Source: a virus
DNA length: 64,000 bases
IMG/VR virus record: IMGVR_UViG_3300018424_005577
Coordinates: 37,912-101,911 of that record
Direction: 5' to 3' (one strand)
Part shown: one piece after another, positions 1-64,000 of the stretch
How the letters are laid out: each line of letters begins with the position of its first letter
Numbering within the stretch: the first letter of the stretch is position 1
The notes under the pieces: generated by a model
What the model was told of the DNA's origin: nothing
Databases searched by the model: none
What the model saw: the letters and a program-made list of their open reading frames with translations, nothing else
Program-made: the position numbers and the translations under genes

Positions 1-3000
1 CTATCCAGAATTTGTCACCTTCTCTAATATTTGCAAATGTTAAAGATAACAAACTATTATACTGATTTAGAACAAATTCTACATCTTCTGAATTTACATA
101 ACCAGAATTTTTTGTGTATGTTTTAGTAACATACTTTTCAGGAAATGGTGCATGATTATAATTTTGCGGACGCAAATATGTTTCAAATGGCTGTATTCTG
201 TAAACTAAATCAGTTTCTAATCCAGTGATTCTATCTACTAGTTCAAAACTTTGCGGACTTAGGCGCATTTTACTTTCGTCTAATTTATACTCAACTTCTT
301 CAAATCCGTCGGCTGCGCCATACTGGCCGCATTTGATTGCCCATTCTTCATAAAATTCTAAACTATCTTTGTCTGCACTGCTTAATACATTAAACAATTT
401 ATCTAAGGCATTCTGTGTGCCTTTATCTTGTATCATTCCCTGATAAAACTTATACTGACTTACATCATCATTAATAATATTTGCTAGGTAGTCTCTATTT
501 TGATATCCTATCAAATGCTGTGCAAATTTTTGCTGTTCTATATCAAAATTATCTGTGTCTAAATCATAAAAATCTGCAAATTGATTAACCTTGTATTCAA
601 AGTTTGGAATAAGTTTCATCTCTGGGTCTTCTGACAGACGTACCCATTGATTAGCATCAAATACATTATTACCCGGAACCTTATTTCTTGCAGTGTAGAA
701 AAACTCTTTATACTTAACAAGGTCACCTATAGCATAATCTTTCCATTGTTCCCATTCGGTAACTCTTGCATTATCAAAAATAAAACCTGGAACATTTAAA
801 CTACCGTCCCAGTCTGTAGTTCTATAACCTAGTACTTTAATTCTTTCTTGTCTATAGCCTGGTTCTTGATCATAAATTATATCTCCAAACACTGTTTTGT
901 TGTCTATTAAAACTACATGTTCTTTTTGAACAAGAGATAATCTAATTCCAAATATACCATCAGCAGTAGCCTTAGGCTTAATTACAAATTCGTTTGGATT
1001 CTCTCTCGTTAGTCTAGCATTCTGCGGTTCTAACTTTTTGCCATCAGCTTTAAATAAACTGTATCCATAAAAAGTATCGTAAATATCATCTACTATAGAA
1101 TACTCTGAATTAAATTTAATTTGAAATGCGCCCGGGCTTAGGGTAATAACACTGCCTGCTCCCCAATTTTGTGTTGTCCAGAACATAAATTCTTTGGAGC
1201 TAGTTTGCCAGTCTGCAATAAAACCATTTTCTTCGTCAAAATAATCAAAAACAAAGCCCTGACTTTCTAAATATTTTCCGTATCCTAACAAAAAGTCAAC
1301 AACCTGTTGTATAGTTGTGTAAACTGTTCCGTAAGAAACTTTTTCAGGAATTGTTGAGAATGTTCTCCTAAATACTGCTTGACGACCACCTACAACTGGT
1401 AGTTCTGGAATTTTTGCAAATTTTGTACTATCAAATTCAGTTGTGCTAGTATGTGTTGTTGTTACACGATAATAATTATTTTCAAATTCTACAATAGATC
1501 CTGCACTATATAATTTATTAGAATCCCATAATATAAATGTTTGACTTACGCCGCCCACATTAATAACAGGATCACTTTCTATTTCAAACGGTCTATAATA
1601 TGTAAAATAAGGTTGTTGTACATTGTAGCCTTTTACAACAAAACCGTAACTTTGTTTTTCTATGATTACACCGCTATAGGTTATATTTTTTATAGGACTA
1701 CTTGTGTTTAAAAATATTTTGTAATTTTCTTCAGGTACAAAAACATTTCCTTCGTTTAAAGGAGTTCTACTATCTAGCAATAATTTAAATTTGTCTTTAG
1801 AAGTATATCCTCCTAATTTAAATCCTATAAAGTTTGAAATATTTTTTAAATTATTTTTATACGAATCATATGTTACAGTAACATCAGAAGATAGATAATC
1901 AAAAACATAATTAACAAATCCACTTGTATAAACTCGTTGTGTATCCTTTATAGTATTTGGAAAAACAATATTAGATAGTTTTAATTGAACATTAGGATTA
2001 TCATAGATAATGTCATCTACTAATCCTCTTTTTTGACGAAGTCTGTCCCATGCTACACTCATTGACCTATTAGGCTGGTTAACAAATATAGACGCAACTA
2101 AAGCAAATGGATATTCTGAGCTATTTCTCCATGTAGTCTCTACAGGACTATGGTCGCCATATACAAAGTTAAAATCAAGGTCAGTTGTAATAAACTCTTT
2201 GACATAACCGCTGTATACAGGACTTACCAACTCGCCATTTTCGTCTACAGGCAAATGATCTAATAAATCCGGACGTTTGTATTTTTCATTAACTGTATAC
2301 GAACCTTGTGCGTTTCTAACTATACCGTTTTGAATATCTTCCCATAACAGGAAATTATTACTTGTATAAGGTGCTTCTCCGTACTGTTCGTCCCACCAAG
2401 TAGGTTTGATAGTAAAGCCTTGCATTTCCCAAGGATGAGTATGCGGACGGTCTGTATCATAGGCCCATTTATAAATTCCGCGCCACCAACCGCTAATTGC
2501 ATTACCGCTTGGATCTAACATTCCTTTATGGTTAAATGTAAAAGAGTTTTCCCTAATATAGTTTATATTGTCTGTGTAATCGTTATCTACAAGTTGCAAC
2601 CATTGAACAAAATCACTTAACATTGTGTCATCTAACTGCTTTTTAGTAACACCTGTATTTCTATATTCGCTAGGCACATAGTCGCTAATATCAAACAGAT
2701 CCTTGTCATATTCAACTTTAAGGTTATTGTAAATTCTTCTTTCGAACTCAAGAATTAACTCATCTCTAAAATCGCCATAAGTTTTTATAATACTTCCGTC
2801 ATGGCCTTGAATTACTTCAGTAGGTTCTAAATATCTATCGTCAATAAATTTAGTAGGAATATACTTAGGATATAACCCTAATTTTGTTGGAGTAGCAGGA
2901 CAGAAAGATCCGTTAGTTGATTCATATTCATAAATTTCTATGACATCGCCGATTTGCTTTATAGTTGTAATAATAGCAAAACCTTCGCTGTTAAAAGTAT

Positions 3001-5947
3001 AATCAACGCCGTGTACTAATTGAATGCCGTTTTGATATATCTGCACAGCTTTATCGCTTGCATTTTCTAAACTAAATGGATAAGTCAATGCAAAAAATTG
3101 GAGATCGATGTCATTTATTTCAAATACATTACGAGTCGATGCTCCTGTAGGAATCATGTCTGTAAAATAAAACGGCATTGTATTTGTTTTATCTTTAAGC
3201 ATTTCACGTAAGATTAAATCTACGTGTGTTTTAACTGGTCCGTCAAAACCTAGTTCTTCGGCTTTTTTTATAAATGTTCTTTTATATTTTCCGTATTCTC
3301 TTCGAGCATATTTTATAGCCTTTACTAAATTAGATTCTTTGTCTAGTAAATGATATAATGCTAAGTTCATTGGTGCAGAATGTTTTACAATTCTTTTACC
3401 ATATTTTGTAATATCTGTAATATCACGTAAATTACTTACTCCGGGAAATAAACCATCAAAATTATCTGCTTCTTCTACGATAGACCTTACATGGTCATTA
3501 ACTTCGCCTAGTGTAAATTCAGTTATGTTTTCGTTTAAAGGATTTCTTTCAAAATTATTTGCTATTTCGTAGTAACCGTTTTCATTTTTTACAGCAGAAC
3601 TACGTGTTTTTATTTTAATAACATCGCCATAATTAGGTGCTACTGTAAAATTAATTACAGATTGATTTTCGTTATTTGTTGTAAGAGTATAATCTATATT
3701 AGGTTGTTGAATTTGATTATTAACAAAAACTCTAATCCATAAATCTTCTAATAATGCACTTTCATCATATACATCAATAGGATATGATATTCTTGTATTA
3801 TCTACATCATACTGTCTAATAACATTTTGACTACTTAAAGTGTCTGCTTTTTTCCAACCGTTTACATACTCAAAGTCAGAAAGCCCGTTATACTTTCTTA
3901 AATAACCTATACCGGACAACGTTGTACTATAAGATTCATCGACATATGCAATGCCATCTGAAAGTAAGTCAAAGTTAAAAACTAAATCACCTACGTTCTG
4001 TATGCTTCTATAAGATAAAGGAAATCCTAATTCTGTATCATTTGTGCCGCTGCCAACTTTATATGAAAAAAGTTTTGTTCCGGTAAAGTCTTGCGATTCG
4101 TAATAATTAGTATCTCCTAAACTGTTACCATTTACATCATAAATGTCAAATAAAGGCGACTGGTTAATTGTTGTTTTGTCTTGAGCTAGTTGCCAACGTG
4201 TTCCGTTGTAAAACAACATTTTACCTTTGTAAACTTCTCCATTTTTACAAAGAACAACTTCATTTTCGATTGGAGCAGAATCTTCAACTTCTAAAAGCGC
4301 AATTTGTCTAGAATTTCCAAACAATATAAAACTTACTTCGTAAATTCTACCATTTACCCTTTCATCAGTATCTGCGGTAAACATAACTCGCATACCGTTG
4401 GCTAAATCTACTCCGTCAACATTGTAACCTTCAGATCCTTCTATAGTACTAAAAACATCAATTGTAAAATCATCAACTAAGTCGATGTTACTTTTAACTT
4501 GTGTTCCAAAATTAAATAATTTTAAATTAGATTCAAACTCTATAATTGGTCTTACTGCTCTTTTTGTTTGATCTATATTAGCAGGTATACCATTTATACT
4601 TGCAGATTTTTCAATAATGCTTTTATGGAACCATCTATTATATTTTGACCAAAGGTTACCATCTTTACTACCGCGGTTAATTGTAATATAATCTTTGTTG
4701 ACAGGATAACCAATTGCTTCAGAATATGGCAAGTTGTCAAATCCGTCATTGTCAAAACTTACTTCAAGGTCAGTAGTAAAAGAACTAGGTACATTTAATT
4801 CTACTTCAGAAATAAGAACAATTTTGTCACCTACACCTTCTACATACCAATTTCCTGTATTATATTTTTCAGGTATTACAGTTCCTTGGAAAGAAAGTTT
4901 CATACCATTTGATATTTCTATACCACTATTAGTAGTATATGTCTTCTTTCCTAATATTTCTGTACCTACATCTAATGAAGATGCTTCGTCAATATCGTAA
5001 ATTCTTATTAAATTTCCTGCATTTACATCAGTGTCTGCAACATAGTAAATTTCATTAGGAGTGCCGTTGTCGGGAGTAAACTCGATTACTCCTTTTTCTA
5101 CTCCATTATCACTAACTTCCCTAGTTAAATTAAATGTAGTATCTATTTCCCACTTACTTGCATCATCGGTAAACTCTTTAGATGCTCTAAAGTCTTGTAA
5201 CGATTTATAAATTGTATTTTGATAAAAAACTCTTTCGCCAATAGAATACAAAGTTTCTGGCACCCAAGCTGGAGCATTTTCTCTTTTTGATCTTAGTGAA
5301 AACGGCAATCCTGGTGTGTCTATTTCAAATCTATAAGTAACACCTCTGTACAAAGTTAGTTGAGGATTTTGTGTAATACCGTCAGGAGATAAAATATATG
5401 CAAAATTATCTGTGTTGTCTATAGATCTTACAGTGTATGTGCTTACAACTAGATCGCTTACACCAGATACTGTGATTGCTTGAGGACCGTCTGGCAGCCA
5501 ATAATATTCACGAAAGTTTACAAATTTATCCCAATTGATATGAGGATTCCATGCATAGTATTCTTGTCTATTTAAAATGCTATGGTCATCTACTGTGCCG
5601 TCTAAGTTTTTAATTTGATTAATGTAATCATTATAGTCTCTATAAAAATTAACATTACCTAAATCGTCTTTAATTACTGCCGCTGGCTCAAGTTGATAAT
5701 TTTCTCTTTGTTGATTTACATCGCCGATATAAAAATCATCTATAGCATGACCCGGAGAACTTTTTCTTCCGACATAGCCATTTAGTTTTTCTGCAACACC
5801 GGGTTGTATAAGTTGATCAAGTGTGCTAGATAAAAACTTGTTGTTAACTTCAGACCTAAAGTAACGGGGCAGATGCTGAGAACTTTTTCTGCGTTGTTTT
5901 CCATCGCCTGGCAACGGAAGCTCATTTTGATCTTTATTATAAGCCAT
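1..5947 (-). CDS. Very large virion protein at the gp7 position, partial (C-terminus beyond left edge)
   Basis: An uninterrupted minus-strand reading frame of 1,982 codons starts at ATG 5947-5945 and reaches the window edge; I checked several stretches, including the first ~600 bases, and found no stops in frame. It starts by TAATG overlap with the gp6 stop, so it is the next gene of the baseplate operon. Early motifs include LPRYFRSEVNNKF and NRQEYYAWNPHINWDKFVN; a Trp-rich stretch near 2400-2500 reads SGWWRGIYKWAYDTDRPHTH. In T4 the gene after gp6 is the wedge protein gp7 (about 1,030 aa), so a peripheral baseplate wedge role is inferred from position. I do not see gp7 similarity, and the protein is at least twice as long. 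A fused wedge/fibre-attachment protein is an alternative. Confidence 0.75.
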   Translation of the reverse strand, partial: MAYNKDQNELPLPGDGKQRRKSSQHLPRYFRSEVNNKFLSSTLDQLIQPGVAEKLNGYVGRKSSPGHAIDDFYIGDVNQQRENYQLEPAAVIKDDLGNVNFYRDYNDYINQIKNLDGTVDDHSILNRQEYYAWNPHINWDKFVNFREYYWLPDGPQAITVSGVSDLVVSTYTVRSIDNTDNFAYILSPDGITQNPQLTLYRGVTYRFEIDTPGLPFSLRSKRENAPAWVPETLYSIGERVFYQNTIYKSLQDFRASKEFTDDASKWEIDTTFNLTREVSDNGVEKGVIEFTPDNGTPNEIYYVADTDVNAGNLIRIYDIDEASSLDVGTEILGKKTYTTNSGIEISNGMKLSFQGTVIPEKYNTGNWYVEGVGDKIVLISEVELNVPSSFTTDLEVSFDNDGFDNLPYSEAIGYPVNKDYITINRGSKDGNLWSKYNRWFHKSIIEKSASINGIPANIDQTKRAVRPIIEFESNLKLFNFGTQVKSNIDLVDDFTIDVFSTIEGSEGYNVDGVDLANGMRVMFTADTDERVNGRIYEVSFILFGNSRQIALLEVEDSAPIENEVVLCKNGEVYKGKMLFYNGTRWQLAQDKTTINQSPLFDIYDVNGNSLGDTNYYESQDFTGTKLFSYKVGSGTNDTELGFPLSYRSIQNVGDLVFNFDLLSDGIAYVDESYSTTLSGIGYLRKYNGLSDFEYVNGWKKADTLSSQNVIRQYDVDNTRISYPIDVYDESALLEDLWIRVFVNNQIQQPNIDYTLTTNNENQSVINFTVAPNYGDVIKIKTRSSAVKNENGYYEIANNFERNPLNENITEFTLGEVNDHVRSIVEEADNFDGLFPGVSNLRDITDITKYGKRIVKHSAPMNLALYHLLDKESNLVKAIKYARREYGKYKRTFIKKAEELGFDGPVKTHVDLILREMLKDKTNTMPFYFTDMIPTGASTRNVFEINDIDLQFFALTYPFSLENASDKAVQIYQNGIQLVHGVDYTFNSEGFAIITTIKQIGDVIEIYEYESTNGSFCPATPTKLGLYPKYIPTKFIDDRYLEPTEVIQGHDGSIIKTYGDFRDELILEFERRIYNNLKVEYDKDLFDISDYVPSEYRNTGVTKKQLDDTMLSDFVQWLQLVDNDYTDNINYIRENSFTFNHKGMLDPSGNAISGWWRGIYKWAYDTDRPHTHPWEMQGFTIKPTWWDEQYGEAPYTSNNFLLWEDIQNGIVRNAQGSYTVNEKYKRPDLLDHLPVDENGELVSPVYSGYVKEFITTDLDFNFVYGDHSPVETTWRNSSEYPFALVASIFVNQPNRSMSVAWDRLRQKRGLVDDIIYDNPNVQLKLSNIVFPNTIKDTQRVYTSGFVNYVFDYLSSDVTVTYDSYKNNLKNISNFIGFKLGGYTSKDKFKLLLDSRTPLNEGNVFVPEENYKIFLNTSSPIKNITYSGVIIEKQSYGFVVKGYNVQQPYFTYYRPFEIESDPVINVGGVSQTFILWDSNKLYSAGSIVEFENNYYRVTTTHTSTTEFDSTKFAKIPELPVVGGRQAVFRRTFSTIPEKVSYGTVYTTIQQVVDFLLGYGKYLESQGFVFDYFDEENGFIADWQTSSKEFMFWTTQNWGAGSVITLSPGAFQIKFNSEYSIVDDIYDTFYGYSLFKADGKKLEPQNARLTRENPNEFVIKPKATADGIFGIRLSLVQKEHVVLIDNKTVFGDIIYDQEPGYRQERIKVLGYRTTDWDGSLNVPGFIFDNARVTEWEQWKDYAIGDLVKYKEFFYTARNKVPGNNVFDANQWVRLSEDPEMKLIPNFEYKVNQFADFYDLDTDNFDIEQQKFAQHLIGYQNRDYLANIINDDVSQYKFYQGMIQDKGTQNALDKLFNVLSSADKDSLEFYEEWAIKCGQYGAADGFEEVEYKLDESKMRLSPQSFELVDRITGLETDLVYRIQPFETYLRPQNYNHAPFPEKYVTKTYTKNSGYVNSEDVEFVLNQYNSLLSLTFANIREGDKFWI

Positions 5948-8900
5948 TAGTAACTAAGTCCTCCGGTATTTGATGAGCTAAAAGAACCACTTTGTATTCC
6001 TGTATTTGTTGTTGTTACTTCTGTAACAATATTACCGCTTGCTTTTAATCTATTTGCTGTTATAGCATCTATAATATCTATGTCTGCAACTGTTGCCGCG
6101 CTAATAAAAATTTCGTCTGCTTCAGATTTTATTTCATACAATGAACCAAATGATTGATCTTCTTGTACTGGAACAATTACAAATGTAACTAAATCCGGAG
6201 ATAATTCATTCATTACATAACTAGAAAGTTCTGAGAAATAAAACTTATCTCCAAAGTCCCAATTTTCAAGTGCAAAAAATCTGTTTACAGCACGAATTAC
6301 ATTAGACTTTAGTTCATTATCATTTATAACTAAATCAGGATTTTTAACTATTTTGAATCTAGCTTGCAAATCAGCCTCCGCCTTGTCTCCAAAAAGCACT
6401 TTATACTTAACCGGATGATAAATTACTTCATCGCTAAGTGATTTAATTTTGTTAATTTCAGACCCATAACTTATAAACAAATCATCACTACTAGGAGGAA
6501 GAGGTTTATCATTTATACTGTCATCTAGATATTGCCTAAACAAAGAGTCGTATCCTCTTGTTAAGAGATAAGTGTCTATTATATTACTTGCACTAGGATC
6601 AATTCTCGAATTTTGATCAGCGGCATGTAGGTATTGGAATTTAAAACCTGCACGGCCAATTTGCGCTTTATATTCACTAGTAACTGTAAGTTCACTATTA
6701 TTATTCAAAACTTCAAAAATATCTTCTTCTAGATAGTAGAATGTAGTGCCTGCATCATATTGGCTAATGGCGCCAATAGTAGCTTTCGATGTAAAGATTT
6801 TTAAGTTTATAGAATCTTTATCTACATAAACAAAGTCATTTACTCCGTCAGTAGTTGTAATCTTTTTAAGAATAACTAGTTTATCAATAGCATTAGTTTC
6901 TTCATCTACAATTTCTGCAAATAAATCAGGGTTGTCAACTACACCATCATCGTCGGAATCAAAGAAACTAACTTGTATTTTTTTGCTATCTACATATCCT
7001 TCAGCATCTCTATATTCTTCAACTATTTCCCAGTCAAAATCATAATTAAAAGGATACAAGCTATCAGGTTTATTGTTTATGTTTAAGATACTAATTTTAT
7101 CCTTAATAATTTTTCCGGTTTTATTGTTATAAATTTTATCAGTACTATCGTAATAAAATCTAACCTCTTGATCACTTTCAAAAACATACCTCATTGCTCT
7201 ATAGGTAATTGTATATTTTTCACCATCAGTTTGGAATAGTAACAACCAACTACTATCAAGTTGTTGTCCTGTGCTATCGCCTGTTTTACCTGTGCTAAAT
7301 TCACTCGAGATGTCTAAATTATCTTCAGTTACTATTCGCCATTCGCCATTTACTTGATCATATCTTAAACCAAAAGTTTGATATGCAAAAATCTGTGTAA
7401 CTGCCTGGGCTTTTACGTCAGCAGTTAATGCTGTTGGTAATGCTGTACGAATTTCTGTTAATCTTGATCCGGTAGGAATAACATCGTTGAATACAATAGG
7501 ACCTGTGCCGTCTTCTAATAGCTCAGTACCGTCGTCGCTTACGCTAACAACTTTAGTCCATTTGTATGTTGAACCTCCCCTGTAATCTGGTTCACCATCT
7601 ACAAGTTCACCGTTTAAAAAATGTTTGCCGGCAGGCGGTTCAAATTTTAACAAACTGTTTAGTTTTACATATTTCATGTTAGAACCAGTAAATGTTCCAA
7701 CTTTAACTTTTACAGAATTAGGATTTGTAAGATAACCTGTAACAGAATTAGTATCAGAAGTAATCTGATTCCAGACCGAACCTAAATCATCAACAAACAA
7801 ACGAGGATATTTGTCATAATAATAATTTCTAACTTTTATACTTCCTAATATTGGCTGAATAGTGTTAACAATAGCGCCTTCAATATCAGTTAATGTATCA
7901 AAACTAAATGTTTGTTTTAAGCTAAGATAATCTTTGTAAATTGAACCATCTTTACCGTACAAGTTTGTAGTAGAATATTTGCCTGTTGCATCTACTAAAT
8001 CAAAATATCTGCTTATACCACTAGAGGTTCTGTTAACTGCTTTTGCCTTTACAATTTCTTGACTTGTTGTAAGCGGTCCGATTTGATAATCTTCTGCTGT
8101 AATTAATCTATTTTGAGTATAATAAGTTGCAGGAGCATTAGCTTTTATGCTTGCATTTGATTCAGATACTGTTGCGTTATCTACAGTATATTTTAATGAT
8201 AAAGTTAGAGTAATTGTTTCTGCTTTTCCTGCTTTAGATACATATGGTATTCTTATTGAAATTCCTCGCATATCATCAGGGGTTACTAATACTCTTTGAT
8301 TTTTACTAGTTCTATAGTAAACTCTAAAATTACCTTGAGGTAAATTACCAAATACACCGTCTGAGAAGATTAAACTAATTCTATCTTCAATTCTTGTCAA
8401 GACACTGTATATGTTTCTTTGGTTTCTAGAAAGACTATTATAAATTATGTTGTTACCTTCGACCGAATCAACTTTTGTCCATAACTCTTGCTCATTACCT
8501 AAACTATCTAATTTATAAAGCCAAACATCACTTTGATTAATATTCGTTGCATCAACTGCAACTACTTGGCTAGTACTAGGATTGGTGACATTAAATGTGC
8601 CTGTGTCTAATGTACCTTGTCTAAAGTGTACAAAAAATCCTGTGTTTGAACTAGCAGAACCTTGTCCATCATCTCTATATAAAAATGCAAAGTTGTTTCC
8701 TGGAAACGGTGCTTCTTCAACAATTTCTGCATCAGTAATATCAGTAGAAATTATTTCAAAACTAGTGCTTCTACCATCTACTGTTTTTGTAAAACTATAG
8801 GCTGGAACTTCAGTATTTGTACTATTAAATCTATATTGTTGAGTAGGAATATCATTTATTATTCCGCTTTTAACTGGACGGCCGACTGTACCGTTAACTG

Positions 8901-9393
8901 GTAATGCGGCATTTAATACTCTAGTATATTGCTCAAACCAATCTGGGTTACTTGGGTCATTCCATAGAATAGTTTGATTCTCTAAATTAATGTTATTACT
9001 GTCTGTTACTTCTTCAGTTGTAGATACTGAATCTATTTTTAGTAGGCCATTTGCACATCTATTTCTTTTAGGATTATACGATAGTAATCTTGCTAAACGA
9101 AGTACGCTCTCACGACGCTCTGCAAGTTCTAAATAGTTTTCACGAGCATTAAGATCAATACGGAAAGCAATGTTTTGACCGAGGTAGGCAATAAGGTCAA
9201 TAAGTGCAAGATATTCACTTGATTCTGTGTAGTCATTAAAGTCTTCTGGATAGTTTTCACGCAAGTATGCGATCATTGTACGACGAAGATTATCAAAGTC
9301 ATACGACTTAAAATCTGCGTTTCTAAAAGTTTGGTATACTCGCTTCCAATCTTCTGCAAGTAGTAGTCTATTTTGTCTATCTGTTGACGACAT
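5947..9393 (-). CDS. 6: Baseplate wedge protein gp6 (baseplate J-like)
   Basis: A 1148-aa protein whose N-terminus (DFKSYDFDNLRRTMIAYLRE, then YLALIDLIAYLGQNIAFRID and RESVLRLARLLSY) is the hallmark of gp6-type wedge proteins of T4-like marine phages. gp6 dimers form the inner ring that ties the six wedges together and drives baseplate opening. The family member in T4 is about 660 aa; this one is much longer, with a large beta-rich middle and a C-terminal domain containing RFFALENWDFGDKFYFSELS. It follows gp25, as is usual, and its stop overlaps the next start (TAATG). A late-promoter-like octamer and an AGAGG ribosome site lie in the short gap upstream. Identification is secure; the function of the extra length is unknown. 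Confidence 0.92.
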   Translation of the reverse strand: MSSTDRQNRLLLAEDWKRVYQTFRNADFKSYDFDNLRRTMIAYLRENYPEDFNDYTESSEYLALIDLIAYLGQNIAFRIDLNARENYLELAERRESVLRLARLLSYNPKRNRCANGLLKIDSVSTTEEVTDSNNINLENQTILWNDPSNPDWFEQYTRVLNAALPVNGTVGRPVKSGIINDIPTQQYRFNSTNTEVPAYSFTKTVDGRSTSFEIISTDITDAEIVEEAPFPGNNFAFLYRDDGQGSASSNTGFFVHFRQGTLDTGTFNVTNPSTSQVVAVDATNINQSDVWLYKLDSLGNEQELWTKVDSVEGNNIIYNSLSRNQRNIYSVLTRIEDRISLIFSDGVFGNLPQGNFRVYYRTSKNQRVLVTPDDMRGISIRIPYVSKAGKAETITLTLSLKYTVDNATVSESNASIKANAPATYYTQNRLITAEDYQIGPLTTSQEIVKAKAVNRTSSGISRYFDLVDATGKYSTTNLYGKDGSIYKDYLSLKQTFSFDTLTDIEGAIVNTIQPILGSIKVRNYYYDKYPRLFVDDLGSVWNQITSDTNSVTGYLTNPNSVKVKVGTFTGSNMKYVKLNSLLKFEPPAGKHFLNGELVDGEPDYRGGSTYKWTKVVSVSDDGTELLEDGTGPIVFNDVIPTGSRLTEIRTALPTALTADVKAQAVTQIFAYQTFGLRYDQVNGEWRIVTEDNLDISSEFSTGKTGDSTGQQLDSSWLLLFQTDGEKYTITYRAMRYVFESDQEVRFYYDSTDKIYNNKTGKIIKDKISILNINNKPDSLYPFNYDFDWEIVEEYRDAEGYVDSKKIQVSFFDSDDDGVVDNPDLFAEIVDEETNAIDKLVILKKITTTDGVNDFVYVDKDSINLKIFTSKATIGAISQYDAGTTFYYLEEDIFEVLNNNSELTVTSEYKAQIGRAGFKFQYLHAADQNSRIDPSASNIIDTYLLTRGYDSLFRQYLDDSINDKPLPPSSDDLFISYGSEINKIKSLSDEVIYHPVKYKVLFGDKAEADLQARFKIVKNPDLVINDNELKSNVIRAVNRFFALENWDFGDKFYFSELSSYVMNELSPDLVTFVIVPVQEDQSFGSLYEIKSEADEIFISAATVADIDIIDAITANRLKASGNIVTEVTTTNTGIQSGSFSSSNTGGLSY

Positions 9394-9415
9394 CGCCTAT
9401 TCCTCTAATATAAAC

Positions 9416-9423
9416 TATTTAGC
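9416..9423 (-). promoter_or_regulatory. Late promoter candidate (GCTAAATA)
   Basis: The minus strand reads GCTAAATA about 25 bases upstream of the gp6 start, inside the gp25-gp6 gap. It differs from the T4 late octamer TATAAATA at two positions and resembles ACTAAATA at 15246 and 20130. It could give gp6 and the downstream giant gene an additional late start. Confidence 0.45.
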
Positions 9424-9449
9424 GTATTTGATAAAGTGCGTAGTTTATT

Positions 9450-9896
9450 CTATGCAAGAAAGCCAGCGTTTTCATCAAATTTTAGCCTCATAGATTCTGA
9501 TATGTTATAAGGCAAATATGTTAAACTACACTCAATTTGAATTCCACTTTCATAAGTGTCTACTGTAATATTATCAACTGTTACTCTTGGGTCATAATTT
9601 ATAATTTTTGACACATTTTTTATGATTGCATCTTTAAGAGGTTCGGTTAATGGTTCGTACAGTAAATCCCAAACAATCGTTCCGAATGACGGGTCACTTA
9701 ACTTTTCGCCTTGTCTTATGTGAAAATGATTAATAATATCTTGTTTTATTAAGGCAATATCGTATAAAGTCCACGAAGTAGCATCAGGGTTTACTGTGCT
9801 TGTACCTACATATGCCCTACTTTCAGGAATTACTTTAGCCTTTTTACCTGAAGGGACAATAATTTGTTTGTATATGCTTTTTTCTAATGAACTCAT
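9450..9896 (-). CDS. 25: Baseplate wedge protein gp25
   Basis: A 148-aa protein with the gp25/lysozyme-like wedge signature: RQGEKLSDPSFGTIVWDLLY, then EPLTEPLKDAIIKNVSKI and DPRVTVDNI. gp25 (equivalent of P2 gpW and T6SS TssE) binds the gp6 dimer core and seeds sheath polymerisation at the baseplate. Length fits the family (about 130-150 aa). It lies between the gp5 spike and gp6 on the same strand, eight bases after the gp5 stop. An AGAGG-type ribosome site precedes the ATG. Confidence 0.9.
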   Translation of the reverse strand: MSSLEKSIYKQIIVPSGKKAKVIPESRAYVGTSTVNPDATSWTLYDIALIKQDIINHFHIRQGEKLSDPSFGTIVWDLLYEPLTEPLKDAIIKNVSKIINYDPRVTVDNITVDTYESGIQIECSLTYLPYNISESMRLKFDENAGFLA

Positions 9897-9903
9897 AACG
9901 TAT

Positions 9904-11409
9904 TTAACCTCTATTTGGTTCTTGTATTACTTCTGTGTTTTGCGCCGGAGACTCTTGAGCAGGAGCCTCGGCTCTCTGTGTATTCTTTGCAAACGTATCT
10001 GGAGTACCAATGCCAGGCTCGGCTCCATTTAAATGTTCATGACCGTCCCATGGCTCGTGTTCTGGCACACGTTGTGACGGTTCTGCGTCGGCTGCCTCTG
10101 ATGGTTCAGTTGCAGTAGGACCGTTTTGTTCTATTGGTCCTGTGAATGTATGTTTACCTGCGGTCCAATGTGTATTGGCAGCGCCTAATCTAGTGTCGCC
10201 GCCAGATTTTACGTCAACTAATCCGCCTGTTGTAAGTTTTCCGTCTGTACCTACTTTTATTTCCCAATTTGCATCAGCAGATTGAAAAATATTTGCGCCA
10301 GCTTTCATATGTATATCTGCGCCAGCTTCGAAATACATACTTCCATCTGCTTTAAAATTCATATTAGACTCAGTATGTACACTTACATCACTAGCGGCAT
10401 AAATGTCTACTTTACCATTACTGCTTAATTCTATCCATGCAGTGCCTCTGCTATTGCCTATATAGATAAAGTCTTCAGTATTATGCATTAATATCTGATG
10501 GCCAGTTCTAGTTCTTAGTCTAACTAATTCGTTATGAGGTCTAGTTACATCACCATCTGTTTCGCCACCTTCAGCATTTGCGTATTCTGGAGGTGTTGCA
10601 TCTGGGCCGCCTGGAGGACCTTTTCTAAGTAACGATGGATCGCCGTCATCAAATACTAGACTAGTTCCGCCTAGTCTATTATGAGCTGTTGTTGTTTGAG
10701 CAAATTTTTCTCCATACCTAGCTTTAGGTGCACCGTCTCTTCTATCTTGCGGTCCAGGTGTGCTTATACCAAAAACAGTACTAGGTACTTCTCGTCTAGC
10801 ACTAGAAGAAGTTAAACCTCTAAATTCATCTTCGAGTAATCCTTGTTCTTGCAAAAAATCTTGTGCATCTGTGTTGACTGGTTTAATAAATTTCGTTGCG
10901 TCTCTTCCGCTAGCTGTTTCTGTTTTTTTATTAAATTCTCCAACAGGCAATTTTTTAGAACTATCTTGATCATTAAACGTTGTTGCAGGAGCACCTGCCG
11001 GTAACATAAAATTAGTATATTCTTCTTGAATGCAACCTATCCAAAAGTACTGTCCGCCTTCTGCACAAATAACTAAAACCTGAGTTCCTATATCAGGAGG
11101 TACTGCCCAAAATCCGTAACTTTTTTGACTAAACTGATGTCCTCCGTTAGCTGTCAGCCCGTTATAAGGCGTAATACCATAAAACGGACTTAGGTAACTG
11201 CAAGGTACAGACTTACCCGGAGTATCTGGTGAGTTACCAGAACCTGCTTTAGTTTGTATTAATACTTCTAATCTACCTGCATATGTAGTATCTAAATGAT
11301 TAGTAACAACTCCAATAAACGGGCCAGGATTGTTAGCACCTGAGGTGTCAACAGCAGAGGATACTGTACGTGTTTCTTGTCCGGTATTTTGATTAACTGG
11401 GTCTGTCAT
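9904..11409 (-). CDS. 5: Central baseplate spike gp5, without lysozyme domain
   Basis: A 501-aa protein. Residues ~30-135 look like the gp5/VgrG OB-fold (PFIGVVTNHLDTTYAGRLEV, then YGFWAVPPDIGTQVLVIC). A polar linker follows, then ~290-430 contains short repeated beta segments typical of the trimeric spike helix (GHQILMHNTEDFIYIGNSRG, VDIYAASDVSVHTES, DIHMKAGANIFQSADANWEI). The tail has a His-rich motif, RVPEHEPWDGHEH. In T4, gp5 carries a lysozyme domain between the OB-fold and the beta-helix; none is recognisable here, so murein digestion must be done by another protein or not at all. The start forms a TAATG overlap context next to the hub stop, consistent with coupled translation. Confidence 0.85.
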   Translation of the reverse strand: MTDPVNQNTGQETRTVSSAVDTSGANNPGPFIGVVTNHLDTTYAGRLEVLIQTKAGSGNSPDTPGKSVPCSYLSPFYGITPYNGLTANGGHQFSQKSYGFWAVPPDIGTQVLVICAEGGQYFWIGCIQEEYTNFMLPAGAPATTFNDQDSSKKLPVGEFNKKTETASGRDATKFIKPVNTDAQDFLQEQGLLEDEFRGLTSSSARREVPSTVFGISTPGPQDRRDGAPKARYGEKFAQTTTAHNRLGGTSLVFDDGDPSLLRKGPPGGPDATPPEYANAEGGETDGDVTRPHNELVRLRTRTGHQILMHNTEDFIYIGNSRGTAWIELSSNGKVDIYAASDVSVHTESNMNFKADGSMYFEAGADIHMKAGANIFQSADANWEIKVGTDGKLTTGGLVDVKSGGDTRLGAANTHWTAGKHTFTGPIEQNGPTATEPSEAADAEPSQRVPEHEPWDGHEHLNGAEPGIGTPDTFAKNTQRAEAPAQESPAQNTEVIQEPNRG

Positions 11410-11411
11410 TA

Positions 11412-14105
11412 TTAGAATCCTATATTAGCACCGTTTTCTCTTGCTTGTAAAATATTATTAATTCTTTGTTCTTCATTTCTTCTTGCAATTATGCGCTGTG
11501 CCGCGGCTTCGTCGCCTGCGCCAGATTCAACATCAGCGCCGCTGTCGTCTGTGTTAGGATTTGCCGAGCCTGAACCGTTAGCATTTGTACCTCCAGTTCC
11601 TCCTTGACTTCCGCTTTCTGCGTCTGCACCGTTAAAGGTGCCTGCTGGGCTTGAAGGTGTTTCTGCTATAGATGCGCCTCCTGCACCTTCTACTACTACT
11701 TCGTTATTTTGACTTGTTGCATCAGCAGTTACGTCATCTTCTTGGTTTCTGCGTCTAATTGTTTTCATCTCTTGAGTAAATTTTCCGCCGTTAAATTTGT
11801 TTAAAACATAAATTACTTGATATAATCCGCTAAATGCTCCAATTGGTTTTGTACCCAATCCCGGGAAGTCCATAAAGCCATCTGCGCCAATATCTAAGGG
11901 AGTTCTAAAATTAATTAATACATCTACTTCACCGGATTGATAATCCATTGTACCATCAGTTGTAAGATTCATTGCTTCTGCAATTTCTCCTGCACTATAA
12001 TTTCCCATTCCGCTATCTGCAATATAATAAGGGTCTCCCCATATTTCTAAATCTGCACTAATCAAATCAACAGGGGAGTTAACTATTGCATCATTGAATG
12101 CTCTAGCAACTGCGGTCTCAGGATGATTTTGTACTGTTCCGCCTAAGCCTGTGTTAGATCTAGTACTTTGTCCTGTTGACGATGTTCCTGAGCTAGATCT
12201 GTTAGCATTATTTCCTACATTTCTACGATGCAATGGATGATCAGGAGCTTGTGTTAGAGAACTCGATCCAGCAGTTTGCTGGTCTTGTCCTAATTGTCCC
12301 ATATCACTTTGTATTGCTGTAAAGAAGGCGCCATCAACTTGTATGTCAAAGTTTATAATATCGTCGTTGTCTCCAGTATAGATATAATCATACTGTTTTA
12401 ATGCTTGACGTTTTAAATTTGATATACCCGGAGTAGGTGCTGTTGGCGAATTAATTCTTGAAGTATTAATTTTATAAGGAACTACTCTATACACATAAAC
12501 TTTTGGTGTCTTGCCTGTCTGATCAACATTTGCACTATCTGTTACATTGTAAACATCAGTTTCAATTCTAAACCAAGTTTTATTTCCGTTTTCATCAGAT
12601 GCTTCTGTAACAAATTGTCTACCATACTCCGAAAGTAAAACTAATTCTTCAATTATATCTTGTATTCTAGTTCCCTTTTTAAAGTTTATTCTACGGCCTT
12701 CGTCACTAATTTGCATAGGTCCTCTTGTAAATATACCTTCGTTATTTTCATCCCTCACAAATGCAGGCCTGCCAAAATACTGTTGTCCGCTATCGAGATA
12801 ACTTTTTACAATAGAAGAAGTTCCTATAGCATTCATGTTTGACCCTTCTTCTGCAAAATCACGAATACTTTCACCTATAGCACTACGTCTTACCGTAAGT
12901 CCAAGAATACTACTTAATTCTGCATCAAAATCATCAGGTATTTCTCCGCCTTGTATTCCAGATATTGTTTCGAAAATTTCTTGTCTTCTAGCATCGGTAA
13001 ATTGTCTAAATTCAGTTGCAGTAGTTGCACCGCTGTCCTCTACAATTTGTCCTAGTAATCCTTCAGTTTCAGAACTTCTTTGTGTAGGGAAAAGAATAAC
13101 AAACTGGTCAGCAGTAGAAACGCTTCCGGATTCTTCTTGTTCTACTTGTCTACTGTTTAACATTGTTGCTAAACTTTCTGCACCTGTTTGTAAAAACTGA
13201 CCTATTGTTTCACCTTTTATGTCTATATCTTCTTTAATAGTTTGAACAGAATCAGATAGAGCTTGTTCATGCCAGGGTATACCGTCAACTTGATATATAC
13301 TTCCTCCGGCACTTGTATTAAATGTTGCAAGAGCTAATTTCATTGGAAACATTCTTTTTGTTTGCGGAATAGAAATAGGATTGCCATTGTCGTCCCAACC
13401 TACAAATTCAACAGTAAGTAGATAAGGTGCTTCTAAATAATTTTTATGACCAGCTTGTAATGCGCTTATTTGTAATGTTTGTAAAAACATCCCCATCGAA
13501 TAAGGTTCCATTACTTCAAAAGATAAACTAGTTGCATTGGTTTGTTTAGTTTGCGGGGTAGGAGCAATTATTGTGTCAATTTGTACATTGTCAATAAAAT
13601 ATTCTGTAGTAATATTTCTTTCTTTTTCAAAAAGAGTTTTTACTTGATTGTTGCCTGTTCCGCCGCTTTTTAAAATAACAATACTAGGTCCGTTTTTTCT
13701 ATAAGTTGCATCAGGATAATTAATTTCAAAATTAGTTAATGGACCAAATGTGAAAATATAGTTATAACTTGCAAATTGTGCTAATTTGTTTTTTAAAGGT
13801 CCGCCTGTATATCCTATACCTTTAGCACCAGGTTGAACTCCATTGATGCCGCCGCTTCCAACTCTATTTCCGCCTGCACTAGTACTGCCCCTTCCGAAGT
13901 TAAGTAAACCTCCAAACGCATCTGAGATAGCACCTTTGAGCTGATTGGCAGCGCCTTCTACTGCACTGTTTATACCGTCAACAAAAATATTAGGAGAATT
14001 CCTAATACCATTTATATCTGTCTCAATTTGTCTTCCAAAATCTTCTACAGACTGACCTAGCTGTCTAGCTCTTGCTTCTAAGTTTTGGATTCTAAAATCT
14101 GCCAT
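11412..14105 (-). CDS. Baseplate hub protein, gp27-like by position
   Basis: An 897-aa protein immediately upstream of the gp5 spike, where the hub trimer protein (gp27) is expected. The middle region has YLLTVEFVGWDDNGNPISIP and DIDIKGETIGQFLQTGA, followed by a region with TRIQDIIEELVLLSEYGRQF and VYVYRVVPYKI, a pattern seen in large hub proteins of marine T4-like phages. gp27 in T4 is about 390 aa, so this protein is more than twice as long; the N-terminus is Gly-rich and the last ~120 residues are low-complexity (Gly/Asp/Ser/Asn-rich) ending in a charged helix. Assignment rests mainly on gene order. It may combine hub and tube-junction roles. Confidence 0.6.
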   Translation of the reverse strand: MADFRIQNLEARARQLGQSVEDFGRQIETDINGIRNSPNIFVDGINSAVEGAANQLKGAISDAFGGLLNFGRGSTSAGGNRVGSGGINGVQPGAKGIGYTGGPLKNKLAQFASYNYIFTFGPLTNFEINYPDATYRKNGPSIVILKSGGTGNNQVKTLFEKERNITTEYFIDNVQIDTIIAPTPQTKQTNATSLSFEVMEPYSMGMFLQTLQISALQAGHKNYLEAPYLLTVEFVGWDDNGNPISIPQTKRMFPMKLALATFNTSAGGSIYQVDGIPWHEQALSDSVQTIKEDIDIKGETIGQFLQTGAESLATMLNSRQVEQEESGSVSTADQFVILFPTQRSSETEGLLGQIVEDSGATTATEFRQFTDARRQEIFETISGIQGGEIPDDFDAELSSILGLTVRRSAIGESIRDFAEEGSNMNAIGTSSIVKSYLDSGQQYFGRPAFVRDENNEGIFTRGPMQISDEGRRINFKKGTRIQDIIEELVLLSEYGRQFVTEASDENGNKTWFRIETDVYNVTDSANVDQTGKTPKVYVYRVVPYKINTSRINSPTAPTPGISNLKRQALKQYDYIYTGDNDDIINFDIQVDGAFFTAIQSDMGQLGQDQQTAGSSSLTQAPDHPLHRRNVGNNANRSSSGTSSTGQSTRSNTGLGGTVQNHPETAVARAFNDAIVNSPVDLISADLEIWGDPYYIADSGMGNYSAGEIAEAMNLTTDGTMDYQSGEVDVLINFRTPLDIGADGFMDFPGLGTKPIGAFSGLYQVIYVLNKFNGGKFTQEMKTIRRRNQEDDVTADATSQNNEVVVEGAGGASIAETPSSPAGTFNGADAESGSQGGTGGTNANGSGSANPNTDDSGADVESGAGDEAAAQRIIARRNEEQRINNILQARENGANIGF

Positions 14106-14106
14106 G

Positions 14107-14409
14107 TTAGATTCCTAAAGTATTTTTTAAGTTACTTTGTTTTGGCAAATAAATTTCTGTACCTGCAACAAAATCATATACAGGATCTTTTATGATATCC
14201 ATATTTCGCTGTGCAAAGATCCAATATAATTTATGATCACCGTATAGGTCATAGGCAAGTAGATCTGGTCTATAAGTATACTGCGGTTCAATAGTATATA
14301 ATATATCGTCATTCTCAGCCGGTACAGGTCTGATATTCAACGGACCTAAGTATTGTCCGTTGACTACTTTAGTTTTATAATAAGGACTGCTTTCGTTGTA
14401 AATTGCCAT
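14107..14409 (-). CDS. 53: Baseplate wedge protein gp53 (LysM-like)
   Basis: A 100-aa protein with a short LysM-like core: YTIEPQYTYRPDLLAYDLYG, LYWIFAQRNMDIIKDPVYDF and a final AGTEIYLPKQ. This matches the compact gp53 wedge subunit of T4-like marine phages, which clamps neighbouring wedges together. T4 gp53 is longer (about 196 aa). The start ATG overlaps the stop of the upstream gene (TAATG), so the two are probably translationally coupled. Confidence 0.75.
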   Translation of the reverse strand: MAIYNESSPYYKTKVVNGQYLGPLNIRPVPAENDDILYTIEPQYTYRPDLLAYDLYGDHKLYWIFAQRNMDIIKDPVYDFVAGTEIYLPKQSNLKNTLGI

Positions 14410-15218
14410 TATAAATATCCTGTTCCGCTATTTAAAACATATCCGCCTGACACAAATCTATCTAGGCTAAACTTATTAACAGCATCTCTACTGTATGCAG
14501 GTACTAGTGTAACTGCAATAGTTGATCTAGCTGGTGCCCAAGAACCATTTGCACCTATGTCGGCTTTGATATAGTCAACTTCGCCGGTAAGTTCAACGTT
14601 AAAACTTTGTACTATTACTGGAACATTATTAAAAACATAATCACCGTATCCGTTGAGTTTCACAACTGGAGGAGGTGTACCTTTATTAGCACTATCACCG
14701 TAAGCCATTTTAGTAATACTTTTTAAATAATGTGTTGCCGCTATCCAATATAATGCTTCTTTAGAATTTTCAACTGTAAATTCACCTGTAATTGTAAACT
14801 GATCAACTTGGGCCGCCTCGAAAGCATAGAAAGGATAATTACTATGAGTAGGTTGTAAAGCATTATAATTAGCAGAATGAGTTATGTAAACACTAGGTGT
14901 GTATGGAAAAACCATAGCATTGCCAGTTTCAGCTAATGGCGCAAGGAGAACACTATCAGTGAATGGATTAGTAGGAGGCAAACTTAGACGTACACGCCAA
15001 TCGGTACTGTTAGTTGAATTCCAAACAGCATTTGTAAATGAACCATCAGGTTTTTCAGCGCCAGGAAGCAGGTTTACTGCTCTTAGAACTTTTCCTAAAT
15101 TAGTATCGTCGAGATAATCGACAACACCTTGTTTAGCTCTTTCTACTATGCGTGTTCCGAAAGTTTGTTCTTCAGAACCTTGTCTAACATCTCTACCTTG
15201 TGCGGGATTGTTTGCCAT
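14409..15218 (-). CDS. Baseplate tail-tube junction protein, gp48/gp54-like
   Basis: A 269-aa protein, first gene of the leftward baseplate operon. The core (ITGEFTVENSKEALYWIAAT, YLKSITKMAYG, VPVIVQSFNVEL) parallels the region of T4 gp48 that has DLTPRSTEDLMAIIN and IQSIRF, and a tube-cap/tube-initiator role fits. These proteins share the tail-tube fold and sit between hub and first gp19 ring. gp48 and gp54 cannot be told apart here, and only one such gene is visible. An AGGAG ribosome site lies 8-12 bases upstream of the ATG, preceded by a late-promoter-like ACTAAATA. Confidence 0.6.
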   Translation of the reverse strand: MANNPAQGRDVRQGSEEQTFGTRIVERAKQGVVDYLDDTNLGKVLRAVNLLPGAEKPDGSFTNAVWNSTNSTDWRVRLSLPPTNPFTDSVLLAPLAETGNAMVFPYTPSVYITHSANYNALQPTHSNYPFYAFEAAQVDQFTITGEFTVENSKEALYWIAATHYLKSITKMAYGDSANKGTPPPVVKLNGYGDYVFNNVPVIVQSFNVELTGEVDYIKADIGANGSWAPARSTIAVTLVPAYSRDAVNKFSLDRFVSGGYVLNSGTGYL

Positions 15219-15238
15219 AAGTTGTCTCCTATATACAT

Positions 15239-15246
15239 TATTTAGT
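15239..15246 (-). promoter_or_regulatory. Late promoter candidate for the leftward baseplate operon (ACTAAATA)
   Basis: The minus strand reads ACTAAATAATG just ahead of the AGGAG ribosome site of the first baseplate gene. The same octamer occurs at 20130-20137 upstream of another virion-type gene. It abuts the divergent sigma-70 promoter of gp55, so early and late transcription diverge from one ~60-base gap. Confidence 0.5.
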
Positions 15247-15274
15247 TGACAAAATTAACTGCATATATTATAAT
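15246..15274 (+). promoter_or_regulatory. Consensus sigma-70 promoter upstream of gp55
   Basis: TTGACA at 15246-15251 and TATAAT at 15269-15274 are separated by exactly 17 bases: a perfect host housekeeping promoter. The expected start is about 15281, giving a short leader with AGGAG at 15289-15293 before the gp55 ATG. This predicts transcription of gp55 by unmodified host RNA polymerase early in infection. Confidence 0.85.
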
Positions 15275-15298
15275 AGTAACATAATTTTAGGAGTTTCG

Positions 15299-16132
15299 AT
15301 GAGAAAAGTTAATTATTTAAACAACAAGGACATTTTAGCGGAGATACACAAATCCAAAAGCTCTTTTTGCAGTTTTGTTGACCCTGAATACCATCAATTT
15401 GACATAATTTTACCAAGTATAGACAAAATCAATATTAGAACCATTGCAGAAGCAAAACGTAACAAAGCAAAAAGGCTTACTGTTGCAGAATTTGATAGAA
15501 GAAAACAAGCAGGAGAAAAAGTCAAGCAATCAGAATGCGAACACGACTATAAAAAAATTACAAAAGAAGAACTAATTTTTCGTATTATGAGTTTTGACCA
15601 TATTCCAGACGAACCTGGTCGCAAGAAAAATCCTAAAACAGTAGCAGACACAAAAGTAAAACTAAACTTTCCTCCATTTCAGCACTACAAATTTAATGAT
15701 GAAGGAGAACTAGTATGTGTTGGTAAAAGTCATTGGGTAGGAGGAATGGAAAATGGAAATTTTGATCTTAGATCAGGAAAAGCAACAGAAAAATTAGCAA
15801 GAATGTGGATGAAGTTGTGTGATAGATATGCGACTAGAGGTAATGTTCGCGGATATACCTACAATGACGAAATGCGAGGACAAGCGATACTACAACTTGC
15901 ACAAATTGGACTACAGTTTGACGAGTCAAAGTCCAACAACCCGTTTGCTTACTACACTGCGGCGGTCACAAACTCATTTGTACGTGTTATCAACATTGAA
16001 AAACGCAATCAAAACATTAGAGACGACATCCTCGAAATGAATGACCTAAATCCTAGTTATACTAGACAACACGCCGGAGAATGGGAAGCCGCAGTTGCAA
16101 GAGAAAAGGCAAAAAGTACTAATAACGGTTGA
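15299..16132 (+). CDS. 55: Late-transcription sigma factor gp55
   Basis: A 277-aa protein. The C-terminal half has the sigma-2-like helix of gp55 (AILQLAQIGLQFDESKSNNP, then FAYYTAAVTNSFVRVIN, residues ~200-235), matching the T4 gp55 segment with SNNPFAYFTQ. gp55 replaces sigma-70 on host RNA polymerase and directs it to TATAAATA late promoters, many of which are visible here. It is longer than T4 gp55 (185 aa) through an N-terminal extension containing a Lys-rich stretch. The start has AGGAG five bases upstream. A strong sigma-70 promoter precedes it, and the promoter of the next gene overlaps its TGA. Confidence 0.9.
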   Translation: MRKVNYLNNKDILAEIHKSKSSFCSFVDPEYHQFDIILPSIDKINIRTIAEAKRNKAKRLTVAEFDRRKQAGEKVKQSECEHDYKKITKEELIFRIMSFDHIPDEPGRKKNPKTVADTKVKLNFPPFQHYKFNDEGELVCVGKSHWVGGMENGNFDLRSGKATEKLARMWMKLCDRYATRGNVRGYTYNDEMRGQAILQLAQIGLQFDESKSNNPFAYYTAAVTNSFVRVINIEKRNQNIRDDILEMNDLNPSYTRQHAGEWEAAVAREKAKSTNNG

Positions 16133-16157
16133 CATTGCTTTAAAAATAGCGTATTAT
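16129..16157 (+). promoter_or_regulatory. Consensus sigma-70 promoter overlapping the gp55 stop
   Basis: TTGACA at 16129-16134 and TATTAT at 16152-16157 are separated by 17 bases. The -35 hexamer contains the TGA of gp55. It should drive gp47-gp46 independently of gp55, with a leader of about 20 bases carrying GGAG before the TTG start. Confidence 0.82.
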
Positions 16158-16186
16158 ATACTAGATCAATATGGAGAAATTACGTT

Positions 16187-17197
16187 TTGTTTAAAAAAGC
16201 GGCTGTGTTTACCGATATTCACTTCGGTTTAAAAGGAAATAGCAGAGTACACAACGATGATTGTGAAGAATTTGTAGATTGGTTTATAGAACAGGCAAAA
16301 GCTAACGGTTGTGAAACTGCAATCTTCTGTGGAGATTGGCATCATAACAGAAATAGTCTAAATCTAACTACAATGGATGCAACTATTCGAAGTTTAGAAA
16401 AAATAGGTAAATCTTTTGAGAAGTTTTACATGTTTGTAGGCAATCATGACTTGTATTACAAAGACAAGCGTGATGTAAGTTCAACTATATTCGGAAAACA
16501 TATTGATGGTGTTACATTTGTAGATGAAATCTATGAACAAGACGATGTAGCACTTGTTCCGTGGCTTGTCGGCGACGAATGGAAGAAGATTGAAAAAATT
16601 AAAGCCAAATATATGTTTGGACATTTTGAACTGCCGAGTTTCTATATGAATGCTATGGTGCAAATGCCTGATCATGGTGATCTACGTGCTGAGCATTTTA
16701 AAAATCAAGACTATGTTTTTAGCGGGCACTTTCATAAACGTCAAGTACAAGGCAAAATACATTACATTGGTAATGCGTTTCCTCACAACTATGCAGATGC
16801 ATGGGATGACGAACGCGGTATGATGATACTTGATAAAGAAAATGGTAAAGAACCTGAGTACATTAACTGGTGGAACTGTCCTAAGTATCGTACAACTACA
16901 CTAAGCAAACTGTTGGATCCAAATGCAGACATTATAAAACCTAAAATGTATTTGCGTGTTACTATTGATGTTCCTATTAGTTACGAAGAAGCACAGTTTA
17001 TCAAAGAAACATATATTTCTCAATATAATTGTAGAGAAATAACACTAATACCGCAAAAACAAATTGAAGAAATTACAACTGACTTAGATATCTCAGCATT
17101 TGAAAGTGTTGACGAAATTGTATCTAAAGAAATAACTGCAATTGATTCAGAAAACTTTAACAAAAAAATGTTACTAGACATTTACAATGAGTTATAA
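16187..17197 (+). CDS. 47: Recombination nuclease subunit gp47 (Mre11/SbcD-like)
   Basis: A 336-aa metallophosphatase-type nuclease. Metal-binding motifs are in order: DIHFG (~10-14), GDWHHNR (~49-55), GNHD (~85-88) and GHFHKR (~179-184). With gp46 it forms the T4 Mre11-Rad50 complex that resects DNA ends for recombination-dependent replication and helps degrade host DNA. The start is TTG at 16187, with GGAG ten bases upstream; a nearby ATG at 16171 is out of frame and soon hits a stop. The stop TAA is directly followed by the gp46 ATG, so the two are coupled. Length matches T4 gp47 (339 aa). Confidence 0.93.
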   Translation: MFKKAAVFTDIHFGLKGNSRVHNDDCEEFVDWFIEQAKANGCETAIFCGDWHHNRNSLNLTTMDATIRSLEKIGKSFEKFYMFVGNHDLYYKDKRDVSSTIFGKHIDGVTFVDEIYEQDDVALVPWLVGDEWKKIEKIKAKYMFGHFELPSFYMNAMVQMPDHGDLRAEHFKNQDYVFSGHFHKRQVQGKIHYIGNAFPHNYADAWDDERGMMILDKENGKEPEYINWWNCPKYRTTTLSKLLDPNADIIKPKMYLRVTIDVPISYEEAQFIKETYISQYNCREITLIPQKQIEEITTDLDISAFESVDEIVSKEITAIDSENFNKKMLLDIYNEL

Positions 17198-18970
17198 ATG
17201 ATAAAAGTAAAAGATCTTACAGTAAAAAACTTTATGAGTGTGGGTAATCAAACTCAGGCTGTTGATTTCAACAGAGAAAAGTTAACGTTGGTGCTAGGTG
17301 AAAACTTAGATCAGGGAGGTGACGATTCTGGCTCACGAAACGGTACAGGTAAAACTACGATAATCAATGCATTATCCTACGCCTTGTACGGCCAAGCACT
17401 AACAAACATCAAGCGAAACAACCTTATCAATAAAACTAACAGTAAAGGTATGGTTGTTTCGCTTGACTTTGAAAAGGATGGACAAACATATAGAATCGAA
17501 AGAGGCCGTTCACCTACATTCTTAAAGTTTTATGTAAACGATCAAGAGCAAGAAGCTGAAGACGAATCGCAAGGCGACAGTCGTAAAACGCAAGAGTACA
17601 TTAATGACTTGTTAGGTATGAGTCATGACATGTTCAAGCATATTGTTGCACTGAATACATATTCAGAACCATTCCTTGCAATGCGTCAAAATGATCAACG
17701 TGCTATAATTGAACAACTTCTCGGTATTACTATATTATCAGAAAAAGCAGATGCTCTCAAAGAACAAATACGTGTTACTAAAGAAAGTATTACTCAGGAA
17801 ACACTTAAGATAGATGCTATCAATAGTGCAAACGCACACATTGAAGATACTATTAAAAGTCTTAAAACTAAACAAAGTGCATGGAACTCTAAAAAACAAC
17901 AAGATCTTGGAAGATTACAACAAGGATTAGATGAATTAGAGCATCTAGACATTGATGCAGAACTAGATGCACACGAAAAACTGTCTAGTTGGACAGAAAT
18001 GAACAATGCTATTTTGGCTCTTAATAAAGAAAAAAGCACACTAGATGGTGCGTTACTACAAGCTGATAAACGTGTTAAAAAGATTGAAAAAGATGTCTTA
18101 GATCTTGAAGATGCAGTATGTTATACATGCGGACAATCACTTCATGAAGATAAAAAACAAGAAGTCTTATCACAAAAAGCAACCGAATTAGAAGAAGCAA
18201 TAGCTTATCAGACTGATGTTACTAATAAACTAAACGGAGTATTAAAGAATCTCGACGACATTGGTGATATTAACGGTAAACCATCAACGTTTTACGAAAC
18301 TGCTAAAGAAGCATACGATCATCGAAACAATGTGGATAATCTAAAACAAGCAGTTCGGACAAAAGAAGATGAAACAGATCCTTATGACAGTCAAATAAAA
18401 GAATTAACACAAGAAGCAATACAAGAAGTTGACTGGACACCTGTAAATGACCTTACAAATCTTAAAGATCATCAAGAATTCTTATTAAAATTACTTACAA
18501 ACAAAGATAGTTTCATTCGTAAAAAGATTATTGAGCAAAATCTAGCATATCTAAACAACCGACTAACATATTATCTTGATAAACTAGGGTTGCCTCATCA
18601 AGTTCTTTTCCAAAACGATCTAAATGTTGAGATTACCCAACTAGGACAGGACTTAGACTTTGATAATTTGTCAAGAGGTGAGCGTAACAGACTTATTTTA
18701 GGTTTAAGTTTTGCATTCCGTGATGTTTGGGAAAGTTTATATCAAAATATTAATTTGTTATTCATTGACGAGTTGATTGATAGCGGTATGGACACAGCAG
18801 GTGTTGAAGGATCTCTTGCTGTTCTCAAAAAAATTGCACGTGAACGTGATAAAAATATTTTCTTAATCAGTCACAAAGATGAACTAGTCGGTCGTGTAAA
18901 CACGATATTAAAAGTTGTAAAAGAAAATGGATTTACAAGTTATGAAAACGATTTGGACGTAGTAGAATGA
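17198..18970 (+). CDS. 46: Recombination ATPase subunit gp46 (Rad50/SbcC-like)
   Basis: A 590-aa SMC-type ATPase. Walker A GSRNGTGKTT (~45-54), a long coiled-coil centre, a zinc-hook CYTCG (~307-311), ABC signature LSRGERNR (~490) and Walker B LLFIDELIDSG (~520) appear in the family order. It partners gp47 in end resection. T4 gp46 is 560 aa. The sequence just before Walker A has a short polar insertion (ENLDQGGDDSG). The start ATG immediately follows the gp47 TAA. Confidence 0.94.
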   Translation: MIKVKDLTVKNFMSVGNQTQAVDFNREKLTLVLGENLDQGGDDSGSRNGTGKTTIINALSYALYGQALTNIKRNNLINKTNSKGMVVSLDFEKDGQTYRIERGRSPTFLKFYVNDQEQEAEDESQGDSRKTQEYINDLLGMSHDMFKHIVALNTYSEPFLAMRQNDQRAIIEQLLGITILSEKADALKEQIRVTKESITQETLKIDAINSANAHIEDTIKSLKTKQSAWNSKKQQDLGRLQQGLDELEHLDIDAELDAHEKLSSWTEMNNAILALNKEKSTLDGALLQADKRVKKIEKDVLDLEDAVCYTCGQSLHEDKKQEVLSQKATELEEAIAYQTDVTNKLNGVLKNLDDIGDINGKPSTFYETAKEAYDHRNNVDNLKQAVRTKEDETDPYDSQIKELTQEAIQEVDWTPVNDLTNLKDHQEFLLKLLTNKDSFIRKKIIEQNLAYLNNRLTYYLDKLGLPHQVLFQNDLNVEITQLGQDLDFDNLSRGERNRLILGLSFAFRDVWESLYQNINLLFIDELIDSGMDTAGVEGSLAVLKKIARERDKNIFLISHKDELVGRVNTILKVVKENGFTSYENDLDVVE

Positions 18971-18994
18971 GTTAATGTGTTATATTAGGTTACC

Positions 18995-19204
18995 ATGAGT
19001 GAAATAAAAGACGATATACATGACCAACTAACAAAGGCATACATGGAATATTTTAAGGCAAACGAAAAGTTTGAGTCTAGAAATTCTGTGAGAACACATC
19101 GTGAAGCACGGAAATGGTTGCGAATTATTAGAAGTTTAGCAAAACAACGCATGGAAGAAATACATTCAAAACACACAACCAAAAAAGAAGGCAACAAAGA
19201 ATAG
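18995..19204 (+). CDS. Small charged protein of unknown function
   Basis: A 69-aa helical, Lys/Glu-rich protein containing DDIHDQLTKAYMEYFKANEK and REARKWLRIIRSLAKQRMEE. It has no signal peptide, membrane segment or recognisable motif. It sits 24 bases after gp46 and 18 before the GIY-YIG-like gene, on the same strand, so it is probably co-transcribed with the recombination genes. The ribosome site is weak (TAGG). I do not recognise the family; conserved-looking amphipathic helices suggest a small DNA- or protein-binding role at most. Confidence 0.6.
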   Translation: MSEIKDDIHDQLTKAYMEYFKANEKFESRNSVRTHREARKWLRIIRSLAKQRMEEIHSKHTTKKEGNKE

Positions 19205-19222
19205 GCACAGGTAAGTAAGTTC

Positions 19223-19672
19223 ATGCAGTGGACTTACAAAGGCAAAGTAATAGACAAAATACCAGACGAGTATGAAGGCTTTGTATATCTCATAACCAAT
19301 CTTAAAACTGGGCAAAAGTACGTAGGCAAGAAACTAGCAAAGTTCAAAACAACAAAACCTCCGCTAAAAGGCAAAAAGAACAAACGCAGAGGCTACAAAG
19401 AATCAGACTGGCGTGACTATTGGGGAAGTTCTGATAGATTAAACGCAGATGTAGCAAAGCTAGGCGAAAAAAACTTCACTAGAGAAATACTATACCTATG
19501 TAAAGGCAGGGGCGAAATGTCCTATATTGAGGCAAGAGAGCAATTTGACCGCCGTGTATTAGAGACGGATGAGTATTATAATGGAATTATTAATGTTAGA
19601 GTTGGCGGTTCCGATAAATTGCGCAAGGCTTTGCTAGAACACACCATCAAGGCAAAACAATCCAACACATAA
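19223..19672 (+). CDS. GIY-YIG-like nuclease
   Basis: A 149-aa basic protein. The N-terminus GFVYLITNLKTGQKYVGKK (residues ~20-38) fits the GIY-YIG core, with the two motif halves as FVYLI and YVGKK. A following WRDYWGSS holds the expected basic region, and a late SYIEAREQFDRR supplies the candidate metal-binding Glu, ending with YYNGIINVRVGG as in many members. Phage members act in homing, host-DNA cutting or repair; which applies here is unknown. It lies directly upstream of a GC-rich non-coding stretch, an arrangement that could reflect mobile-element history. No separate zinc-finger or NUMOD DNA-binding domain is visible. Confidence 0.65.
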   Translation: MQWTYKGKVIDKIPDEYEGFVYLITNLKTGQKYVGKKLAKFKTTKPPLKGKKNKRRGYKESDWRDYWGSSDRLNADVAKLGEKNFTREILYLCKGRGEMSYIEAREQFDRRVLETDEYYNGIINVRVGGSDKLRKALLEHTIKAKQSNT

Positions 19673-20040
19673 GGTTAGCGGGCCAGTTTAGAAATACCGC
19701 TGTGGAAAAAGCACTCGTATAGAGGCACACGTAACACGTTGAGCGGCGTTCGGTAGTAGAGCGTTTGATTGACGTAGATGGAATGTTGGCTGTCGAAAAA
19801 CTGCAAAGTACATAAAAACCGTATGCACAGGAACGAAGCAACGGGTAGCGCAAGCGATGTCGACGTAGGTTGGGAAAGGTCAGAGCCCATTGTACAGCAG
19901 AAAATACCTACTTCCAAGTCTCGGCTGTGACGAACTCACATGAAGCGAATTTTGAGACAGGCTGGAACCGTAACAGGTTCCGTCTGACTGAAACAATCTA
20001 CATGAAACTTAGACGCTTTACTTCGTAAAGCGTTTTTTCA
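19673..20040 (+). ncRNA. Candidate structured RNA 1 (GC-rich, terminated)
   Basis: After the nuclease stop there is no credible gene for ~490 bases. By my count 19681-19980 is about half G+C, well above the flanking genes. Visible foldbacks include CCGCT (19697-19701) with AGCGG at either 19677-19681 or 19742-19746; TGTGA/TCACA around 19925-19940; and a nested stem CAGGC..GTCTG enclosing GGAACC..GGTTCC near 19958-19985. It ends in a perfect intrinsic terminator. I find no tRNA T-arm, no tmRNA tag, no RNase P or group I core. The 5' end is undefined: no good promoter lies directly upstream, so it may be processed from the gp46 operon transcript. Confidence 0.55.
20013..20038 (+). terminator. 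Intrinsic terminator after candidate RNA 1
   Basis: A nine-base-pair perfect stem (ACGCTTTAC 20013-20021 with GTAAAGCGT 20025-20033, loop TTC) is followed by six T residues. It closes the gp55-gp47-gp46-nuclease-RNA transcription unit. Confidence 0.85.
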
Positions 20041-20165
20041 TATATAATCACTTCTATCATACAAAACGAAGTGTATAGTTTGAGCGATAGCGAAAACAAA
20101 TATCTACGAAGTAGATATTCAAAAAGATAACTAAATACATTATAAGTTAGGAAAAGATTAAGCCG
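20041..20165 (+). other. Intergenic leader with two further hairpins
   Basis: This stretch holds CACTTC/GAAGTG (20049-20054 with 20068-20073) and a perfect nine-pair hairpin at 20099-20119 (arms AATATCTAC and GTAGATATT, loop GAA). The latter has no T run on the plus strand but is followed by TTTGTTTT on the minus strand, so it could stop leftward readthrough. No ORF is supported. Confidence 0.4.
20130..20137 (+). promoter_or_regulatory. Late promoter candidate (ACTAAATA)
   Basis: ACTAAATACATTAT lies about 30 bases before the ATG at 20166, with AGGAAA as ribosome site in between. The octamer equals the one ahead of the minus-strand baseplate operon, and the trailing CATTAT recurs after the TATAAATA at 22357. 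Confidence 0.5.
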
Positions 20166-21308
20166 ATGAAAGTTTACGATATTGTTTCTCTTAGAGAAGA
20201 TGAATTGCCAAACGCTAGTATGAGCGATTTGCGTTCTATGCAGTTTGTTGCTGACAAGCAAATATTACCTGATGGAAAAGTAAGAGTTTTATTACCAGAT
20301 GGTCAAATCTTAGATTTTGCCGACGAGGCTGAACTAGAAAGAGAAACACGAAAAGCTAAATCTAGACTAGCAACAAAAATAAGAGGGATACCTAGTTTAA
20401 CTAAACTTGCATCAAGTGCCGCAAGAGTAAACTGGTGGATACAAATTTCGGAAGCAATATATTCAGCTTACACAGAATTTAGCACAAATGGAATTAACGG
20501 TAATTACGAAGCAGTAAAAATGGAACTGCTTGAAGTAGGTGTTGCCGCTGGTTTAAGAGTAGTAATAGGAACTGTAAGAACACTGGCTAAAGGAGCAGGA
20601 GCTCTTAAATGGATCAAACGTTTAACTACTGCTAAACGTTCAGCACAAATGGCAACAGCGGCGTTAGGCGCGGCAGGTTTTGCAACAGGAGGTATAACCT
20701 GGGTAGGTGCATTGATTACAGGTGCCGGTTGGATTGCTACGGAAGTTGCGCTATACCTAGCTACAGATTATATAGCCGATATGATCATGGATGAGTTTTT
20801 CAATCCTGAAGAAGTTGAAAAAGAATTAGCAGAACAACTGCAAGATGAATTAAGTTTAATTTTAGGTTTGACTAGAAGTGCTAGACACGTAGACGCTGAC
20901 GGTGATGGCGAGCCAGACAATATCAATCCAGAAACTGGCAATGTAGTAGATCCAGAAACTGGTCAGGATTACAAATATGATTTAGGTGATTTAACTCCTG
21001 ATGATATAGAAAGATTACGCAATGCTACTCCAGGTCAAATTAATCAACTAGCCGATGATCCAAGATTTTCTGATGTATTGTCAGACTATAGAAATAGGAT
21101 GGACAGCATAGGCGGTCCTAATTCACGTCGTAGAAGTATAACTGATTTCGAAAGAGAATCAGTGCGTGAAGAATCTGACGAAGGAAAAGTAGCAGGTACT
21201 GAAGAACTACAAGGATTTGTAAACTTCTTAAAAGACAAAGGCTACGACAGAGATTTACGCACTAAAGTTGTAAAAGTTGCACAGCATACTATGCGTCAAT
21301 CAGATTAA
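20166..21308 (+). CDS. Candidate internal capsid protein with hydrophobic centre
   Basis: A 380-aa protein I do not recognise by family. The N-terminus MKVYDIVSLRE resembles the capsid-targeting leader of T4 internal proteins (MKTYQEFIAE type), and L9-R10-E11 fits the LXE/IXE cleavage rule of the gp21 protease encoded downstream. The centre (~125-210) is rich in Gly/Ala with hydrophobic runs such as MATAALGAAGFATGGITWVG and ALITGAGWIATEVALYLATD, suggesting membrane insertion. An Asp-rich segment (DADGDGEPDNINPETGN) could bind calcium. I infer a protein packed in the head and ejected with DNA, possibly acting on the host membrane. A virion structural protein is the alternative. Its end overlaps the convergent gene by nine bases. 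Confidence 0.55.
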   Translation: MKVYDIVSLREDELPNASMSDLRSMQFVADKQILPDGKVRVLLPDGQILDFADEAELERETRKAKSRLATKIRGIPSLTKLASSAARVNWWIQISEAIYSAYTEFSTNGINGNYEAVKMELLEVGVAAGLRVVIGTVRTLAKGAGALKWIKRLTTAKRSAQMATAALGAAGFATGGITWVGALITGAGWIATEVALYLATDYIADMIMDEFFNPEEVEKELAEQLQDELSLILGLTRSARHVDADGDGEPDNINPETGNVVDPETGQDYKYDLGDLTPDDIERLRNATPGQINQLADDPRFSDVLSDYRNRMDSIGGPNSRRRSITDFERESVREESDEGKVAGTEELQGFVNFLKDKGYDRDLRTKVVKVAQHTMRQSD

Positions 21309-21521
21309 CGGCAATCCTGTTTTATTAGTAGTTTCAATATTATCTTTAATAATCTTAGATAGAACATCTCTATCGTCTACACTTATTTTATAGAACAAGT
21401 CGTCGTAGCTTAGTGCGCCTCTCATATTCCAACCTATTCTATACAATGTATCTTTGAGTTGTTTTATATCGTTTTCGTATTGTACTGAAAGCTCTTGTAT
21501 CGCCGAGACGGATAGATTCAA
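21300..21521 (-). CDS. Small conserved-type protein coupled to gp26-like gene
   Basis: I choose the TTG at 21521, whose last two bases plus the next form the TGA of the upstream gene (TTGA overlap), giving 73 aa: it begins MNLSVSAIQELSVQYENDIK and continues with LYRIGWNMRG and DDRDVLSKIIKDN. A longer ATG start at 21593 would add residues that look like out-of-frame translation of the gp26-like C-terminus. Small proteins of this kind follow gp26 in marine T4-like phages; a role in baseplate hub or tail assembly is inferred from position. No catalytic motif is seen. Confidence 0.6.
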   Translation of the reverse strand: MNLSVSAIQELSVQYENDIKQLKDTLYRIGWNMRGALSYDDLFYKISVDDRDVLSKIIKDNIETTNKTGLPLI

Positions 21522-22345
21522 GAGCGTGTTACGAAAAAACTTGAGTAGTCCATGTTTACATTTGTAGTAAACGCATGATCGCATTCTGCACAATTTACAG
21601 TTTCTAAAGGATTGTTAAATGTTTTTTTAATTTCTTCAACATGTTTTTTTATTTCTCTATAAAACAATGAATCGCTTTGTGCAATGAAATCATTTATAGA
21701 TTTTGGATCAGTTTCTTTTTCGTTTGTAGACTCAATGCTAGAAATATACTCTAACATTATTTCTAATTGAAGTGCTGTAAGCTCTTTCATTACTTCAGAA
21801 ATATGAGCATCTTTTTGTTCTTTGGTCCAGTCTTCGGGCAATCCTACAACCTGTCTTTGGAAAGTATAGTTACGTAAATTATACGCAGTCATTTGATCAT
21901 AAGTCATAGGTTCATAATTAAATTTTAGACCCTCTATAACATTAGAATCAGGAAATGTTCTGTTTTGAAATTTTTCGAGATAGGCTTGTAAATTTAAAGC
22001 AAACGAAGATTTAGCCTTACATTCAGGACATGTTACTTCCATATCTAGTGTTTCGCCATATGTAGCTATTCTAATAGCAATTAACGCAAAGTCTATGTCA
22101 ATAGTAGGCATTAGTCCTGGTTTTAATATTGTAGGAATACAACTTTGAATAACTTGCTTTGTAGCATCGCCATTAAAAAGTGCATCTGGTGTTTTAAGTA
22201 ATATTTCGTCTGCCGCAGTCATTCCGAATACTGGCAGACTTACAGCTTGTCCATCAGCTAAAACCCCGTCGGGATAATAATTAGGAGACGGTAGATCAAT
22301 ATATATCTTAGGCTGTCTTTTGTACGATTCAAGAAAACTGCTCAT
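21518..22345 (-). CDS. 26: Baseplate hub assembly protein gp26-like, zinc-binding
   Basis: A 275-aa protein. It contains two CxxC pairs, CPECKAK (~105) and CAECDHAF (~253), suggesting a structural zinc site, and the phrase NYEPMTYDQMTAYNLRNYTF typical of gp26-type proteins in T4-like marine phages. gp26 acts in assembling the hub on which the wedges dock. T4 gp26 is 208 aa. It is transcribed leftward, divergent from the tape-measure-like gene. A weak AGGAA ribosome site precedes the ATG; the upstream gap carries late octamers only on the other strand, with a poorer TTAAATA on this one. Confidence 0.65.
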   Translation of the reverse strand: MSSFLESYKRQPKIYIDLPSPNYYPDGVLADGQAVSLPVFGMTAADEILLKTPDALFNGDATKQVIQSCIPTILKPGLMPTIDIDFALIAIRIATYGETLDMEVTCPECKAKSSFALNLQAYLEKFQNRTFPDSNVIEGLKFNYEPMTYDQMTAYNLRNYTFQRQVVGLPEDWTKEQKDAHISEVMKELTALQLEIMLEYISSIESTNEKETDPKSINDFIAQSDSLFYREIKKHVEEIKKTFNNPLETVNCAECDHAFTTNVNMDYSSFFVTRS

Positions 22346-22356
22346 ATTATAATTCC

Positions 22357-22364
22357 TATAAATA
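22357..22364 (+). promoter_or_regulatory. Late promoter TATAAATA (distal copy)
   Basis: A perfect T4 late octamer followed by CATTATG, 52 bases upstream of the TTG start at 22416. A second perfect octamer follows 35 bases later. Confidence 0.65.
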
Positions 22365-22391
22365 CATTATGTTATATACTTTATTTAAGTC

Positions 22392-22399
22392 TATAAATA
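22392..22399 (+). promoter_or_regulatory. Late promoter TATAAATA (proximal copy)
   Basis: A second perfect T4 late octamer. A GGAG ribosome site at 22404-22407 is so close that a start 6-8 bases downstream of the octamer would leave almost no leader; the distal copy may therefore be the productive one. Confidence 0.55.
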
Positions 22400-22415
22400 A
22401 CCAGGAGATTTAGAT

Positions 22416-24743
22416 TTGGCAGTAAGAATACAAGGTGGTGGTGAACTTGACGGTGCAATACTAGCAGGTGTAGCTACCGAAGATGGTCAAAACGCAATCA
22501 GACAGCTTTTAGGCGGTCTACCTGGTGAATTAGGCAGAACTACCGCAGATAATATCAACGCAGCCAACGATTCTGGCGCTAACATGATCAGTCGCATGGC
22601 GCAAGGTACTATGACCGCTGTTACAGAAACGTTAACAGGAACTGCAAGTACGATTGCAGGAATAAGCGGTAACTTAATCCAAGGTAATTTTGCTCTTACT
22701 GATCAAACTAAAGTATTAAAAGATTCTTTTGGAAATTTAAACACAGGCTCTAATTTTCTAAACGGAGCCTTTGCAACTCTAGCAGGCGGTGCCGACAATG
22801 TAGTAAAATACATTCAAGATTCAGCAGATGCATTTAGGGGAATGAGTGATGCTGGCGGAGGTCTTGAAGGAGATTTAATTACTCTTAGAGTAGCCGCGGC
22901 CCAAACTAGAATGCCTCTAGATGAATTTGCAGGAATGGTAACTGAAAATTCTGCAAAACTTTTAGCATTAGGTGGTAGTGTTGATCAAGGTACAAGAGCA
23001 TTTGTAGAACAAAGTAAAGCATTTTATGATAGTAGACTAGGTTTAGGTGTTCAAGCTCTAGGTATAGGATTTGAAGAATCAAATCAATATCTAATGGACT
23101 ATATGGATGCCCAGCGTAGAAATGATACCTATCAAAATATGACTACAAGTCAGAGAAATAAAGCCGCTCAAGATTATATCTACGAATTAGATACACTAGC
23201 AAGACTAACAGGTAAAAGTCGTAAAGAACTTCAAGATGAAGCTAGGCAAAGAATGCGAGCAGGTCAAACTCAAGCCGCTCTAAGGCAGATAGAAAAACGC
23301 ACAGGTCAAGATGTTACTGCGGCTTATCAAACAATGGCTAGAGATATCAACGGAACACTCGGTCCTGGTTTTGCAGATATGTTTGATAGCATGGTTGCAC
23401 TAAATGGCGCAATTGACCCAACTAATGAAGCAATGAAAGGGTTGTATGCCGCGGCACCAGAGGCTGCTGAATCTATGAGTCAGGCAGCAAAATTAATGAA
23501 CCAAGGTGACATTGAAGGTGCTAATCGAATGATGGAGCAAGCACAGGCTCAAGCACTAGCAAGAATGGATTCTGATGAATACCTAAGTGTAGCAAGACTG
23601 GGCGGACTAGCAGGCGCAGTTGGTACAGCAAGTTCGGATTTACTAGAAGTTAATCAAGACTTTTTAGATGCAATTAAAACTCAAATTGATGGTAATAACA
23701 GAGCTGGTGCAAGTGCAGAAGAATTTGCAAATGCGTTAAACAGGGCAAGAGAAAATATTGCTACAGCACAAAATAACACGCAAAGCTCTCCAACTATGGG
23801 AGGTGTTGTTGCAACTGAAACAATGATTAGAGATACTGCTAGTGCTTTAGTAACAGAAATTGGCACTCAGTTTAGAACACAAATCGAAGGTGGAATGTTA
23901 GCTGTAAGAGATACAGTATTAAACAGCGAAATCGATCAAACAGTTCAAGATGTTATAAGAGGCGCAGGATCGATTATAGATCCTTCTGGTGTAGATGGAA
24001 TAATAAACGGATTACAAAATATTATTAATGATCCTGAAGCAAGCGAGCAATCTAAAGCCAATGCTCAACAATTATCAGAAATACTACAAGAACAAAGAGC
24101 AATACTTGTTGATTTAAATTCTTCACAAGCAGAAAAAGAAGCGGCTCTAGCATCTATCCAAGCAATATCACTAGAAGCACAAAATGATGTTACAAGAGTT
24201 CGCGAAGATATGCAACAAAATGATATTAATTTGGTTAACAGTTTAGTTGAAAGTGTAGGCACTGCTATTACTGATGCATTTAATAGTATTTTTGGTAACG
24301 GAACTACAATACCAGACGCAGAATTTCCTAACGCACAATTTCCAGAAGGGTCACCTCCTACTCAGATGAACAACGGTACAGTTGGCGAATTTGGTAGACT
24401 ATTTGCTGATTTTGGCGAAGGTACATCAGCAACATTACATAACAACGAAATGGTAGCAAACGAAGCTCAAATGCGAGAAGGTGTAAGAGAACTTACAAGT
24501 AGAATACAAAGTAGAGCAATTACTGCTCGTGCGAATCAACCTGCTCCTAACCAAGATTTTTCAGAAGTTATAAATCAACTTAGAACAATGCTTCAAGAAT
24601 CAGGCAGTCAGGGACAAGAAATGTTAAATACTACACTACAAGAATTAGCTGGCGTAGCACATAGACAGCTTGATGTTCAGTCTAAGAACTTACGTGCTTC
24701 TAGAAATTTAAGTGGAAATGTGTTTAAAGGCTTAGGATTTTAA
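22416..24743 (+). CDS. Tape-measure-like tail protein
   Basis: A 775-aa, largely helical protein rich in Ala, Gln and Asn, with a Gly-rich N-terminus. The C-terminal region has GEFGRLFADFGEGTSATLHN followed by NEMVANEAQM, similar to the LHxNEAV-type motif near the end of many tape-measure proteins. The opening residues AVRIQGGGELDGAIL and long heptad-like helices fit a rod running inside the tail tube. In T4 this role belongs to gp29 (590 aa). The start is TTG with GGAG eight bases upstream; the next gene (portal) follows after three bases. gp29-type is the best reading but not proven. Confidence 0.55.
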   Translation: MAVRIQGGGELDGAILAGVATEDGQNAIRQLLGGLPGELGRTTADNINAANDSGANMISRMAQGTMTAVTETLTGTASTIAGISGNLIQGNFALTDQTKVLKDSFGNLNTGSNFLNGAFATLAGGADNVVKYIQDSADAFRGMSDAGGGLEGDLITLRVAAAQTRMPLDEFAGMVTENSAKLLALGGSVDQGTRAFVEQSKAFYDSRLGLGVQALGIGFEESNQYLMDYMDAQRRNDTYQNMTTSQRNKAAQDYIYELDTLARLTGKSRKELQDEARQRMRAGQTQAALRQIEKRTGQDVTAAYQTMARDINGTLGPGFADMFDSMVALNGAIDPTNEAMKGLYAAAPEAAESMSQAAKLMNQGDIEGANRMMEQAQAQALARMDSDEYLSVARLGGLAGAVGTASSDLLEVNQDFLDAIKTQIDGNNRAGASAEEFANALNRARENIATAQNNTQSSPTMGGVVATETMIRDTASALVTEIGTQFRTQIEGGMLAVRDTVLNSEIDQTVQDVIRGAGSIIDPSGVDGIINGLQNIINDPEASEQSKANAQQLSEILQEQRAILVDLNSSQAEKEAALASIQAISLEAQNDVTRVREDMQQNDINLVNSLVESVGTAITDAFNSIFGNGTTIPDAEFPNAQFPEGSPPTQMNNGTVGEFGRLFADFGEGTSATLHNNEMVANEAQMREGVRELTSRIQSRAITARANQPAPNQDFSEVINQLRTMLQESGSQGQEMLNTTLQELAGVAHRQLDVQSKNLRASRNLSGNVFKGLGF

Positions 24744-24746
24744 TAG

Positions 24747-26492
24747 ATGAGTTGGAAAAAATATTTTACTCCTGTTCAAACTGGTGATAATACATCAGGA
24801 AGCTTCTCTCCTTTTTCTAATACTAGAGGAGGACAGCCAGGACCTGCACGTACAAATTATAGTTCATATTTGCCAGATGTATACGTAGGATCGCCCAACC
24901 GTGTTGAAAGATACGGACATTATAATACAATGGATTTAGATTCTGAAGTAAATGCGGCATTAGACATTCTTGCAGAATTTTGCACACAAAAGAATGACCA
25001 AAACGGAACAAACTTCAAGTTCGAATTTACCAAAAGTGCAACCAACTCAGAAGTACAAATTTTAAGTCAGTACCTCAAACAATGGTACAAACTCAATAAC
25101 TTTGAAACTAGAATGTTCAGAGTATTGCGTAATGTATTCAAGTATGGTGATCAAATCTTTTTAAGAGATCCAGAAACAAAAAAATTATTTCATATTGATC
25201 CAGCTAAAGTTAAAAGAATTATTGTAAATGAATCAGAAGGTAAAACTCCTGAGCAATATATTGTTAGAGATATAAACTTTAACTTTAGAGATTTAGTAGC
25301 TACAACGCCTCATCAAACAAATGGAAACATTACTGGAGGCGGAGAAGGTTATATCACCGGCGGTGTTAGAGGCATGGTAGGACAACCTAATCAAGCAACC
25401 TCCGGCAGTCGTTTTTCACTAGAAGATGGTGAAATAGCTATTGATGCAAAACATATTATACATCTAAGTTTATCAGAAGGTCTTGATAATAACTATCCAT
25501 TTGGTAATAGCTTGCTTGAAACAGTATTTAAAGTGTACAAGCAAAAAGAATTGCTTGAAGATGCAATTATTATCTACAGAGTGCAACGAGCACCTGAAAG
25601 GAGAGTATTCTACGTTGATGTGGGCAACATGCCATCACACCTTGCTATGCAATTTGTTGAGCGTGTTAAAACGGAAATACACCAAAGACGTATCCCATCC
25701 GCGACTGGGGGCGGTCAGAATGTCATAGACTCTAGTTACAATCCTCTATCAATCAACGAAGATTACTTTTTCCCTCAAACTGCTGAAGGCCGTGGCAGTA
25801 AAGTTGAAACACTACCAGGAGGAACTAATCTCGGAGAAATTGACGACTTAAGATATTTTACAAATAAACTTGTACGCGGTTTGCGTATACCTAGCTCATA
25901 CTTACCAACAGGTGCAGACGATGGCGCAACATCTTATAATGACGGTCGTGTTGGTACTGCATACATTCAAGAACTTCGTTTTAACACATACTGTGAACGC
26001 TTGCAAGGTCTTGTAATAGAAGATTTAAATCAAGAATTTAAACGTTACTTGTTAGAAAAAGGTGTAAACATTGATACTAACATGTTTGATCTTGTGTTTG
26101 AACCTCCGCAAAACTTTGCTAGTTACAGACAGGCAGAACTTGACAACAGTCGTGTTCCAACATTTACACAAATGAGTGCTATACCTTATGTTGCTAATAG
26201 ATTTGCGTTAAAACGTTTCTTAGGTTTAACTGATGAAGAAATTGCAGAAAATGAAGTTCTATGGCGCGAAGAAAATGATGAAAACATTGAACCAAATGCC
26301 GAAGACGCCGCCGCCGAAATGAGAGGCGCAGGAATTAGTTCAGCAGGTATAAGTGCAGATCTAGGTGGACTTGAAGACGAAGCACCTGACACAGGTGGAG
26401 AACTAGACGGCGGTGACACTGCCGGACCAGAATCAGCTACAACCGCTCCTCCAGGAGGCGGAGGTGATACTGGTGGCGATATACAGATTTAA
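24747..26492 (+). CDS. 20: Portal vertex protein gp20
   Basis: A 581-aa portal. Diagnostic stretches include VFKYGDQIFLRDPETKKLFH, DAIIIYRVQRAPERRVFYVD, SYNPLSINEDYFFPQTAEGR and VRGLRIPSSYLPTG. Twelve copies form the ring for DNA entry and exit, head nucleation and tail joining. Length is close to T4 gp20 (524 aa). The last ~65 residues are an acidic/Gly-rich tail (repeated GG and D). It opens the head operon: gp20, two small genes, core protein, gp21, gp22, gp23. Confidence 0.96.
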   Translation: MSWKKYFTPVQTGDNTSGSFSPFSNTRGGQPGPARTNYSSYLPDVYVGSPNRVERYGHYNTMDLDSEVNAALDILAEFCTQKNDQNGTNFKFEFTKSATNSEVQILSQYLKQWYKLNNFETRMFRVLRNVFKYGDQIFLRDPETKKLFHIDPAKVKRIIVNESEGKTPEQYIVRDINFNFRDLVATTPHQTNGNITGGGEGYITGGVRGMVGQPNQATSGSRFSLEDGEIAIDAKHIIHLSLSEGLDNNYPFGNSLLETVFKVYKQKELLEDAIIIYRVQRAPERRVFYVDVGNMPSHLAMQFVERVKTEIHQRRIPSATGGGQNVIDSSYNPLSINEDYFFPQTAEGRGSKVETLPGGTNLGEIDDLRYFTNKLVRGLRIPSSYLPTGADDGATSYNDGRVGTAYIQELRFNTYCERLQGLVIEDLNQEFKRYLLEKGVNIDTNMFDLVFEPPQNFASYRQAELDNSRVPTFTQMSAIPYVANRFALKRFLGLTDEEIAENEVLWREENDENIEPNAEDAAAEMRGAGISSAGISADLGGLEDEAPDTGGELDGGDTAGPESATTAPPGGGGDTGGDIQI

Positions 26493-26506
26493 AGATAAAT
26501 ATTATC

Positions 26507-26758
26507 ATGAACTTAAGAGAGATATTTTACATAGATAGAGATAGCCTTGAAAACGTGATAGACGATAGATATGATCCCGTCTATGACGATTCTATTGTCG
26601 ATCTAGATGACACACGTAAAACTCGATTAACACTTCGCCAGATTAACCGTGCTCGCAAGGCCGCTGAAGTACATACAAAAGCAAAAGAAAACGAACTTGA
26701 GTTTGTTAGACAGATGTATGGACTGGCAGCTCAGGCTGCCGCGGGTGGCGGATTGTAA
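26507..26758 (+). CDS. Small head-operon protein of unknown function
   Basis: An 83-aa protein between portal and core genes. The middle is acidic (YDPVYDDSIVDLDDTR) and the rest helical and basic (LTLRQINRARKAAEVHTKAK), ending AAQAAAGGGL. No ribosome site is obvious, and a GATAAATA octamer (26494-26501) lies too close to the ATG to serve this start, so translation is probably coupled to gp20. Its stop overlaps the next ATG (TAATG). A minor prohead or portal-associated role is inferred from location only. Confidence 0.6.
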   Translation: MNLREIFYIDRDSLENVIDDRYDPVYDDSIVDLDDTRKTRLTLRQINRARKAAEVHTKAKENELEFVRQMYGLAAQAAAGGGL

Positions 26759-27492
26759 TGCCGAAGATAGATAAGTCTAAATATACAAAAGAAGAATTCC
26801 AAAAAATAAGAGACGCAAGAAGAGCAGAAAAAGCTAAACAGCGTAGTCTTAAACTTCAAAAAGAAATAACAGAAAGCAAATCAAATCCTTTGCCTAATAC
26901 CTCATCTAATACATGCTTTGTATTAGGAAATGGTGTAAGCAGGAAAGGTATACTACCTCAAGAACTTAATGTATACGGAAAGATATATGGCTGTAATGCA
27001 TTATACAGAGAATACAATCCTGATTACTTGGTTGCAGTAGATGTTAAAATGATTTTAGAAATATCTAAATCAGGATATCAATATAATCATCATGTTTGGA
27101 CCAATCCTAATAGAGCGTTTGCAAAAATACAAGGATTAAACTATTTTAGACCAAGTAAAGGGTGGAGTTCAGGACCAACTGCACTATGGCTTGCTAGTCA
27201 ACATGCTCATAAGAGAGTTTTTATTTTAGGTTTTGATTTCAAAGGGTTAGACGATGGTAAACGTTTAAACAACGTTTATGCGGACACAAATAACTACAAA
27301 AAGTCATCAGATGGTGCAACTTTTTTTGGAAACTGGCTAAGACAAACTACAACTGTAGTTAGAGAAAATCCTTTTATAGATTTTTATAGAGTAATAATGC
27401 CTGATAATTATATTCCAGACGAACTAAATAAATTTAACAATTTGAAGCATATTTTTGTTGAAGATTTCAAAAAAATGTTCAATCTTTCCTAG
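26758..27492 (+). CDS. Rossmann-like protein, DUF115/glycosyltransferase-like (tentative)
   Basis: A 244-aa protein with a Lys/Arg-rich N-terminal helix (~1-40) followed by an apparent alpha/beta domain. CFVLGNGVSRKGILPQ resembles the LGNGxS nucleotide-binding loop of DUF115/MptE-like and some sialyltransferase-like proteins; later strands include YGKIYGCNALYREYNPDYLV and KRVFILGFDFKGLDDGK. If correct it would handle a phospho- or nucleotide-sugar. It is odd to find an enzyme-like gene between portal and core genes. I am unsure of the family. Confidence 0.45.
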   Translation: MPKIDKSKYTKEEFQKIRDARRAEKAKQRSLKLQKEITESKSNPLPNTSSNTCFVLGNGVSRKGILPQELNVYGKIYGCNALYREYNPDYLVAVDVKMILEISKSGYQYNHHVWTNPNRAFAKIQGLNYFRPSKGWSSGPTALWLASQHAHKRVFILGFDFKGLDDGKRLNNVYADTNNYKKSSDGATFFGNWLRQTTTVVRENPFIDFYRVIMPDNYIPDELNKFNNLKHIFVEDFKKMFNLS

Positions 27493-27506
27493 CATATATA
27501 CAAAAT

Positions 27507-27521
27507 GGCTCGTTTTGAGCC
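27507..27521 (+). other. Hairpin between head genes
   Basis: GGCTC (27507-27511) and GAGCC (27517-27521) fold around GTTTT, shortly after the stop at 27492. The following sequence is not a clean T run, so this is an RNA-stabilising or weak attenuating hairpin rather than a clear terminator. Confidence 0.4.
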
Positions 27522-27541
27522 TATATCTACGTACTTTTTCT

Positions 27542-27549
27542 TATAAATA
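27542..27549 (+). promoter_or_regulatory. Late promoter TATAAATA for the capsid core operon
   Basis: A perfect T4 late octamer 61 bases before the ATG of the gp67-like gene, with AGGAG in the leader. It should drive gp67-like, gp21, gp22 and gp23. A nearby TTGACA at 27560 lacks a well-spaced -10. Confidence 0.7.
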
Positions 27550-27602
27550 GTAAATAATATTGACAGCCTTACCATAGGTATAACATTTATAGGAGATACA
27601 AA

Positions 27603-28544
27603 ATGGCAGATCAAAACAAGTTTGAAGAAATGCTTGAGCGCCTCATTGCTGAAGACAAAGCAGGTGCGGAAGAGCTTTTCCATGAAATCGTGGTAGAAAA
27701 ATCACGTGAAATTTATGCTGACCTACTTGAAAGCGATGTAGAAGACGAAGAAGTAGATGAAGCAACAGATGAAGAAGTAGATGAGTCATCAGACGACGAC
27801 AAAGAAGTTGAAGAAGCAAAAGACGAAGACGACGGCAAAGAAGTCGACGAAGGATTTGATCTTGACGAATTTGAAGTTGAAGCCGATGACGACATGGACG
27901 CTACAGACGACATGATGGGCGATATTGAAGTTCCAATGGACGGCGGCGACATGGACGGCATGGATATGGGTGACGAAGCTGAAGGTGACACTGAAGAGCG
28001 CATTGACGATCTTGAGGATGCACTAGAAAAACTACAACAAGATTTTGAAGAGCTACTAAACAAAGAAGGTGGCGATGACATGGACATGGGTGGCGAAGAA
28101 GGCGACGACATGGACATGGATATGGACGGTGGTGACGACGAAGAGGAAGCTGAAGAAGAATCAGTTGAATTAGAGTCAGCAGACGATGAAGAAACTAAAG
28201 AGTCTAGCAAATCACAAACCGAAACAATGAGAGAATATGTCGAAAAAGTAACTGCTAAAATGGGAGATACAGGTACAAACGGTACTAAGTCAGCTGTAGC
28301 AGGTAAAAACGACATGGGTGGTACAGCAAGTAATATTGCACAAAGTGACACAGGTGATGTAGCTGAAGCAGGAGCAGGTGGTTCTGTAAAAGGTTCAGCA
28401 TTAAGTGACACAACTGCTAAAGAAGATTCAGCAGGCAATGTTAATGTACCAGGCGGCAAAGCAAGTAAGAGCTTAAAGTCAGCCAGCAAGCCTAAAATGG
28501 GCGACACTGGTACTAACGGCACACGCAGTGTTGTTGGCCAGTAA
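27603..28544 (+). CDS. Acidic prohead core protein, gp67-like
   Basis: A 313-aa, extremely acidic protein. The N-terminal helix (KFEEMLERLIAEDKAGAEEL, then FHEIVVEKSREIYADLLE) followed by a long Asp/Glu run matches the plan of T4 gp67, a short prohead core protein. IAE and LLE triplets fit gp21 cleavage sites. The C-terminal third is a Gly/Ser/Thr/Lys linker with a repeated KMGDTGTNGT motif near residues ~219 and ~295. It is almost four times the length of T4 gp67 (80 aa). The likely role is filling the scaffold core and being cleaved to small acidic peptides. The Ser-rich antisense ORF here is a composition artefact. Confidence 0.7.
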   Translation: MADQNKFEEMLERLIAEDKAGAEELFHEIVVEKSREIYADLLESDVEDEEVDEATDEEVDESSDDDKEVEEAKDEDDGKEVDEGFDLDEFEVEADDDMDATDDMMGDIEVPMDGGDMDGMDMGDEAEGDTEERIDDLEDALEKLQQDFEELLNKEGGDDMDMGGEEGDDMDMDMDGGDDEEEAEEESVELESADDEETKESSKSQTETMREYVEKVTAKMGDTGTNGTKSAVAGKNDMGGTASNIAQSDTGDVAEAGAGGSVKGSALSDTTAKEDSAGNVNVPGGKASKSLKSASKPKMGDTGTNGTRSVVGQ

Positions 28545-28560
28545 AAGTAAGGAAGACTGA

Positions 28561-29193
28561 ATGATAAACTTACGAGAGCATTTGACATTTGACCAAGCAA
28601 GTATGGTCGTTGAGTCATCGGAAAACTCAACTGGAGGCAAAGATCTTTTTATGAAAGGTATTTGTATCCAAGGCGGAGTACGCAACGCAAACCAGCGTGT
28701 GTATCCTGTAAATGAGATTGGAAGGGCTGTCAAAACTCTCAATGATCAAATAAGCGGAGGATACAGTGTTCTCGGAGAGGTTGATCATCCAGAAGGACTT
28801 AACATTAACTTAGACCGTGTAAGCCATATGATCACAGAAATGTGGATGGATGGCCCAAATGGTTACGGAAAATTAAAAGTATTACCAACCCCTATGGGAC
28901 AACTAGTTCAAACTATGCTTGAAGCAGGTGTAAAACTAGGTGTTTCATCAAGGGGATCTGGGAATGTTTCAGAGGACGGCAACAATGAAGTAAGTGATTT
29001 TGAAATCATTACTGTTGATGTCGTTGCTCAACCTAGTGCTCCAGGGGCGTACCCAACGCCAATCTACGAGCATCTAATGAATGCCCGTGGTGGGTATAAG
29101 GCATACGAACTGGCGCAGGCGACTCGAGAAGACGCAAAGGCACAAAAGTACTTAAAAGAATCGTTGATTAATATAATCAACCGACTCCAATAA
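28561..29193 (+). CDS. 21: Prohead core protease gp21
   Basis: A 210-aa serine protease of the T4 gp21 family. The family signature GEVDHPEG supplies the catalytic His (~77) and GVSSRGSG the Ser (~129), followed by DFEIITVDVVAQPSAPGA. It cleaves head proteins after LXE/IXE triplets during maturation. Its own start is preceded by AAGGAA; the neighbouring core, scaffold and capsid proteins all contain such triplets. Length matches T4 gp21 (212 aa). Confidence 0.95.
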   Translation: MINLREHLTFDQASMVVESSENSTGGKDLFMKGICIQGGVRNANQRVYPVNEIGRAVKTLNDQISGGYSVLGEVDHPEGLNINLDRVSHMITEMWMDGPNGYGKLKVLPTPMGQLVQTMLEAGVKLGVSSRGSGNVSEDGNNEVSDFEIITVDVVAQPSAPGAYPTPIYEHLMNARGGYKAYELAQATREDAKAQKYLKESLINIINRLQ

Positions 29194-29207
29194 AAGGAGA
29201 ACATAAC

Positions 29208-30302
29208 ATGTTGGATGCACTAAAAACACTTTTTGAAAATGACGTAGTTTCAGAAGATGTCCGTGCCGAAATCGAAGAGGCTTGGAATACCAAGATCAAA
29301 GAAAACAAACAGCAGGTAACTGCTGAGCTTCGTGAAGAGTTTGCTAAGAAGTATGAACACGACAAAGCAACTATGGTCGAAGCAATTGATCAAATGGTAT
29401 CAGAGCGTCTTGCAGAAGAAATAGCTGAATTTGCAGACGATCGCAAACAACTAGCAGAAGCTAAAGCAAAATATGCTGTTGCTATGCGTGAAAATGCAAA
29501 TCTTCTTCAAAAGTTTGTTACAAAACAACTTGGAAAAGAAGTAAGCGAACTTCACTCAGATCAGAAAGTTATGGCAGAGAAATTTACCAAACTAGAAGAT
29601 TTTGTAGTAGAGGCACTATCTAAAGAAATTGCTGAGTTTTACGAAGACAAGAAAGACCTTGCAGAAACAAAGGTTAAACTTGTCAAAGAAGCAAAGACAA
29701 AATTTGCTGAGGTCAAAAAAGACTTCATTAAGAAAAGTGCAGACATGGTGGCAGAAACTGTTGGCAAAAAACTCACTAGTGAGATTGGCCAGCTTAAAGA
29801 AGACATCGAATCTGCACGTAGAAATGACTTTGGCCGCAGAGTATTCGAAGCATTTGCAAATGAATATTCTACAAGCTACTTAAATGAAAAGTCAGAAACA
29901 GCAAAACTAATGAAAGTTCTTGATCTTAAGGACAAGAAATTAGCAGAAGCAAAACAGGCAGCAGAAAAAGCAATTAAACTTGCAGAGTCTAAAGAATCTG
30001 AAAAACAGCGTTTAATTGAAACTGCTAACCGCAAAGAAATCTTAAATGATTTAGTTTCACCGCTATCAAAAGATCAGCGCGAAATAATGACAGACTTACT
30101 GGAATCAGTTCAAACTGCTAAACTACGTACACAGTTTGATAAGTACCTACCGGCAGTAATCGACGGTAAAACTCCAGCGAAGCAGAAGGCAGCAATAACA
30201 GAGGCAAAAGAAGTAACAGGCAACCGTGACACTGACGTCACAAAAGTAAAAGCAAACGACGATAACGTTTTTGATATTCGTCGTCTAGCAGGTTTAAACT
30301 AA
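29208..30302 (+). CDS. 22: Prohead scaffold protein gp22
   Basis: A 364-aa, almost wholly helical Lys/Glu/Ala-rich protein located between gp21 and gp23, as in T4. It carries repeated coiled-coil blocks such as AEEIAEFADDRKQLAEAKAK and SKEIAEFYEDKKDLAETKVK, a sign of internal duplication, and many LAE/IAE triplets for gp21. The C-terminus has NVFDIRRLAGL. It forms the core on which gp23 assembles and is then degraded. T4 gp22 is 269 aa. AGGAG precedes the ATG. Confidence 0.88.
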   Translation: MLDALKTLFENDVVSEDVRAEIEEAWNTKIKENKQQVTAELREEFAKKYEHDKATMVEAIDQMVSERLAEEIAEFADDRKQLAEAKAKYAVAMRENANLLQKFVTKQLGKEVSELHSDQKVMAEKFTKLEDFVVEALSKEIAEFYEDKKDLAETKVKLVKEAKTKFAEVKKDFIKKSADMVAETVGKKLTSEIGQLKEDIESARRNDFGRRVFEAFANEYSTSYLNEKSETAKLMKVLDLKDKKLAEAKQAAEKAIKLAESKESEKQRLIETANRKEILNDLVSPLSKDQREIMTDLLESVQTAKLRTQFDKYLPAVIDGKTPAKQKAAITEAKEVTGNRDTDVTKVKANDDNVFDIRRLAGLN

Positions 30303-30313
30303 GGAGAACTTAA

Positions 30314-31492
30314 ATGTCAGAACTACTAGAAAGTCGCTGGCAGGATACTAAAACAGCACTTGTTGAAGGCCTACAAGGCAACAAGAAAGCAGTTATGGAA
30401 ACAACTCTTGAAAATACTCGCAAGTATCTTTCAGAATCCGCAACTGCAGGTGCTACTTCTGCCGGTAATGTCGCAACTCTAAATAGAGTTATTCTCCCAG
30501 TTATTAGACGTGTAATGCCAACCGTTATTGCTAACGAGTTAGTTGGTGTTCAGCCTATGACTGGTCCAGTTGGTCAAATTCACACACTACGTGTGCGTTA
30601 TGCTGATGATTTCAACAGCACAAACGGTACTGACACAACAGCTGGTGATGAAGCATTATCACCATTCAAGATCGCTGAAGGATATTCAGGTGATGCCGCT
30701 ACAGATAGAGCCGCATCAACAGCAACACTAGAAGGTGCCGCTGGTAACAGAATGTCAATTCAGATCTTAAAACAAACTGTCGAAGCGAAAACCAGAAAGC
30801 TATCAGCTCGCTGGACTTTCGAAGCCGCGCAAGACGCTCAGTCACAGCATGGCATCGACGTTGAAGCTGAGATCATGGCAGCTCTTGCACAAGAAATTAC
30901 TGCTGAGATTGACCAAGAAGTACTTGCTTCACTTACCTCACTAGCTGGAGCCGCTACTGAAACTTATGATCAGGCAGCAGTTTCAGGTACAGCTACTTTT
31001 GTTGGTGACGAGCATGCCGCATTGGCAGTTCAAATCAACAGAGTATCAAACTTGATTGCACAGCGTACACGCAGAGGCGCAGGTAACTGGGCAGTTGTAA
31101 GTCCATTAGCACTTACAATTCTTCAGTCTGCAACAACTTCAGCGTTTGCACGTACAACAGAAGGTACTTTCGAAGCACCAACTAACACTAAAATGGTTGG
31201 TACATTGAACAACGCAATGAAAGTTTATGTTAACACATATGCTTCAGACAGCGCACCAGTACTTATTGGTTACAAAGGTTCAAGCGAATCAGACGCAGCC
31301 GCGTTCTACTGCCCATACATTCCATTGATGAGCAGTGGTGTTGTACTAGACCCAGGTACATTCGAGCCAGTAGTTAGCTTCATGACCAGATATGGTTATG
31401 TTGAGCTAACAAATACTGCTTCGTCACTTGGTAATGCGGCAGACTACTTAGGTAAAGTTGCTATCACTAACGGTAACGTTAGCTTTAGCTAA
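30314..31492 (+). CDS. 23: Major capsid protein gp23 (short form)
   Basis: A 392-aa protein. RRVMPTVIANELVGVQPMTG followed by PVGQIHTLRVRY is the gp23 signature; YIPLMSSGVVLDPGTFEPVV and SFMTRYGYVEL mark the end of the HK97-type domain. L39-S40-E41 fits the gp21 cleavage site, leaving about 351 residues. It is clearly shorter than T4 gp23 (521 aa), implying that the T4 insertion domain is absent or reduced. AAGGAG precedes the start, and an intrinsic terminator follows the stop. Confidence 0.96.
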   Translation: MSELLESRWQDTKTALVEGLQGNKKAVMETTLENTRKYLSESATAGATSAGNVATLNRVILPVIRRVMPTVIANELVGVQPMTGPVGQIHTLRVRYADDFNSTNGTDTTAGDEALSPFKIAEGYSGDAATDRAASTATLEGAAGNRMSIQILKQTVEAKTRKLSARWTFEAAQDAQSQHGIDVEAEIMAALAQEITAEIDQEVLASLTSLAGAATETYDQAAVSGTATFVGDEHAALAVQINRVSNLIAQRTRRGAGNWAVVSPLALTILQSATTSAFARTTEGTFEAPTNTKMVGTLNNAMKVYVNTYASDSAPVLIGYKGSSESDAAAFYCPYIPLMSSGVVLDPGTFEPVVSFMTRYGYVELTNTASSLGNAADYLGKVAITNGNVSFS

Positions 31493-31516
31493 GATTTACT
31501 TAATTAGTAAAAAAAC

Positions 31517-31546
31517 AAAAAGGGCGGAGTTTACTTCGCCCTTTTT
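31517..31546 (+). terminator. Intrinsic terminator after gp23
   Basis: The stem AAAAAGGGCG (31517-31526) pairs with CGCCCTTTTT (31537-31546), with inner pairs GAG/CTT around a TTTA loop, and ends in a T run. It separates the capsid operon from the small genes that follow. Confidence 0.88.
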
Positions 31547-31595
31547 TATTGACTAAAATTAATGATTTTACGTATGACTTTTGCTTTATAATATG

Positions 31596-31603
31596 TTTAA
31601 ATA
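31596..31603 (+). promoter_or_regulatory. Possible promoter of the pqqA-like gene (late-type TTTAAATA; TATAAT nearby)
   Basis: TTTAAATA is one mismatch from the T4 late octamer and would give a leader of about 35-40 bases. A TATAAT at 31587-31592 also lies here but its -35 (TGATTT, 18 bases away) is poor. Either would start transcription after the gp23 terminator. Confidence 0.4.
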
Positions 31604-31646
31604 ATACTGTAGTACGTATTATTAACCTTTAAGAAGGAGAAAACAT

Positions 31647-31718
31647 ATGTGGTCAAAGCCAACATACACAGAAATGCGTTTTGGTTTCGAAGTAACAATG
31701 TATGTAATGAACAAGTAG
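31647..31718 (+). CDS. pqqA: PqqA-like peptide (PQQ precursor peptide homologue)
   Basis: A 23-codon ORF with an AAGGAG ribosome site seven bases before ATG. The peptide starts [11 protein letters not shown] and continues [12 protein letters not shown]. Bacterial PqqA peptides are also typically 23 aa, start MWxKP, and carry the G-x-E-V-T-x-Y core; here Glu15 and Tyr19, the two residues that PqqE cross-links and from which pyrroloquinoline quinone is made, fall at exactly the same positions as in Klebsiella PqqA. No pqqB-E genes are in the window, so it would rely on host PqqD/PqqE. It stands alone between two intrinsic terminators just after the capsid gene. Either it boosts host PQQ supply or it decoys the pathway; this is inference. 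Confidence 0.88.
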
Positions 31719-31757
31719 ATTACATGCATAGATTGCTAGAAACGCAAGACTGCGAAT

Positions 31758-31777
31758 AACCCGCTTCGGCGGGTTTT
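31758..31777 (+). terminator. UUCG-loop intrinsic terminator after pqqA-like gene
   Basis: AACCCGC (31758-31764) pairs with GCGGGTT (31769-31775) around a TTCG tetraloop, followed by TT. The stable tetraloop and short T tract make a compact terminator isolating the pqqA-like gene from the riboswitch unit. Confidence 0.8.
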
Positions 31778-31781
31778 CAAT

Positions 31782-31789
31782 GATAAATA
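31782..31789 (+). promoter_or_regulatory. Late promoter candidate GATAAATA at the riboswitch 5' end
   Basis: One mismatch from TATAAATA. A late start 6-8 bases downstream would fall at about 31795-31797, precisely where the P1 stem of the riboswitch begins, which supports the octamer being functional. Confidence 0.6.
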
Positions 31790-31794
31790 GTTTT

Positions 31795-31867
31795 ACGTTC
31801 ATCCTACGGGACGGAAGTAGCATATTGCGAAGGAACGCACTTTAACCCTTTAACTAGGAGAAGTGTT
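31795..31867 (+). promoter_or_regulatory. Glutamine riboswitch (glnA / downstream-peptide type) and expression platform
   Basis: The sequence carries the conserved blocks GGGACGGAAGTAG and GCGAAGGAACGC of the glutamine-binding glnA/Downstream-peptide RNAs. P1 is CGTTC (31796-31800) with GAACG (31833-31837); a second stem is CTAC (31804-31807) with GTAG (31817-31820); a third is GCA/TGC (31820-31822 with 31826-31828). Downstream, GCACTT (31837-31842) can pair with AAGTGT (31861-31866), enclosing the AGGAG ribosome site at 31856-31860 and touching P1 by one base. This suggests control of translation of the following small ORF by glutamine; the direction of control is not deducible by eye. Confidence 0.85.
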
Positions 31868-31966
31868 ATGAGCAACTATACCCTTTGGTGCTACAAGCAA
31901 CTAATCAAACAGCACCAAATCAACAAAATTAATAATATACTTGCCAAAAAAATGTATTTTTGGTAA
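31868..31966 (+). CDS. Riboswitch-controlled small peptide (32 aa)
   Basis: ATG at 31868, seven bases after AGGAG, opens a 32-codon ORF: MSNYTLWCYKQLIKQ, then a basic Asn/Lys-rich middle and an end in AKKMYFW. It is basic and amphipathic with aromatic ends. Downstream-peptide RNAs are known for preceding short ORFs of 17-100 aa in cyanobacteria, phages and marine metagenomes, so size and placement fit. In cyanobacteria some such peptides regulate nitrogen metabolism; I see no clear similarity to those and assign no function. The ORF ends just before a sigma-70 promoter. Confidence 0.65.
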   Translation: MSNYTLWCYKQLIKQHQINKINNILAKKMYFW

Positions 31967-31974
31967 AAAAGTGG

Positions 31975-32002
31975 TTGACTTTTATTTGTAAGATGTTATA
32001 TT
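31975..32002 (+). promoter_or_regulatory. Sigma-70 promoter for candidate RNA 2
   Basis: TTGACT (31975-31980), 16-base spacer, TATATT (31997-32002). It is one mismatch from consensus in each hexamer. The expected start is about 32009. No convincing start codon with a ribosome site follows until 32374, beyond a terminator, so it appears dedicated to an RNA. Confidence 0.7.
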
Positions 32003-32009
32003 AATAACA

Positions 32010-32265
32010 TAAGCTACAAAGACTTAGCTAGTCGATGTATATAGTGCAAGGAAGAGGCGTTTACCAGAGCGTCGAACTTGGCTGTTTAGGGGTGGTACCC
32101 AGGCGTGGTAGTAGAAATACGCTGTGTCACATCGCTCTACCGAGCGGAAACAGGCTCCCTGGTTTCAGAATGGTATCTGCGGCGAGGGGTTGGAGGTATA
32201 ACCGAATCCTCCCTATTTTGCTTATTCCAATTAAAGGCTTACAAGGGAGACTTTGTAAGCCTTTC
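32010..32265 (+). ncRNA. Candidate structured RNA 2 with own promoter and terminator
   Basis: About 255 bases between a sigma-70 promoter and a 12-bp terminator. By my count 32041-32220 is about 53% G+C. Foldbacks: AGCTA/TAGCT (32012-32016 with 32025-32029); an outer stem GCGT..ACGC with ACCA/TGGT inside it (about 32058-32066 with 32106-32122) enclosing GGGT/ACCC; CGCTC/GAGCG near 32133-32146; CAGG/CCTG near 32151-32161; and an H-type pseudoknot, GGTT/AACC (32188-32191, 32200-32203) with GGAGG/CCTCC (32192-32196, 32208-32212). An open frame through it lacks a ribosome site at its first ATG. I found no tag ORF, CCA end or T-arm, so tmRNA is not supported, though marine myophages of this kind can carry ssrA near a glutamine riboswitch. 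Confidence 0.65.
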
Positions 32266-32267
32266 TT
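32233..32267 (+). terminator. Intrinsic terminator of candidate RNA 2
   Basis: AAAGGCTTACAA (32233-32244) pairs perfectly with TTGTAAGCCTTT (32253-32264), eight-base loop, followed by CTTCTTATTT. Twelve pairs make this the longest terminator stem in the window. Confidence 0.85.
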
Positions 32268-32274
32268 CTTATTT

Positions 32275-32282
32275 GATAAATA
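32275..32282 (+). promoter_or_regulatory. Late promoter candidate GATAAATA for the fibre block
   Basis: Lies directly after the RNA 2 terminator and 92 bases before the ATG at 32374. The predicted ~85-base leader contains two hairpins: CCTC/GAGG (32302-32305 with 32311-32314) and GCGG/CCGC (32321-32324 with 32328-32331). Confidence 0.6.
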
Positions 32283-32373
32283 CATTTGTCAAGAAGTAGA
32301 GCCTCTTGATGAGGACTTATGCGGTACCCGCCGCGTAGACCTAGAACGTCAAATATTTTATAAGGAGAAAAAA

Positions 32374-32790
32374 ATGGGACGTCCAGTTAATAAAGACAAA
32401 ATCGGATACGGCGCTGGTCGTATCGCAGTAACAAGACACTTTTTTACAGGTGCTTCAGAAGCAACAACAGCCGCACATATTATTAGACAGGTTAGTGATA
32501 ATCGTTTTGTAGTGCGTTTAGACTCTAATGCAGGCGACGATTCTGCAGATGAAATTCTACAATTAACCAATCTTGGTTCTGGAAATTTAACAGAAGGTAC
32601 TTTTGAAATTGATGCATACGGAACTGACTCAACTACATACCAAGTAACAAAGATTCGCAACAGAACTGTTCAACTAGAAGCAGGCGGAACAGAATTTAAT
32701 GCAGTTTATGGCATTGGTAACATTCCAGAAGTATTAGAAACAGGTACAAATCCTGCAAATACTCTAGCAGTAGCGTTACCGGCACAATAA
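32374..32790 (+). CDS. Virion structural protein, unknown (138 aa)
   Basis: The reading frame is open back to 32035, but TAAGGAG at 32361-32367 places the start at ATG 32374; the upstream 113 codons lie in the RNA 2 and leader region. The protein starts MGRPVNKDKIGYGAGRIAVT, is beta-rich (NRFVVRLDSNAGDDS, YQVTKIRNRTVQLEAGGTEF) and has no signal peptide. Similar MGRPxNK proteins follow the capsid region in marine T4-like phages as virion components, so a head-decoration or fibre-associated role is inferred. It leads a run of structural genes on the same strand. Confidence 0.65.
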   Translation: MGRPVNKDKIGYGAGRIAVTRHFFTGASEATTAAHIIRQVSDNRFVVRLDSNAGDDSADEILQLTNLGSGNLTEGTFEIDAYGTDSTTYQVTKIRNRTVQLEAGGTEFNAVYGIGNIPEVLETGTNPANTLAVALPAQ

Positions 32791-32823
32791 TACAGGGATG
32801 GATCCCTTTATTAAGGATAAAGT

Positions 32824-34089
32824 ATGTCAAGAGTTGTAAACGTATATAACGGTGATTATAAAGTAGCAGTACAAGATGGTGGAAACATCACTCTTGACAC
32901 AGGTAACCTCGAAGGTAACGTCATTGTAACAGGTAATTTAGAAGTTAAAGGTACTACAACTACTGTAGAATCAACTGAAGTTACTATTACAGATAATGTT
33001 ATTGTCTTAAACAATGACGTGCCTGGTGCAGGAATTCCTGCTTCGTTAGGATATGTGTCTGGTATAGAAATTGCAAGAGGATCACTAAGTGATGCACAAT
33101 GGTTTTTTGATGAACAAATATCATGGACATTAGGCGGAACAAGCGGAGACGGAACCTGGTCAGCTAAATGGAAAAACGGTCAACGTCTTCCAATTTCAAC
33201 ACCAGGAATTGTAGCAGGTGGAAATTTTTATGTTAACACAGGCAATGGTGTAATTAGTGTCACTAATACTGTAGACTACGAAGAAGGTATTTGGAATTAT
33301 ACTAACGGAGTAATTACACCTACAGCAGATGGTGTTGCAATAGATGATGACCATATACCTAATGCAAGAGCATTAATTGACTACGTTGACTTTGTTGTTA
33401 ACGCAGAAGTTAGTAGCAGAATTGCTGAAGGCAACACAGAAGTTGAAGCAGTAGACGAAACTCATAGTATTGATCAAATTGTAAGTATTACATCAGACGG
33501 GTTGACAACTGTTATACAAACAAATGGACAACACGGTTATACTGTAGCAGATACTGTAGATATTTTTGGAGTCAACGGTAATGGTGATTTAATAGAAAAT
33601 CTTAACGGTACAAATATTGTAATTACTGAAATTGTTAGTTCTACCATTCTACGAGTACAAGTAGACACAACTGGAGGTGACGCGGCAAATTATGTAGGTG
33701 GCGGCACTATAAGAAAAGTTGGATACGTTCCTAGTGAAGTAAAAATTACAGTAAGCGGTATAAATGTTGCAAGTTTTTATGATGATAGATTAGAAGTAGC
33801 AGACTTTAAGTTACAGGATAATGTTCTATCTGTAGAAGCAAGTAACCAAGACTTGGAAATTGCCGCTCCTGGTACAGGTAGTGTTAAGATTAGAGATGTA
33901 CTTGAACTACCATCAACGCCGCATGACGACGATGGATCAGTTGATCCTATATTGCCCGACAGCGGAGTTAAGTTGTGGGCAAAATCACCATCATCTGGAG
34001 ACGTAGGCTTATACTACAAAAATAGTAACGATACTTCAGGAGAATTAATAAGTAAAAACAGAGCATTGCTTTTTAGCATGTTATTTTAA
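32824..34089 (+). CDS. Tail-fibre-like structural protein (421 aa)
   Basis: A beta-rich fibre protein. Residues ~20-65 hold adhesin-like repeats (NITLDTGNLEGNVIVTGNLE, VTITDNVIVLNNDV), then an ARALIDYVDFVVN helix and a repeat-like ANYVGGGTIRKVGYVPSEV. The end (DSGVKLWAKSPSSGDVGLYY, ELISKNRALLFSMLF) resembles phage fibre termini. The N-terminal repeat type is shared with the 1815- and 2434-aa proteins downstream, so these probably evolved by module duplication. A role in the distal tail or fibre network is inferred. Confidence 0.65.
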   Translation: MSRVVNVYNGDYKVAVQDGGNITLDTGNLEGNVIVTGNLEVKGTTTTVESTEVTITDNVIVLNNDVPGAGIPASLGYVSGIEIARGSLSDAQWFFDEQISWTLGGTSGDGTWSAKWKNGQRLPISTPGIVAGGNFYVNTGNGVISVTNTVDYEEGIWNYTNGVITPTADGVAIDDDHIPNARALIDYVDFVVNAEVSSRIAEGNTEVEAVDETHSIDQIVSITSDGLTTVIQTNGQHGYTVADTVDIFGVNGNGDLIENLNGTNIVITEIVSSTILRVQVDTTGGDAANYVGGGTIRKVGYVPSEVKITVSGINVASFYDDRLEVADFKLQDNVLSVEASNQDLEIAAPGTGSVKIRDVLELPSTPHDDDGSVDPILPDSGVKLWAKSPSSGDVGLYYKNSNDTSGELISKNRALLFSMLF

Positions 34090-34100
34090 GGTAAGAAAAA

Positions 34101-34439
34101 ATGGCAATAGTAAACGCACAATTAACTACAACGCAATTAGACATTTTAACAGTACCAGGCTCTGGAGTTAATGGCTATGCAATTACAAACATACTAGTTT
34201 GTAATACAGGAGCTGCCGATGCAAGTTTTGACATGCATTTTATACCTTCAGGCGATGCGTTAAACAGTAAAGTGACTATGGTTGTAAATGAACTAAATCT
34301 TCCTCCAGGAGAAACTTTTACATTTGATAGTGAAAAGGTTGTGTTAAGTCCAGGAGATAAAGTTGCTTTTGTTGCTGAGCCTGATATAGGTTCATCACTA
34401 ACAGATTTAGCGGCAACAGTAAGTTATTTGGAAGTATAA
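34101..34439 (+). CDS. Small beta-sandwich structural protein, paralogue 1
   Basis: A 112-aa protein: LTVPGSGVNGYAITNILVCN, then LPPGETFTFDSEKVVLSPGD and an ending in VSYLEV. The same plan (N-terminal strands, a LPxG turn, a late hydrophobic VSY/IVS strand) recurs in the genes at 47897 and 62101, each beside a fibre gene. A small capping or adaptor subunit of the fibres is inferred. No enzyme motifs. Confidence 0.6.
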   Translation: MAIVNAQLTTTQLDILTVPGSGVNGYAITNILVCNTGAADASFDMHFIPSGDALNSKVTMVVNELNLPPGETFTFDSEKVVLSPGDKVAFVAEPDIGSSLTDLAATVSYLEV

Positions 34440-34440
34440 A

Positions 34441-34962
34441 ATGAGATTATTAAAAGCGCAAAGCACTAATCTAAGATCGATATACGGCAAAGGTGTCAAA
34501 TACGATATAAATGATATTGTTGAACTAGATAGCAACAAGGCAGTAATACTGCCTAAAGGCACAACAGCAGAGCGTAATAGTTATACTCCAGTAGACGGTC
34601 AAATGCGTTACAATACAGATGACGCAAGATTTGAAATGTACGAAGACGGTGCTTGGATAGGTGTAAGAAGTACTGCACCTGCAAGCATCGGCATCACAGC
34701 TCAAAATTTAGGAACAGGTGATGCGTCTGAACAATACTTTGGCCCGCTTGCAAGTGGCGATCCTGACTTTCCTGTACCTATAGCAGAATCACACATAATT
34801 GTTATAGTAGGCAACGTAATCCAAATTCCTGTTACAAACTATGTATTAGTACAAAACCCTGCCGGCAAGCCAGCTGGATGGTATCTAGATTTTGGTTCAT
34901 CACCATTATCAGTTCCAGATGTAGGCGAAACAGTAACAGCCATACATAACTTCGACAAATAA
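34441..34962 (+). CDS. Small fibre-associated protein with RYNT module
   Basis: A 173-aa protein containing LPKGTTAERNSYTPVDGQMR followed by YNTDDARFEMYEDGAW, a module repeated in the C-termini of the giant fibre proteins and in the ORF at the right edge. The second half (VGNVIQIPVTNYVLVQNPAG) is a separate beta domain. It starts one base after the preceding stop, so expression is probably coupled. Likely a fibre tip or adaptor component. Confidence 0.6.
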   Translation: MRLLKAQSTNLRSIYGKGVKYDINDIVELDSNKAVILPKGTTAERNSYTPVDGQMRYNTDDARFEMYEDGAWIGVRSTAPASIGITAQNLGTGDASEQYFGPLASGDPDFPVPIAESHIIVIVGNVIQIPVTNYVLVQNPAGKPAGWYLDFGSSPLSVPDVGETVTAIHNFDK

Positions 34963-34965
34963 TTC

Positions 34966-34973
34966 AATAAATA
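34966..34973 (+). promoter_or_regulatory. Late promoter candidate AATAAATA
   Basis: One mismatch from TATAAATA, 22 bases before the GTG start of the first giant fibre gene; an AAGGAG ribosome site follows at 34981-34986. Confidence 0.5.
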
Positions 34974-34994
34974 CTGTGTCAAGGAGATTATTGA

Positions 34995-37900
34995 GTGGCA
35001 CAAGTCGGTAGAATATCTGGTCCATTACTACAAGAAAATTTAATACGTAACGGTATTGATTTAGCCTTTCGTAATGATTTAAGCACTACAGAACTTTTAT
35101 ATTTAGATGTTAACAATGACAAAATAAGTGTTAACAAAAATTCTCCTACAGCAGAACTAGATGTAGACGGAACACTTGGTGCAACCAACCTATTAACTGA
35201 TGCAACTTCTACTACAATTAATAATCTCACATTTACAAACAATAGAATTGATATTTTCAATACAGCAGTAGATGATAAAATTTATTTAGATGCCCAAGAA
35301 GCAATAGTAGTAAACAATCTACAAACAGAACAATTTTATATTTACGATAATAAAATTACAACAAAAGATAGTAATGCAAATATAGATTTATTTGCAAACG
35401 GAACAGGTACTGTTGAAATACTATCTAACCTTAATGTTGATGGAAATCTACATGCTACAGGAAATCTAACATTTGACGGCAATATAACATTTGGTGATAC
35501 ATTATCACAAGATACTGTAACATTTTCCGCAGATATCGACAGCGATATTATACCTGATCAAACTGGTGTTTTCAATTTAGGACAAAATGGTAAACGCTGG
35601 GGAGAAATGCATGTTAATTTAGTAAATGGAGAATTAATAGATGTTTCCGAATATAATGCAGGCGGTGTATACATATCTTTTAGGCCAGGCAATATTTTTT
35701 ATGTTGCACAAAACGGTGATGACACAAATGTAGGCGACACACAACAAGGACCTTTTAGAACCATTAAACATGCGTTAGATGTAGCAGATGCAAGTGTTAG
35801 TGGTCCTGTAACAATCTACGTTTATCCAGGTGAATATCAAGAACAAACACCTCTAGTAGTTCCAACAAATGTCACTGTTGTAGGCGCTGATATGCGCAAT
35901 ACTGTGATTATGCCAGACAGTGCAAATCAAAGTGAAGATATTTTTCATCTAAACGGCGAAACAACTATACAAAATTTAACATTAAAAGACTTTTTCTACG
36001 ATAGCATAAATGATAAAGGATATGGTTTTAGGTTTGCTCCTAATACAACAGTATCAACTAGAAGTCCTTACATTCAAAACTGTACTGTAATTACCCAGGG
36101 ATCGAGTACACCTACTGAAGATCCTAGAGGTTTTTCACAAGCAGATGCAGGTAAAGGTGCGTTAGTTGACGGCGCAGATGTAACTGGTGCAAGTCAAGAA
36201 GCAAGTATGCTATTCCATAGTTGTACATTTATTACTCCTGGTGTAGATGCTCTTACAATGACAAATGGTGTAAGAGTTGAATGGTTAAATTGTTTTACAT
36301 ACTTTGCCGATAGAGGCCTTTACGCAGTAGACGGTGCTACAGGTCATTTAAGCACAGACGGAAGCACTATATTATACGGTGCAGAATTACGCTCAATTGG
36401 AAGTGCTAACATATACGGAAATTACGGTGCAGTAGCAGATGGTTCTAATACATTAATGTATCTAATACAGCACAATATGGCTTACATCGGAGCAGGAAAA
36501 TTTGTAGACAACGATCCTAGTAGAAGTGTTGAATCGCAACAAACAGTTGAACTTAACAGCGGTAGAATAAGATATCAAGTAACTGATCACAACGGAAAAT
36601 ATTCTGTAGGAGATAATTTTTATATAGACTTTGAAACAGGTGAAACATCAGTAGACATTTCGAGTTTGACTGCTAATGGTATAACAGGAATTATTATTAC
36701 AGATCCTGTAAGTGGTAGGGTTACAAGAGTTACTCCTACCAACATAGAAACAGGCAATCTTCAATTTTTTGCAAATAGATTAGAATCTAAATCTGGTGAT
36801 GTAATTGTAAGATCTTATACTAACACAATTAATCTAAATAAAAATACAAATATTACAGATAATCTTTCTATAAGTGGGAATTTAAGTTTCGACGGTAGTT
36901 TAAATGTACTAGGAAATGAAGCAACAGACACCTTAAGTCTTAATGTAGATATAGATCAAGATTTTAATCCTCACGAAACCTTAATATATTCACTAGGTAC
37001 AGACACAAAAAGATGGAAAAAGATTTTTACATCTCAAGTAAATGCAGACGGTATTACATTTTTTGATAATGTTGTAACTACAAATGATACAAACGCTAGT
37101 TTAGAACTGAGAGCTAGTGGAACAGGCAATGTATATGTACCTGCAAACAACATTTTAGTGACTAATGATTTTGATGTATTACAAACTAGCAACTTAACAA
37201 ATGTTTCTATAATAGGTGATCTAAGTACAAGCGGACATATTAATCTAGCATCCAACTTTACTACAGAAAATGCTATTCTACAACAAGGATTAATTGTAGG
37301 AGCAAGTGCTCAATTTGAAGAAATACTTGTAGACACAAATGTTATTACAACTACAAACACAAATGCAGATCTAGAATTACGTGCTAATGGCACAAGTACA
37401 GTCAATTTACAAGAAAATGTAGATGTTACAAATAATCTCAGTGCAAAAGATATTAGTGTATCAAATACAACTATTACACAGAATGTTACTTCCGATAATG
37501 CTAACATTGGCAATTTAGAAATAAACGACAATTATATTGAAACTAAAAGCATTAATGGAAATTTAACATTAACATCATTAAAAAACATTACTATACCTAG
37601 CAACAACACTGTGCTAGGACAACAACTTACAGTAAACGGTACAAGCATTCTAAATAGTAATTTAAGCATCACAGGCGATATAACACAAATAGGTAATACT
37701 ACACAAACTGGCAATACTACTGTGCTAGGAGAATTTACTGTTGGCGATGTTTATATCGAAGATAATTTTATTACAACTACTAATTCTAATAGTAATTTAG
37801 AACTACGTACAAACAGTACTGGTGAAGTTTTAATACCTAATAACGATGTACAAATTAATAAAGATTTAACAGTAAGCACAGATACGGATTTACAAAGTAC

Positions 37901-40442
37901 TGCAATTACTGGTTCGTTAACACACACTGGCAATAGAAATCAAACTGGCAATACTACTGTGCTAGGAGAATTTACTGTTGGCGATGTTTATATCGAAGAT
38001 AATTTTATTACAACTACTTCAGGTAATCTAACATTAAGTGCAACAGGTGACATTAATGTTGATACTAATGATGTAGAAATTGCTCAAGATTTAACTGTAA
38101 GCGGCGCTACAAGTTTACAAGATACTACTATTACTGGCACAGTTACACAAACGGGTAATAGAACGCAAACTGGTAATTTAGACATTGCTGGAGAAATTAG
38201 TAACGGAAACATATTAATAGAAGATAATTTTATCACTACTACTAATTCTAATAGCGATTTAGAATTACGTGCTAATGGTGCAGGCGTAATTTTAATACCT
38301 AACAATAATATACAAATTAACAATAATCTAACTGTAAGCACAGACACAGATTTACAAGATACTACAATCACTGGCACAGTAACACACGTTGGAGATACTA
38401 CACATACTGGTAATATCACACAAGGTGGTGAATTAACAGTTGATAATGTTTACGTTGAAGATAACTTTATTACAACTACCTCTGGTAATTTAATATTAGA
38501 ATCAGCTGGCACTGGAACAATTAATGTTGACAGCAACGATGTAGAAATTGCTCAAGGCTTAACTGTAAGTGGAGCAACTAGTTTACAAGGTACTACAATT
38601 ACTGGCACTCTAACACACGTTGGTAATAGAACGCAAACTGGTAACTTAGATGTTGCTGGAGAAATTAGCAACGGCAATATTCTAATTGAAGACAACTTTA
38701 TTACTACTACAACTAGTAATTCAGATTTAGAGCTAAGAGCTAATGGCACAGGTAGAGTTATAATAGATCCCGACGATCCTATTACAATAGAAAACAATCT
38801 AAGTGTTACAGGAAATTTATTTTACACAGGCGCATTGACTATAAATGGGGATGTAGTAGTAGGTCCGAGTACACAAGACGGTAGTTTAACCGTTAGTGAA
38901 AATCTTACAATATCTGGCGAATTAGATGTAAGTGGATTTGCACAATTTGAAGAAATACTTATAAACAATAACTTTATAACAACAACAAGCACAAACGCAG
39001 ATCTTGAATTAAGAGCTTCTGCTACAGGAAATGTTGTTTTACAAGAAGAAGTTGAAGTTACAAATAATCTAAATGTAGGCGCAACACTATCTACTCAAAA
39101 TGCAAATATTGTTGATAGTGTTACAAGCAATACTTTTGATAGTTCTGGAATAACATTTACTGCAAATACAATCACTCAAAAAAATACAATATCTAATCTA
39201 GAAGTTAAAGCGAGCGGAACAGGTATAGTTACATCAAAGAATAGTGTTGTTATTGACAATGATCTAACAATAAATGGCAATACAAACATTCAAAATTTAG
39301 AATTAGCTGGCTTAACACAAACAGGTAATACAGTTCAAACTGGAGACTTGACTGTAACAGGAAATGTTACTGTAAATGATTTATTTGTCTCAGATGCAAG
39401 TTTTGATTTCGAAAAGTATGTGATAGGCGGAAATTTAATAACAACTAAAACAAACGAAGATGCAATACTTAAAGCCGCAGGTACAGGAAACATATTATTA
39501 AATGAAGGACTGACAATTGGTGGCAATCTTACTGCAAATGTAATATCTTCGGACAGTGTTTACATTGATGATAGTGTTTCGTTAGAAGTTTTAGAAGGCA
39601 GTACTGACATACAAATGTTTGACAATGTTATTACTACTTCTTTAAGCAATAGTGATTTAGAATTAAGGACAAACGGAACTGGTTCTATAACATTTGATGA
39701 TTTAGAATTCAATCAAACAACTCTTACAACACAAAATAATTTTACTTTTGCTACAGATAATCTTACAGCATCAGCATCTACAACTATACAATTACCAAAA
39801 GGAAGCTCTGCACAAAATCCTAATACCCAAGGTGCTATAAGATTTGATACAGATACAAGTACATTTGAAGGTTATAATACTAGTGTAATAGGATTTGGTG
39901 GAGTATACTCGGATGACAAACAAACTGCAATTACTGTAAACAACAGCGATGATATTAATATTTTTGTTGGTGGCTTTACCGAAGATTCTGCAGGACAAGT
40001 AGCACAAGTTTCGGGACAACAAATTAGACTACATAGTCTACAAGTAGATGATATTAATATTGATCAAAATGTTATCTCAACAAATGTAAGCAATAGTAAT
40101 CTTGAACTTACTCCAAATGGAACTGGAGTTATAACTACAGGAAACTTTAGTATTAGCGCAAATGTAATTACAAACATCGAGCCTAATGCTAACATAGAAA
40201 TAAAAGGTACAGGACAACAATGGGTTGTATTTGAAGGCAATTCAGCAATCAAGTTTCCTTCAGGCGATACAGCATCTAGACCAAGCAATCCAGTTGAAGG
40301 AATGACAAGACACAATACTGATTCTAATGAATTAGAAACCTGGATAGGAAATCAATGGCGAACTTCTGCAGGGGAATTTGCTAGTATTTCAGAAGCACAA
40401 ATGGAAGAAGAAGCGTTCGTTCAGACGCTAATCTACGGCTAA
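34995..40442 (+). CDS. Giant repeat-rich tail-fibre protein A (1815 aa)
   Basis: The start is GTG, eight bases after AAGGAG. Order: N-terminal VGRISGPLLQENLIRNGIDL module shared with protein B; a parallel beta-helix (~235-530) opening FYVAQNGDDTNVGDT and including TVSTRSPYIQNCTVITQG; then about a dozen tandem adhesin-like repeats of ~70-80 aa (~640-1560) with the pattern NFITTTNSNSDLELRANGTG, NNLTVS, TGTVTHTGNTTQTGN; then two RYNT-like modules near the C-terminus (GAIRFDTDTSTFEGYN, GMTRHNTDSNELETW). The repeats predict a long beta-solenoid shaft. No S74 chaperone end is present, so trimer folding may depend on another protein. A 78-base perfect direct repeat lies inside the gene. Confidence 0.8.
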   Translation: MAQVGRISGPLLQENLIRNGIDLAFRNDLSTTELLYLDVNNDKISVNKNSPTAELDVDGTLGATNLLTDATSTTINNLTFTNNRIDIFNTAVDDKIYLDAQEAIVVNNLQTEQFYIYDNKITTKDSNANIDLFANGTGTVEILSNLNVDGNLHATGNLTFDGNITFGDTLSQDTVTFSADIDSDIIPDQTGVFNLGQNGKRWGEMHVNLVNGELIDVSEYNAGGVYISFRPGNIFYVAQNGDDTNVGDTQQGPFRTIKHALDVADASVSGPVTIYVYPGEYQEQTPLVVPTNVTVVGADMRNTVIMPDSANQSEDIFHLNGETTIQNLTLKDFFYDSINDKGYGFRFAPNTTVSTRSPYIQNCTVITQGSSTPTEDPRGFSQADAGKGALVDGADVTGASQEASMLFHSCTFITPGVDALTMTNGVRVEWLNCFTYFADRGLYAVDGATGHLSTDGSTILYGAELRSIGSANIYGNYGAVADGSNTLMYLIQHNMAYIGAGKFVDNDPSRSVESQQTVELNSGRIRYQVTDHNGKYSVGDNFYIDFETGETSVDISSLTANGITGIIITDPVSGRVTRVTPTNIETGNLQFFANRLESKSGDVIVRSYTNTINLNKNTNITDNLSISGNLSFDGSLNVLGNEATDTLSLNVDIDQDFNPHETLIYSLGTDTKRWKKIFTSQVNADGITFFDNVVTTNDTNASLELRASGTGNVYVPANNILVTNDFDVLQTSNLTNVSIIGDLSTSGHINLASNFTTENAILQQGLIVGASAQFEEILVDTNVITTTNTNADLELRANGTSTVNLQENVDVTNNLSAKDISVSNTTITQNVTSDNANIGNLEINDNYIETKSINGNLTLTSLKNITIPSNNTVLGQQLTVNGTSILNSNLSITGDITQIGNTTQTGNTTVLGEFTVGDVYIEDNFITTTNSNSNLELRTNSTGEVLIPNNDVQINKDLTVSTDTDLQSTAITGSLTHTGNRNQTGNTTVLGEFTVGDVYIEDNFITTTSGNLTLSATGDINVDTNDVEIAQDLTVSGATSLQDTTITGTVTQTGNRTQTGNLDIAGEISNGNILIEDNFITTTNSNSDLELRANGAGVILIPNNNIQINNNLTVSTDTDLQDTTITGTVTHVGDTTHTGNITQGGELTVDNVYVEDNFITTTSGNLILESAGTGTINVDSNDVEIAQGLTVSGATSLQGTTITGTLTHVGNRTQTGNLDVAGEISNGNILIEDNFITTTTSNSDLELRANGTGRVIIDPDDPITIENNLSVTGNLFYTGALTINGDVVVGPSTQDGSLTVSENLTISGELDVSGFAQFEEILINNNFITTTSTNADLELRASATGNVVLQEEVEVTNNLNVGATLSTQNANIVDSVTSNTFDSSGITFTANTITQKNTISNLEVKASGTGIVTSKNSVVIDNDLTINGNTNIQNLELAGLTQTGNTVQTGDLTVTGNVTVNDLFVSDASFDFEKYVIGGNLITTKTNEDAILKAAGTGNILLNEGLTIGGNLTANVISSDSVYIDDSVSLEVLEGSTDIQMFDNVITTSLSNSDLELRTNGTGSITFDDLEFNQTTLTTQNNFTFATDNLTASASTTIQLPKGSSAQNPNTQGAIRFDTDTSTFEGYNTSVIGFGGVYSDDKQTAITVNNSDDINIFVGGFTEDSAGQVAQVSGQQIRLHSLQVDDINIDQNVISTNVSNSNLELTPNGTGVITTGNFSISANVITNIEPNANIEIKGTGQQWVVFEGNSAIKFPSGDTASRPSNPVEGMTRHNTDSNELETWIGNQWRTSAGEFASISEAQMEEEAFVQTLIYG
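37704..37781 (+). repeat. Perfect 78-bp direct repeat, copy 1
   Basis: Identical to 37941-38018 and 237 bases (79 codons) upstream, in the same frame. Neighbouring repeat units have diverged more in DNA, so this pair looks like a recent duplication or gene conversion. Confidence 0.9.
37941..38018 (+). repeat. Perfect 78-bp direct repeat, copy 2
   Basis: Second copy of the repeat at 37704-37781; both encode the GEFTVGDVYIEDNFITTT segment of the shaft repeat. Confidence 0.9.
38201..38278 (+). repeat. Near-identical segment shared with protein B (copy in A)
   Basis: About 78 bases match 46099-46176 in protein B with a single difference, although the two genes are otherwise clearly diverged. 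Confidence 0.75.
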
Positions 40443-40463
40443 TCTGCGTTTATTTTAAAATCA

Positions 40464-40471
40464 TATAAATA
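40464..40471 (+). promoter_or_regulatory. Late promoter TATAAATA for giant fibre gene B
   Basis: A perfect octamer, 22 bases after the stop of gene A and 115 bases before the next ATG. Confidence 0.7.
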
Positions 40472-40585
40472 CTATTAATGCATAGTACGACCATACTTGC
40501 AGGTACAAACTGTGGTTAGCCAGCAAAGAACCGAGAGGGTGAAAATTAGGCTAGAGGGACAGGATCCCCGTATTGAGGAGAAGAG
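40472..40585 (+). other. Long structured leader of giant fibre gene B
   Basis: A non-coding leader of about 105 bases, longer than others in the block. It can form TTGC/GCAA with an inner TGG/CCA (loop TTAG) around 40498-40528, and GGGA/TCCC close to 40557-40569, just before the GAGGAG ribosome site. No known riboswitch consensus is recognised. Confidence 0.4.
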
Positions 40586-43500
40586 ATGGCTGTTGGTCGC
40601 ATAAGTGGTCCGCTCTTAAAGCCTAACTTGATTCGTAACGGAATCGATTTAGCCTTTGAGACAGACTTATTATATCTAAAAGTAAGTGACGGTGACAATC
40701 TCATCGGCATAAAAACAACAACACCTCAATACGAATTAGACGTAAATGGTACTATTCGTACTACAAATCTAGCAGTTACAAATAGAGCAGATATCGGTAA
40801 TGTTAACATACAAGGTAACACTATCTGGTCTGATGATCAATTTTTATATCTAGGTAATGCAGAAGATATAGTCTATAACAATAGTTTACAAGTTGATAGT
40901 GTAAGCATAGAAGGTAACACTATTAGCACTAATCAATCAAACGCAAACTTAGAACTCCAACCTAATGGAACAGGAACTGTAGAAGTTCTAAGTGATATGA
41001 ATGTTACAGGAAACATTCATGCAACAGGCAATATATCAGCAGATGGTAATATAAGTATTGGCGATGCTGACACAGATAATGTAACTTTCAACGCAGAAAT
41101 TGCATCAAACATAATTCCAGATCAAAACGATACCTATAAGCTAGGCGAAAATGGAAAAATTTGGAATGACGTTTGGGTCAATCAACTTTACGCAACATCT
41201 GTAACATCTACAAATTTAGAAGTAGACGGTATAGATCTTACACTTAGACAAGGCAATATAGTATTTGTTGCAGAAAATGGTGACGATACTAATTCAGGCA
41301 CACATCATCAAGATCCTGTAGGTAGTGTTAAGTATGCACTAGACAATCTAGTAAGTGCAGGCGATACAGTATTTGTTTATCCTGGAATTTATGAAGAAGA
41401 ATTTCCTTTAACTATTCCGTCAGGAGTTACACTACTAGGTCAAGATCTAAGAAGTGTAACAATACAACCAACTGATGCAACAAAATTTAACAACGCAGTT
41501 TTACTTAACGGTGAAACAACGATTGAAAATATAACTATCAAAGGATTTTACAGCAGCCAATCGACTCAGACTGTTTTGACTGATACAATTGATAACCCTA
41601 CTGCATTTAGTACAAGTTTAAACGATCAATTTGCTAGAGCTGTAAGTGTTAACGAAAATTATACAATTATAAGTGCGTATGCCGAAGGTGATGCTGGTGG
41701 TACTAATTCAGGTAAAGCATACATTTATGACACAGCAACCGGTGCACTACTACATACGCTAGATAATCCAAACGCTTATAGCACAAGCGCCGGTGATAAT
41801 TTTGGATATGATGTAGATATTTCAGATACAAAGGCTATTGTAGGTGCTTGGCTAGAAGATGATGCTACCAGCGGTGGTAGTTCGGGTAAAGCATACATAT
41901 TTGATCCAGCAACAGGTGCACTACTACTTACGCTAGATAATCCAAATGCCTATCCATCCTCTACAGACCGTTTTGGCGCAAGTGTTGCAACAACAGATAC
42001 ACACGGAATAGTAGGTGCTTATTTAGAAGATGAAGCCGGCGGTACTAGTTCAGGTAAAGCATACATTTATGAATACGGGGATGTCTTTAATTTTAGCGAT
42101 GTTACTAGTATAAACATAACACAAATTGAAGTCAGGGGAGACTTAAATTTTGGTAATCCTGCCGAAGCTATAAATCTAAGACTTGCAGGAGAAACATCTT
42201 ACAATGCTTATGCTGGAACAAATGATGGTAGTGTCTGGGAGCTGGCTAATGGCAACGGAACATGGCTCGGACCTCAGCCTTCAGGAACTGCTTTAAATAT
42301 TGAATTTACTTTAGGTAATGACATTAATTTTGCGCCAGGTGGTATGACCAATTGGTGGGAAGTTAAATTAACTGTGGATTTTACTAGAAACGGTAAACCA
42401 GATGTAACTAAAGAATTAGTGTTTGGAGCACCGAATAAAAATGCAGGAACAGTCAACAGTGACGGAAGTGGTGATATTCTTTATAATATAAACCAATATT
42501 CATTTGTTTTAGATAATCCAAACGCATATAGCACAAGTACAAGTGACTATTTTGGATGGGATGTAGATATTACAGATGATTATGCTATTGTTGGTGCTTA
42601 TTTAGAAGATGATGCTGGCGGTAGTAGTTCAGGTAAGGCATACATATTTGATATAACTACTGGTAATTTAATACATACCCTAGACAATCCAAACGCTTTC
42701 GATACAAGCAACGGTGATAATTTTGGATATGCAGTAGCAATAGACGGTAACCGTGCTATAGTAGGTGCTTATGCAGAAGATGATGCAGGTGGTACTAATT
42801 CAGGTAAAGCATACATATTTGATGCAACTAATGGTAATTTAATACATACCCTAGATAATCCAAACGCTTATAGCACAAGCGCCAGTGACTATTTTGGATG
42901 GAATGTAGATATTTCAGGCAATTACGCCATTGTCGGCGCTCAGGGCGAAGATGATGCTGGCGGTAGTAGTTCAGGTAAAGCATACATATTTGATGTAATA
43001 AGCGGACAGTTACAAAGCACATTAGACAATCCAAACGCTTACGATACAAGTGCATTTGATGCTTTTGGATATAGAGTAAGTATTTCAAATACAAAAGCTC
43101 TCGTAGGTGCTTATGCAGAAGATGATGCAGGTGGTGCTAGTTCAGGTAAAGCATACATGTTTAATATAGCAGAGTCTATAGAAGACGGATATGCGTTCCG
43201 TTATGCAGACGGTGCAACTGTTTCTACTAGAAGTCCATACATAAAAAATGTCACAGTAATAACAGAGGGTACAACGGTAGCACTTGGTACTAATAGTTCA
43301 GATGACCCTAGAGGATTTAACGCAGGAAATGCAGGTAAAGGTGTTTTACTTGATGGTAGTGCTCTAGCAGATGGAAGTAGAGAAGCAAGTATGCTTTTCC
43401 ATGCTGTAACATTTATAACACCTGGCGTAGATACAGTACAAGTAACAAACGGTGGTAGAATAGAATGGCTTAACTCGTTCACTTATTTTGCAAACAGAAG

Positions 43501-46500
43501 TTTTTATGCCTATGACGGTGTACAAGGAAAATACAGTGACGGTAAAACAAGAATTAGGTTAAGCGGTGTAAGCGGTACATTTGCCGCAGGCGAAACTGTA
43601 ACATTCACTTCAACTGATGCAAGCACAGTTTACACTAAAGTAATAGATGGCTATGACAGCAATACTAATGTAATTACTATTCCTGGTAAAGACGTTGATT
43701 TACTTGACTTTGATAAAACGCCGCAAAGCATTTCCTCAACAGGCGGCGCAACTGCAACAGCAATAGAAAACGTTGATGTAAGAGACTTTGGTGCAGAAGT
43801 GCGTATGATCGGTAGTGCTTCTATATATGGTAATTTTGGTTTAGTCGGTGACGGCGAAGGCGTACTAATTTACGCTATAGGACACAATCTTGCTTACATA
43901 GGAAATGGCAAAGAAGTTACTAACGATGACATAACAGTAGTGCAAGCAAATGAAGTTGTTACTGCTAACGGTGCAAAAATTAGATATAACTCTGTTGATC
44001 ACAAAGGTGACTTTAGAGTAGGTGATTTATTTTATGTAAATCAAGAAACTGGCACAGTAAGTTTTGCAGTAACTGATTTTAACATTGACACAACAAATGG
44101 CGTAACAATTACAGACGGATCTAACACAACTTTAATAGAAGGGTCGAAGATAGATGTAGGTGATTGGAGAATTAGTAACAATACAATAGAAACGCTTACG
44201 CTTGATGCTGTAATTGACGCAGTGGGTGATATCGAATTAGATTCTAATGTTAATATCACAGGAAATTTAGATGTTACAGGTAATGTTACTGTAGGCGGTA
44301 ACATTACTATAGGTGACGATGCAAATGACACAATTCAGTTTGTAGCAGGCATAGACTCAGATATTGTTCCAAGTGCAGATAATACTTATGATTTAGGTAC
44401 AGTATCTAAAACATGGAAAAGTCTACAAGTTAATGAGATTGCAGTTGATGCAATCCAAATTAAAGACAATTACATTACAACTACAGAATCAAACTCAGAT
44501 CTAGAACTAAGAGCTAGTGGTACAGGAGAAATACTTGTACCAAATAATAATGTACAAATAGATAATAATCTAACTGTTAACGGTATTACTTCATTAGGTG
44601 ATACAAATGTATCAGGTACCTTTTCTCTAGATGGAGACTTTACTCATACAGGTACTGTAACTGTAGGACAAGACTTTACAGTTAGTCAAAATCTTACTGT
44701 TGGTGCTGATGCTCAGTTTGAAGAAATATTAATAGATGGTAATGTAATTACTACAACAACTTCTAATGCTGATTTAGATTTAAGAGCCGCAGGCACCGGT
44801 AGAATACTTGTACCAAACAACGATGTTAACATAACAAATGACCTAGCAGTAACAGGTGATATAACTGCTGACAACTTAACAGCAACTGCCAACATAACAG
44901 TAAATGATGCTAACATAGGCGATGTACAAATTAGCGGTACAACTGTTGAAGCAACTGCATCAAATGCAGATTTAGAATTACGTGCTAACGGAACAGGCGA
45001 CATACTAGTTCCAAGTAACGATGTTATTCTTTCACAAGACTTAACTGTACAAGGTAATACAACGCTACAAAACACAGCCGTAAACGGTGATATTACTCAT
45101 GTTGGTAATACAACACAGACAGGTAATGTTACTATAGCAGGAGAATGGACTAACGGCAACATTTACATAGAAGATAACTTTGTTACAACAACTCAAAGCA
45201 ATTCGGATTTAGAACTAAGAGCTAGTGGCACAGGAGAAATCCTTGTGCCTAACAACAACGTACAAATAGATAATAATCTTACTGTAAGCGGCACTACAGA
45301 TTTACAAAATACAACTGTAACAGGAACTATCACACATGCTGGCAATGCAACACAAACCGGTAATTATACAATTACTGGTAGTTGGACTAACGGCGATATT
45401 CAAATTGACTCTAATACAATTGAAACAACTCTTTCTAATAGTGACTTAGAACTACGTGCAAGCGGTAGTGGCACAATTAATGTACCGAACAATAATGTTA
45501 CATTTAGCCAGGCACTTACTGTAAGCGGTGCTACCGATTTACAAAACACAACTATAACAGGTACAATAACACATACTGGAAATTTTGTACAAACAGGTAA
45601 TTTTGATATAGCAGGAACCATATCAAATGGCAATATACAGGTAGCAGGTAATGTTGTTGAAACTACTGTTTCAAACAGTGATTTAGAATTACGTGCTAGT
45701 GGCACAGGAGAAGTCCTTGTGCCTAATAATAATGTACAAATTGATAACAACTTGACTGTTAGTGGAGCAACAGACTTACAAGGTACAAATGTAAGCGGAA
45801 CAATAACACACACTGGCGACACAACACAAACTGGAAACTATACAATTTCCGGAACGTTTACAAATGGTGATATTCAAATTGCTGGCAATGTTGTTGAAAC
45901 AACTCTTTCAAATAGTGACTTAGAACTTAGAGCTAGTGGCAGCGGTACAATTAATGTACCTAGCAATGATGTTACATTTAGCCAGACATTAACTGTTAAT
46001 GGCTCAACAACTTTAGCCGATACTAGTATTACAGGTAATATCACACATACAGGAAACATTACTCAAACTGGTAATTTTAACATTGCAGGTGAGATATCTA
46101 ACGGAAACATATTAATAGAAGATAATTTTATCACTACTACTAATTCTAATAGTGATTTAGAATTACGTGCTAATGGCACAGGTAAACTATTAATTCCTAA
46201 CAATGATGTTGAAATAACTAACGATCTTTATGTCACAGGAGATGCATATTTAGGTTACACAGAACTAACTGGTAATGTTACTATTACTGGCGATATTACT
46301 CAATCAGGCAACTATTCTATTACTAATAATGTATCAGTTGGCCAAAATTTAACTGTTACACAAAAAGCACAATTAGAAGAAATACTAATTGATGACAACT
46401 TTATTACTACAACAACTTCTAATACTGATCTCGAACTTAGAGCAAGCGGTACAGGAAAAGTTTTAATACCTAGTAATGATGTAGATATTACAAATAATCT

Positions 46501-47890
46501 AGCAGTAACAGGCGACATTTCAAGTCAAAATGTTACAGTATCTGGAACGACTACAGCAGATAGATTTACAACTGGTGATATCGTAATTGATGACAACTAT
46601 ATTACTACAACTAATAGCAACAGTAATTTAGAGTTGCGTTCAAGTGGTACTGGAAATATCTATATGCCAGACAATGATGTAGTCGTTGAACAGGATTTAA
46701 CAGTATCTGGGACAACTAATCTTGCTCAAACTACTATTACAGGCGATATTACTCATACAGGTAATACCGTGCAAACTGGTAATATAACACTAACAGGTAA
46801 CATGAATGTTACTGGAAGCGTAAACTTTAGTTCTGCCGCACAATTTGAAAATATACAAATTGCAGGAAATGTTATTGAAACTACAGAAAGTAATTCAGAT
46901 CTTGAACTTAGAGCCGCAGGTACTGGCAATGTTATTATTCCTGACAATAATGTTACTATTGCTAATACGCTAACTGTTAATGGTGTTATTAATGTTACTG
47001 ATATCTTCAGTACAGGTTCTATAGAAGCTAACAATTTTACTACTGGTGATATATTAATTGATGACAATTATATTACAACAACCTTAAGTAACAGTAATTT
47101 AGAATTACGTGCTAATGGCACTGGTAGTGTAATTATAGAAGATTTTGAATTTAGCGGTTCAACAATATCGTCTCAATCAGACATTACAATAAGCACAGTT
47201 GCAGGAAATATGATTATTGATGGCACTGGAGCACTAACTTTACCTACAGGTGATATTTCACAACGCCCAACGCCAGTAGCTGGTCAAATTAGATTTAATA
47301 ATGAAAATAGTATTTTTGAAGGCTACAATGGTAGTAATTGGATAAGATTAGACGGTGTACAAGACGCAGACGGGAATACTAAAGTTACAGCAGAATTAAC
47401 ACCTGGGGCTAATGATGATACTATTAGATTTGATGTTGCAGGAAGCACTATAGTAACTATAGACGGACAACAGATGACAGCTCCAAAAGTAATCGTTGAT
47501 GACGTCCAGCTTGACGGTAATATGATAAGTACAGTATCAGCAAACACTGATTTACAGTTTAGTGCAAACGGGACAGGTAGTGTAGTATTTGAAAACTTTG
47601 GATTTAAAGATAATACAATTACTAATACAGTATCTGGTTCTAATACAAGTTTTATTACAACAGGAACTGGTTATGTAGAGTTTGCAGATCCTTATGGTAT
47701 TGTTTTACCGGTAGGGGATAATGCAACAAGACCTGCAGGTGTAACAGGGATGGTTAGATATAATACATCGGATAAAAGGGTTGAGTTGTATGATGGAACA
47801 AGTTGGGTGTCAGTTGCAGGTGCGTCTGGCGGTATTAGTTTTGCAGATGCAGAGGACATTGCAATAGAAAAAGTATTAATATTTGGATAA
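40586..47890 (+). CDS. Giant tail-fibre protein B with inserted beta-propeller (2434 aa)
   Basis: Paralogue of protein A (shared VGRISGPLL N-terminus, beta-helix, shaft repeats, RYNT modules). The beta-helix opens VFVAENGDDTNSGTHHQDP (~225). It is interrupted at ~335-863 by seven FG-GAP-like repeats of ~57 aa (LDNPNAYSTS, DYFGWDVDI, AIVGAYLEDDAGGSSSGKAY), with a ~140-aa extra domain after the third; the helix then resumes at DGYAFRYADGATVSTRSPYI. The shaft (~1230-2190) has tandem SNSDLELRASGTG repeats. The end has LPTGDISQRPTPVAGQIRFN and VTGMVRYNTSDKRVELYDG. It probably forms a long receptor-seeking fibre; the propeller could be a sugar- or protein-binding head. Confidence 0.8.
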   Translation: MAVGRISGPLLKPNLIRNGIDLAFETDLLYLKVSDGDNLIGIKTTTPQYELDVNGTIRTTNLAVTNRADIGNVNIQGNTIWSDDQFLYLGNAEDIVYNNSLQVDSVSIEGNTISTNQSNANLELQPNGTGTVEVLSDMNVTGNIHATGNISADGNISIGDADTDNVTFNAEIASNIIPDQNDTYKLGENGKIWNDVWVNQLYATSVTSTNLEVDGIDLTLRQGNIVFVAENGDDTNSGTHHQDPVGSVKYALDNLVSAGDTVFVYPGIYEEEFPLTIPSGVTLLGQDLRSVTIQPTDATKFNNAVLLNGETTIENITIKGFYSSQSTQTVLTDTIDNPTAFSTSLNDQFARAVSVNENYTIISAYAEGDAGGTNSGKAYIYDTATGALLHTLDNPNAYSTSAGDNFGYDVDISDTKAIVGAWLEDDATSGGSSGKAYIFDPATGALLLTLDNPNAYPSSTDRFGASVATTDTHGIVGAYLEDEAGGTSSGKAYIYEYGDVFNFSDVTSINITQIEVRGDLNFGNPAEAINLRLAGETSYNAYAGTNDGSVWELANGNGTWLGPQPSGTALNIEFTLGNDINFAPGGMTNWWEVKLTVDFTRNGKPDVTKELVFGAPNKNAGTVNSDGSGDILYNINQYSFVLDNPNAYSTSTSDYFGWDVDITDDYAIVGAYLEDDAGGSSSGKAYIFDITTGNLIHTLDNPNAFDTSNGDNFGYAVAIDGNRAIVGAYAEDDAGGTNSGKAYIFDATNGNLIHTLDNPNAYSTSASDYFGWNVDISGNYAIVGAQGEDDAGGSSSGKAYIFDVISGQLQSTLDNPNAYDTSAFDAFGYRVSISNTKALVGAYAEDDAGGASSGKAYMFNIAESIEDGYAFRYADGATVSTRSPYIKNVTVITEGTTVALGTNSSDDPRGFNAGNAGKGVLLDGSALADGSREASMLFHAVTFITPGVDTVQVTNGGRIEWLNSFTYFANRSFYAYDGVQGKYSDGKTRIRLSGVSGTFAAGETVTFTSTDASTVYTKVIDGYDSNTNVITIPGKDVDLLDFDKTPQSISSTGGATATAIENVDVRDFGAEVRMIGSASIYGNFGLVGDGEGVLIYAIGHNLAYIGNGKEVTNDDITVVQANEVVTANGAKIRYNSVDHKGDFRVGDLFYVNQETGTVSFAVTDFNIDTTNGVTITDGSNTTLIEGSKIDVGDWRISNNTIETLTLDAVIDAVGDIELDSNVNITGNLDVTGNVTVGGNITIGDDANDTIQFVAGIDSDIVPSADNTYDLGTVSKTWKSLQVNEIAVDAIQIKDNYITTTESNSDLELRASGTGEILVPNNNVQIDNNLTVNGITSLGDTNVSGTFSLDGDFTHTGTVTVGQDFTVSQNLTVGADAQFEEILIDGNVITTTTSNADLDLRAAGTGRILVPNNDVNITNDLAVTGDITADNLTATANITVNDANIGDVQISGTTVEATASNADLELRANGTGDILVPSNDVILSQDLTVQGNTTLQNTAVNGDITHVGNTTQTGNVTIAGEWTNGNIYIEDNFVTTTQSNSDLELRASGTGEILVPNNNVQIDNNLTVSGTTDLQNTTVTGTITHAGNATQTGNYTITGSWTNGDIQIDSNTIETTLSNSDLELRASGSGTINVPNNNVTFSQALTVSGATDLQNTTITGTITHTGNFVQTGNFDIAGTISNGNIQVAGNVVETTVSNSDLELRASGTGEVLVPNNNVQIDNNLTVSGATDLQGTNVSGTITHTGDTTQTGNYTISGTFTNGDIQIAGNVVETTLSNSDLELRASGSGTINVPSNDVTFSQTLTVNGSTTLADTSITGNITHTGNITQTGNFNIAGEISNGNILIEDNFITTTNSNSDLELRANGTGKLLIPNNDVEITNDLYVTGDAYLGYTELTGNVTITGDITQSGNYSITNNVSVGQNLTVTQKAQLEEILIDDNFITTTTSNTDLELRASGTGKVLIPSNDVDITNNLAVTGDISSQNVTVSGTTTADRFTTGDIVIDDNYITTTNSNSNLELRSSGTGNIYMPDNDVVVEQDLTVSGTTNLAQTTITGDITHTGNTVQTGNITLTGNMNVTGSVNFSSAAQFENIQIAGNVIETTESNSDLELRAAGTGNVIIPDNNVTIANTLTVNGVINVTDIFSTGSIEANNFTTGDILIDDNYITTTLSNSNLELRANGTGSVIIEDFEFSGSTISSQSDITISTVAGNMIIDGTGALTLPTGDISQRPTPVAGQIRFNNENSIFEGYNGSNWIRLDGVQDADGNTKVTAELTPGANDDTIRFDVAGSTIVTIDGQQMTAPKVIVDDVQLDGNMISTVSANTDLQFSANGTGSVVFENFGFKDNTITNTVSGSNTSFITTGTGYVEFADPYGIVLPVGDNATRPAGVTGMVRYNTSDKRVELYDGTSWVSVAGASGGISFADAEDIAIEKVLIFG
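41591..43176 (+). repeat. Seven FG-GAP-like propeller repeats
   Basis: Repeat units start near 41591, 41759, 41933, 42509, 42680, 42851 and 43022, spaced about 168-174 bases apart except for the insertion between units 3 and 4. Seven units equal the blade number of a complete integrin-type propeller. Confidence 0.8.
46099..46176 (+). repeat. Near-identical segment shared with protein A (copy in B)
   Basis: Counterpart of 38201-38278. It encodes NGNILIEDNFITTTNSNSD and what follows. Confidence 0.75.
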
Positions 47891-47896
47891 TGAGAA

Positions 47897-48226
47897 ATGG
47901 CAACACTATTAAAAAATACAGTAATTAAAAGTTGTGGTACACAACCGGTGCTGATCTACGAAACTTTACCTACAACTAGGGTAACAGTGTTAGGTTTAAG
48001 TTTTACAAATCTAACAGATAAATTTTTATATGTAGATGTTATCGTAGAAGACGACACAAGTGTTTCAGGTTATTATTTAAAAGATTCAATTTTACCAGCA
48101 GGATCAAGTTTGAGAGCAGTAAGTACAGGTGAAAAATTAGTATTAGCACCTAGCAATAGATTACTTGTTAGATCTAGTTTAGATGATTCTGTTGATGTTA
48201 TTGTTAGTTACGTGGAGATTACATAA
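47897..48226 (+). CDS. Small beta-sandwich structural protein, paralogue 2
   Basis: A 109-aa protein with VLGLSFTNLTDKFLYVDVIV, ILPAGSSLRAVSTGEKLVLA and the ending VDVIVSYVEIT, the same plan as the genes at 34101 and 62101. It follows giant fibre B by six bases, and its stop overlaps the next ATG (TAATG). A fibre adaptor or cap subunit is inferred. Confidence 0.6.
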   Translation: MATLLKNTVIKSCGTQPVLIYETLPTTRVTVLGLSFTNLTDKFLYVDVIVEDDTSVSGYYLKDSILPAGSSLRAVSTGEKLVLAPSNRLLVRSSLDDSVDVIVSYVEIT

Positions 48227-48606
48227 TGAGTTATTATATAGGTACAGGTCCAACAGACGTAATTGACGGTTTTGCAAAAAGATATTTTTACGGTTTGCGT
48301 AGAAATAATGACGGCGAGCTATTTTTAGTAAGATCAGATCAATTAAAGTTTGGCGATGATAATGTTATTACAATAAATGATCTAGGTGAGCCAGAAGGAA
48401 ATTATAATGATTTTGAGGAAGGCATTGACTTTTTAGCAGGCATTGATCCTCAGCATCAAATTGAATACGATAATTTAAGATATCCTCAATACAGATGGGA
48501 CGGTAGATATCTTACATATTATATTGATCATGCAACAGGACAGTTTATTCAAAGACTAAGTGAAGACTATGAATATCCTGAAGGACTATCTGGACCAGGA
48601 TATTAA
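48226..48606 (+). CDS. Small structural protein, unknown (126 aa)
   Basis: A 126-aa Tyr/Asp-rich protein: DGFAKRYFYGLRRNNDGELF, then IEYDNLRYPQYRWDGRYLTY. It has no membrane or signal segment. It is coupled by a TAATG overlap to the preceding gene and lies ten bases before giant fibre C. Similar short Tyr-rich proteins accompany fibre genes in marine T4-like phages; function unknown. Confidence 0.55.
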   Translation: MSYYIGTGPTDVIDGFAKRYFYGLRRNNDGELFLVRSDQLKFGDDNVITINDLGEPEGNYNDFEEGIDFLAGIDPQHQIEYDNLRYPQYRWDGRYLTYYIDHATGQFIQRLSEDYEYPEGLSGPGY

Positions 48607-48616
48607 GGAGTTATAG

Positions 48617-51600
48617 ATGCCAGAGTTTAATTTAGAAAGATTTAGATATATTTGGAGAGGTCCTTGGACTACAGGACGCGAATATAACAGAGATGATGTT
48701 GTACAGTACGGTGGTTCTTCTTGGACTTGTACACGAGTACACACTGCAACAACATTTGAAGCAGATCAAGATTATTTAGAAAATGTAGGCGATACACAAC
48801 CAACTCCGTCTTGGACTAAAATGACAGATGGTTATGGCTTTAGAGGCAATTGGGGTCCAGATAATGCATACGGTATTGGCGAACTTGTATTCTACGGGGG
48901 TATACTTTATCTTTGTATAGACAACCATACTTCAGATAGTATTTTTGATACAGATTTAGATGCATCTCGTTGGGAAACATATGTATCAGGAAGTGCATGG
49001 AAAGGTGACTGGGACGAAAGTACAAGATATGGCATAGGCGACCTAATAAAATATAATGGAATCATTTATAGATGTAACACAGGACATACGTCTGCAAGTA
49101 TAGACTTAGGATTAGAAAATGATCAATCTAAGTGGACTATAGTATTTTCTGGCGTTGAGTATGCAGGGACATACACTCCTGGTGTAAGATATCGTGCAAA
49201 TGATTTAGTAGAATATGGTGGTTCAGTTTTACGTTGCATTACTGGATATACTGCTGGTGCAAATTTAGACGCAACAAAATTTCAAACGGAATTCCATGGT
49301 TTAAAATATGCAGGCAATTGGGACACTAACACATATTATGCAGTTGGTGATACAGTAGTCAACGGCGGATATGTGTTTAGAGCATTAACAAATAATGTTA
49401 ATAGATCGCCTAGTGACGATTACACGCTTAGTCCTGGAAGTCCAGACTGGGAAATTTTAATTAAAGGTAACAATGTAAAAGGAGAATGGCAACCCGATAC
49501 ATTATATAAGACAGGCGACATTGTTATAAGAGGCGGACAACTTTACCAAGCACAGGAAGACACGCAACGTGATGGTAGTACTGACGATTACTTAGACAAT
49601 ACTTACTGGAATCTTATACTAGAAGGCCAAGCATGGAAAAGTGGTTGGCTAGAAAACATAGTTTACTTTGTCGGAGATGTTGTAACATTTGAAGGAAGTA
49701 CATGGAAATGTAATACTCAACACATATCAAGTTATGGCGAAGATGACAATCCAGATTTTCCTAGTAATTTTCCTGGAGATAGCGGAAGCGGATTTGAGTA
49801 TTGGGACTTATTAATTTTAGAAGGTCCTAATGTAGGAATGAATCAGCGAGGCGATTTACTTACATATAACTATTCGAGAGGTATACTCAACGACGGCAGT
49901 ACTGTAGGACCTACAGGTGTAAGATTAGATAGTTTTGGTAAAGTTTTGACAGTGGGCAACGATGATACAGTTGCATACAGAAACTTCGGAGATGTTGATA
50001 GGACAATATTCGTAGCATCAGACGGCATAGATGATTTTGATCAAGAAGATGCTGGAAGTTATTACAAGCCATACAGAACTGTAGGATTTGCATGTAGAAG
50101 AGCCGACGATGGCTTTGACGGAACAACCTCAATTTATGTTGCTACAGGAACTTATAAAGAAGCATTGCCGATATCAATACCTAAGCAAACAGCGGTGATT
50201 GGTGATGAACTAAGAGCAACAGTTATAGAAGCATGTCCTGCAGAGACAGTACCTGCTTCAGATAGAGGGATACGTATAGATGCAATTGATAGGATTTCAG
50301 ATATTATAGAAGCATTGGTTGCGCAAACTACAGTTACAACAAGTTCGGGAAATACTACAACACAGACTATTGTAAAAGATACTGTAACCGTAAATGTATC
50401 ATACGATCCTCCGCAATATGATGCAGACGAAAACGAAATATACGAATCGTCTTACACGGAAGATCAACCTATAGCATCTTCAGTTGAAGCGGCACAAGAA
50501 TTCCAAACATTGATTGCTAACACAATCAGTAAAATTAATTTTATTGCAAACAGCGGTCCAACAGATCCAGTAATAAGAGGCTCGTTAGATAAAATTACAG
50601 ATGAAAATTTTATAAATGCTTTAAGGATTTTTAATGCTAATAAAACATTTATATTAGATGAAGTGATGGCATTTTTAGCGGCATCTCCTTGGGCAGGACA
50701 ATACGATGTTCATGAATACAGAACTTTCATTCATGAATACATTTTATTATTAGCTAAAGATTATGAATATAGTAGTAATTACGAAGTAGTCTTAGCAGGT
50801 AGAAGATATGCTAATAGTATAACAGGTTCGTCTTTAGAAGATATGTTCTATTGTAGAGATACTACAGGTTTAAGAAACTGCACTGTAAAAGGGTTAACCG
50901 GCAGTTTAAATCCTCCGGTATCTTTTGAAGTATATCAAAGACCAACTGGTGGCTCATATGTATCACTTGATCCAGGCTGGGGTGTTGACGACAGTAGACA
51001 ATGGATTATGAATAGATCACCTTATATTCAAAACGTAACAACTTTTGGTACAGCATGTGTAGGACAAAAAATAGATGGCGCTCTACATAACGGCGGTAAT
51101 AAATCTATTACAAGTAATGACTTTACGCAGGTATTGAGTGATGGTATTGGTGCATGGGTAACAAATAATGGTAGAGCAGAACTTGTTTCTGTGTTTACAT
51201 ACTATGCCCAAATTGGTTACTTTGCAGAAGCAGGCGGAATTATACGTGCGACAAATGGTAACTGTTCATATGGAGATATCGGTGCATTAGCGCAAGGAAA
51301 TGATCCTAACGAAACTCCTCAATCTGCAACACTAAACAATAGAGACAACCAAGCACAAGTTGCAAACGCTTTTGCAGGTGAAAGAAATGACGAAGTCTTT
51401 ATATTTGAAATGGAAAATGCAGGACAAGAGTATACAGAAGCATCTTATAATATTGTTGCATCAGGTACTGGTGTAGAAGTAGTACAAGAAGATTTTAGAG
51501 ACAAAGCAATTTTTGAATCAAGAATATTAAGAGCTGAAGACAGTAGTTTAGAAGGTGGTTTTGGATTTTTCTTAACAGGTAACAACGCACAAGAAGGTGA

Positions 51601-54223
51601 CACAACTACTATCACAGTTGCCTCTAGTTCAGAGTTTACTAAAGAAGAAGTTTTAGGACTTAGAATTATTATTACTTCAGGTGAAGGTACAGGTCAATAT
51701 GGATATATTCAAGATTACAATCCTTTGCAAAAACTTATTACAGTATATAGAGAAAGTGACAATCAACCAGGTTGGGATCATTTAGTACCAGGTTGGCCTA
51801 TAACAGAAGTTCTTACAACAAGTACTGCTTATAGAATAGAACCTAGACCTGTGTTTAGTGAACCTACATTTTCTGCAGAGGTGCAAAGTGCTCCTATCAG
51901 TGTTACATGGCAAGATATTACATATGGCGAAACCTTCCAAAGTTTCTTAGCAATTCAGGGTACAGGAAATAAAAATGGTACATTAGAAGGTGATGCAGTT
52001 GCAGAAGATGCGGCATTTAACGTAACTAAAGACGGCAGAGAGTACACAGTATCACTAAGTAGTTCAGGACAAGGATACGCAGTAGGCGACATAATTACAA
52101 TTTCAGGTTCACAGGTCGGCGGATTTGATGGACAGAATGATATTAAAATTTATGTAGAAGCAACGACCGATGATAGTACAGACAGCATTACTCAATTTAG
52201 ATATGAAGGATTAGGACAAAGCGGATATTATATTGCTTTACCAAATTCTGGACAAGTTGCTACAATATCTTTAGATGGTAGTGAATGGAATAATATTGTG
52301 CTACCTGAAACAGGAAGTTGGAATAGTATTGCCGCAGGCGGTACAGCATTTGTAGTAGTTAAATCTGGTACTAATGTATTTTATTCAAGAAATGCAGAAG
52401 ATTGGACAACATCGACATTACCTGTAAATCAAAACTGGACAAAAGTAAATTATGGTAATGGAGTTTTTGTTGCAATATCAGAAGAATCCAACGATGCGGC
52501 ATATAGCACAAATAACGGAGCAACTTGGTCATCAGTGACATTACCTACAGTAGGAGATAGTACTCAAAGTGTTTGGGCAGATATTGCCTACGGCGGAAAT
52601 AAATGGGTAGCAGTAGGAAGAAGTAATAGTGCAGTTGCAATCGGAGATTATAATGCTGACACAGATACCTGGACATGGACACAAAGTTCTTTAGATACTG
52701 CTGAAGATAGTACACAAGCAGATTGGATAGCAGTTGAACATGGTAATAACAGATTCCTTGCAATTAGCACTCAAGGCGATGTTAGATATAGTTGGGACGG
52801 AGTTACATGGTACGGAGCAATTATGCCAAGCCAAGACGGTTCTACAGCATTTAATTGGAGAAGTGTAAAATACGGAAATGGTATTTTCTTTGCAGTTTGC
52901 GATGCTGAAGGAGTAAGCATAGGTGACGATGCACCTCCGGTTGGAGGTAGAACTAACTATGCGGCAACGTCAGTTGATGGAATAGTTTGGGAAAGCAGAA
53001 CGTTAGCTTCGTCATTAAAATGGAAGGCTATAACTTATGGTAGACCCGAAAACATCGAAGAATCAATAACAGACATAGATCCTTATTGGATTGCAGTTGC
53101 TAATGAATTAACTGGTGTTACAAATAGAATTAGAGCTGGAGCAAGAGCTCAAGGTAGAGCTATTGTTGAAGGTCAAAGAATTTCAGAGATTAGAATGTGG
53201 GATGTAGGAAGCGGATATATTTCTGCTCCAACTTATGAAATAATTGATGCTAATCAAACAAGTGATGCATTTATAGATTTAAGGGTAGGTAATGGTGTAC
53301 TAGGTCAACCTACATTTACTGGAAGAGGTAAATCATATAAATCTAGTACAACAACTGTAGAAATTATAGGAAACGGATTTGCAGATATATATCCGGAAGG
53401 CCGATTCATTACAATTAGTGGATTAACTAGATTACCAGGACCTGGTGCTCAACTAAGATTTTCACCCGTAACTGCTGAAAGTCAAATTCACAGAGCAGTT
53501 ACGATTGAACTGTTACGCACAGAGGTTGATGGAGGTTTAACTGCAAAAATTAGAATATCACCTACATTTAATAAAGAACTTACATATGATCACGATACAA
53601 CTTTAGAAATTAGAGAAAGATACAGTCAATGTAGAATTACAGGTCACGATTTCTTAGATATAGGAACAGGTAACTTTGAAGAGACTAACTATCCAACTTT
53701 ATATGCAACAGGTGATTATTTTGATGCACCTGAAAATGAAGTTGTAGAACTCGACGGTGGAAGAGTATTTTACACTAGTACAGACCAAGATGGTAACTTT
53801 AGGGTTGGTGAACTGTTTGCAGTTGAGCAGGCAACTGGTATTGTTACTATTAGTGCAGACTTCTTTGACTTAGACGGTTTGACTGAATTAGCACTAGGTG
53901 GTATTAGAGTAGGTGGTTCTGGAACAGTAATTAGAGAATTTAGTAAAGATCCGTTCTTTACTGAGGATTCTAATAACATTGTACCAACACAAAGAGCAAT
54001 CAAAGCGTACTTAACTAACAGACTAAACGTTGGTGGTGCAGATTTATTAACAGCAAGTTTTGTTGCAGGTGTTGTTAGGGTTGGTCCTAGCCAGATTGCA
54101 ACAACTACAGGACAACAATTGGTGTTTCCTGTACAAGTAGACTTTAGCGGAAGCGGTGCAAGTATAAATGGATCGATTCTTGCGCAAACAGTATTTTTCA
54201 ATTCATTTAATGACATAGTTTAA
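48617..54223 (+). CDS. Giant tail protein C: CBM-like repeats, beta-helix and Asp-box propeller (1868 aa)
   Basis: The N-terminal ~400 residues hold seven ~50-60-aa units of the type WKGDWDESTRYGIGDLIKYN, resembling the chitin-binding CBM5/12 plan (W-x-Y-x-x-G-D-x-V-x-Y-G-G-x-x-Y). A beta-helix begins with IFVASDGIDDFDQED (~463) and includes NVTTFGTACVGQKIDGALHN. Residues ~1200-1495 carry Asp-box/BNR-like motifs (STNNGATWSS, SWDGVTWYG, SVDGIVWES), predicting a second propeller. The C-terminal ~200 residues (HDFLDIGTGNFEETNYP, GGRVFYTSTDQDGNFRVGEL, VPTQRAIKAYL) are nearly shared with protein D. Likely a host-surface glycan-binding or -processing fibre. Confidence 0.8.
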   Translation: MPEFNLERFRYIWRGPWTTGREYNRDDVVQYGGSSWTCTRVHTATTFEADQDYLENVGDTQPTPSWTKMTDGYGFRGNWGPDNAYGIGELVFYGGILYLCIDNHTSDSIFDTDLDASRWETYVSGSAWKGDWDESTRYGIGDLIKYNGIIYRCNTGHTSASIDLGLENDQSKWTIVFSGVEYAGTYTPGVRYRANDLVEYGGSVLRCITGYTAGANLDATKFQTEFHGLKYAGNWDTNTYYAVGDTVVNGGYVFRALTNNVNRSPSDDYTLSPGSPDWEILIKGNNVKGEWQPDTLYKTGDIVIRGGQLYQAQEDTQRDGSTDDYLDNTYWNLILEGQAWKSGWLENIVYFVGDVVTFEGSTWKCNTQHISSYGEDDNPDFPSNFPGDSGSGFEYWDLLILEGPNVGMNQRGDLLTYNYSRGILNDGSTVGPTGVRLDSFGKVLTVGNDDTVAYRNFGDVDRTIFVASDGIDDFDQEDAGSYYKPYRTVGFACRRADDGFDGTTSIYVATGTYKEALPISIPKQTAVIGDELRATVIEACPAETVPASDRGIRIDAIDRISDIIEALVAQTTVTTSSGNTTTQTIVKDTVTVNVSYDPPQYDADENEIYESSYTEDQPIASSVEAAQEFQTLIANTISKINFIANSGPTDPVIRGSLDKITDENFINALRIFNANKTFILDEVMAFLAASPWAGQYDVHEYRTFIHEYILLLAKDYEYSSNYEVVLAGRRYANSITGSSLEDMFYCRDTTGLRNCTVKGLTGSLNPPVSFEVYQRPTGGSYVSLDPGWGVDDSRQWIMNRSPYIQNVTTFGTACVGQKIDGALHNGGNKSITSNDFTQVLSDGIGAWVTNNGRAELVSVFTYYAQIGYFAEAGGIIRATNGNCSYGDIGALAQGNDPNETPQSATLNNRDNQAQVANAFAGERNDEVFIFEMENAGQEYTEASYNIVASGTGVEVVQEDFRDKAIFESRILRAEDSSLEGGFGFFLTGNNAQEGDTTTITVASSSEFTKEEVLGLRIIITSGEGTGQYGYIQDYNPLQKLITVYRESDNQPGWDHLVPGWPITEVLTTSTAYRIEPRPVFSEPTFSAEVQSAPISVTWQDITYGETFQSFLAIQGTGNKNGTLEGDAVAEDAAFNVTKDGREYTVSLSSSGQGYAVGDIITISGSQVGGFDGQNDIKIYVEATTDDSTDSITQFRYEGLGQSGYYIALPNSGQVATISLDGSEWNNIVLPETGSWNSIAAGGTAFVVVKSGTNVFYSRNAEDWTTSTLPVNQNWTKVNYGNGVFVAISEESNDAAYSTNNGATWSSVTLPTVGDSTQSVWADIAYGGNKWVAVGRSNSAVAIGDYNADTDTWTWTQSSLDTAEDSTQADWIAVEHGNNRFLAISTQGDVRYSWDGVTWYGAIMPSQDGSTAFNWRSVKYGNGIFFAVCDAEGVSIGDDAPPVGGRTNYAATSVDGIVWESRTLASSLKWKAITYGRPENIEESITDIDPYWIAVANELTGVTNRIRAGARAQGRAIVEGQRISEIRMWDVGSGYISAPTYEIIDANQTSDAFIDLRVGNGVLGQPTFTGRGKSYKSSTTTVEIIGNGFADIYPEGRFITISGLTRLPGPGAQLRFSPVTAESQIHRAVTIELLRTEVDGGLTAKIRISPTFNKELTYDHDTTLEIRERYSQCRITGHDFLDIGTGNFEETNYPTLYATGDYFDAPENEVVELDGGRVFYTSTDQDGNFRVGELFAVEQATGIVTISADFFDLDGLTELALGGIRVGGSGTVIREFSKDPFFTEDSNNIVPTQRAIKAYLTNRLNVGGADLLTASFVAGVVRVGPSQIATTTGQQLVFPVQVDFSGSGASINGSILAQTVFFNSFNDIV

Positions 54224-54230
54224 AAAAATG

Positions 54231-54238
54231 AATAAATA
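54231..54238 (+). promoter_or_regulatory. Late promoter candidate AATAAATA for giant gene D
   Basis: One mismatch from TATAAATA, eight bases after the stop of C and 30 bases before the ATG of D. CGGAG at 54249-54253 is a possible ribosome site. Confidence 0.5.
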
Positions 54239-54267
54239 CTACAAATTCGGAGCATACGGAGCATAAA

Positions 54268-57200
54268 ATGGCAGAATTTAGATTAGGTAGAATTAAATTT
54301 GTATGGCAGGGCGACTGGGCAGGTGGCACTACATACTATCAAGATGATGTAATACGATACGGAGGTCGTACATACATTTGTGTTATTGGACATACAGCAG
54401 ACAGTAGTTTTTATACTGACTTAGACTTTGCTCCAACAAGATGGAATCTATTAACAGACGGTCAAACGTGGAAAGACGATTGGACAACTAATACATTTTA
54501 TGCTCTAAATGATATTGTTAAATATGGCGGAAACTTGTACATTGCTACAACTGCTCACACATCTGCCGCAACAAGTGCTCTAGGACTCGAAGCAAACCAA
54601 GCAAATTGGACAAATTTTGCACAAGGCATTGACTGGAAGGGTGCCTGGGCGACAAACACAAGATATAAAATCAATGATGTAGTGTCATATGGAGGAAAAG
54701 CATATATTGCAACAGCCGGACATACATCTCAAGCACTTGCTTCAGATGGTTTAGAAGCCGATATTGCAAATTGGGAGGAGTTTAATGAAGGTATTGCTCC
54801 TAAAGGTGATTGGGCAACTACAACTAGATATAAAGTAAATGATGTAGTAAAGTATGGTGCAGGTTTATGGATTTGTACAGCGGCTCACACCTCTGACGGG
54901 ACAACATTTAATAATGATGTTGCTAACTGGGATCAGTTTGTAGAAGGATTTAAATTTGAAGATACATGGAGTGATGCTACTGAATATAAACAAGGCGATG
55001 TTGTTGTATACGGCGGGAATCAATATGTATCTAAAACAATAAACACTAATGCTAATCCTGTAACACAAACATCAGATTGGGGAGAGCTGTCAAAAGGCTT
55101 TAGTTTCCAAAATGATTGGGCAAGTGGTACAGCATACAAAGTTGGCGAAGTCGTTAGATTAAGAGGTTATACATACCTTGCAACAGCAGATAGTACAGGT
55201 CAAGAACCTCCTAATGCTTCTTATTGGACAAGATTAACAAGTGGCCTATCATGGCAAGGCGAATGGCTAGATGATCAAGCGTATAAACTAGGTGATGTTG
55301 TTCGTTATGATTCTAACGCATATGTCTGTGTATTAGGACACATTTCAGAAGGCGATGACTTTTCAACAGTCAATCCAGCAGATCCAGGCGGCGGAAACGA
55401 AAATAGCCGTCCTGATTTAGATGTAACAGGTACATACTGGAATGTATTAAGTATTGGTAGCGAAACAGCAGTAATGACAGCTCGCGGTGATATGGTTTAT
55501 TACAGCGGTTCTGGTCCTGCAAGATTGCCAATAGGTACAGAAGGACAAATTTTACGTGCAGGCACAGAAGATCCAGAGTGGGTAACACTCGGAGAAACGG
55601 ATCACGTTTATTACGTAGCGCCTCAAGGTGTAGACGGACCTGCTCCAATTAACGGACTTACACTCGATAAACCATTTAAGACAATACGCTATGCGTGTGA
55701 ACAAGTAGAATTAGGACCAAGAAATCCTAATGCAAAAAGATTACTTACATTAAACAAAGCATTTATACAAAGAGAAATTGTAGAATGGACAAACTATCAA
55801 ATCACAAATAATACTGCACCATTTACTACAGCATTCACATACGATACAAAAAAATGTGAAAGAGATATGGGCTATATTATTGAAGCATTAATACATGATA
55901 TCGGACATAGTTCTAACGAAGAATCAAGAAAAGCGGCATTATCATATGTAAATGATGCAGGAAACTTTTACACATTAGGACAAGAAGCAGAAACAGTTGC
56001 ATCAATTGAGTATGGATTAGCTCTTATAGAAAATGTTCTAAATCAAGAAGCACCTGCAACTAATTATCAAGCAGAAAATAGTGATAGTGCGGCATTTGTA
56101 GTTGTTGATCAATACTTTGAAGCAGGAATACAAGCCGAAGCAGGCGCACTTGCAGAACTTACATCCAATGTAACAATTATTACAGATGCAATTACTGCCG
56201 GTGAAGCAGATAATATACCCGCAGAATATGTACCTACTAAAATTATTAATGTTAAAACAGGAAAATATAGAGAAGTACTTCCTATTATTGTTCCTAGAGA
56301 AACTTGTATTTTAGGTGACGAACTACGTTCAGTAAATGCAGGCCCGGCAGGTAGTTTGTTTGACGATATTGATTCGTACTATAGTATGGACACGTTAGAG
56401 CGTTTAAAAACAGTAGTGTCTGAAGTTGTAGTCGGTACAACTGTAAGTGCAAGCACAGGAAATACATTAACACAAAATGCAGATTTTCCGTATGCAGACA
56501 CAGAAGAACAAAATCGTATAGATAAATTAATTGATGTTATGATGCATAACATTGACTATAAAATTGGCGGAAGAAACTTTATTGAATCGTCTAGCAGTAT
56601 ACCTGTAGGTTATAATACCTCATTTTTAGCAGGATATGGTGATGCTAAGAGAAATATTTTAGGAAATAAAAAATTCCTTCAAGAAGAAATAATACAATAT
56701 ATTAATAATAATTATTCTACACTAAAATACAGTAAAACAAGTTGTCGTAGAGATGTAGGTTGGATTTTAGATAGTGTAGCATATGATATTACATACGGTG
56801 GTAATAGTCAGTCAATCAATGCAGGTTTAGCCTACTATGACGGGAGAGACGGTGACTCTGTTATTGATGCAGGGGAAAAGGCAGCAACAACAGCGGCTTG
56901 GACCTACTTGAAAAATTTAATGATTTCAATTGCACAAGCACAAACTGTTACACCATTAAATTCAAAATACGGTCAATTTAAAACAACCGCAGGATCAGCA
57001 GGCGCTGGCACTAGAATCGGTGAACTATTAGATATTATTATAGGAATTGTAAATTTAGGAACAACAAATGCTCCAAATGTAACAGTTACAGACATAGCAA
57101 CAAATGTTGTTACAACAAGTACTTCACATGGTCTAAGTGTAGGTGATAGATTTAGAGCTAGAACAACATCAAATGGATTTGTAAAAAATACAAACTATTG

Positions 57201-60200
57201 GATTATTAGTACACCGGCTGCAAATACATTTACAGTGTCAGATTCGTACGGAGGAAGTGTAACTTCATTGACAAATGGGTCAGGATTAGCTATTGTAGGC
57301 GATGTTGTAGAAAGTGCAACTGTTGATACCTCAATTACTGTTGACGGCGGCGCAAGTATACAAACAGATGGCGAAGAAATAAGTGGCGCAACACAAGATA
57401 CTGTATATGCTGTAATTGACGAATTAAATAAAACAAACTGGCATACAGACTTTATTATACAAACTGCTAATTTGACTGCTACAACATTCCAAGTTTATGT
57501 AGGTAAGAGTAGTATTGTACACACATATGTTAGCGGCGGTACAGTAACTAAAGCAGACGGAACTGTTTTAAACGTTCAAGATTTTGACTATGATAATCTA
57601 ACAGGACAAGCAGAAGTAACTACTACTGCTAATCATGGACTTGTTGCTGGAGATATTGTAGACATAGAAGAAGTTTTAGTCACTTGTACAGATGCAGGCG
57701 GAGTTAGAGAACTTACATTCCCTAGGTCATTAAGTACAGATGGTCAAACAACTAAAACGTTTTATATTCAAAACAAGTGTATCAGAGATACAAGGCTTGT
57801 TATTGATGCTGTAATTTATGATTATATGTTTGGAATTAGAGATCAAGTTGTTAGAGCAGGTAGATCTTATTTAAGAGCCAATGCGGCAGATGTTTATACT
57901 AAAGGACAAAAAGCATCTACACTTACTGCATACGAAACTGCAAAAGATTACATTCTTGCAAATGTTACCCTATCTGCTACGGACAGATTTAGTGATGTAT
58001 GGGATAAACTAGACACAATTATCTATGGCGGAACAACTGAAGGATCAAATCAAGTTTCGGACAGAAACAATGTAGAATATGCGGCTAGACAAATTGAATT
58101 AAATAGAGATTTTATTGTTGCTGAAGCTAGTGCATGGACTCAAATCAGAAATAAAATAACTGTAAGTTCAACAACAGCTTCAGGCGGTATAGTAACACAT
58201 GCTGGAAATCCAAATGTTCAAAAATTTGAAGCAATAGAATTTAGTGCAGACATTGGCGGATTAACTGCTGGTACAACATACTATGTATATGAAGTTTTAA
58301 GTGATACAACATTTACAGTATCGGCAACTAGATACGCTACTTCAAAAATAACGCTGATTGACGAAACTAAAGCTGTTACAGCAGATTTAGTATACGATGA
58401 TGCTAAGTGTAGAAGAGATGTGAATAGATATATAGATGCTATCATTTATGATTTAAAATATCCCGGCAATTACAAGTCTTATATGGCGGCAAGATATTAT
58501 GCGAACGGCGTAATAGGCTCTTTAGAAGAAGACATGTACTATGTAAGAAATGCTACAGGCATTAGAAATCAAACATTAGCGGATCTAAGCGGAGACCTAG
58601 GTCCTGCAAATGCTTACGGAACAAGACGTCCAACAGCAGGCGCTTATGTATCTCTTGATCCGGGCTGGGGGCCAAAAGACGAAAGAGTTTGGATTAATGC
58701 CCGCTCCCCATACGTACAAAACGTAACAACATTCGGTACAGCGGCAGTTGGTCAAAAGATTGACGGTGCTTTACACGATGGCGGCAACGATAGTATTGTT
58801 TCAAACGACTTTACACAAGTTATATCAGACGGTATCGGTGCTTGGATTACTAATAACGGTAGAGCAGAACTTGTTTCAGTGTTTACCTATTATGGACATA
58901 TTGGCTACCTTGCTGAAAACGGAGGTAGAATACGTGGTACTAATGGTAATAACTCATACGGTGACTTTGGTTCAGTAGCAGAAGGGTTTGATAACAGAGA
59001 AACTCCAGGAACTGCTATTGTTGATAACAGATTCCAGTATGTAGCTACTGTAGGAGATACTATAACAGACGGTGCTCAAGAAATTTTACAACTAGCATTT
59101 GATAATGCTGGTAACAATTATAGCGATGTTACTTGGGAGTTAAACGGAGCAGGTACAGGCGTCAGAGTAGAACAAACTGATTTCAGAGATGATGCAGTCT
59201 TTGACATAAGATTACTGGATAATGTAGACGATAGCACTAATGCTCCAGAAGCAGATGGAAACTTTGGTGGAACAGGATATCTTACTAATGCAAACACAGC
59301 TCAGGGAGGTACCTCAACAAGTTTAACTATTGCCGCTACAGATGATGAGCTAAGTTCAGCTTATATTGGAATGAAGTTGTTACTTACCGGCGGTAGTGGT
59401 GCAGGACAGTTTGGGATTATTGAATCTTATAATGCTGGTAATAAAATTGCTAACATTGTAAAAAGAGAAAAAGAAGTTGCATTAACTAGTATATCGGCTT
59501 CTTCTAAGTACGTAATTACAAGTTTAGGAAACACTGATTTTACAGCAATAGGAGCCAGTGCAACACCATTTGTCGGCGAAATATTTACAGCTACAGGTGC
59601 AGGTTCAGGCACAGGGACGGTTGATTCAGTATCAGACGGATGGGACAATATTCGTGCAGGTAATACAATAGTAACACCTGACGCTTCAACAACATATGTA
59701 ATTGAACCTGAGATTAATTTCTCAGAACCTGCATATGAAAATGACGCAGGTACAAGTGCAGGCTCACTGTTGAATGGTGTATACTTTATTGGATTACAAA
59801 AAACATTCACTAATGTTTCAGCAAGCGGCGGCAAAGGTAACAGTGCAACTTTTGATGTAACAGTTAAAAATCAAAATTACACAGTAACACTCAACACCGC
59901 AGGCAACAATTATGAGCGCAATGATACCCTTACAATTTTAGGTAGTTTAGTTGGTGGAGAAAACAATACTAATGATATTACAATTACCCTTACTAGTGTA
60001 AACAGTACAAACGGCGAAGTTCAGGCATTTGATATTACAGGCAATGCAAGAGGCGGCAAGTTTATGGGTGTAGCATCAGGTGTAACTTCTGAATATAGTT
60101 ATGATGGTGTTGACTGGACCGAGTCTGGTACAAATCCATCATTTGCAGGCGGTACCCAGAGAGTTGCATCGGTAGCAAGTGGAGCATTAACAGCACAAGA

Positions 60201-62079
60201 AGTTGCTGGTAGTTTTATTGTGGGACGTTCTTACACAATTCTAACAGTATCAGATACAGCATATACCTCTATTGGTGCGTTATCAAATCAACCAGGAACT
60301 ATATTTGTTGCAACCGGTGTTGGAGCAGGTAGCGGTACAGCAACACCTAATCAAGATGTTGCAGTTGCAATAAATCCTCAAGGATATTCAGCATACAGTT
60401 ATGATGGCGGTTTAACTTGGACACAAGGTGCTCAAGCATTGTCCGGAAGTGGCGGCAATATGCCTATGTCATACGGTAACGGAAAATGGATGGTAATAGA
60501 AGGCGGCACTAGCACAGGAGCAATAACAGCTAACGGCGGAACAAGTTGGACTGCAATTTCACTTCCGGTAGGAAATAATTGGGCCGATTTAGAATATGGT
60601 GCAGGTACTTGGGTAGCAGTAGCTTCAGACAGTAATACTATTGCTTATTCAACCGACGACGGCAATAGCTGGACTACAGCAGTTTTAACAGCCGCAGGTA
60701 ACACCGGATGGAATAGTGTTGCATTTGGTAATAACAAATGGATTGTTGCTAACGATAATGCAAATGCAGATATTGCATATAGCAACGATAACGCAGATAG
60801 TTGGACTATACTAGATGTAGGATTCAATAATGACTATATTGTTTATGGTGGAGGCGTGTTTGCTCTTACTAATAGCACAACAGTTCATACATCCTCAGAT
60901 GGTATTAATTGGACACAAAGAGCCGGAACAGTGCCAGCTAATGCAACCAGCAGTAAAGTAGCATTTGGTAATCCAAATTATGATTCAATGTTTGTATATG
61001 TTGATGATAATTCAACTACTACAAATAGAGTCAGAGCAGGTGCAAGAGCAAAAGCTAGAGCATATGTTTCAGAAACAAAAATATTTGCAATCAGAATAAC
61101 TGATCCAGGATCTAACTATACAAGTACACCTAGTATGAGTATTACTGATCCTAATAACATTTACGAAGCTCCAGTTCAAGTTAGAGTTGGCAACGGTGTT
61201 ATTGGTATCATTGACTTTAAGAACAGAGGCGCAGGCTACGTAAGTGCAAGTGCAAGTATAAGTGACGGTAACGGTTATGCTGACATTTATCAAAGTGGTA
61301 ACTTTATTGCAATAAGAAACAGCACAAATAGACCAGTATCTGGATCAAACGTAGTGTTTAGTCACTTACCAGATCAAACATTTAAACTAGTAAATGTTCT
61401 TACATTTAGAGGCGATTACGAAGGATCATATAATGCATTCTTCCAAATTAGTCCAGAAATGCCGATCTTTAGTTCACCTGAACACGGCGTAGAGGTAACA
61501 ACACGCATACGTTATTCACAAGTAAGATTAACAGGACACGACTTCCTTGATATTGGAACTGGAAACTTTGAAAATACAAACTATCCAGGACTACCATTAG
61601 TTGATCCTAACCAAGACAGAGAAACTGTTGATAGCAACGGTGGTCGTGTATTCTACACAAGTACAGACCAGGATGGTAACTTTAGAGTTGGTGAGCTGTT
61701 TACTATTGAGCAGTCAACTGGTATTGCAACATTGAATGCAGATGCATTTAACATAGCAGGACTACAAGAACTAACACTAGGTGAGGTAACACTAGGTGGT
61801 GGATCAGCAACTATTGAGGAATTTAGTACAGACCCGTTCTTTACACAAGATTCAGATAGTGTTATTCCAACACAAAGAGCAATCAAAGCGTATATTAGCT
61901 CACAAATTGGTGGCGGTGGTGCGTCACTGAACGTAAATAGTGTGACGTCAGGATTTATCTATATTGCAAACGATCAAATCACAACTACAACAGGCGGAGC
62001 AATAAGTGTGCAAGCAAATGTAAACTTCCAGGGAGGCGTAACAGGTCTTCCAATTGCTTGGAACTACTTTTTAACATAA
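54268..62079 (+). CDS. Giant tail protein D, paralogue of C with helical insertions (2603 aa)
   Basis: The largest protein of the window. Seven CBM5/12-like units (WKGAWATNTRYKINDVVSYG type) are followed by a beta-helix start (YYVAPQGVDGPAPINGL, ~446). Then come four to five ~100-200-aa helical repeats with the mark CxRDxGxIIDAxxYD (CERDMGYIIEALIHD, CRRDVGWILDSVAYD, CIRDTRLVIDAVIYD, CRRDVNRYIDAIIYD), the resumed helix (RSPYVQNVTTFGTAAVGQKI), two copies of a YVITSLGNTDFTAIGA-type module, an Asp-box propeller (~1940-2240: STDDGNSWTT, SYDGGLTWTQ, SSDGINWTQ) and the C-terminus shared with C. Role as for C: host-surface binding at the distal tail. Confidence 0.8.
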   Translation: MAEFRLGRIKFVWQGDWAGGTTYYQDDVIRYGGRTYICVIGHTADSSFYTDLDFAPTRWNLLTDGQTWKDDWTTNTFYALNDIVKYGGNLYIATTAHTSAATSALGLEANQANWTNFAQGIDWKGAWATNTRYKINDVVSYGGKAYIATAGHTSQALASDGLEADIANWEEFNEGIAPKGDWATTTRYKVNDVVKYGAGLWICTAAHTSDGTTFNNDVANWDQFVEGFKFEDTWSDATEYKQGDVVVYGGNQYVSKTINTNANPVTQTSDWGELSKGFSFQNDWASGTAYKVGEVVRLRGYTYLATADSTGQEPPNASYWTRLTSGLSWQGEWLDDQAYKLGDVVRYDSNAYVCVLGHISEGDDFSTVNPADPGGGNENSRPDLDVTGTYWNVLSIGSETAVMTARGDMVYYSGSGPARLPIGTEGQILRAGTEDPEWVTLGETDHVYYVAPQGVDGPAPINGLTLDKPFKTIRYACEQVELGPRNPNAKRLLTLNKAFIQREIVEWTNYQITNNTAPFTTAFTYDTKKCERDMGYIIEALIHDIGHSSNEESRKAALSYVNDAGNFYTLGQEAETVASIEYGLALIENVLNQEAPATNYQAENSDSAAFVVVDQYFEAGIQAEAGALAELTSNVTIITDAITAGEADNIPAEYVPTKIINVKTGKYREVLPIIVPRETCILGDELRSVNAGPAGSLFDDIDSYYSMDTLERLKTVVSEVVVGTTVSASTGNTLTQNADFPYADTEEQNRIDKLIDVMMHNIDYKIGGRNFIESSSSIPVGYNTSFLAGYGDAKRNILGNKKFLQEEIIQYINNNYSTLKYSKTSCRRDVGWILDSVAYDITYGGNSQSINAGLAYYDGRDGDSVIDAGEKAATTAAWTYLKNLMISIAQAQTVTPLNSKYGQFKTTAGSAGAGTRIGELLDIIIGIVNLGTTNAPNVTVTDIATNVVTTSTSHGLSVGDRFRARTTSNGFVKNTNYWIISTPAANTFTVSDSYGGSVTSLTNGSGLAIVGDVVESATVDTSITVDGGASIQTDGEEISGATQDTVYAVIDELNKTNWHTDFIIQTANLTATTFQVYVGKSSIVHTYVSGGTVTKADGTVLNVQDFDYDNLTGQAEVTTTANHGLVAGDIVDIEEVLVTCTDAGGVRELTFPRSLSTDGQTTKTFYIQNKCIRDTRLVIDAVIYDYMFGIRDQVVRAGRSYLRANAADVYTKGQKASTLTAYETAKDYILANVTLSATDRFSDVWDKLDTIIYGGTTEGSNQVSDRNNVEYAARQIELNRDFIVAEASAWTQIRNKITVSSTTASGGIVTHAGNPNVQKFEAIEFSADIGGLTAGTTYYVYEVLSDTTFTVSATRYATSKITLIDETKAVTADLVYDDAKCRRDVNRYIDAIIYDLKYPGNYKSYMAARYYANGVIGSLEEDMYYVRNATGIRNQTLADLSGDLGPANAYGTRRPTAGAYVSLDPGWGPKDERVWINARSPYVQNVTTFGTAAVGQKIDGALHDGGNDSIVSNDFTQVISDGIGAWITNNGRAELVSVFTYYGHIGYLAENGGRIRGTNGNNSYGDFGSVAEGFDNRETPGTAIVDNRFQYVATVGDTITDGAQEILQLAFDNAGNNYSDVTWELNGAGTGVRVEQTDFRDDAVFDIRLLDNVDDSTNAPEADGNFGGTGYLTNANTAQGGTSTSLTIAATDDELSSAYIGMKLLLTGGSGAGQFGIIESYNAGNKIANIVKREKEVALTSISASSKYVITSLGNTDFTAIGASATPFVGEIFTATGAGSGTGTVDSVSDGWDNIRAGNTIVTPDASTTYVIEPEINFSEPAYENDAGTSAGSLLNGVYFIGLQKTFTNVSASGGKGNSATFDVTVKNQNYTVTLNTAGNNYERNDTLTILGSLVGGENNTNDITITLTSVNSTNGEVQAFDITGNARGGKFMGVASGVTSEYSYDGVDWTESGTNPSFAGGTQRVASVASGALTAQEVAGSFIVGRSYTILTVSDTAYTSIGALSNQPGTIFVATGVGAGSGTATPNQDVAVAINPQGYSAYSYDGGLTWTQGAQALSGSGGNMPMSYGNGKWMVIEGGTSTGAITANGGTSWTAISLPVGNNWADLEYGAGTWVAVASDSNTIAYSTDDGNSWTTAVLTAAGNTGWNSVAFGNNKWIVANDNANADIAYSNDNADSWTILDVGFNNDYIVYGGGVFALTNSTTVHTSSDGINWTQRAGTVPANATSSKVAFGNPNYDSMFVYVDDNSTTTNRVRAGARAKARAYVSETKIFAIRITDPGSNYTSTPSMSITDPNNIYEAPVQVRVGNGVIGIIDFKNRGAGYVSASASISDGNGYADIYQSGNFIAIRNSTNRPVSGSNVVFSHLPDQTFKLVNVLTFRGDYEGSYNAFFQISPEMPIFSSPEHGVEVTTRIRYSQVRLTGHDFLDIGTGNFENTNYPGLPLVDPNQDRETVDSNGGRVFYTSTDQDGNFRVGELFTIEQSTGIATLNADAFNIAGLQELTLGEVTLGGGSATIEEFSTDPFFTQDSDSVIPTQRAIKAYISSQIGGGGASLNVNSVTSGFIYIANDQITTTTGGAISVQANVNFQGGVTGLPIAWNYFLT

Positions 62080-62082
62080 ATA
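62075..62082 (+). promoter_or_regulatory. Late promoter candidate CATAAATA
   Basis: One mismatch from TATAAATA, overlapping the stop of D; about 19 bases before the next ATG, with TTGGAG in between. The very short spacing makes it less certain than the others. Confidence 0.35.
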
Positions 62083-62100
62083 CATTGGAGATTAAATAAA

Positions 62101-62421
62101 ATGGCAACAGGAAGATTAGGATCAGCAAACTTAGTAGCGGCGACTCCAGAAGTAATATATACCGTTGGTAACGATATATTCTCTGTCGTAACTGTGAACG
62201 TTTGTAATAGATCATCAAGTGCTGTAACTATAAATATAGCACTTTCTAGTGCTGATACAGCAACAGATGACGAGTACATAGAATTTGGTGCAGACTTAGT
62301 ACCTAACGGAGTGCTAGAAAGAACTGGATTAGTTATTGAATCCGGAACACGAGTGATTGTTACATCTAGCGGAAACGATGTGTCTGCAATGACTATGGGC
62401 ATTGAGACAGCAACGGTTTAA
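62101..62421 (+). CDS. Small beta-sandwich structural protein, paralogue 3
   Basis: A 106-aa protein: VIYTVGNDIFSVVTVNVCNR, LVPNGVLERTGLVIESGTRV, ending in SAMTMGIETATV. The layout matches 34101 and 47897, and again it lies beside a fibre gene. A capping or adaptor role in the fibre assembly is inferred. Confidence 0.6.
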   Translation: MATGRLGSANLVAATPEVIYTVGNDIFSVVTVNVCNRSSSAVTINIALSSADTATDDEYIEFGADLVPNGVLERTGLVIESGTRVIVTSSGNDVSAMTMGIETATV

Positions 62422-62431
62422 GGATTAAGAT

Positions 62432-63388
62432 ATGGGACGTAGAATATCAAACGGTGTAGCACTTCCAGGATTAGGTTCGCTATCAGTTGAAACAAATACT
62501 ATTGAAACAGTACAAGCAGGTGAAGATTTAATTTTAAATCCTTTAGGCGATGTAATTGTTACAAAGAATCTTGAAATAAACGGACAAGGTGATATGCGTT
62601 TGATGGATTCTGATAGTAGTAATTGGGTGGCTTTTCAAGCACCTGCAACAGTTAGTAGTAATGTCACATGGACACTACCGGATGCAGACGGAAGTGCAGA
62701 TCAATTTTTACAAACAAATGCAAGCGGTACACTTAATTGGGGAGACCCATACATAAGTAGAACAACTACTACTACAAACGCTACACAGTATATTACTTTT
62801 AGTAATGCAAATAGTAATGCTACAATTACAGATGTTTTAGTTAACGCTAATCTCCAATACAATCCTAGCACAGGACAACTAAAACTTGCTGATAACACTA
62901 CCTCTAGTAGTAAAACTACAGGTACACTTGTTGTAACAGGCGGCGTAGGTATAAGTGGTACAACATTTGCCGCAGACATGCGTGTAGATAGTTTAGGTGT
63001 TAACACTAACGCTTCAGGTACAGCCGGCGAAATTAGAGCAACCAACGCAATTACTGCATTTTATTCTGATAAAAGATTAAAAGATATAAAAGAAAATATT
63101 AGCGATGCACTAGATAAAGTTGCATCACTTAATGGTGTTGTATATACTCAAAACAAAAAAGCAGAAGAATATGGGTATGACGACTACAGTCAACAAGTTG
63201 GACTTATTGCTCAAGAAGTACAGGAAGTACTTCCGGAGATAGTGAAGCCAGCACCATTTGATATTGATGAAAACAATAACAGTATAAGCGGCGAAAATTA
63301 TCTTACTATCCAATATGAAAAAGTTATTCCTTTGCTTGTAGAAGCAATTAAAGAGTTGAAAGCGCAGGTAGAAGAATTAAAAAAGTAG
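62432..63388 (+). CDS. Tail fibre with C-terminal S74 intramolecular chaperone
   Basis: A 318-aa protein. The first ~200 residues are short fibre repeats (ETVQAGEDLILNPLGDVIVT, TGTLVVTGGVGISGTTFAAD). The last ~105 are a peptidase S74 domain: AFYSDKRLKDIKENISDALD, YGYDDYSQQVGLIAQEVQEV and YEKVIPLLVEAIKELKAQVE. S74 domains trimerise and fold beta-helical fibres and then cleave themselves off; the Ser-Asp of SDKRLKD is the usual cleavage site. It is the only S74-ended protein in view, so it may be a host-range tip fibre. Confidence 0.88.
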   Translation: MGRRISNGVALPGLGSLSVETNTIETVQAGEDLILNPLGDVIVTKNLEINGQGDMRLMDSDSSNWVAFQAPATVSSNVTWTLPDADGSADQFLQTNASGTLNWGDPYISRTTTTTNATQYITFSNANSNATITDVLVNANLQYNPSTGQLKLADNTTSSSKTTGTLVVTGGVGISGTTFAADMRVDSLGVNTNASGTAGEIRATNAITAFYSDKRLKDIKENISDALDKVASLNGVVYTQNKKAEEYGYDDYSQQVGLIAQEVQEVLPEIVKPAPFDIDENNNSISGENYLTIQYEKVIPLLVEAIKELKAQVEELKK

Positions 63389-63398
63389 AGTTTGATAA

Positions 63399-64000
63399 AT
63401 GACAACAAAGTTAAAACAGTATTCAGTTAAAATAGGAGCAGGTACAAAAGCAAATCGTACTGGATCACCAGTCGAAGGTGATATAAGATATAACACTGAA
63501 AACAAATCCTATGAGCTGTATAAAAATAATGCATACGGCACTGATGGTTGGTACGGAGTTGGCGGAAGACATCTACTAGCAAGGCAAGCAGTATCTGGAA
63601 CTTGGTCAAGTTTGGATTTAAATTGGGGCAGTTCGAATTATAGATATGCGTTTTACGAAGTAAGTTGTGTGCTAGCCGATCCCGGTTCTAGCAATGCCTA
63701 TCTACAGTTACGCTGGAGAAATGATAGCGGTGTAGACAGCGGCAGTGATTATGGCACTGCTATTGGATTTCACTGTGCAAATGATGGTTGGGATCTTGCA
63801 CATCAAAACAATAGATTAAATTCAAACCCAACTAGTAGACATTTTATTTCGCCTACTAACGGTTCTTATCAATTGGCATCAACAGCAGAAGATCACTATC
63901 ACATGCAAACATTTGTAGCTAATTTACCTACAAATTCACATGAGCAAAAAATTATAAATGGTTGGTATAGTTATAGAAGTGAAAATAGAACAGGTGGCGG
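63399..64000 (+). CDS. Receptor-binding fibre protein, partial (C-terminus beyond right edge)
   Basis: ATG at 63399 opens a frame without stops to the window end (200 codons visible). It starts MTTKLKQYSVKIGAGTK and has the RYNT-type module (GSPVEGDIRYNTENKSYELY) found in the giant fibres, then a jelly-roll-like beta domain (SNYRYAFYEVSCVLADPGSS, LQLRWRNDSGVDSGSDYG, GFHCANDGWDLAH). The composition and position after an S74 fibre suggest a receptor-binding or distal fibre subunit. Confidence 0.7.
   Translation, partial: MTTKLKQYSVKIGAGTKANRTGSPVEGDIRYNTENKSYELYKNNAYGTDGWYGVGGRHLLARQAVSGTWSSLDLNWGSSNYRYAFYEVSCVLADPGSSNAYLQLRWRNDSGVDSGSDYGTAIGFHCANDGWDLAHQNNRLNSNPTSRHFISPTNGSYQLASTAEDHYHMQTFVANLPTNSHEQKIINGWYSYRSENRTGG

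Follow-up and report, generated by a model that had tools for sequence, protein, structure and literature searches.

A pqqA gene following the major capsid gene in a jumbo T4-like phage: a probable substrate-only auxiliary gene of phages infecting methylotrophs

The locus described here raises the question of why a phage would carry pqqA, the gene for the peptide precursor of pyrroloquinoline quinone (PQQ), next to its major capsid gene, and whether the peptide serves PQQ synthesis or some other end. The window, that is, the whole stretch of DNA analysed (64,000 nucleotides), corresponds to positions 37912-101911 of the 101,911-base IMG/VR record IMGVR_UViG_3300018424_005577 (G000), which contains a single pqqA copy. 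A preliminary description, made from the letters and open reading frames, had named the short ORF as a full-length, 23-residue PqqA. Profile searches support this: the ORF scores 41.8 bits against PF08042 (cut-off 21.1, E 9.9e-11) and 45.5 bits against TIGR02107 (cut-off 20, E 4.4e-12), and with both scores at about twice the cut-offs the match is not due to chance. Glu15 and Tyr19, the residues of PqqA that are cross-linked by PqqE, are in register, with three residues between them. PHROGs holds no family for PqqA.

Table 1. Features of the pqqA region and of a second viral contig with dehydrogenase genes (window positions unless stated)
Feature	Position	Strand	Remarks
Major capsid protein gp23, gene 5' of pqqA	30314-31492	+	phrog_138, E 1.9e-101
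Intrinsic terminator between gp23 and pqqA	31517-31546	+	-21.5 kcal/mol, z -4.4
Candidate T4-type late promoter GTTTAAATAATA	31595-31606	+	Function inferred
Inverted repeat AATAATAC-N8-GTATTATT, pqqA leader	31600-31623	+	Seen in the sequence
Ribosome-binding site AAGGAG	31634-31639	+	Seen in the sequence
pqqA	31647-31718	+	Start ATG at 31647; 23 codons and TAG (31716-31718); E15, Y19
Intrinsic terminator 3' of pqqA, AACCCGC-UUCG-GCGGGUU-UU	about 31758-31777	+	z -2.7
Glutamine riboswitch RF01739	31794-31841	+	50.4 bits (cut-off 35); slot neighbour, outside the pqqA unit
32-aa ORF 3' of the glutamine riboswitch	31868-31966	+	Related peptide in L090
Methanol dehydrogenase, then formate dehydrogenase alpha subunit	L354 7990-12784 (G003 about 33990-38783)		

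The gene begins 154 bases beyond the gp23 stop codon. The ribosome site and the terminators on either side, the latter taken earlier as a sign of independent expression, were both recovered (Table 1), and the placement of pqqA as an isolated transcription unit is supported. The leader carries GTTTAAATAATA, which differs by one base from the T4 late promoter TATAAATA and is also present 5' of pqqA in the relatives L090, L112/L121 and L412. TATAAATA itself occurs six times on the plus strand of the window and not at all on the minus strand, and a sigma-70 promoter scan near pqqA gave nothing better than chance. The phage pqqA is probably transcribed late, together with the capsid genes. In L412 an inverted repeat of other sequence occupies the matching leader position, and in L090 the same terminator element lies 3' of pqqA.

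The host-type gene lies within a true phage genome, as seen from the portal, head protease and gp23 genes upstream of pqqA in the record and from the genomes of isolate methylophages. The gp23 of the window is 68-73% identical to that of phages of 350-470 kb, such as CBB, GAP32 and Phosso, which marks G000 as a fragment from the genome of a jumbo T4-like phage. In the 356 kb relative G001, with a gp23 identity of 85-87%, pqqA is present as well, about 74 kb away from gp23. Among close relatives the slot behind gp23 is variable. It holds a same-strand pqqA followed by the riboswitch in the window and in L412, the two units in reverse order in L090, a pqqA convergent with gp23 in L112/L121, or other cargo, such as an IscU-like gene in L377 (named by sequence alone). 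The glutamine riboswitch (RF01739) is found behind gp23 in L376, L412 and L435 as well. Of the gp23 relatives, 61 have 450 or more bases of sequence past the gene, and pqqA occupies this position in four of them; the pqqA unit is therefore accessory and mobile. The placement after gp23, to which attention had been drawn earlier, is thus real in the window but is shared by only some members of the phage clade and is not general.

Three further observations concern these genomes. A manA RNA motif (RF01745) lies 3' of the glutamine riboswitch in the jumbo phage relative L412 (7442-7646), and a freshwater-2 RNA motif (RF02980; 54.8 bits, cut-off 49.9) is located at 32300-32376 (+) of the window, within the ORF at 32035-32790. 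A giant ORF of about 5,300 codons runs from 2-5947 (-) of the window into L130 (8752-18840); an apparent ORF desert at 1-5946 was rejected, since this ORF extends past the left end of the window.

A tblastn search of PqqA against 50,697 phage records matched Venkman, P19250A, MEP301, MEP401, MEP402 and four Melnitz genomes. The remaining matches were a hostless podovirus from a spring and a mislabelled bacterial operon; 'Acinetobacter phage MD-2021a' was dropped as a phage pqqA, as its matches are a bacterial pqqABCDE operon. No pqqA was found in the Klebsiella and Pseudomonas phages of this set, the hosts of which are often PQQ makers. The earlier OM43 phage isolates are Venkman, MEP301 and Melnitz (PMC10580990); with MEP401 and MEP402, all five published OM43 phage isolates carry pqqA, and so does the freshwater LD28 phage P19250A (KX815270, 28085-28153). 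Gene callers miss pqqA: the isolate-phage copies are mostly unannotated, an annotated ORF on the opposite strand overlaps pqqA in Melnitz and the podovirus, and one or other of these conditions applies to most published methylophage genomes. Pattern scans of IMG/VR found pqqA on at least 185 contigs, and with the isolates and the window there are at least 192 viral copies, lying between 128 different neighbour gene-family pairs.

Such scattered positions, together with the multicopy state of pqqA in hosts, could mean that this tiny gene is simply picked up often and does nothing for the phages that carry it. Selection on the viral copies makes a neutral passenger of this kind highly unlikely. 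Conservation was tallied with an N-terminal pattern over residues 1-13 only, ignoring residues 14-23. Every complete copy among the matches listed (121 of 121) encodes 23 residues with E15 and Y19, so that no decayed copy was seen and both residues are conserved across these phage copies; two further copies are incomplete, as the sequence that carries them ends within the gene. Also among the matches listed, 168 distinct DNA versions encode 72 peptides, with pS 0.62, pN 0.108 and pN/pS 0.17, which together with the heavy synonymous change points to strong purifying selection; the ratio is somewhat favourable because the pooled set includes copies picked by an E15/Y19 pattern. In addition, a terminator-like site lies within 140 nt 3' of pqqA in 88 of 177 copies (among the matches listed) vs 6 in shuffles, and the former count is a lower bound, because this simple scan fails to pick up the terminator known from the window itself. 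An idle passenger would also sit poorly with the presence of pqqA in every published Methylophilaceae phage isolate checked.

The enzymes of the pathway appear to be left to the host. PqqD and PqqE, the partners of PqqA named in the preliminary description, were sought in G000 (a 102 kb fragment) and in the isolate methylophages, and none scored over cut-off; a complete pqqABCDE operon is likewise absent from both. In host genomes PqqD was found in all three tested, and PqqE exceeded the cut-off in five of six, the sixth being a partial single-cell genome, so that candidate hosts with both proteins do exist. These six genomes contain 3, 1, 2, 12, 6 and 2 pqqA copies. Methylophilaceae are reported to have 3-12 pqqA genes and usually one pqqBCDE set (PMC4109929), which makes precursor dosage look important in this family.

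On the minus strand of record positions 748-11800 (L129), G000 encodes about seven radical SAM/SPASM-like proteins, over or near the Pfam cut-off, adjoining glycosyltransferase-like genes. They could in principle take the phage PqqA as their own substrate and form a different modified peptide. This is very improbable: none of them is PqqE (best 18.5 bits vs a cut-off of 381), the phage record lacks PqqD, the PqqE model matches nothing in the isolate methylophages despite their pqqA, and the phage peptides belong to the PqqA type seen in hosts.

That type also points to the host. Genome contigs were scanned with the pattern E-[ML]-R-x-G-F-E-V-T, and among the matches listed this type comes mostly from Methylophilaceae; the VMNK ending occurs, again among the matches listed, in genomes titled Methylophilaceae, unclassified Betaproteobacteria or Proteobacteria. 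Judged by its PqqA, the G000 phage most likely infects a member of the Methylophilaceae. It is conceivable that the gene serves another PQQ-dependent enzyme or, the phage clade being broad, a host outside this family, since similar PqqA is found in some other Betaproteobacteria and other viral types exist (L357 and L358-L366). This is unlikely for the window, given that nearly all genomes with its PqqA type (among the matches listed) are Methylophilaceae, where PQQ serves methanol dehydrogenase.

As regards the other types, IMG/VR pattern scans found one locus with alpha-type and 10 with gamma-type PqqA. L357 (2715-2801) encodes an alphaproteobacterial-type PqqA (MKWSAPIVQEVCVGMEVTSYESAEIDTFN) adjoining a phage DNA polymerase gene on a viral contig, a hint that carriage of pqqA may extend to phages whose hosts are other PQQ makers. 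Four viral contigs (L358, L362, L364 and L366) share another type (MWEKPTYLDLRLGFEVTLYVSIR) and have the same gene downstream. L360 and L361, with Klebsiella-type PqqA, were dropped as probably host flank of proviruses.

On one 72 kb viral contig, G003, pqqA is joined by a methanol dehydrogenase gene, which scores 608 bits against a cut-off of 480, and by a gene for the alpha subunit of formate dehydrogenase (Table 1); ribonucleotide reductase, GroEL and tail-fibre-like genes are present too. It resembles the Lake Baikal viruses VP_266 and VP_139 and may be a relative. G003 also has a curli CsgG-like gene and a DnaK fragment (L354). Methanol dehydrogenase was not found in the other 13 records tested, and pqqA alone is therefore the common case.

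Two roles had been proposed for the phage peptide: supply of precursor to a PQQ-making host, or the tying up of PqqD/PqqE. As such a decoy, the peptide would block PQQ synthesis in the host or turn it aside, perhaps to slow host metabolism or to free SAM and an iron-sulphur enzyme. Full-length PqqA can bind PqqD, and small phage peptides often inhibit host enzymes. However, a decoy would not need the reacting residues, and their retention in all 121 complete copies listed is left unexplained; a peptide open to cross-linking would itself enter PQQ synthesis, and the pairing of pqqA with methanol dehydrogenase in G003 points to more PQQ, not less. A decoy is accordingly very unlikely, and supply to a methanol-oxidizing host fits best.

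On this supply reading, phage pqqA is probably a functional, substrate-only auxiliary metabolic gene that keeps PQQ synthesis and the methanol dehydrogenases running during infection. PqqA is consumed, one per PQQ, and PqqB-E are enzymes. In a long infection, host transcription would fall while the host PqqB-E enzymes persist, so that the precursor would be lost before the enzyme. Late transcription of the phage pqqA could then replenish the sole consumed part of the pathway, the host enzymes would process the phage peptide, and continued PQQ synthesis would keep the XoxF/Mxa methanol dehydrogenases active, providing power for virion production. Carriage of pqqA alone would be the least costly remedy for the phage. 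The latent period of MEP401/402 is 17-20 h (PMC10580990). Such a mechanism would account for the carriage of pqqA only, with E15/Y19 fixed and terminators of its own, and for the association of the gene with methylotrophs, given that none of the Klebsiella or Pseudomonas phages searched had it.

Some points weigh against precursor supply. The hosts of the gp23 relatives are very diverse bacteria, and in most of these relatives the slot has no pqqA. PQQ might also last long enough that it does not become limiting within a single infection cycle. In addition, since several pqqA copies are already present in hosts, any benefit to the phage must, it is assumed, come from timing or dosage. With somewhat less assurance than for the function itself, the evidence leans towards pqqA being present in nearly all phages of methanol oxidizers, acquired again and again yet overlooked, and towards its defining a substrate-only auxiliary class in which the phage provides a single consumed peptide and the host all the enzymes.

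Contrary to the preliminary description, which knew of no described role of a viral PqqA, one was proposed in 2020: a Lake Baikal viral PqqA found with methanol dehydrogenase was assigned the same supply role (Coutinho et al., 2020; PMC7678222). Viral pqqA is also listed in a 2026 paper (PMC13188868). The Baikal study states that P19250A encodes none of the reported genes (PMC7678222), which is incorrect as regards pqqA. In the OM43 phage literature (PMC8024684, PMC10580990, PMC9004378 and PMC8163748), pqqA is not named as a phage gene. Within the open-access literature, what appears to be new is the breadth of occurrence, the conservation seen in an unbiased test, the slot after gp23 and the corrected statement on P19250A.

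The Baikal T4-like methylophage VP_266 resembles the present case in its viral PqqA, T4-type phage, predicted Methylophilaceae host and proposed role. It differs in also having methanol dehydrogenase, whereas G000, from a jumbo phage, has pqqA alone behind gp23 and no PQQ dehydrogenase in 102 kb. Compared with host PqqA (TIGR02107/PF08042, dispersed copies in Methylophilaceae), the phage copy shares family, length, reacting residues and the C-terminal VMNK type, but lacks pqqBCDE and is preceded by a candidate promoter of phage type. The same principle, in which the phage supplies a fast-consumed part and the host the rest, applies to cyanophage psbA and other auxiliary metabolic genes of phages; these encode enzymes or subunits, whereas the product of pqqA is a peptide that serves as substrate in a modified-peptide pathway.

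If the supply reading is correct, PQQ would be precursor-limited during infection, a prediction testable on cultured OM43 phages. Methanol oxidation is part of carbon cycling in the oceans, and several separate phage lineages on abundant marine and freshwater methylotrophs would then hold the smallest handle on it.
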